Shown: positions 1 to 36,262 of the stretch, piece after piece | Numbering within the stretch: the stretch's first letter is position 1 | Layout of the letters: the number at the start of each line of letters is the position of its first letter | NCBI GenBank assembly: GCA_025201365.1 | Contig: JAIXMF010000119.1 | Location: forward strand, 1-36,262 | From: Syncephalis plumigaleata | Taxonomy: Eukaryota > Zoopagomycota > Zoopagomycetes > Zoopagales > Piptocephalidaceae | Length of the DNA: 36,262 bases | Reading direction: 5' to 3' | The notes under the pieces: generated by a model | The model's input: the letters and a program-made list of their open reading frames with translations, nothing else | What the model was told of the DNA's origin: nothing | Databases searched by the model: none | Made by a program: the position numbers and the translations under genes

Positions 1-436
1 ATACAGTCAATCCACCGTGTTATATTTTTATATTTATGATTCTACACGATAATGCTTGCTTCCCACGTCTTATCCTAATGCGACACTTGCTATTGTTTAC
101 AGAATGTCTACGATTAATGAATGGGTAAATTCTCGATTGTCTCGATAGTCTGTCGACTTGAATAATTCCAAAAATGTCTGCACTGGGTCCATCTCCATTG
201 CACCACGATAGATTGTCATAGATTCGGCTTTGCTATTCTACAAGTTCATTCCCAACCTGGACATTATAAAAAGGCCATCGTTCATCGGCATGAAGAGGAC
301 TTATCATCACACACAACCAACAATATCAGCTCTCTTGTCTAGTCAACTGTTTATACAATATTGCAGCTACATAAGCTAAAAACACTGTCTCATAATCAAC
401 ACCAGCCGATCAGCCTACCAACTAATTAATATCAAC
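1..436 (+). other. Intergenic and 5' region of the small secreted protein gene
   Basis: No gene is seen in bases 1-436. It holds the promoter of the small secreted protein gene, with a TATA box at 265-272 and a probable transcribed leader from about 295 to 436. The ATG at 437 follows an A-rich context. Confidence 0.6.
265..272 (+). promoter_or_regulatory. TATA box of the small secreted protein gene
   Basis: The sequence TATAAAAA lies 165 bases before the ATG at 437. It implies a start site near 295-300 and a leader of about 135 bases. Similar TATA boxes precede the other secreted-protein genes here, while the housekeeping genes show none as clear. Confidence 0.6.
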
Positions 437-625
437 ATGAAGTTCTCCACTGTCATCTTCGCTGCTGCCGCCATCCTCATTGCCGCCGCTTCCGCCGAGG
501 CTCGTCCTGGTTTCACCAAGCCACCCACTGCTGGTACCTCCTGCGCTGCCGGAACTCCACCAACTGGCGGTCTTACCTGTCAACCAAGCGGTGATGGCAC
601 TGGCAACTGGACCTGGCGCTACTAG
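437..625 (+). CDS. Small secreted protein, 62 residues, unknown function
   Basis: This single-exon gene encodes 62 residues. Residues 1-22 are a classical signal peptide: Lys at position 2, a hydrophobic Ala/Ile/Leu core, and a probable cleavage after SAEA. The mature peptide of about 40 residues is rich in Pro, Gly and Thr, has only two cysteines (one disulfide possible), and ends in an aromatic-rich tail, GNWTWRY, with an N-W-T glycosylation sequon. A TATA box upstream and an AATAAA signal 116 bases after the stop frame it as a real transcription unit. I do not recognise a family. It could be a small cell-wall or effector-like protein; that is inference from size and secretion only. Confidence 0.75.
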   Translation: MKFSTVIFAAAAILIAAASAEARPGFTKPPTAGTSCAAGTPPTGGLTCQPSGDGTGNWTWRY

Positions 626-740
626 ATTTAATCTGCATTGGCAGATTGATCATAGCAGTTTATTGAAGAATATCTGACATGCCTCATTACTTTGACTAAT
701 CGAGTCTGGTCCTATATACATATACACATATACATCTTGT

Positions 741-746
741 AATAAA
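741..746 (+). terminator. Poly(A) signal of the small secreted protein gene
   Basis: AATAAA, 116 bases after the stop codon at 625, within an A+T-rich 3' region. Confidence 0.5.
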
Positions 747-1140
747 CTGCATTGATATATTCAAACTATATATATACTACGATGTCAAATTATCACATTG
801 ATAAGTTGCTCTAATTATCCAATATGTTCAAATATACATCAATATTGAGCTAAACTAAATCTATTGTATTCTATTGTATTCGTTTAATGCTCATATGAAT
901 GAGCTACAATAAATGAACAGATAGATCGTGTCACTCGATGCTAATGTTAATGTCTATCGATGTGCATGTCCCATATTACAAATGATCAATGCTTCATGTG
1001 CCACCATTGAAGGGTATGACGTCGGAACTGAATTGACAACCATTGTTGCGTCAGCACTTGTTTCCTCCATTCATCCAGTACTTGTCCGATCACTACAACC
1101 ACCACCACCACAACAACAACAACCACACTTGTTATTCACA
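747..1140. other. Intergenic region upstream of PRE3
   Basis: About 390 bases hold no separate gene. The reading frame of PRE3 exon 1 is open upstream as far as a GTG near 928, but the conserved protein starts at the ATG at 1141, so the extension is read as leader. A CA-rich tract (CCACCACCACCACAACAA) lies at about 1100-1120. Confidence 0.5.
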
Positions 1141-2146
1141 ATGACTACGGTACTTAAGGCAGGCGAGGTTGATCTTGGTGTAAGTATGACGCCGTAGCTA
1201 TATGCTACTTGCACTAGTATTCCTGTATATTGATGACAATCGTGTCTTGTAGACCACCATCATGGCGGTAGAATTTGAAGGCGGTGTCATTGTCGCTGCC
1301 GATTCTCGTACCACGACTGGTGCTTATATTGCCAATCGAGTTACGGACAAACTTACAAAGGTGCACGATCGCATCTACTGCTGTCGATCGGGCTCGGCTG
1401 CCGATACACAGGCTGTAGCCGATATCGTTCACTACTATTTGCAACTATTCAGGTAATGCGCTAGATCAAAACAATCTCGCTAAATAGCCACACGTTATTA
1501 ACTGCTCGACGACTGTTTGGTATAGCGTGCAGCATGGCGAGGTACCAACAACGAAAGTAGCCGCATCGCTCTTCCAAGAACTATGCTACAAGAATAAGGA
1601 TAATCTAAGCGCTGGTATTATTGTTGCTGGATGGGATGCGCAACATGGCGGTCAAGTATACGGCATTCCTTTGGGTGGCTCGCTACACCGTCAACCATTC
1701 GCAATTGGCGGTAATATACATGATGCTTAATACTATTATTAATGAGCGCTAATAGCAACGATCTGCATAATACACATATACACATATACACGTATATATG
1801 CACATATAGGTTCCGGATCTACCTACATCTACGGTTATTGTGATTCCGCCTACAGGGAGAATATGTCGCGTGATGAATGCGTTGAATTCACCAAGAATGG
1901 CAAGTGTTTTACGCTCTACTATACTCTGTATTATTCATTACTAATCTCTGTCAAATAAATAGCCGTTGCATTGGCTATGGCACGCGATGGATCATCGGGC
2001 GGTGTGATTCGACTTGCTATTATCACGAAGGAGGGCGTTGAGCGATTATTTATAGCGGGCAACGATCTTCCCCGTAAGTATATGTCATCGTGTTCATACA
2101 AGTAGACGCTGACCATACTTCACGATTAGAGCACTATGAAGGATAA
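1141..2146 (+). CDS. PRE3: 20S proteasome catalytic subunit beta1 (caspase-like)
   Basis: Six exons (1141-1179, 1253-1452, 1526-1710, 1810-1899, 1963-2073, 2130-2146) give 213 residues. The short propeptide [13 protein letters not shown] ends in Gly before the catalytic Thr. Mature Thr1, Asp17 and Lys33 are present ([26 protein letters not shown]). Arg45 in the [11 protein letters not shown] block is the beta1 signature linked to cleavage after acidic residues. Such subunits self-process and sit in the inner beta ring of the 20S core in nucleus and cytosol, degrading ubiquitinated proteins. The length fits the family. Exon 1 is tiny and ends exactly at the processing Gly. Intron 4 (1900-1962) begins with GC rather than GT (GCAAGT...ATAG). 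The start is chosen by homology, although the frame is open further upstream. Confidence 0.95.
1900..1962 (+). other. GC-AG intron in PRE3
   Basis: This 63-base intron starts GCAAGT and ends AATAG, with CTAAT as a likely branch site. Splicing there joins Asn to Ala and keeps the conserved beta1 sequence in frame. The nearest GT would break the alignment. GC-AG introns are a minor class of normal U2 introns. Confidence 0.7.
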
Positions 2147-2243
2147 TTCAACATTTGTGTATCAAGTCTATCCGATGAAAGGCATTGGCAGTAACTGCGT
2201 TCTATTTAGCAATGCGTAAAAGGCCATTTATCAATTGAATAGC

Positions 2244-2249
2244 AATAAA
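2244..2249 (+). terminator. Poly(A) signal of PRE3
   Basis: AATAAA, 98 bases after the PRE3 stop. The next gene converges from the other strand and ends at 2346. Confidence 0.5.
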
Positions 2250-2345
2250 GCTGGTAGCCATAGGCTTTCTTTTTCACGTAACATTCTTTTAAACGTGTTT
2301 GTTTATAGTTTATAAAATAAGGGAAACCTCATGAGATTTGCTCGT

Positions 2346-3001
2346 TTATTGTTTTGGCTCCTTGAAGTTTTCTGGATCCTGAGGTATTGAACAAATATAT
2401 ACATATACATGTACGTATATGATCAATTATTATAGAGATTAGACGCATTTCATGACAATAGTAGTAGCACACTTCTTACCGTGTATTGCTTGGCCCATAG
2501 CATCGATGGAATAAATCCACGTGGTGGAGTATGTCGCCACTAGTTAATACATATGATAAACAAACGAATAATTAGCTCACGTATTATTTATATATATGCA
2601 CATATATATGTGTATGTATATTGTAGATCCACCATAGGAGTTCATTCTACTTACTTCACGTTCTGCCGAGTAACGCCAGATCAAAGTAGTGATGCCAGCC
2701 ACGCCCAAACCGACAATGAACGTGTTACGCTTCCAGTTGGTTGGATTCACCCACCAACCACCTGCTGGTGACCTGTAGAAGACAAGTGTACGAAAGGAGT
2801 GTTAGCTATCGGTGTATACAGCCGTAGATACGGCTCTGTATTTTGTTTTGTTTATATTATCGAGTACAACTTACCATACTTGTTTAGGATAGGGATAACG
2901 CGGACCTGCACCCTAGATGAACGTGAGTAGGCCGTCCAGTCAACGTCATTAGCACGACAAACACTTTTGCACACTTGATCTAGTCCGTTCGTACATACCA
3001 T
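2346..3001 (-). CDS. Small single-pass membrane protein, probable mitochondrial complex I accessory subunit
   Basis: Five exons on the minus strand (2999-3001, 2875-2912, 2655-2772, 2480-2539, 2346-2378) encode 83 residues. The first exon is only the ATG. The protein has an N-terminal block PRYPYPKQVWSPAGGWW, one transmembrane helix at about residues 31-48, then SAEREWRHTPPRGF and a polar tail. From memory this pattern (aromatic/Pro/Gly head, one helix, AEREWRH-like segment) resembles small fungal accessory subunits of NADH:ubiquinone oxidoreductase. I am not certain which one, so no symbol is given. It lies tail to tail with PRE3. Alternatives are another small inner-membrane protein of similar size. 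All four introns are GT-AG and the model closes in frame, so the gene itself is well supported. Confidence 0.7.
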
Positions 3002-3271
3002 GATACACTATCGCTATTTGATAGAATAGAAATGGAATATGAAAAAGTAAATGGGAAGTAATAGTGAAAAGAAAGAGCACGAATAAAAGTTACGCGATTG
3101 TCCACACACACACATACATTATTAACTAATTTATATTACACTGCATTACATTCTGTTAATACAATTATCATTGATGGTACATGTGTACATGCATGGTATA
3201 GGCAAGTTAATGAGATTTATTCACCTAAGCAAAAGACGAATAGTAAAATAGTAGACGATGATGCTAATCAT

Positions 3272-4928
3272 TTAAGCATTCATGTAGCTGGCCTTGTCAA
3301 TTGTCTCGGGCATTTCAGTAATGCTGACTTCAAATCGACCTTGTACCTTGTCCAATGTCGCTGCATCTTCCTCGCTAGCTACGAAAGTAATGGCCAAACC
3401 CTTGGTACCGAAACGACCAGCACGACCAACCTAATCATCATCATCATCATCATTATCATCATTAGTAAACACGTAATAGAACGAGATTGCTCATTTCACT
3501 TACTCGATGCAAATAGGTATCAGGTCCGTCTGGCATATCGTAATTGAATACAATGTTAACACGTTCAATATCGATACCACGTCCAAATACATCGGTGGCA
3601 ACCATGATACGCTTTCTAAAGTCTTTGAATGCCTCGTAACGAGCAATACGCTCCTTTTGTGGCATTCTACCGTGGATGCAAATGCTAGGGAAGTTGGACT
3701 CTACGAGCAATTTGTTCAAGCCATTGGCACGCTCGACTGACTTGACGAAAATGACGATCTGGTTGAATTCGAGCTCGTCGAGCAAGTTGCTCAGCTTAAG
3801 GTTCTTCTCGTCTTCTTGTAGTTTAACGTAATGTTGCTGCAAACCGTGCAATGTCAATTTCGACTCGGCATCTACGTAAACCTCAGCTGGCTAATGATAA
3901 TACAACGCAATAACGTTAGAATGAAGCGAGAGTGTATACCGTATTGGATTAACATGGTAAGAAGATGATATACTTACATTGTTCATGAATCGTTTGCAAA
4001 TCTGACGTGTTTCCTCGCTTAGTGTAGCGCTATACATCATCACTTGTTTGTGATGAGGTGTAGCACGGAAGATCTCCTGAATGTCACGACGCATATCTAG
4101 CAGTATATAGTAAGTGGGAGTTATGTATGGTTAATATATAGGTATGAATCTCGTTATAGACATGAATCAACCTACCTAATTGATCGAGCATCTTGTCGCA
4201 TTCATCTAGAATGAAATGCTTCAAGTTACCAACGCGCAACGACTTGTCCTTGATCAACGCCAATATACGACCTGGCGTGCCAACAACAATATGTGGGGTT
4301 TTCGCCTTGTCGCGCAATGCATCTTGATCTTCGCGAATAGGTACACCGCCGTAGAAGACACTGATGCGTGCCTCTGGCAGATACTTGCTAAAACGATTGT
4401 ATTCATTACGAATTTGGAAGGCCAACTCGCGTGTATGGCACAAAACCAATACACCAACTTCATCGACCGAGGTATCCACTTGTTGCAAGGAAGCAAGGAC
4501 GAACACGGCAGTCTTGCCCATACCCGACTTGGCCTGGCAGATGACGTCCATACCGATGATGGCCTGAGGAATACATTCCTGTTGGACTATAAGCGATAAT
4601 TGCGTCAATTTAAATGATTAATCTCGCGTTTATCAATTATTATAACGCGTGCAGTAGTAGTAGTCTCCTTACCTTCACTTGGATGTTCAAAACCGCAATC
4701 GACAATTGATCGCAACAATTCTGGCTTCAGTAGGAAATCACGGAAACCGGTGGAGTGGATACCGACGTAGCTTCCCTTCTTGTCTGCTTCACCTCCCGTC
4801 TCACCGGATACGCCATTGCCTGCGGTGGTCGCATCGGTTCCAGGTGCGGCAGCCACGGCATCGGCCGTCTCGGTACGGATTGCCTCGACTTCGTCAAAGT
4901 CCAAAAGTTCTTCTGTATGATCAGCCAT
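3272..4928 (-). CDS. SUB2: DECD-box ATP-dependent RNA helicase, mRNA export and splicing (UAP56/Sub2)
   Basis: Five exons (4673-4928, 4176-4586, 3978-4096, 3504-3890, 3272-3430) encode 443 residues, the normal length. Walker A is AKSGMGKT at residues 104-111. The Walker B motif is DECD at 213-216, the hallmark of UAP56/Sub2. SAT lies in exon 3, the ARGID-like segment reads GRGIDIE, and motif VI is [10 protein letters not shown] at 390-399, split by intron 4. The N-terminal half of exon 1 is a variable acidic and Ala-rich leader. Family knowledge: it loads on pre-mRNA during spliceosome assembly and, within TREX, hands mRNA to export factors in the nucleus. It is divergently arranged with TIM44, about 1.2 kb apart. 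Confidence 0.96.
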
Positions 4929-6151
4929 GATGCTTTACTTTAATGGCAAGTCAATATAAAGATAATCAATTGTAAGTGAATGCTAGATGGGTTTTACCAC
5001 ATAGTGGTAGTGGTAGTAGCAGTAGTTCAGTGTGTAAGCAGGATTGTCATCGCTGATATGTTGCTGCTACTGTCGCCGCCATCATCGTTATATTTCAGTT
5101 ATATCATCGTTATTAGATGCTATTTATCCATAATTGCAATCGAAAATGACTACAACGGTAACTGTCTCGTGTATAGGTTGACGTAGTGCAAGTCCTAATC
5201 TACACGCGGCCAACAGTGGAACAGGACGTGTTTATGCGTATAGAACACGTACACACGCACGCATATATATATATATACGTATACATGTATATATGACCAT
5301 TGTAACGACGGCAATAACCGAAAGTATCGCCCGTCATTCAGGATCGACACGCGTCATCTAGATCGCGTTCTACGGGTGTAGTAGTAGCATATGTGCATCG
5401 CACAAGCATGGATCCAAGGTGCATCTTTTTCTCGTTTCTCTTCCAGTGTGTTCATTGCTCTAGCGAGACCACACTCAAGAAAGACGTCGCAAACATAGAT
5501 AACAATAGAAAAGAATAGAAAAATGATCGTCTTCTATGACACGCGCGCGTGTGTGTGTATATGCTCCTTTATCCCTCTCTGTTGCAGTGCACCGAATAAC
5601 GCGTGATGGCGACGAAAGCGGCTGTTGCGAACGACATTGCTTGAACACTGCAGCGCATACCTATTATAAACGTGTGTGTTGATGCTTGTACGGTCCTTTC
5701 GACTTGACGAACAAAAGATAAACAGGCTAATCGGAAATATGACGACGACTATTCGACAACAAGGGAGTAACAGTGAAAATAGTGAGGGAAAGAGCAAAAT
5801 AGGAGAGAAATGGATGAATGGGTGGGTGAGTGTGAGTGAGAATGTGAGTGAGAGAAAGGAGAGAAAATAGACACACGCGCCACTGCCACTCAATCATTCA
5901 CCCTATTCATAACTGACGACACACACACATGCCTGTAATAATGAGTAATGAGAATAATATGATAGTTTCAATTAGTTTAACAGTTTTACCACGTACAATG
6001 TATTAAACCATTGCTTGTTAGACATTCGTTCGATCATTGAAATAACTAGATAACGATCATGATAATAGTCGGCTTTTTATGAACACACAAAAAAAGCAAA
6101 TCTACTACATATTATTTGTTTCTTTCACGCGTGTACAACGAATCTTTTAGT
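4929..6151. other. Divergent intergenic region between SUB2 and TIM44
   Basis: 1.2 kb with no convincing gene. It carries both promoters. I see low-complexity stretches: alternating TA near 5261-5295, a TG run near 5549-5558, and a purine-rich GAGTGAG tract near 5820-5866. The open frames here lack start context, conserved motifs or plausible splice partners. Confidence 0.5.
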
Positions 6152-8069
6152 ATGGCTACTCAACGACTTTTAACGCGTTCCCCCGCTGCTTCTTCGGTGT
6201 TTGGCACCGCTTCTGTCGCCAGATCAGCAATGCGATCTACTTCGTTGATTCGTCAAATGAATCAAGGTCAGGGACCTGCTTTGAGTGCAGCACCACGTCA
6301 TGCCTTCAATAGAGGACCAGCCACCATGGTGGTACGACATAAAAGTGCACTGGCACGTTTTATGGAATCTATTCGCGAGCAGGTCAAGGAGAATCAAGAG
6401 TTCCAACAAAATGTGAAACAACTACAAGATAAATCTTCGGAAATCGCAGAGTCAGAGTCAATGCGTAAAGCTCGCGAAGTATTGGATAAAGCCAAGGTAT
6501 TTGGAAGAATGATGTTTTACGAGTCACTCCCTAATACATATCTATTTGACAGGCGGATGCTAATGTTCGATCAGAGAAGCTGCGTAAAACGGTAGAAGAA
6601 GTGAAAAAGGGTGCCGATGTAGTAGGCGAGAAGGTGCGCTATGTAGCCAAGGAGATTGGCGATACAAAGTTTGCACAAGCTAGCAAGAAAACGGTAAGTT
6701 CATCATGATAAAGAAAGAAAGAGATGGTAATTACAGGATTAACTAATGAAACGATCATGCTTGTATAGATTAATAAAACGGCATCCGCAGTGGCTGATAC
6801 ACTCGATAAAACCACTGAACCCATTCGACAAAGTAAAGCGTACAAGGAAGTCAGTGGTCAAGTCAAGGATTATGTCGACGAGACGAGTTCACGTTATGGC
6901 GGCTACATTCCTAAGGAGCGACGACGTAAATCTATCTATGAGATTAGCGGACAGGATGCCTTGAGTGGACGTCGTACGGAAGCAAATGCCGAGTAAGTTG
7001 ATCTAGCATAGAATCATAGATGGAATGCGAGATGACTAACGTATAAAAAACGAACAATACCTAATAGAGCGGGTGAATCGGTTGTATTGCATAAGGATTC
7101 GGCTTGGAAGGAGAGTTGGAAGAAGTTTAAAGATAGCAATACTGTAATGCAAGGTACTTGGATATTCGATATAGCATCTTATGCTATACACATGCCACGT
7201 ATTTACACTAAGCATTATCCTATAGGAATATTTAATATAAAGCGCAATTATGACGATAGTGACAATGTTATGATTCAGTACACTCGCGCGATTACCGAAC
7301 GAGTATCCGATACATTTAGCTCTATATTCTCAGAGTCAGAGAATGCCGTGGCTATTGCCCACTTGAAAGCAACGCTAGATCCTAATTTCAACCTTGAAGT
7401 GTTTATGCGACAAGCACGAGAATTTATCATTCCCGAGGTTATCGATGCCTATCTACACGGTGACACGGACACGCTACGTCTATGGTGTTCTGAAGCGGTG
7501 AGTACGCTTTAATAGTGACGACTTTAGTAATAGTAGTCTAGGATCAATCACTAATAGTGTACATGATGATGATGATGATGATGATGATGACTGTGTAGAC
7601 ATTTAACGTATTGACAGCGGGTATCAAGGCACAAATACAGCAAGGATTAGTTAGTGACTCGAAGATTCTTGATCTACGTAATGTCGAGGTAATTTATTAG
7701 TATACATTATTTGTGTATCATTTGCGAATGACATCTAACGAATGCAATATATCTATCTATCATTTAGTTTATGTCGGCCAAATTACTCGAGAATGATATA
7801 CCCGTTATTGTTGTTTCCTTTAATACGCAAGAAATCCTATTGTTTAGAAACAAAAAGACCGGAGAACTAGTACATGGCAAAGAGGTAGGGAAATTAACTG
7901 GAATAAACAAAAAAAGATACGAATTACTCATTTTACATACTAGGATCATATCGAACGAGTTTACTACGCTTGCGTATTCACCAAGACCGAGGAAGATCTA
8001 CAGAACCCGATCACCGGCGGTTGGCGTATTATTGATATGGCCAAGCAAGGATCACGACCAACATGGTAG
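6152..8069 (+). CDS. TIM44: Mitochondrial import motor subunit Tim44
   Basis: Eight exons (6152-6496, 6553-6693, 6769-6992, 7068-7153, 7226-7497, 7599-7688, 7768-7884, 7944-8069) give 466 residues. The N terminus is an Arg/Ser/Ala-rich matrix presequence (MATQRLLTRSPAASS). A charged coiled-coil region follows from about residue 65, then the Tim44 C-terminal domain with SDTFSSIFSE and LDPNFNLEVFMRQ, ending GGWRIIDMAKQGSRPTW. Family knowledge: it tethers mtHsp70 to the TIM23 channel on the matrix face. Translation starts at the ATG at 6152; an upstream open frame has no ATG. The 72-base intron 4 (7154-7225) is in phase and stop-free. A Fanzor transposon begins only 124 bases after the stop. Confidence 0.95.
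7563..7590 (+). repeat. ATG/GAT trinucleotide microsatellite in TIM44 intron 5
   Basis: About nine tandem ATG units within the intron at 7498-7598, just upstream of its 3' splice site. Probably a neutral, length-variable tract. Confidence 0.8.
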
Positions 8070-8193
8070 TGTTAATTTAGTTACGTAAAAGAGAGCAGCA
8101 ATACATCAAGGAATAGGCACGCGCGCATATATATATATATGAGTGTGTACGTGTGCGTGTGTGTATGTAGACGTGCTATAGCACCATCAACTA

Positions 8194-8221
8194 CAGACTT
8201 TTTCCATCCAATTTGCGTAGT
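8194..8221 (+). repeat. Terminal inverted repeat, Fanzor 3' side
   Basis: Reads CAGACTTTTTCCATCCAATT and continues TGCGTAGT. It pairs with the reverse complement of 12449-12476, with mismatches at positions 4-5 and after GCG. The same end occurs at 23619 in the short relative. Confidence 0.85.
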
Positions 8222-8307
8222 TAGCCATTTGTTTTATGAATAAATAATAGTTATGATAATAACACTTACGTATTTTTAAGCGGAATAATTGGCGATAACC
8301 ACCGCGG
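8194..8307 (-). ncRNA. Candidate omega/fRNA scaffold at the 3' end of the Fanzor gene
   Basis: In described Fanzor and TnpB systems the guide-RNA scaffold overlaps the nuclease gene's 3' end and untranslated region and runs to the element end, with the guide copied from adjacent host DNA. Here that is the minus strand from the stop codon at 8308 through the terminal repeat at 8194, with the guide beyond 8193. The matching stretch is retained in the short relative at 23619-23726, including a conserved GTAAGTGTT word and the segment next to the repeat. I infer the RNA from position and conservation; no fold was computed. Its 5' end is unknown and may lie inside the coding region. Confidence 0.4.
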
Positions 8308-10663
8308 TTAATTTGATTTTTGTTGTTTGGACCCCCGTTGTCCTTGTCCTTCTTTCTTTGAACGTTTAGAAGGAACGGCACCTCGTCGGAATTGTGTTGG
8401 AATACCGTTTCCATTGCGAGCACTGCGGATAATCTGAATAAAATTCAGACATGCAGCCATATCCCGATTCCACAAACGATGCTCGAATTCTTTAATTGGC
8501 TTGCCGTCTTTATCCATCTCGACCTTCTTGTTCTTTACGTCCTTCGTGCCCTCTTGATTCTTCTCGTCATCCACGTCCATCATATCCTCTTGCTCCTCCT
8601 CGTCATCTACGTCCATCATATCCTCTTGATTCTTCTTCTTCTTCTTGTCCTTCTTAGCCTTTATATTCTTCATGGCCTCTTTACAAGTTTGATGTGTGCA
8701 TCTAATAAAATAATTAATTAATATATTATGATAAATAGCAAAGTGTAATAAATTGTACTTACCTTAAAAGACCATGTCGAATAATTTTATGGCTGTCTTC
8801 ATGTTTCTTGGGTCGAGGATTTGTGACCATCTTGAACGTCTCAAGTGTGGGATTGTTGCAAGTTGGGCAGCACTTGCTGGTCATATACTCATCAATTAGA
8901 AAGACTTTAAAATGATGTCGTCGTAAAAGTCTTCTAAAGCCAATACCACGTATGGGCTCGTGGTATTTGGCGTGAGGAGCAGACCAGTTGCCCATCACAA
9001 AAACCGCATCCTTCTTGAACTTATCAGTCAGCTCATGGATCAGCTTCTGATCACTCTGTTGTTTGCTGATGTATGCTGACAGTTTCAACTTCCTGAAAAG
9101 AGGATGTTGGGTAGAATGGGCGGAGGGGAGGGTGAGAGTATCTCGGTAAAAGCTGGTGAGAACATCTGAGTGCTGTGCGCGACACTTCAGATAGTCCTCA
9201 TATTCCGGTAGAGATACCGAGTTGCCCTTAGTTCTTGAGAGAGCCACCTCGGCCTGCTGCACCGCCTGGTTCCCCTTCTTGCACTCCTCGCGAATCTTGC
9301 GGTATTTCTTCGTCCTCCGTGTCTTGTCTTGACATGACTTTGTGTACCGATATTTGATCGGCTCTTTTACTGTCGAGTTTTCGTGTACACAAAATAGTAA
9401 ATCCCTTCTTCCTGGGTCCACGGCCACGCATTTGTCTTTGAACTTCTTTTGCGCCGTAACACTTAAGTCGGTGAGATACTTGAAAGGCTTCTCTGTTGGT
9501 TTTGCTGCTGGTGACTTCGCTTCCCCTTCCTCGGTGTCCTCGTCCTCGTCGTTCTCGTCGTCGTCGTCATTCTTGTCGTCGTTCTTCTTTTCGTTCTCCT
9601 TTTTCATCTTCTTGATGACCGTGACACCAACGCCATCGGTGTCAATCGAGCCAGAAAACTTGAGCTCACCCCTCATTTGAGGATCGAACGGCTTCAACTT
9701 GAGATTCACGGCATTTCTCCAATGTTCCTCCATATGATCTTTACCCTTATACGCGCATCCTAATATGTTGTGACAAAGAATAACGGTGTCAATGTGGACG
9801 TAACACGGTGAGAAGGATCGGCGCAGAGGAAAGCAGTTGAAATCCTTTAAGTCGAGGTCTTTAAACAAGCGCGCAAGCTTAAAGAACGCCTTAAAGTGCT
9901 TCACAGGGCGCGCTACACAGTCGTAATAACGGCCGTTTTTACCGAATTCATAGCGCTCAGGGTAAGCACTTAAAACAGGCTCAAAGATGTTGAATGCCTC
10001 AGTAAGCTTAGGCTCTTTCTTAAATGTCGTTTTACGTACACCTCGCTCGGCTATTGCCACCTTGAATCTCCTTACTTCCTCAGTGATTTCCTTACTGATT
10101 TTTTTGCGAAGCTCAGTTTCGGTTAATTTCTTGTAGAATTGCTTCCTCATATCCTTTACCCGCTTCTTGACATCGAAGTGCTTGTTGACGGCACGCCGAA
10201 GGAACTCGCCAAAGCGCAACCTGACGTTGTTGGTGTAAGCGACGTACATCTTCCTTGCCTCATAAGTTGCTGATTGACCAGCATAGAGTAACACCAGCGG
10301 TTGATAGCGAGCAATGCGAAGGTAATCATCCAAATGGCTATAGATGACTGCGCGAAATTCTGCTGTTGTGCCTTCGGTGTGCTGTGTTTCCCGCTGGATT
10401 AATGCAAGCCATACTTCTTTGAAAAAGCCTACACTTATATACTTTTCGAACCTAAAGTCTTTCTTATCAAGTTCTTTAAGTAGGATATGTTTCGCGAAGG
10501 AGTAGGCGTGGAAGGTCGTGGTGTGTACAATGTTTACAAAGTCGCGTAAAACACCACGACGCTCCTCCTTCCAACCAATGCCAGAAAGCGAAGACTTCAC
10601 AGCCAGAACTCGTTCACTGTCGGCAGAAGTAGACGAGCCATGAGTGCCTGGCTGTGACGCCAT
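8308..10663 (-). CDS. Fanzor nuclease (eukaryotic TnpB-like RNA-guided DNA endonuclease)
   Basis: Two exons (8763-10663 and 8308-8701, with a 61-base GT-AG intron) give 764 residues. RuvC-I is VAVDPGRRDLLF with Asp416. The usual RuvC-II Glu strand reads VFVMGNWSAP (about 554-563) with no Glu. A substitute Glu592 lies in LIDEYMTSKCCPTC, directly before the zinc ribbon (Cys599, Cys602; second pair Cys635 and Cys640, created by splicing). RuvC-III is WNRDMAACLNF with Asp714. This shifted Glu is a known Fanzor hallmark. About 400 N-terminal residues are helical and basic, the likely RNA/DNA-binding part. Acidic low-complexity inserts lie before RuvC-I (about 351-381) and before RuvC-III (about 660-690). 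Lys-rich stretches may act as nuclear signals. All catalytic residues are intact, so it may be active. Start: the ATG at 10663. Confidence 0.92.
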
Positions 10664-12225
10664 GGATGAAATGGATGGATATCAATGCAATAGCAGTATG
10701 TTAAAACGAGCACAGTTACAATATGAAGGGTTAATTAATCTTTTATTTTATTGTAGTATAGACGCTTCTTTATATACGTGGCATGCTGGTAGTACTAACT
10801 GCGTGGATCTGATGACGTAGGGGTGAAACGCTCGTGCAGACACATACAGGAAGGGTGAATCTATTATGGTAAGTAGTATCATTTACAGCGCAACACAGTA
10901 AGACTCGTATCATCTAGTGTCATTGTAGCAATGGTATAACGCCGCTTAGAACACAGCAATCAGTAAGCATTAATGAGTACTAATGAACTTGTTAATACTT
11001 TATTAATGAAAGATTCGTTATTAATAAATGAACAGAGTCTTGTAATGGGTGTTAATAAATGTATTAACTTCTACTAGTGCTTCCATTAGCAACTTCTCCT
11101 TAACTATTTGTTAACACCTGATTAATGGTTTACCAATACACTTCCAAGTATTCATTTCATCGTTGCTTTTCTTTCCCCTTTCCCTTTACTTCGTTATCTA
11201 CATTATTTCCTCCTCCTTTACTTCGTTAACAATTCTAATACATTTCCATTCCTCATTATCGACTGATGTATAAATTGTTAATTTTCTTTATTAGTCAATA
11301 AAAGCATTCTTTCTCTCTCTTTACTAATGCTGTCTTCTTCGTACTAATCTCACTTCCCTTGTCATTCAGTAACACACTTATTTGTGTCAACTACATTCTA
11401 GTTGTTTCTTTTCTTTTATTTTCCTTTTCTCTCTCTTTAACAACACACATTCAAATTAATTTTGACTCTCCCCTTATTGATTGTGAGGGATAAATAAGTT
11501 GTTGTTTTTTCCCTTTCTTCAATAAAGACCTTATTCTATCTCTTTAACAACACACACGTCTACTTCCTCTTAACTATATGCTAGTTATTCCTTTTCCTTC
11601 TATTTACCTATTCACTTTCTCAGTAATACGCGTCTTCTTCGTGTCATTCACATTCCACTTACTTCCTCTTTCACTCTAGCATACACATTCCCAATAGCAG
11701 CTATTCTGCATACTATCTCTATGCCGTTTATTTATCTCTTTGTTTTCCTCTTGCTCTAAACTATCTACATGCTCACTTGTCGTTATTATTACTATTCCAA
11801 TAAGCATTGTTTATTGCTCGTTCTAGTCCTTTGTCTTCTATCACTGTACTGCTTATTTATCAATGTTCAAGCGTTTACTGCTCTCGTTGTAGTATGCACC
11901 TTTCGTTTTTACCACTCTTTCCCGTCATCTGTTTGTATGCCACCAATATGTCATGTTTTTATTTGTATTTTTATTTGTTTACTGCCATCTACATACTCTA
12001 TTCACGGCATACAAGCATACACTGCCTCTTCAAATAAACTGGCATGTGTTCATGCACCCTTCCTTGCTCATTCCTTGCTCATTCATGACAAGTCAGTCAT
12101 TCTACTAGTTACTGCTTGTTTATTACATTGTTTATCGTGTATTCTCTTTGTTCACTCGTTGCTACTTATATGCAATTAACCGTAAGCATTATCATCATAA
12201 CTTATCTAGCATACTAGTTTATTAC
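10664..12225. other. Non-coding interior of the Fanzor transposon, 5' of the nuclease gene
   Basis: About 1.56 kb with no supported gene. Its plus strand is strongly T/C-rich (many CTTT, TTCC and CTCTCTT runs) and so purine-rich on the Fanzor coding strand. It must contain the Fanzor promoter and leader. Much of it (about 11100-12225) recurs, closely similar, in reverse orientation in the element at 18650-19806. Open frames such as 11769-12179 do not stay in one frame between the two copies, so I treat them as chance. Confidence 0.6.
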
Positions 12226-12476
12226 TACTTGTAAGTACATGACATGGCAATATCCAATTATACTAGTACACTTGTATCGTATACCTTATAGAATTGATGA
12301 TGATAGTTATCGCTATCAATATAGGATCCATTACTGAATACTGAATTGTTATTATTATCGTGCTGTACCAATTGGCATTTCTATAATGATAATGGTGTTA
12401 ACAATCGTGTAAATCTATTTATTAATAAAGAGCAAATGTTAAAGGATAAATGCGCAAATTGGATGGAAAAACACTG
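12226..12476. repeat. Conserved 251-bp end module with terminal inverted repeat and hairpin
   Basis: This end is shared, with the same length of 251 bases, by all three elements (12226-12476, 18650-18900 reversed, 23946-24196). It contains the terminal inverted repeat (from about 12449) and a hairpin at 12293-12320 whose arms read ATTGAT...GATAG and CTATCAAT. Collinearity without net insertion or deletion suggests a functional end: transposase binding sites, or the nuclease promoter in the full copy. Confidence 0.75.
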
Positions 12477-12691
12477 TATTATCTAAAAAATACATTTTAT
12501 TATCACATATAAACGATTAGTGCTACGAGCAAATAAGTGATTTTATTATTAGTATTGATTAGTTGTATACAAGAGATCATTCTCTCCTATATACAACTAA
12601 TAAGATGGATCATCATTATTCGTACATGACATGTTACGCGACGATTAAATGTTTGCTTTATTATTAAACGAGTGCACCGCTTTCACCGCCA

Positions 12692-12991
12692 TTACCAAGT
12701 ACTCTTCATAACACCGGGTAGTTGACCGTTTAGTGCATGAAGACGGAACTGGAAGCGACACATTCGGAAATCACGTAAAATACCACGACCACGTCCAGTA
12801 ACGATACAACGGTTGTTCACCGCTGTTGGTCGCGTATCGCGGGGAAAACTATTCAAGGCTAGTTGAGCTTGATGGCGAATTCGCGTTGGTAATTGCTCGT
12901 TACGTATGATATAGCGATATGCCTGTCGTTGTACCTCGGCCGCAGACACACTAGTCCGAATACGGATATCTCGTAGAATACGTGATTTCAT
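12692..12991 (-). CDS. MRP2: Mitochondrial small-subunit ribosomal protein uS14m
   Basis: A single exon encodes 99 residues. The C-terminal half carries the S14 signature NNRCIVTGRGRGILRDFR followed by LHALNGQLPGVMKSTW, the usual protein end. The N-terminal half is basic (MKSRILRDIRIR). The zinc-binding Cys pairs of some bacterial S14 forms are absent, as is normal for the longer mitochondrial type. Family knowledge: it binds 16S-like rRNA in the mitoribosome small-subunit head. The length matches bacterial and fungal mitochondrial homologues. It shares a 310-base divergent promoter region with CLF1 and converges with TIM44 across the inserted Fanzor element, whose end is 215 bases past its stop. 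Confidence 0.93.
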   Translation of the reverse strand: MKSRILRDIRIRTSVSAAEVQRQAYRYIIRNEQLPTRIRHQAQLALNSFPRDTRPTAVNNRCIVTGRGRGILRDFRMCRFQFRLHALNGQLPGVMKSTW

Positions 12992-13301
12992 AGTTAACTA
13001 GCTATAGTCGTCTCGCGATAACGTACAAGCTTACAGTGTGAATCTAACTGATCAAGATCAAGATTAGGAAAAAAGAATAAGAATCACATACAAGCTTGAT
13101 GATGTTGATAAACGCGCCTATTACACATTTTAACAGTTTTCCTTTAGTCCTCCTTAGCTTCACCTGGCTTTACTTGTTTATTTGCCTGTTACACTCGTTG
13201 CTATTAAACTCTCCCTCTCTCCCTCTCTCTCTCCCTCTACACGCACACTGATAATATCGTTATATATTATTATTATTAGTAGTAGTATTATTGGTGACAA
13301 T
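12992..13301. promoter_or_regulatory. Divergent promoter region of uS14m and CLF1
   Basis: 310 bases between the two start codons. There is no clear TATA box. A CTCTCTCCCTCTCTCT-type pyrimidine tract lies before the CLF1 ATG. The short distance makes a shared bidirectional promoter likely. Confidence 0.45.
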
Positions 13302-16300
13302 ATGGAGCAACAACAACAGGAACAAGTGCCCGGTGGCTATGATCGGGGTGGACGGGTGCCCAAGGTAAGCAGTTCGCTTGGGCAATTAACTGGATAGATA
13401 GAATTGGAATGGCACTTACACGTCATCCGTATGAATCATAGATCAAAAATAAAAATCCAGCACCTGTCCAGATCACGGCAGAGCAGCTTATGCGGGAAGC
13501 GCATGAGTTCCGTGAGGTAGCTGTGGCGGCACCACGGCAAAAGATCACAGATCGCGAGGAACTCAACGAGTATCGTATGCAAAAGCGTAAAGCATTTGAG
13601 GATATGGTGCGACGTAATCGTATTCACATCGGTACCTGGCTTAACTATGCTGCTTGGGAGCAAAGTCAAGAAGAGATACCACGGTAAATGGATCATTAAT
13701 ATAGACGACGATAGTGACATCTTGATGCAGTTAGCGTACTAACAATATGTATGTAATGAATTAGAGCGCGTTCTATTTACGAACGAGCACTGGAAATTGA
13801 TTCGCGTAATGTCACCCTGTATTTGAAATACGTGGAGATGGAAATGAAGCATCGTAACATCAATCGAGCGCGTAATTTATTCGATCGTGTAGTATCACTA
13901 CTACCACGAGTCGATCAATTCTGGTGAGTAGAATAGCTGCCTGTGCTAATATCCCAATAAATGCACTATTCTCATGTGTTAACACTGGGCAACAGGCTTA
14001 AATACACGTATATGGAGGAGATGCTGGGTAATGTCAATGGTGCACGTCAAATATTCGAACGATGGATGCAATGGCAGCCCGATGAACCAGCATGGATGGC
14101 CTATGCCAAAATGGAGATGCGATACGATGAGGTGGATCGTGCACGCGCCATTTATCGACGATTCGTGCAGGTGCATCCCATGACTAAGAACTGGTTGAAA
14201 TGGGTCAAGTTCGAGGAGGACTTGAACAATATCGGTAAGTAAAGATTGGTGAATGAATATGACAAGATTATATATTGATAATGAAATGCAATTGACATAT
14301 TATCAGAGCAAGCGCGTGAGATATTCGATCAAGCATTCCAATTCCTAGGTGATGATCATATGGATCAAAAGTTAGTAATTGCTTTTGCTAAATTTGAAAC
14401 AAAACAACGAGAGGTAAGCTAGAGCAGAGTAGAGTAGAGTGGATATTACGCAACATTACGCTAACATTTATTAGTATGAACGAGCACGAGCCATTTACAA
14501 GTATGCACTGGAGAGAATGCCGAAATCAAAGGCTGAAGCACTTTACAAGCAGTACACGCAATTCGAGAAACGATTTGGCGACCAGAATGAAATTGAGACG
14601 GTCGTCACCGCTAAACGACGTGTTCAGTATGAGGAGGTGAGTAATTACGCGAATGCAACTATGCTGCAGCCATTGTTACTTATTACTGTAATAAACATAG
14701 CAAATAAGAGAGAATCCACGCAACTACGATACATGGTTTGATTATGCTCGACTAGAAGAGGAGGCAGGAGATCCGGAACGAACACGCGACGTATATGAAC
14801 GAGCTATTGCGCAAATTCCTCCATCGGACGAGAAACGACATTGGAGACGCTACATTTACCTTTGGATCAATTATGCATTGTACGAGGAACTAGTAACAAA
14901 GGTAGTGTGCAACATATCTATCATTCGACTCACAACGTTAACTAACCTTCAAACATAGGATTATGAGCGTACTCGTCTAGTATATCAAGAATGCTTACGA
15001 CTTATTCCTCATAAAAAGTTTACATTTGCCAAGATCTGGCTAATGGCTGCGCAATTTGAGATTCGTCGCTTAAATATCACGGCAGCGAGGAAAACACTAG
15101 GCATGGGCATTGGTAAGAGGACATAACATACCATCTTATGGTGTACGAATAAGTAAATAAATATACGAATATACGTATAGGTAAGGCACCGAAACATCGA
15201 CTATTCAAGGGATACATTGAATTAGAACTGGAGGTAGGTATAACTGGACAAGTAATATATCGAGCCATAGTAAATCAACTAATTCTATATATGTCCGCCT
15301 GTAGTTACGTGAATTCGATCGATGCCGTACCATTTATACAAAGTATCTGGAGTTTGATCCCGCTCATTGCACGGCATGGATTCGATTTGCCGAATTGGAA
15401 CGATCATTGGGTGATGATGATCGTGCACGTGCGATATTCGAATTGGCTGTCAGTCAGCCTGCATTGGATATGCCCGAGTTGCTATGGAAGGCATATATAG
15501 ATTTTGAATTTGAATTGGGCGAATTTGAACATACACGCAAACTTTATGAACGCTTACTACAGCGAACGGAACATGTCAAGGTAGTGTAGATGTGGCATTG
15601 CGATAACAATAATAGCAATGATAGCCAAAGAGAGTACATTGATAGCTAACGCGACAATACATGAATGGTAACATTAGGTTTGGATTAGTTATGCGCAATT
15701 TGAACTAGCAGCAAGTGTATCGGAGGAAGAGGACAACAAGGCACTTGTGACGGAGCGTATAGCAAGGGCGCGCAAGACATTCAAGCGTGCGTATGATAGT
15801 ATGAAACAACGCGGTCTTAAAGAAGAGGTAACAGTCATCAGTGGATTATTGTGTATCATCTAAGATTGACTAACACCATATTGGTATCAATTACGAATTA
15901 GCGTGTTTTATTATTGGAAGCGTGGCGTGAAATGGAAACGCAGCATGGCACATCAGAGACTCAGGAGCAAGTCAATCGACAAATGCCCAAGGTGGTCAAA
16001 CGACGTAGAAAGGTGGAGGAAGGCGAGGCAGTCGGTGGAGCAGGTGGCGATACATGGGAGGAATACTACGACTACATATTCCCTGATGATGATACGCAAC
16101 AACAGAAGCTTAAACTACTTGAACTGGCTCATCAATGGAAGGTACGTAGAATGATAACAATGTGAATAGAGTAATATCATTTGCTTACAATTATTATTGA
16201 TTATTTCTATTAGATTAAATCAGAGCAAGCTCTAAGAAACAAAGAATCCAATCAAGGTGAAAGCGACGAAGAGTCAGAAGAAGAAGAGTCAGAAGAAGAA

Positions 16301-16312
16301 GATAATGAATAA
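13302..16312 (+). CDS. CLF1: Pre-mRNA splicing factor Clf1/Crooked neck (HAT-repeat protein)
   Basis: Thirteen exons (13302-13364, 13442-13683, 13765-13923, 13996-14234, 14307-14413, 14475-14636, 14701-14901, 14959-15112, 15181-15233, 15305-15580, 15678-15827, 15902-16141, 16214-16312) encode 714 residues. After the N-terminal block [14 protein letters not shown] the protein is a long array of HAT helical repeats with the typical [33 protein letters not shown] and ARAIFELAV patterns. It ends in an acidic Glu/Ser tail. Family knowledge: a scaffold of the Prp19-associated (NineTeen) complex, needed for spliceosome activation in the nucleus. Its length is close to yeast and human homologues. The start ATG is the first in frame and gives a Gln-rich leader. 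All twelve introns are short GT-AG. Confidence 0.96.
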
Positions 16313-17614
16313 TTTAGATGTTTTATGTTTATCCTATAAATCATTGATTGCTCTGTAATGATGAAAGCATGTAGATGTAGGGGGATTTTCTTTGGTCTAT
16401 AATACATGATTACACAATATTGACCATATAGTAGAATCCTAATGGTATATTGCTATAATCATGACTTTTACAATTCTATCTTGATGATACGAGTAAATAA
16501 TACCATGTGTTTTTACATGCTTTCATTAAGGCCTTGAAGCATATTACTTTTAATAGGACTACACCCAAGTGTAGGAGTGTTATTGTCATTTAGAAGAAAA
16601 AGCACGCGAGTAATTGAGTAAACAGCACTTCATCAATCATGCAGCATTACGCGCACTGACTACTTACCCAAATGGGACCCATTAATTTACGCATTACTAC
16701 TCTACTACCATGTCATTAAGGCTATTCATGAATGATTGTTTCAAGGTTTACTCATACAATCATTGCTTGTTTGTTCGTTCGCTTGTTCGTTCATTTGTCT
16801 GAACGACAACGACAGGCCTGTAAAGTATTGTTCCCTTGAAACGATAAGTGGTTGATTGTCTACTTTGAATGTGTAAAACACAATTTCTTTATTTTTTAGG
16901 TCCCCTTAGCAAGTTATTCGCCTTTACTTTTGTTCCCACATCGAAAGCAATATTGACTAAAAGTGAATACTACTCACTATTACAGCGGGATATTTGGTTG
17001 AGATTCCAATGAGGAACAATAACCAATGCACATATAGAATATGTATGTATATATTATACAACACATTAGTGTATAGCAAGTTAACGCAGGTACAATAAAG
17101 TGAACAATTGTCAGCTGAAATTACCATTTAAGGATACGCCTATGCTCAAACAAGTCTTTCATGTAATGCATTACCTTGTTAATCCGTGTAATAGGGGAGG
17201 ATACACCACCCGAGTATCATTATCTACATGTTTGTCTGTGCTACAATGAACCATGGACTATGCCGTTTGATATCGTTATCTACGGAGGCCATTCTATCTT
17301 GTCTCATGGACATTGAACTCGTTATTGTGCTTGTCAATAAAGTGGAGTGAATATATTTTCATTATAGAAGCACTGATGACATGAAGGTATAAATACTCGT
17401 CGGATGATGACCGGTAAACGATTATTATTCACTCATCAATACAAACGCCTTCATCGCAACGATACCCTAGACAGTGCTTACTGACTTACTCACTTTGACT
17501 CTCTTCTCTTCTCTTCTCTTCTCTCAACGACTTTTCTCCTGCTCCTACGATCTAAAAACGACAGATTTTATTCCTAGGCTGCGCCCAACGAATTCAACCA
17601 TACAAATCAGAAAA
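16313..17614. other. Intergenic region between CLF1 and the LPMO-like gene
   Basis: 1.3 kb without a recognisable gene. The first part is the CLF1 3' region. The last 230 bases are the LPMO-like promoter and leader, with a TATA box at 17388-17395 and a CTCTT-rich leader near 17501-17525. Confidence 0.5.
17388..17395 (+). promoter_or_regulatory. TATA box of the LPMO-like gene
   Basis: TATAAATA lies 227 bases before the ATG at 17615, implying a leader of roughly 190-200 bases. Confidence 0.55.
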
Positions 17615-18343
17615 ATGACTCGCTTCGCCTCCACCTCCTCAATGATGACTCTATGCGCCATCGCGCTTACCGCACTCTCGGTCGTTTCCAGTGTGTCCGC
17701 TCATGGCTACCTAACAAATCCGTCTCCTCGCGGTATCCAGAAGGCCAACACCCAAGTAGACGACTTGAAATCGCCCAACACCAGGGGTGTTTGCCGTGGT
17801 GAACCGGCCGGTCAAGTGCACTCCGTCGGTCACTCGGTCACCCTTGACTTTAAAATTACCGCGCCACACATTGGTATGTGCGAGGTGTACATTCTCGATG
17901 AGAATCTCGGCAATCCACGCAAGATCGCCTCGAAGGACGGCTGTGCCGCTCCTGGCAAGGAAGGTCCGTGGACTGTTGACATTCCATCGGATATCACCGG
18001 TCGCAAGGTGTTGCGTTGGATGTGGAACGCCGCTCATCTAGTAACCACCATTGAACACTACGAGCAATGTGTCGACCTCAACATCTCCGGTGGTGGTGGT
18101 GGTAGCAGCGCTCCCCCCACTGAAACGAAGAAGAACGATGGCGATACTCCTGCACCAGCCAGTCCACCCAATGCCCCTGCCGCCCCTTCGACTCCAGCAT
18201 CCGGTGGAAGTTGCAATGACGGCGAGTTCAAGTGTAACGGTAACAAGATCGGACAATGTGCCCACAAGTCTTTCGTCTGGACTACTTGTCCCTCTGGCAC
18301 CCAATGCCGTGGCTCCGGTAACGCCATCTATTGCGGTTTTTAA
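17615..18343 (+). CDS. Secreted LPMO-like copper protein with C-terminal CBM19 chitin-binding domain
   Basis: A single exon encodes 242 residues. Residues 1-29 are a signal peptide ending SVSA, so the mature protein begins with His30 (HGYLTNPSPRG), as required for the copper histidine brace of lytic polysaccharide monooxygenases. The second brace His is probably His85 in PHIGMCEVYIL, a pattern like AA9/AA11 enzymes; Tyr149 in HYEQCVDLNI fits the axial position. A Gly/Pro/Ala/Thr-rich linker (about 159-197) leads to a six-cysteine CBM19-like module at 198-242 (CNDGEFKC, GQC, CPSGTQC, YC). I infer action on chitin outside the cell, such as wall remodelling or use of chitinous prey or substrate. 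I cannot assign the AA family with certainty. The frame is open upstream without an ATG, so 17615 is the start. Confidence 0.85.
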   Translation: MTRFASTSSMMTLCAIALTALSVVSSVSAHGYLTNPSPRGIQKANTQVDDLKSPNTRGVCRGEPAGQVHSVGHSVTLDFKITAPHIGMCEVYILDENLGNPRKIASKDGCAAPGKEGPWTVDIPSDITGRKVLRWMWNAAHLVTTIEHYEQCVDLNISGGGGGSSAPPTETKKNDGDTPAPASPPNAPAAPSTPASGGSCNDGEFKCNGNKIGQCAHKSFVWTTCPSGTQCRGSGNAIYCGF

Positions 18344-18405
18344 TGGCCATTACATACGACAATGGTGAACATTAGCGTATCTCTTCCTTTCCATTGGAAT
18401 AATGA

Positions 18406-18411
18406 AATAAA
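18406..18411 (+). terminator. Poly(A) signal of the LPMO-like gene
   Basis: AATAAA, 63 bases after the stop at 18343. Confidence 0.5.
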
Positions 18412-18649
18412 CCATTATACTTTACAATCTACACAGTAAATCTAAATGAATGTATGATATCGTAGTATACATTAAGATTGACTAATAACATCACTTTTAT
18501 TCAATGTGCCTTAATCATTGATGTATATTGCACTTGTAAAGACTAAGTTTGACTTTTAATCAAAATCATCTCTGCATATTACTGATAGTTGCATTTGCTA
18601 TTTATATTTGATAGAACATGTATTATTGGATAAAGCAGTAATTAAAGTA

Positions 18650-19806
18650 CAGGGTTTTTCCAACCCATTAGCGCAGTTAATCTTTAGCATTTGCTTTTTA
18701 TTAATAAATGATCTTGGACAATTGTTAACACCACTATTACCATAGAAATGACAATTGACACAGCATGATAATAATAACAATTCAGTATTAGTAATGGATT
18801 ATTTATTGATAGCAATAACTATCATCATCAATTCTATAAGGTAGACGATACAAGTGTACTAGTATAGTTGGATATTGCCATGTCATGTACTTACAAGTAG
18901 CTATTAGTTAGCATGATAGATAAATCATGATGATAATGCTTACGGTTAACTGCATAGATAGTAACGAGTGAACAAATAGAATACACGATAAACAATGTAA
19001 TAAACAAGCAGTAACTAGTAGAATGACTGACTTGTCACGAACGAGCAAGGAACGAGCAAGAAAGGGTGCATGAATACGTATGTCAGTTTATTCGAAGAAG
19101 CAGTGTATGCTTGTATGTGGTAAACAGAGTATGGAGATGGCAGTAAACAAATAAAATACAAATAAAAGCATGACGTAAGGGTGGCATACAAACAGATGAC
19201 GGAAAAGAGCAGTAAAAGTAAAAGGTACATATTACAACGAGAGCAGTGAACGCTTAAGCATTGATAAATAAGCAGTACAGTGATAGAAGACAAAGGACTA
19301 GAACGAGCAATAAACAATGCTTATTGGAATAGTAATAATAACGACAAGTGAGCATGTAGATAGTTTAGAGCAAGAGGAAAACAAAGAGATAAATAAACGG
19401 CATAGAGATAGTATGCAGAATAGCTGCTATTGGGAATGTGTATGCTAGAGTGAAAGAGGAAGTAAGTGGAATGCAGTTGACACGAAGAAGACGCGTATTA
19501 CTGAGAAAGTAGATAGGTAAATAGAAGGAAAAAGAATAAATAGCATATAGTTAAGAGGAAGTAGACGTGTGTTGTTTACTGACAAGTGGAATGTAGCTAA
19601 TACTAAGAAGACAGCATTGGTAAAGAAGTAAAGGTAGATAGATAGAATAAAGTTTTTATGTAAAGAAGTAAAGGGAAACAACAATGAAATGGACACTTAG
19701 AAATGGATTAGTAAATCATTAATGTCATTAGACACTAATAACAAACATGTCAATTATTCGTAAAAACAAAAAAGTATAACTACGCAAATTTGTTGGAAAA
19801 GTCAAG
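18650..19806 (+). mobile_element. Non-autonomous relative of the Fanzor transposon (1157 bp, reverse orientation)
   Basis: Bounded by CAGGGTTTTTCCAACCCATT at 18650 and a degenerate reverse-complement end near 19806, with TA on both sides (18648-18649 and 19807-19808). From 18650 to about 19700 it corresponds, reverse-complemented, to about 12476 down to 11100 of the full element: the end module plus the region 5' of the nuclease gene. The whole nuclease gene and its 3' region are missing, except for a stretch resembling the other terminal repeat (TACGCAAATTTGTTGGAAAA, 19781-19800). Its ends are more diverged than those of the other two copies. It lies between the convergent LPMO-like and Ser/Pro repeat genes. 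Confidence 0.8.
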
Positions 19807-19825
19807 TAGTAAATAAAGCATGCAG

Positions 19826-19831
19826 TTTATT
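19826..19831 (-). terminator. Poly(A) signal of the Ser/Pro/Gly repeat gene
   Basis: AATAAA on the minus strand, 27 bases past the stop codon at 19858, in the short gap between that stop and the transposon end at 19806. Confidence 0.45.
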
Positions 19832-19857
19832 TAGTATTCAGATTTTTGAAAAATGTA

Positions 19858-21129
19858 TTAGTAGCCTGATTTGACATCACCATCTTTGCAATCAATGTCA
19901 TTGCCATTACTAGTGGTGCTTCCACCCGAGTTGGTAGTAGATGGTGAGTTTTTACCTTGACTGCCTCCAGAGCTAGTAGCTGGCGGGTTCGAGCCATGGT
20001 TGGTGGCTGGCGGGCTGTTGTTGGTGCTTGGTGGTGGGTTTTTGCCTTGACCACCCCCAGAGCTGGTAGCTGGAGGATGTGAACCATAATTAGTAACCGG
20101 AGGGTTGTTGCTCGTGCTTGGTGGTAAGTTTTTGCCTTGACCACCCCCAGAGCTGGTAGCTGGTGGGTTCGAGCCATGGCTGGTGGATGGAGGGCTCTGG
20201 ACTTTACCACCTCCAGAGCTAGTAGATGGAGGATGTGAACCGTAACTAGTAGCTGGCGGGCTGTTATTAGTGCTTGGTGGTGAGTTTTTGCCTTGACCGC
20301 CTCCAGAGCTGGTAGCTGGTGGATTCGAGCCATGGCTGGTGGATGGTGGGCTATTGTTGGTGCTTGGTGGTGAGTTTTTGCCTTGACCACCTCCAGAGCT
20401 GGTAGCTGGAGGATGTGAACCATAATTAGTAACCGGAGGGTTGTTGCTCGTGCTTGGTGGTAAGTTTTTGCCTTGACCACCCCCAGAGCTGGTAGCTGGT
20501 GGATTCGAGCCATGGCTGGTGGATGGAGGGCTCTGGACTTTACCACCTCCAGAGCTAGTAGATGGAGGATGTGAACCGTAACTAGTAGCTGGCGGGCTGT
20601 TATTAGTGCTTGGTGGTGAGTTTTTGCCTTGACCGCCTCCAGAGCTGGTAGCTGGAGGGCTGTTGCTTGTGCTTGGTGGTGGACTCTGGACTTGACCGCC
20701 ACCAGTACCGGAAGTGGGCGGGGTAGATTTTCCAGGAGTAGTAGTTCCATAGCTTGTTGATGGGCTGCCAGTGGTGTTACCGCCAGAGCTATGCGTATGA
20801 GTTGCCGGGGTACCAGTTTGCTGACCTCCTCCATTAGTGGTATTGGTACCTGTACCATTACCGCTATTGTTGCCTGTATTTGTTGTGCTAGTGTTGGGTG
20901 TATTAGGCTTGCCATCCGTACGTCCGCTGTCGCCGCTACCGTAGCCGTCATAGCTACTCTGGCTTGATGCTTGTCTATTTCCACCAAGACTGAGACCAAT
21001 CGAGGCTTCAATGCCGGAACCAGAGCCATTTCCCGATGACAAAAGACCAAGCAAGGGCGCGGATTCTACATTATGCTCAAGCGCAGCAATGAGCATAGTA
21101 GTGGCGATAATAAGAAATGTAGCACGCAT
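19858..21129 (-). CDS. Secreted Ser/Pro/Gly/Asn-rich tandem repeat protein, 423 residues
   Basis: A single exon. Residues 1-24 are a signal peptide (MRATFLIIATTMLIAALEHN, cleavage likely after ESA). A Ser/Gly region follows, then an Asn/Thr/Gly region, then a long array of related modules such as PPATSSGGGQGKNSPPSTNN and PPSTSHGSN. The tail contains one Cys (NDIDCKDGDVKSGY). There is no transmembrane segment or clear GPI signal. The composition suits a heavily O-glycosylated wall or extracellular matrix protein; that is inference. A 336-base (112-residue) higher-order repeat is duplicated at 19985-20656. A TATA box lies upstream at 21274-21281. A second frame is also open through the array, a by-product of repeat composition. 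I do not recognise a family. Confidence 0.78.
   Translation of the reverse strand: MRATFLIIATTMLIAALEHNVESAPLLGLLSSGNGSGSGIEASIGLSLGGNRQASSQSSYDGYGSGDSGRTDGKPNTPNTSTTNTGNNSGNGTGTNTTNGGGQQTGTPATHTHSSGGNTTGSPSTSYGTTTPGKSTPPTSGTGGGQVQSPPPSTSNSPPATSSGGGQGKNSPPSTNNSPPATSYGSHPPSTSSGGGKVQSPPSTSHGSNPPATSSGGGQGKNLPPSTSNNPPVTNYGSHPPATSSGGGQGKNSPPSTNNSPPSTSHGSNPPATSSGGGQGKNSPPSTNNSPPATSYGSHPPSTSSGGGKVQSPPSTSHGSNPPATSSGGGQGKNLPPSTSNNPPVTNYGSHPPATSSGGGQGKNPPPSTNNSPPATNHGSNPPATSSGGSQGKNSPSTTNSGGSTTSNGNDIDCKDGDVKSGY
19985..20656 (-). repeat. Two tandem 336-bp higher-order repeat units
   Basis: The sequence GGATGTGAACCATAATTAG at 20075 recurs at 20411, and the flanks match nearly perfectly for about 245 bases and well beyond. 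The period is 336 bases, exactly 112 codons, so the frame is kept. Each unit contains several shorter degenerate modules. Near identity implies recent unequal exchange or gene conversion. Outer limits are approximate. Confidence 0.85.
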
Positions 21130-21273
21130 ATTGATGATAATGGTGTTGATAGCGAGGATTTAGTAGTGAGTGAGTGAGTGAGTGTGAGTGTGCGATATAA
21201 AGTTGATGTGATCGGTAGTATTAGCTGTTGTTGATGTTGATTTAGCATAACCATTCGTTGTAAATTTACGCTT

Positions 21274-21281
21274 TATTTATA
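21274..21281 (-). promoter_or_regulatory. TATA box of the Ser/Pro/Gly repeat gene
   Basis: TATAAATA on the minus strand, about 145 bases upstream of the ATG at 21129. A GTGAGTGAGTGAG tract lies in the leader. Confidence 0.5.
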
Positions 21282-22165
21282 AGCCTACGCGATAATGTAG
21301 ACATGCGCATAACAATGACCTGTGTGCATTGAGTGATAGGACACAATGAAGGAAACGCGCTAAGTATACGACAATATCTGCCATTTATAATAGAGCTCTT
21401 TGTTTAATATGAAACATTAACAAAAAGAATTGTAGCTGTATCACGCTATGCAACCATATGGAACAAAGCGATTAACGGAGACTAATTGTACATGGAACGC
21501 TTTATTGTTATGGCTATGCAAGTGACTGAAAAAGCAAAAAGAATCATTCGATGTTGCTTTGTTTAATGTAGAAACAATACAAATGAAGCCCGTTAACGCT
21601 GTATTACTTTCAAAGATGATACTAATGAATTATTAATAGATAGTAGCATAATTAGGGTGAAGATTCAATGAACATGTGGATTCCATTGTATTCTTCAATC
21701 GTATTATGGAGGCATCATAAGCCATAATCAAAGGCGCATCAATTATCACGTAGTAATACGATGCTTAGCACAGTAATGATGAAATCTGCAGGAAACAAAT
21801 ATACGCACACTCCTGCGCATCCCGTTAGATAATGTCCATTATATTCAGCGGATGACGATGTCTATTCTATCAGTGTAACGAAAGAAAACCGATATCATCA
21901 TTATCTCATCAGTGAATTGGCTGAACAATTCAAACTACGCAATTACCCTTTTCTCATATTTGTCAAGCTTATACGCATGCACTTGAGCGCGTCCATGCAC
22001 AACCACCATCGTATTCTGTAATAGCAGCGTTATTGATAGTAGCTGCACCCCTTTGTTATTATTGTTGTTTATCTCATTATTCCCTTATTGTATACTAAAG
22101 TGGGTGCCCACTCATACGAGGTCCTCGAGTATTAAAACGCAGGTGACGCGACACAACTAGTCCAG
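21282..22165. other. Intergenic region upstream of the glutaminyl cyclase gene
   Basis: About 880 bases between two divergent genes; no gene recognised. It should carry both promoters. Confidence 0.45.
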
Positions 22166-23560
22166 ATGATTGTCTGGTATATAATGTGGCAAGCGATCAT
22201 ACGCTTCTTTTTCTTCTTCGCTGTCCTGCACTACGCATGGTCAGTCGACGACTACTTGTATAAAGACACGCTAAATAAGAAAGGCGTGGAAAAGGCGACA
22301 CTCGAGTTGGAGCACGCTACAACGACTGGTACAGCGACGACTGATGCAATCAAGCCCACTCCTACAGTTGTTACAGATGCTGTACGTGAGGATAACCTGC
22401 GTACTATCGCTCAACTACCCGGTCTAGAGAAGCTGGCCGTACCCAACGGTGCCTACTTGAAACCGTTCCTCGTGCCGCGACCGGTGGGCTCTAATGCTCA
22501 CAAGGAGGTGCAAGCGTATATTCGTAGCACGTTCACCTCGCTAGGCTGGAAGGTGGATGAAGATCGATTCGACGATAAAACACCACTAGGCGTGAAGTCG
22601 TTCAATAACATTATTGTCACAAAATTTCCCGAGGCTACGCGTCAACTAGTGCTTGCCGCGCACTACGATAGTTTGTACTTTCCACCGCCTAATGATAACA
22701 AGTTTGTCGGGGCCACCGATTCCAGTGTACCCTGCGCCATGCTAGTGGACATTGCTACTAGTCTAAACAAACGGTTGGATAGCTTACGCGGCACTGGTCG
22801 TGGATTACAGATTATATTCTTTGATGGCGAGGAGGCATTCGTACAGTGGGGACCAAAAGATTCACTCTACGGCAGTCGGTAATTACACGATTAGATGAAT
22901 GATATGTTTATTATTATTATTACTAACACAATGCTACTATTGATAATGACTCGACGTACATTATTGTAGACATCTAGCCGAGCAATGGAGTAAAACGTAT
23001 CATCCAAGAGCACTCGCTAGTACAGCACCACCTATATCCTACATAGAATCAATTGAATTGTTTGTCCTGTTAGATCTACTTGGTACGAAGGATCCAGTAC
23101 TACGAAGCTTGCAACCGGCGACTAGCACACAATTCAATCGTATCTCTCAGTTGGAACGTCGTCTTGCGACACTCGGTCTACTGGGCACTAAGGGACAAGT
23201 AGTATCGGGTCCGATACCGAAAACAAACGATGCTGTCGAAGCTGCCGCAGAAAATGACTATTACTTTCAGCCATCGAATGAATTTGATTTTCAAAGTCAT
23301 ATTCAAGATGATCATCTACCATTCTTACAGCGTAATGTTCCAATTATCCATCTTATACCACCTGTATTTCCTACTGTTTGGCATCAATTTACGGTAAGAT
23401 ACTGAATAGATTACTTGACTATGTGAAATTGTAATATATATATATATTTATTATCGACTATTAGGACAATGCCAGTGCTTTGGACGAGACAACCATCCGT
23501 CATTTGACCGTTGTTATGCGCGTATTCGTAGCCGATTATCTTGGACTAGCACAGTTCTAG
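22166..23560 (+). CDS. Glutaminyl-peptide cyclotransferase (M28-type zinc enzyme)
   Basis: Three exons (22166-22878, 22970-23393, 23465-23560) encode 410 residues. The N terminus has a hydrophobic segment (about 9-25, with a Phe run) that is a signal peptide or signal anchor, so the enzyme works in the secretory pathway. Catalytic landmarks of the family are present: AAHYDS (166-169), GATDSSVP with zinc-ligand Asp185, FDGEEAF with catalytic Glu222 and zinc-ligand Glu223, DDHLPFL (351-357) and VPIIHLIP with zinc-ligand His365, followed by FPTVWH. The reaction converts N-terminal Gln (or Glu) of peptides to pyroglutamate, protecting secreted proteins from aminopeptidases. Residues 31-70 are a low-conservation Thr/Lys spacer. 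A 578-bp transposon relative begins 58 bases after the stop and probably forms part of the 3' region. Confidence 0.92.
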
Positions 23561-23618
23561 AAAGATATAGAGAGGAAACGTGTATATTCTGTGCCAATTG
23601 AACGTGGAAACCAATATA

Positions 23619-24196
23619 CAGTGTTTTTCCATCCAATTTGCGCAGTTAGCCTTTTGTTTTTATGAATAAACAATTGTTAACACTTACAACTAGCCTGTAT
23701 TTTAGATGATTGACGATACAATCTGGTTAATTTGTTTTTTGATGTTTGGATCCCTCTTGATCTTGTCCATCTTGATCTTGATCTTCATTTAGTGAATGCT
23801 TGGCGGATGTACCATGATCAGGAGGAGAAACGGCATGTCGTTGAAATTGTGTTGGAACACCCTTGTCCTTACGAACACTGTGAATAATCTGAATGAAGTT
23901 CAGACATGCAGCCATATCACAATTCCATACATGCTAATCAATAGCTACTTGTAAATACATGACATGGCAATATCCAACTATACTAGTACACTTGTATCGT
24001 CTACCTTATAGAATTGATGATGATAGTTATCGCTATCAATAAATAATCCATTACTGAATACTGAATTGTTATTATTATCATGCTATATCAATTGGCATTT
24101 CTATGGTAATAATGGTGTTAACAATTGTGTTAATCTATTTATTAATAAACTGCAAATGTTAAAGGATAAATGCGCAAATTGGATGGAAAAACACTG
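23619..24196 (-). mobile_element. Fanzor mini-element (578 bp) retaining the RuvC-III end and both termini
   Basis: Bounded by CAGTGTTTTTCCATCCAATT at 23619 and its reverse complement ending at 24196, with TATA on both sides. Bases 23619 to about 23935 match 8194 to about 8480 of the full element (3' end of the nuclease gene, untranslated region, terminal repeat). Bases 23946-24196 match 12226-12476. Everything between is deleted; the junction near 23935 may involve a CATGCTA-like microhomology. The terminal repeats are the best preserved of the three copies, so this one may be recent or recently mobile. It lies between the QPCT-like stop and the CDK10 start, and so forms the proximal CDK10 promoter. 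Confidence 0.87.
23727..23933 (-). pseudogene. C-terminal Fanzor remnant containing RuvC-III
   Basis: Minus-strand codons read HVWNCDMAACLNF, then a basic/polar tail, and stop at 23727. This aligns with residues 710-764 of the full nuclease, including the RuvC-III Asp. A TAG closes the frame upstream at 23934-23936, at the deletion junction, so no nuclease can be made. The tail differs from the full copy by many substitutions and by length (for example PPDHGTSAKHSLNEDQDQ replaces a shorter stretch) yet stays open. That suggests it comes from a different Fanzor lineage and not from this window's copy. Confidence 0.82.
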
Positions 24197-24279
24197 TATA
24201 AAGTAAATTCTCTTATTTGTTGTTTACACTTGTTTGTTCAATTCCTTCCTTCCTTCCTTCCTTGCTACTCGTTGTAATC

Positions 24280-25980
24280 ATGCAGAATCCCGCTCTGGAT
24301 TCGGGTAATCTTGTCTCGCTAACGGGAAAGGAGTGCCGTATTGATACGCGTAAATTTACTGGTGCTTGTCGAAGTGTTGATGAATTTGAGAAACTAAATC
24401 GTGTAGGTGAAGGCACCTACGGTATCGTCTAGTAAGTGGTAACCTTCCTCTAGACGAATAGACAGGCTAATATAGAGTGTAAACTAGTCGGGTACGCGAT
24501 CGACGAACTAATAGTATCCTGGCGTTAAAGCGTATTCGTATGGAGCATGAAAGTGACGGATTACCACTTAGTAGTCTACGTGAAATTGCCCTACTTAAAC
24601 GGCTTAACCACGTGAATGTAGTACGTGTACAGGATGTAGTCGTTGGGCGTGGTCTAGAGAATATATTCATGGTCATGGAATACTGCGAACAAGTACGTAA
24701 TGATAGTAAGAGTAAACACGACGATATTTATTGAATATATGTATGTATGTATGTATGTATAGGATCTGGCCACTTTGTTAGATAATATGAAAACACCTTA
24801 TTCCCTATCTGATGGTAAGCAATCCATAATAACTAGCATTAGCATCGAGTAATAATGTACTAATGTACTGCGTGTATATGTTTGAATGTTCATATAGTGA
24901 AATGTTTGGTGCAACAACTATTACGCGGATTAGCCTACTGCCATCATCATGGCGTTGTCCACCGGTAATTATAGGCGATCTGGACTATAAACGTCATACT
25001 CTATGGTAATATGTTTGTATTGCTAGCGATCTGAAAGCGTCGAATCTACTACTTACCGCACAAGGTATCCTAAAAATAGGTAAGCAATAATAATAGACTA
25101 GCATCAATAGAACGCGATATTGATATTGCTATTTGTTTACTATACAATTAGCGGATTTCGGTCTTGCTCGAGCATTCAATAGACGTCCCAAACGTCCAAT
25201 GACCCCTCGTGTTGTCACTCTATGGTATCGTGCTCCTGAACTACTCTTTGGTGATCCTAACTACTCGGCACCCATTGATTTATGGTAAGATAATAACAAT
25301 GCTCATCAAATATACCTACTATGTATATAATGCTAATCTATCCAATGTACAGGTCTGTTGGCTGTATACTCGGTGAACTATTACGGCATCAACCATTACT
25401 GGCGGGTAGTGTGGAGCAAGAGCAAATCATCCTCATAATACGATTACTCGGCACACCACATAATGGTATATGGCCCGAGTTCTCGCGACTTCCCTTGGCC
25501 AAATCATTCCAACTGCCCTATCAGCCGTAAGTGTATGGCGATTGCTTAACTGATTGCTACATCTAATACAATAATTGATATCATTCTTAGTAATGACACA
25601 TTGAAATCGGCCTTTCCCGGTGTATCCGGTAATACGATTGATCTACTGCATGGTCTATTACGCTACGATCCATCACGTCGACTTTCCGTGCAACAAGCGT
25701 TGTCTCATCCATATTTCCGCGAATCACCACTTCGTACGTCATCATTTCGTGTCAATAATAGTAAACATTTCCTAACTGATGACATTATTTGTTCGATTAG
25801 CGAGTCATCCTTCGATGTTACCCACTCATCCAGAATTCCGTAATATCGCCACATCATCCTCTGCTTCAACTGCATCCTCTCAAGCGTATGTAGTAAATTA
25901 TTTACACTAATACAATGAATACCCTCTACTAACTTTACTGTTATTACAGGAGATCATTAAAAGCACAAGACATTAAATAG
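24280..25980 (+). CDS. CDK10: Cyclin-dependent kinase, CDK10 (PISSLRE) type
   Basis: Ten exons (24280-24431, 24488-24692, 24763-24814, 24898-24964, 25027-25079, 25152-25284, 25353-25526, 25591-25733, 25801-25885, 25950-25980) encode 364 residues, the family length. The Gly loop is GEGTYG (43-48), the VAIK-type Lys is Lys65, and the cyclin-binding helix is PLSSLRE (77-83), close to the PISSLRE of CDK10. The catalytic loop HRDLKASN starts at 158 and DFG is at 178-180. The activation segment has [14 protein letters not shown], and the C-terminal LPTHPEF-like element appears once intron 8 is removed. CDK10 pairs with cyclin M in animals; the fungal role is less known. CDK11 is the main alternative but has PITSLRE. 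The ATG is 84 bases after a transposon end. Confidence 0.9.
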
Positions 25981-26105
25981 TCGAGTATTAATCATGAATA
26001 CAATTGCATATCATCACATTATCATCATTACTATTACTAAAATATAATAAAATACTAATAGCTAAATAGAAACAATGATTATTATACAAATGATGATGCT
26101 TTGTA

Positions 26106-29100
26106 CTAATTATGTTGTTGAAAGAATTGCGCAGTACGACGAATACTATCACCAAACTGCGAACAATTCACTAATCGATCACGAATCCATGCTGGTAAAC
26201 ATTGTCGTATACGCTCATTACTAGTGTAGCGATGATCTAATAAAGCAATAACTGCATAGTCATTACGATGTCTAATAGCTCGACCTAAATAAGAGTAAAT
26301 TACAACATCCAGTTACCATTCAACTTGTACACATACCAATGGATTGATTAACTGCTCTCATACAAATGGATTCGTAGTATTTCATTCCTTTTTCATTTAG
26401 TTTAATACCATTCTCTGTCTTTTTCTATAATTGATTGTATTAGTCAACTATGTTGTAATACATATGAAATGAACAATATGCGTATCACTTACCTCGATAC
26501 CATTAATAAATCGTAATTGTTCCTGTAGTTCTGGTGATGTTAAATTCGGGAATGGTAACCCGAACATGACTACTCCTCTACATACAATGCTATCGTCTTA
26601 GTGTAGTGCGCTTTCGCTTTACAATTAGATAACTTACCGGCCTAATCGATCAGAAAAGTTGATGCCCTCACTCATCTTACCGCCCACAACACAGAATAAT
26701 ACGGCACCATTGTAGTCATTCTAGATTACATAGCTGACATGTTAATATCCCAATTTTATCAATGAACTAGATTCAAATCATTACCGGTGTATCGATGGCT
26801 GTTGTGTATAGTCGCCAAAGATGATCGATCTTTTCTGCTTGTCGTGGTTCAACAAATATCTAACAATTTGTATATCATTATTAATCAATGAATCAAGTGC
26901 AATAGAATAAGAGACGAGTATCATACCTGTTTTCGTTTAGCCAATCTTGCTAATAAACCAGTGCTACTCCAGTGTTGATAAATAGAATCTAGATAGCCGT
27001 AGGATGGAAAGAAACACACAACACCATCCGGTATGATTCGACATAGATTGACAAGTGCTTGTCCTAGACTATCCATCTAATAATGATAATGATTATGATA
27101 ATATACACATTAGTATGAGAGTATATTATCATAGTCATTGATGTCTAGTATCCACCTGTTCTTTATCTTGTCTATGTGCATATGTCAACTCGAATGTTTT
27201 TCCCGTAGGTCCCTGACTAATAGCAAGTGCTAGTAATGATTCAGGTGGCACGATATGTCCACAACTAAAGTGAACGCGTTGCTCCATCGGCAAATACGGG
27301 AATAGTCGATTTACTAGTTCATCAATGGGTGACATCGTGCCACCAGCTAATATGATAGCGCGTGCCTCCTCTACCGTAGATTTGAATGATTTAGATGGAT
27401 CTAATAGTAGATATTTCAATTCTACTAGTTCAGTTTGACGATCTGTCAATGATGTTTGCACTAGTACACGTCCATCTTCATCTGCATTAATCAACGAGAC
27501 GAGAAATAGTTCAATTTGATGTATCCAACTTGCCGAGTAAATCGATGCTAATTAATGTAACATATCATTAATAATAGTAGAGTAGAGTACACAAAGTAAT
27601 TACTTACCATTACTATTATTACTAGTAGTATCATCATTCACTGAATGATTCTTTTGGTGTTCTACAAATCCATAAAGCTAATATGATCGTGTATTACATA
27701 TTAGTCTCATTTATCATTAAGCAGTAATAATAGATCATTGTACACCCACTTTACGTGCAATATGACTCTTTTGCATAAATTGTTGTAGCTCTAGCATATT
27801 AATGTCATCAACATTCAGTTTATGTAGGAATTCATTTGCTCTATAACAACAAGTAGATTTGGCTAATGCAGATCGACTAGTATGTTGTGTTGATCTTGTT
27901 GTCGTGGATTGGTTGTAGTTACGTGTAAATACATTGAGTGCCTTAAGCACTACTAGTAACTCTCGTACTCGTACAGCATTATTGCTTGACAATCGATTCT
28001 TATATCGTTCAAGATAGGCTGACAATTGACGTAGTGTTGTCTCAATTTGTAAATGAGAAACAACCACTGTATGAATTTGCGTAAGTGTGTCCACTAGACT
28101 AATCGGATATTAGTCAATATTTACCAATTGATATAGTATAGCTTACTTGTGTGCCTCATCTATAATAACTACATGACCCTTGAGTGATATACCCATTGAT
28201 TGACGTGCCGATGGTTGTAATAATAATTGATAGGGCAATGTAATCAGCTAATATACGATAGAGTTGAATGAGATGTGTATTGTACCCTACTAGTTCATTG
28301 CTTACCTGACATTCAGGAATACTTTGTCGTACTCCAAAGTATGGACATGCTTTTAATTCACGTCCTAATTGTGTTAACTCTTCAATATCATGTATAGCAT
28401 CCTATAGATGACATAGTAATCTATTAGATTAACATTCCCGTATATATGTATATGTATATGTATATAGATAAATATATATATACCTGTAGATGATTAGTAA
28501 ATGATTGATAGATATCACTCTGTGGTTGATCATAATAGGGACATTTGTCTTTTACACCTAGTATACTAATTAGTTACATGTTCACAATACTTTTATATTA
28601 CTATTGCTTACCTTTAGTACGTAATTCTAAGCATCGATCATTGATTCTTGCCACTGAAGAAAGCGAACGAACAGCCGGATTAATACACAATGATTGACGT
28701 GATCCTAATGATACACATTGAATCTGTGAGGCATATTTTGTTTTACGTAGTTCCTCTACAAATTGTGCTAATTGTGAATGTGTACGTGAACAGTAAAATA
28801 TCTATAATTCATTATTGTTATTAACTAACTAACTAGTAGGAGACAAGCTAGCTATTACCTTTGTAACATCGGTTGCTAATGCTTGTTGTACTTGTTTGAT
28901 CGATGATGCTGATAGTATTGCTTCATCATGAGCATCCAATCTAGATCATTTAACTGATTAACAAGTAGAGCAGATATACATATAGTACTTGTCTATACTT
29001 ACTGTGCCATAAGTGAACGTACATCATTAGTTAAATACGTGTCATGCTCATGTTGTTCATTAGATTCAGTATTATTCTTATTGTAGTTGTTGTCATTCAC

Positions 29101-29839
29101 ATCATCTAATAGGAAATCAGATTCAGTTGATGCTGCTACTGTTCTATTATCATGTTCTTTTGTATTCGTTTTCTATTCATATTCATATTCATATTAATAT
29201 CTATTACTGCTCTATTATATTAATAACTATTACCTGACGTTTCATTGTAGATGATGGATTACTGTAAGATTCGCGATGATTGATGCTACGTGCTTTTGCT
29301 CTAGCTTGTTGTGCAGCTATTCGTTTTGCTTCTCTTGCCTCTCGAATTTCTGCTTGTTCTCGACGCCATCGATCAATTTGATGTTGAATAATCCAGTCTG
29401 GTTCTATAATCATTATGGTTACTCGCTATTCATTACTAGCTATTATCTACTCGTTGTTACCATCACTATTAGTGGCTTGTAATTGTTGTCGTAATTGAGC
29501 TTCATGCTGCTGATCATTACGCGTATTGTTATCGTGTATCCAGCGTAAAGCACCGCATAACAGACTAAGTGATTTACCCTACAATTGTTTTAGTATACAG
29601 TCGTTGCTATGTTTGACGCGAGAGAGGGAAATGCAACTTACAGTGCCAGTGGGACTTTCGAATATACCAACTTTACCCTCCTCTAGTGTTGTATATAAGT
29701 GACGCATAAAGTCAAGTTGAATATCATAAGGAGGAAACGGGAACTGGTAGGCGTCGACTGAATCAGGCGCGGACAACACGAATGACGTTGTCTCATTTGA
29801 CGTAGACTCATCTTGTAACATGTTGGTAGAAATAGTCAT
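26106..29839 (-). CDS. CHL1: Fe-S cluster DNA helicase Chl1/DDX11
   Basis: Eighteen exons (29642-29839, 29461-29578, 29234-29403, 29003-29172, 28859-28940, 28612-28801, 28484-28557, 28306-28401, 28147-28247, 27750-28098, 27608-27677, 27156-27547, 26927-27076, 26785-26859, 26638-26720, 26493-26577, 26337-26424, 26106-26284) give 889 residues. The Q-motif region is FPFPPYDIQ, Walker A is SPTGTGKS across intron 1, and DEAH is at 396-399. Four cysteines ([28 protein letters not shown]; about 270-350) match the Fe-S domain of XPD-like helicases. Later motifs are [16 protein letters not shown] and QSIGRAIRH. The EPDWI and RKLYGF segments point to DDX11/Chl1 over FANCJ or RTEL1. Family knowledge: sister-chromatid cohesion and unwinding of DNA structures at replication forks. 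The insert at about 160-220 is Asn/Asp-rich and variable. Confidence 0.94.
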
Positions 29840-30030
29840 AAAATGATAATGAGAAAATGAAATGAAAGAGAGAAATAAAAATGAATAAAAATACGCGTCA
29901 ATATTTCATTATTGATTACTTTTACGCGTGTTCATATAAAGTTTATGCTATTTATTAGATACTCCAAATAGCAACAACAAATACTACTATTGTAATTGAC
30001 AAATAACTTATAGTTATTGCAAATATAGAT

Positions 30031-31593
30031 TTACCACTTAATTAGGTCCCTAGGTTGAGGGCGTATTTTATAGTTGACTACTAGTGCTACCCGCATTATA
30101 TTGTGAACATAATTCAATTGTTGATCTTGTGGTTTCGGATTTGCATTGCTGTATATCCCGGGTAGTTGATGGTATCTTCGCATTACCATTGATTGCTCAT
30201 AGATTTGATCGAGTATCTGTTTCGGTGCTAGTAGTTTATAGATAATAATGCCAATGGCCCATGAATCTAATGCATAGGGGTGCCGTCTCTTTCGTACTTC
30301 AAAGTGGAATTGCTCAGGTGGACTATAAGCATTACCTACAGCTGATTTATTAATGTCATCCGGATCTAGTTCATTCACTGTACTGATATCCTTATTATCA
30401 GCTAAATCTTGAGCGTCAGGATTGTCATTGATTCGAAGTGGTGCATTCTTGGATAGTTTAGCTTTTGGCTGGGGTTTTGGCATTACTTGGTCAATATCTT
30501 GAGCGTCAGGATTGTCATTGATTCGAAGTGGTGCATTCTTGGGTAGTTTAGCTTTTGGCTGGGGTTTCGGTATTACTTGCTCAATATTCTTAACTAGGTA
30601 TATATTTGCGTAATTAAGATCAATAAATACGCGTGGTCGGTTGTGCTTTTCAGCGATACAGACATCTATAGATAATACACATTAGGTTATATTAGTATAA
30701 TGGTCAATATGCTTAAAAACAGTTATACTTACCATCACCGGTTAGTAGATGATAGGAAATACCAATTCTATTCAGATACGCAATACCTATAGAATGAATA
30801 GTAATTAATACATATATCTGTAATACTACTAATTGGGAAAGTAATCAATAATCCTATACAAATGACGATTGGCATACCTTTAATCATTTGAGTAATTGCT
30901 TGCGCTATATTAGTAGGGTATCCTTGCTTTAGCATTTCTTGAGCGTATACTGGCAGTTTCATTTCACATCTTCCTCTCGATAACACGTAGCAAGTTCTCG
31001 ATCTACCCAGTTTAAATTGATGAATTGGTCGTAACACGTATTTTCGTCCTTCTATAACTTTGTCCTTTGGCGGTCGTTGTTGTCCTGCAAGCTTCTTATT
31101 CACTTGTTCCTTGGCAAGTTTCGCTTTGAGTTTTTCATCAGCGGCCTTTTTAATTATCGCTTGCTCTGCATCGAACAACGTCTATAAAGAAGAGTAACAC
31201 AATATCGAATGATTAGATATCATCATTACTTTTCGCTATTTACTCACCTTATACGCATCATAGAGACTTTGAGTCATTTTCCCTTCCACATGACATGTCA
31301 ATCGTGCTATTTCATTGTTATAAAGCACTTTTGGATAATACTGATATGGAATATTATTCTCATTCTCAAAAATAACTAGATTTGGTTGTTGAAACATTGG
31401 ATCCTCAACAATTGTTCTATGCGGATAGCGTACTTTTGCTTTAACTGAAGATTAAATAATTCTATTAATCATTCGTAATGTTAAAAGCAACGAGGTAGCA
31501 CTTACACTCGAGCAACGTTGATGAACCAGCACCTGGATGTGCATCAACCAAAAGCGAGGCAAGTATTGATGCAAAAACGATAATGGGCAACAT
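30031..31593 (-). CDS. Secreted protein-kinase-like protein with degenerate catalytic motifs (pseudokinase)
   Basis: Five exons (31506-31593, 31248-31444, 30878-31181, 30733-30786, 30031-30665) encode 425 residues. Residues 1-18 look like a signal peptide (MLPIIVFASILASLLVDAHP). A Lys-rich coiled segment lies at about 98-135. A kinase-like C-lobe follows: GIAYLNRIGISYHLLTGD sits where HRDLKxxN is expected but lacks Asp and Asn; FIDLNYANIYL sits at the DFG position but reads DLN; SPPEQ replaces APE; and DSWAIGIIIYKLL is a good helix-F motif. A 90-base tandem duplication (30409-30588) lies in the segment between DLN and PPE. I infer a kinase fold without normal catalysis, in the secretory pathway or outside the cell. 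The family is not recognised, and the kinase call rests on these scattered motifs. Confidence 0.72.
30409..30588 (-). repeat. 90-bp in-frame tandem duplication in the pseudokinase gene
   Basis: Units 30409-30498 and 30499-30588 differ by a few substitutions. The 30-residue unit contains PKPQPKAKL followed by KNAPLRINDNPDAQD. It lengthens the activation-segment region, where a true kinase would keep fixed spacing. Confidence 0.9.
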
Positions 31594-31990
31594 TGTAATC
31601 AGTCTAGTAGGAGCGTTAAACGACATGACAAATAGGATGAAGAAGGAAAGTTGTTATAAAAAATGAGACAATGAACGGAAAATACAAATGCTTTTATAGC
31701 TTTTTATTTTTGGCAATGCACAATTTACTGAGCCACATGGTCTACCATATTTGGTAACTAATCATGTCAACTGATTTCTAAATAGGATGATGACACATGG
31801 TTGAATTAAAAATAATCTACACGATGTAGATCATCCTTATCATTAATACATTATAAAGTTGTAATACACGATTGTATCAAAATAGTCAAGGCACTAATAA
31901 TGTATAAGATCGTACTATATACAATCATTATAAGATGAGATAGTGTTCGAGTAAGTATATACACTAATGAATACGCATATTTTGAATTTA
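31594..31990. other. Intergenic region between the pseudokinase start and the SNW1 stop
   Basis: 397 bases with no gene recognised. It is the pseudokinase promoter and the SNW1 3' region (both genes on the minus strand). There is no clear TATA box in the expected window. Confidence 0.4.
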
Positions 31991-34288
31991 TTAATCTCTT
32001 GTTCGTTTCGATCGTTCACCATTACTATAATGTCAAGTTAATAAGAGTGAATGTACATTTTGTTCGAATAAACAATAATGATCTAATACTTACGATGATA
32101 ATGCTGCATCTTCTAGACCTCGTTTGCCATGTTTCGCTTCACTAAGGAATTTGTCGACACCGAATGGATCTAATTGCGGAGCAGTTCTCTCCTTCTCAAA
32201 TTGTACTGGACCATCACGTCTCTGAAACAAACAGTATACACATACAGAGAGAGTTAGTTATTATTATCAAGTGGCTTGTCTCATTGTTTACTTACGCCTG
32301 ATTCCATGGTTTCCCTTGATGCACCTAATCCTGCAGCATTGAATCGCTCATTACCTAGCATGCGTCCAATCTCTTCCGCATTACCACCGCCATATTGCTC
32401 ATCATCTTGACCAACACTAGGTCTATAAATACTGGCATTGGCTGTACCGCGGAATAATGGCTTGTCATAAACATCATAGGAGTCGTCACCACGAAATCCG
32501 GAATCAATACCGGCTGACTGGTTATACAATCGTTGATCGAACATGCTTTCCTTTGATGCGGTCGGTTTGGCTAAGCCAAGAGCAATCTTTTCAGATATAT
32601 CACGTCCTTGTTCTCTATAACATCGAATAATAACAGCTATCATGATTAATAAGGAGGTAGATACAACGTTTAGGTACACTTCTTACCTGGCCAGATGTTT
32701 AGCGCGTTGTTCAGCGCCCATACGTGAGAGACGATTATCACGCTCGCGTTCGCGTGCTCGTTCTTTACGTAGTGCTTCACGCTCTTGGAAATCTACCGCT
32801 TCTCTATCTTCTTCATCGGATTCCTCGTTCGCTACTTCTTTACCATGACCTGCACCACCACGCATAGCTTCAGCGCTATTACATTAGGGAAAAGAGTAAA
32901 TCAGTACGTTGTGTTATGCTAATCACGTCATAGATAAACTTCTTACCGTTCTTCACGTGCACGCTGTGCCAATAAACGCAAGTTCTCCTCTTTGGCCAGC
33001 TTCTCTTTCTGTGCCAATGCTTGCTGCATCTTGCCGCGTAGTCGAATCTCCTCGCGAGCATGTCGTTCAGCGGCAGTGAGTGCTTCGGCGAAATTGGCAA
33101 AGTTATCATTGATGGTTACTTCCTGTAGACCACGTCCATCAGCCGCTAATCGTTTGTCCAAGGCAATGGTGAAACCCTTGGGATTCTTCCAGTTGGACAC
33201 GCATGGCGGAATCACCCATTCCTTCTGTTGTTCCGCTGTTAATTTGCGTGGCGGTGAATGCAATACTGGTGGTGGTGGTGAGGGTGGTGCTATATATATA
33301 TACATGTATCATATAGTGTATTAGTTAGTAATTACATTTACCATACACGAAATGTATTCCTCTCGTTACCTTGTGGCACTTTAGTATGTTTGAACTTTGG
33401 TGGCATCATTGGATCTACCGGCATTTCCGACATACGAATAATACGTTGTTTGGCACCGGAACCCTGACTATCAGCCTGTTGACCGGGTGTGTATCGAATG
33501 TAGGTGGGCTCCTTCTTGTCCACTACTACATTCTTTGGTTTAGCGGCGGATATCTTGCCTAAATACAACGATGCTCATCAGTAATTGTACATTACTTGTA
33601 TACACATGTCAGTATACCAACCTGTAATAATCTTTTCTAATGCCTCCCTTGTACGATCCGTGGTCTTTTGAATCTCTTCATCATCAGGCATGTCTAATGA
33701 CACCTCACCAGCATCGACTCTATTCCTTAACGGTACTAGATCCTTATACTGCGACTGCACTATACGACTCTTATCGTGTCCCTGTCGTACTACCGCATCA
33801 TAGCGAATGTTGCCTTCGGCATCCACTTGAAGTGCGAGTGTCTTACCAGTAGCATCCTAATCCAACCAGTAATAAACCATTGTTTAGCATGTCTATTACT
33901 ATGCAATACTATTTGTATATCGACACTCACCTTCTTACGTCCCATACCTAGTGGATACTGAGGAATATGAATCTCGGGAAAGGCACCACCATCACCGAAA
34001 TCTGCTTCGGCACGGGGTAGATAGTTTTGACGTTGGCCATAGGGCGGTATATTCTTTGCATTGTTGCTGCTTACAAGAGTTATCGCCGTTGATAGAACAG
34101 ACGATGCGTCCGAGACTGACTCAGATCGTGCTGTTGCTGTTGTTGTTGTTGTTGTTGTTAATGTTGGCGATTCAGTAACATGTACTGGCTTAGGCAAAGC
34201 ACTATGTTTAGAGTATTGCTAGTTAGCAACAGATATTCATCGCTTAACGCATGCACTTGAGCGTTACTTACTCGTACAGACCAGACAT
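31991..34288 (-). CDS. PRP45: SNW-domain splicing factor (SNW1/SKIP, Prp45)
   Basis: Nine exons (34272-34288, 33931-34201, 33622-33856, 33370-33558, 33290-adjacent 32947-33289, 32687-32875, 32296-32614, 32094-32221, 31991-32024) encode 574 residues. A disordered N terminus with a Thr run leads to PPYGQRQNYLPR. The SNW core includes EPTYIRYTPGQQ, MPPKFKHTKVP, a Pro run, IPPCVSNWKNPKGFTIALDKR (the SNWKN signature) and a long charged helical region (EEIRLRGKMQQALAQKEK, RERERDNRLSRMG). The C terminus has DVYDKPLF and LDPFGVDKFL. Family knowledge: a component of activated spliceosomes in the nucleus, and a transcription co-regulator in animals. Exon 1 encodes only MSGLY plus two bases. The last exon encodes a basic tail, NGERSKRTRD. 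It is a functional partner of Clf1 but is transcribed separately. Confidence 0.95.
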
Positions 34289-35154
34289 AGTGACCGATGA
34301 CAATATATATGTGTGTATATATTGGCGAGCTAAATAGTGATAATAATGTACGTGAAGAAGAATAAGAAGAATAGATGAGCTGCCTATTTTTACAACAGGA
34401 ATGGGAAAAAAGAAAATAATAGTGGTTTTGTTTATGAACACGAAATGATATCATAAAACACAAGTGTCATAGTCATAATAGATCTTCGTTATTTCCTTAG
34501 AAATGATTGTTATTCGTAGTATATTAGTAATGCTATATGTAGATATACAAGCTGTAGAGCTGTTAAATGATCGATACTAGATGGGTAATCATACAAGTTG
34601 AAGAATACAGCGTGACGTTTGGATACATCAATTCACGTCCCATTACTATTCTCATTGGTATGTTACTCTAGACTTGTACGACTATACCAAGTATATCATG
34701 CTTTATCGAATGACATGGACAGGAATGAAAGCATGTTGTATCCACGCTGTATGTTTATCTACTACGTAAAGCACGCAACATACTATGAATGAAGTATTCG
34801 TGATGTTCTACGAGCAGAATGGTGCATTGACCTACATCCTTCCTTAGGGGAATGGCACATGCTTTCAAGTATGCTTCCACAACCTGCACTATTGATACCA
34901 TTGTACTGTCAGCTTGCATTATTGGTCTGCTGGCCTCCTCCCCAAATGTCAGTCGAATAGACGACTAGATAACGAGCAACGATGGTGGAAAAAACGCAAG
35001 CAATATTTCAAGCTAGAGCCATTGTTCTCATGCGGTGACTTGGCTTTTATATATATTGTTGCCGCACGTTTGGAAACCAGTTTCCTCTTTAATCCCCTCG
35101 TTATCATATATTATTTTATTGTTAATATACATATATATATTAATTACTACAGGA
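34289..35154. other. Intergenic region between SNW1 and the seven-transmembrane gene
   Basis: 866 bases, no gene recognised. The last part holds TATATATA-like sequence near 35046-35055 and a TTACTACAG just before the ATG at 35155, which could be a 3' splice site of a leader intron. Confidence 0.4.
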
Positions 35155-36176
35155 ATGGAGAATAATATTACTATATCTCCTGTATATAATGAATCACGTC
35201 AACTGAAACTACCGAGTAATATGACCCTATTGGAATTTCAAATCCAATCAGCAAACATAAGCGATGCCCGTATTCGCTTCGATAGCAGTAACATGCAATC
35301 ATTTATGAGTGTCATACTATTATACGCGTTCCTTGGAAATACGTGGGAAGCGATTAAACTACTACAGTTACGACCATTAAACAAGTGCTACTGGTGTTGC
35401 TTCATACAAGCATTCTTTGGCGTAATAATGGGAGTGGGTATGGAAATATCGATTCTTAGCAGCAACACTATTACTTGTCGTGCAGTTAACTGGATAAGTA
35501 TCGTTGGGTTGGTCACGTCCAGTATGTGCACGGTTATATGTTTGTTAGCAAAGGCTTATGCAATGCAAATGCGTAGTAAGCGGTTATTATGGTTTGGCAT
35601 CCTATGCATACCACTTCCAACTATAGCCATTTGGGGAATTGCTTTCAATGAGGACATATACTATTCAGTGGAGGGTGCTTGTATGATAGATTATCCTGAG
35701 TGGGTTCCAATTGTCCGTGGCTGCATAGAAGTGTTTGTCAACGGTGTATTCTCGTATATATTCCTTCGTGCCGTCATAAAGCAGTATCAAACATTCGGTA
35801 GCAATTGCTGGGATAAACTTAAATGTGATGGCCTGTTTTACCTGTTGGGTGCGGCCATTTCCAGTATCGTATGCGCATTAATATCGGTTTCTCGATTATT
35901 TGGACCAGTTAGCGATTTTATCTTTCTTATTGATTGTAAATATAATACAAGCTATATGTTCTAACGATATCTGCTAATCTATAATATCAATCTAGGGATA
36001 TTAGTATCGACATTACTTATTCGTCAGCATCAAAACATACGCACGGTACTTCAGGAGAATCAGCCTAAAACGCGACATTTTACATATTGGTATGTGTAAT
36101 ATGTAACTGTACGTATTTAGTCATCCTTCTTGCTATATTTTGACGCTGACTACCTTCCATTAGTTATAGAGCATAA
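35155..36176 (+). CDS. Orphan seven-transmembrane protein (receptor-like)
   Basis: Three exons (35155-35935, 35996-36089, 36164-36176) encode 295 residues. The N terminus is hydrophilic, with sequons at NITI, NESR, NMTL and NISD, so it is probably outside the cell. Seven hydrophobic segments follow at about residues 47-67, 79-101, 107-135, 143-163, 183-208, 222-248 and 253-272; the last is completed by splicing exon 1 to exon 2. The C-terminal tail is short and basic. The topology suits a G-protein-coupled receptor-like protein, but I see no family motif (no DRY, no Ste2, Ste3, Pth11 or cAMP-receptor hallmark). It could also be a membrane scaffold. The frame is open upstream without an ATG, and an intron may end just before the start codon. 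Confidence 0.75.
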
Positions 36177-36184
36177 TCAATTTT

Positions 36185-36190
36185 AATAAA
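36185..36190 (+). terminator. Poly(A) signal of the seven-transmembrane gene
   Basis: AATAAA, 9 bases after the stop at 36176, which supports the gene ending inside the window. Confidence 0.5.
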
Positions 36191-36262
36191 CATGAATAAT
36201 TTAATACAATCATTTTTAACAGTGATTGTAATGGTAATCCAAAAGAACAATGCTCATTAGTT

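Follow-up and report, generated by a model that had tools for sequence, protein, structure and literature searches.

The window analysed here, a 36,262-nucleotide stretch of Syncephalis plumigaleata DNA (contig JAIXMF010000119.1, hereafter C23), contains a gene for a protein resembling the Fanzor RNA-guided nucleases. The locus raises the question of whether this protein is an intact Fanzor that could be active, and of how its carrier element relates to the many related elements elsewhere in the same assembly. The features on which the analysis draws are collected in Table 1.

We joined positions 10663–8763 to 8701–8308 and obtained a coding sequence of 2295 nt, corresponding to 764 residues and a stop codon, in which no internal stop or frameshift was found. 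The first-pass annotation had described an uninterrupted frame encoding a 764-residue protein with Asp416, Glu592 and Asp714, and the spliced translation agrees with it; the canonical RuvC-II strand also reads as had been claimed, free of Glu. Of the 21 loci examined (the window counted), 20 share an intron of 60–61 bp at this codon, and exon 2 of the remaining locus, L030, was not found by the search. Splicing joins HGLLR to CTHQTC, where the solved Fanzor1 proteins of Parasitella parasitica (PpFz1) and Spizellomyces punctatus (SpuFz1) read HGLLRCKNMSC and HGLLGCTNPNC. The window intron is thus supported both by its shared position among the loci and by the joining of the two zinc-ribbon halves as in solved relatives.

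Among PDB proteins, the best phmmer match of the spliced protein was PpFz1, and the E-value of 1.1e-109 places this match far beyond chance; SpuFz1 was also matched (E = 5.1e-38). A profile built from 17 exon-1 proteins of this genome gave E-values of 1.8e-140 for PpFz1 and 5.8e-52 for SpuFz1, and additionally reached the Fanzor1 of Guillardia theta (GtFz1, 3.3e-7). At E-values up to 1, this profile matched no TnpB, Fanzor2 or Cas12 protein in PDB, and besides Fanzor1 only one unrelated protein was found (E = 0.7). The significant matches were Fanzor1 chains only, which groups the protein with the Fanzors, as the annotation had proposed, and on these alignments the window protein is a Fanzor1. 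The Pfam TnpB-type zinc-ribbon model scored 12.4 bits on the window protein, below its cut-off of 26.3, and had no match in the whole genome, a result that is plausible for a divergent, intron-split Fanzor1. The exon-1 protein likewise had no meaningful match in Pfam, NCBIfam or PHROGs.

The residues D416, E592 and D714 align with D383, E541 and D606 of SpuFz1 at one consistent numbering offset in the sequence alignment. The metal ligands reported for SpuFz1 are D383, E541, N385 and D606 (PMC10432273); the fourth, N385, corresponds to Gly418 of the window protein, as in the DPG of PpFz1. The DPG motif is present (D416-P-G), E592 is followed by six residues and then by C599-x-x-C602, in the pattern ExxxxxxCxxC, and the RD of RuvC-III is R713-D714. 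The zinc-finger cysteines C599, C602, C635 and C640 are all present, and the TDG motif (T342, D343, G344) is invariant in 17/17 aligned exon-1 proteins; both the ExxxxxxCxxC pattern and a TDG motif in the WED domain are described as Fanzor1 features (PMC10711439). The annotation had called the glutamate relocated. Its place beside the zinc ribbon stands, whereas the wording does not, since a Glu at this place is a published signature of Fanzors and of IS607 TnpB relatives (PMC10711439); the moved Glu is the ordinary Fanzor state and nothing unusual.

Table 1. Positions of the features discussed (window coordinates unless a locus is named)
Feature	Position	Strand	Basis or remark
Fanzor-carrying Tc1/mariner-type element, 4283 bp	8194..12476	minus	TACAG...CTGTA bound the similarity shared by the copies
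Left-end inverted repeat with TA, TACAGTGTTTTTCCATCCAATTTGCGCA; the A before it gives ATA, the predicted cutting motif	12451..12478	minus	comparison of copies
Right-end inverted repeat with TA, TACAGACTTTTTCCATCCAATTTGCGTA (read inwards)	8192..8219	plus	comparison of copies
Noncoding left-end block	11552..12476	minus	mean divergence 7.7% (3.5-9.9%), 66 pairs of copies
Fanzor1 exon 1 (residues 1-634)	8763..10663	minus	ORF and spliced translation, sequence search
Intron, 61 bp, GT-AG (GTAAGT...TTAG)	8702..8762	minus	splice consensus; same codon in other loci
Fanzor1 exon 2 (second zinc knuckle, acidic insert, RuvC-III)	8308..8701	minus	ORF, alignment to solved Fanzor1 proteins
Asp416 codon (RuvC-I, VAVDPG)	9416..9418	minus	aligns with SpuFz1 D383
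RuvC-II canonical strand VFVMGNWSAP (residues 554-563), without Glu	8975..9004	minus	translation
Glu592 codon (LIDEY)	8888..8890	minus	aligns with SpuFz1 E541
Asp714 codon (RuvC-III, WNRDM)	8461..8463	minus	aligns with SpuFz1 D606
Hairpin just after stop codon, stem changing in step between copies	8280..8305	minus	comparison of copies
Stretch of 3' conservation with CTGTA at its end, putative scaffold of a guide RNA (omega RNA)	8192..8275	minus	conservation among copies
Flank adjoining right end, candidate guide (17 nt)	8175..8191	minus	with its TA, one further exact copy, C1:2829905-2829923
LPMO_10-like protein gene	17471-18343		Pfam
Fanzor-less ghost, 1.16 kb	18648..19808	plus	end search, comparison of copies
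Ser/Pro/Gly-rich repeat frame	19858-21129	minus	
M28 peptidase-family protein gene	22136-23405		Pfam
Fanzor-less ghost, 582 bp, with remnant of Fanzor C-terminus	23617..24198	minus	end search, comparison of copies
DDE_3 transposase element, possible helper	L031 864-2187 and L034 1895-1935		right end resembles Fanzor element ends

We compared the copies beyond the gene and found that their shared similarity starts at TACAGTGTTTTTCCATCCAATTTGCGCA and stops at the corresponding inverted repeat. Inverted repeats of Tc1/mariner transposons start with CAG; those of the carrier element are of this type, and a TA duplicated at 8192–8193 and 12477–12478 flanks it. No transposase was found inside the element, in which the longest other frame (139 codons) had no transposase match in Pfam. 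Judged from its ends and content, the element is very probably a non-autonomous Tc1/mariner-type transposon with Fanzor1 as its only recognisable gene. Elements of this kind, carrying only Fanzor1 between Mariner-type repeats with TA duplications, have already been described (PMC3627910).

Searching the genome with protein queries yielded 99 matched stretches, which we grouped by hand into about 40 Fanzor loci, haplotype duplicates and fragments included. The 28-base element end, on the other hand, occurred 837 times in the assembly at up to 3 mismatches, against 0 occurrences of the reversed control. These ends correspond to some 400 elements versus about 40 Fanzor loci, and by this count most of the elements must be ghosts, that is, elements without a Fanzor gene. 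On contigs C1–C3, a listed right end lay within 10 kb for 21 of the 30 exact left ends, with spans of 230–233 bp (3 elements), 538–604 bp (10), 1027–1164 bp (7) and 4186 bp (1). The last of these has no Fanzor match and was considered as an autonomous partner, but was rejected as a ghost with a long retroelement-like insert, its frame being judged by eye. Locus L035 is a ghost containing a 3.5-kb frame that resembles reverse transcriptase and RNase H (LINE-like, by eye).

A DDE_3 element, represented by five equal-scoring matches, is the candidate for a helper: its right end agrees with the left end of the Fanzor element at 31/41 positions. Outside TACAG, this match was reached by 0 of 100 000 shuffles, and an unrelated Tc1/mariner repeat of the genome matched at 17/41. 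The left end of this element was looked for and not found, so that one end is known. A search for a transposase with PF03184 returned no match, and neither did its control. Separately, the Fanzor copy of L015 is interrupted (3321–4969 in gene orientation) by another Tc1/mariner element, which encodes a DDE_3 transposase; as a helper it was set aside, because it belongs to another Tc1/mariner family: its repeat matches the Fanzor left end at 17/41 positions, compared with 31/41 for the candidate.

We searched the assembly with the 17-nt candidate guide and its TA and found one more exact copy and three copies with two mismatches. The exact copy lies beside a ghost at C1:2829921-2830473, in a stretch of C1 (L038, C1:2828400-2832000) that is collinear with window positions 6666–14002 and whose flanks are 99.3% and 98.9% identical to those of the window. 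At the same TA site, C23 carries the full Fanzor element and C1 a ghost of 553 bp. The end parts of this ghost match the window element at only 93.1% and 94.5% identity (34/543 differences, versus 27/3037 in the flanks), with the first differences 39 and about 61 bp from the respective ends. Because the ghost aligns gap-free over its internal junction with the 582-bp ghost of the window, it is not simply the window Fanzor element with a fresh deletion. Its ends are nevertheless nearest to those of the window element among the loci compared. A distant part of the window also matches C1, at 98%, with only these two copies in the assembly, the match on C1 lying about 6.6 kb further along than simple collinearity predicts. 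C23 and C1 thus look like two haplotypes of one region, and a large duplication is a possible alternative.

It is conceivable, if improbable, that the two sites are not true alleles, either because assembly went wrong at a repeat or because C23 arose by duplication. Mis-joining may occur at repeats as long as 4.3 kb, the read type is not given, another contig (C61) ends inside such an element, and the two matched places are further apart on C1 than simple collinearity would have them. However, both flanks of the C1 site are present on C23, the element differences begin inside its two ends, and the distant part of C23 matches C1 and no other place in the assembly.

Other haplotype-like pairs of loci were compared in the same manner. 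In L026/L029 and L016/L017 the elements are more diverged than their flanks, 3- to 4-fold and in patches, whereas in L018/L021 the two divergences are equal. In L019/L028 the element shows 0/2332 differences and the flank 24/1489; this apparent homogenisation was not counted as evidence, since C61 ends within that element. Further, most copies resemble one another more closely in their noncoding left-end block than in the Fanzor gene, and the divergence of this block is unrelated to the fourfold-site divergence of the genes (rho = 0.10, P = 0.44; 66 pairs of 12 copies). Taken together, the Fanzor/ghost site, the patchy pairs and the left-end pattern suggest that copies have repeatedly exchanged sequence since they inserted. 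The Fanzor may be the cause of this exchange and is a candidate only, with assembly error at repeats as a caveat.

The extra divergence of the elements could alternatively reflect faster mutation of silenced repeats rather than exchange, an explanation that we consider improbable. In its favour, the haplotypes of 3 of the 5 pairs differ 3- to 7-fold more in the element than in the flanks. Against it, the differences are unevenly spread in the two patchy pairs, with variance-to-mean ratios of 5.3 and 6.5 in the elements compared with 1.6 and 0.9 in the flanks (200-column bins, last partial bins dropped). Moreover, CpG transitions are few in these pairs (16/120 and 15/147), and the independence of left-end and gene divergence also argues for exchange.

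The element ends offer candidates for a guide RNA and for a cutting motif. Just downstream of the gene, the hairpin arms form 11 distinct arm pairs from 19 loci, and their own-pair energy of −6.7 kcal/mol, compared with −5.0 kcal/mol for shuffled pairs, was reached by 66 of 20 000 shuffles. Beyond the hairpin lies a stretch of 81–93 nt, the final part of which is strongly conserved to the element end. RNAalifold gave a nearly absent consensus structure for the 3′ region (−2.6), and an Rfam search of the region found no match; the candidate omega RNA accordingly rests on conservation, position and precedent. In SpuFz1 the omega RNA scaffold comprises 75 nt between the stop codon and the element end (PMC10432273), and the candidate scaffold here sits likewise. 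By this analogy, the conserved stretch is likely an omega RNA scaffold.

The base preceding the TA differs between the two ends. An A was found in 64 of the first 100 listed of the 197 exact left ends, against a background of 0.319. On C1–C3, where the listings are complete, it precedes the TA at 18/25 exact left ends but at 8/36 exact right ends (P = 1.8e-4). The compared Fanzor copies show the same tendency, with 12/15 left and 3/17 right ends (P = 0.001), when L017, L021, L028 and L029 are left out as haplotype duplicates and, for the left ends, also L023 and L024 as degenerate or missing. The cutting motif reported for PpFz1 is 5′-ATN, which the ATA at the left ends here fits (PMC11423790). 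A Fanzor motif would be expected to leave an ATA in one orientation, whereas a transposase preference of a symmetric kind would affect the two ends alike; the ATA could instead reflect a transposase preference or an asymmetry built into the transposase.

In the mechanism that we propose, transcription of an omega RNA would run across the right end and on into the flank, and the first bases after the TA would serve as its guide. The Fanzor would recognise 5′-ATA beside the guide-matching sequence on an empty site and then cut, and repair from the occupied copy would restore or spread the element. Its movement would depend on a transposase acting in trans, for which the DDE_3 element with the 31/41 identical end is the candidate. 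A bolder reading, which we regard as unlikely, is that the element family is continually rewritten through cutting by its own Fanzor. Ghosts and Fanzor genes would then be alternating states at fixed sites: RNA-guided breaks, repaired from other copies, would swap the content of occupied sites between full Fanzor elements and ghosts and also between diverged copies. The C23/C1 site, with flanks at 99% and element parts at 93–94% identity, would be a caught example of such swapping. Among the matches listed in the Fanzor literature (titles, abstract openings and a few full papers), no description of a Fanzor/ghost allele pair appeared. If the swap reading is true, it would show a eukaryote in which the content of elements is exchanged under RNA guidance. 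The window gene itself adds to the known Fanzor1 family; the Fanzor/ghost pair and the patchy copy differences are the interesting part. For the question of what role Fanzors have for their carriers, the genome has numerous uninterrupted Fanzor copies, hundreds of Fanzor-less ends and two apparent haplotypes in one assembly, which make the guide, the cutting motif and element replacement testable at natural sites.

The close comparison covered 21 loci (the window and 20 others), of which 16, the window counted, have an uninterrupted spliced frame; the other five comprise a stop (L013), the inserted transposon (L015), a broken frame (L021), a copy cut by a contig end (L028) and the locus with the missing exon 2 (L030). 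Among the 16 uninterrupted copies, whose proteins range from 711 to 775 residues, D416 and D714 are each present in 16/16 and E592 in 15/16, L023 having Lys. The Ka/Ks values of the 15 other copies against the window copy were 0.36–0.54, and the median over all 120 pairs was 0.46 (range 0.22–0.68), with the haplotype pairs L016/L017 and L026/L029 included, so that not all copies are independent. These ratios indicate that the Fanzor protein is under purifying selection. It is quite unlikely that the window copy is decayed and inactive, intact in looks only and giving way to ghosts, even though the other apparent haplotype has a ghost at the same site, several copies carry stops or insertions, and L023, otherwise intact, has Lys at 592. 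The window frame is uninterrupted, its splice sites are consensus, the full triad and the zinc cysteines are present, and Ka/Ks stays below 0.55 against each of the 15 copies. With an intact frame under purifying selection, the window copy could be active.

It is extremely improbable that the gene is a TnpB or Fanzor2 of recent bacterial or viral origin: the RuvC/zinc layout is common to TnpB and Fanzor2 (PMC10711439), but only Fanzor1 chains of the PDB matched the profile significantly, the gene has a spliceosomal intron, its element has Tc1/mariner-type ends and a TA duplication whereas IS607 elements are described as lacking inverted repeats (PMC3627910), and relatives were encoded by 0/47 pattern-matched stretches of viral contigs and 0/31 bacterial or archaeal ones in scans with two short peptide patterns each, which reach mainly close relatives.

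Among known carriers, the Fanzor-only Mariner-type elements with TA duplication of Bao and Jurka (2013) resemble the window element, whereas the Rhizopus, Phycomyces and Mucor elements named there are of MuDr type with 9-bp duplications (PMC3627910). The Fanzor motif given in that paper, D-x-[TS][TS]-xx-zinc finger-RD, places 5–50 residues between zinc finger and RD; the window protein has a spacer of 72 residues because of its acidic insert, and exceeds the published range. For S. punctatus, 134 ghosts, each of about 550 nt, are reported beside 42 Fanzor loci (PMC10432273). The genome examined here, with about 40 loci, likewise has dozens, and it likewise has many ghosts near that size with related ends. 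The conserved bases before the left repeat of the Spu-1 elements fit the cutting motif as CATA, where ATA is found here (PMC10432273). The Spu-1 elements differ in being about 2.1 kb long, compared with 4.28 kb for the window element with its long noncoding left end and intron; another difference is the 837 near-exact ends in the assembly here.

At the protein level, the catalytic residues of SpuFz1 (PDB 8gkh) correspond one to one with those of the window protein. PpFz1 (PDB 9cf0-9cf3; PMC11423790) is the closest solved relative, with a nearly full-length match, and shares the DPG, the moved Glu and the WNRD motif. Taken by itself, this closeness to Parasitella would suggest a mucoromycotan fungus as the carrier. 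Its FRI domain of about 100 residues, described as binding cyclophilin (PMC11423790), is absent from the window protein, which has 14 residues (509–522) in place of 112. A Fanzor subfamily of this genome, seen at L037 (281–2383), has a Thr/Pro-rich linker there instead. The window protein further differs from PpFz1 by its acidic inserts near residues 360–380 and 646–700.
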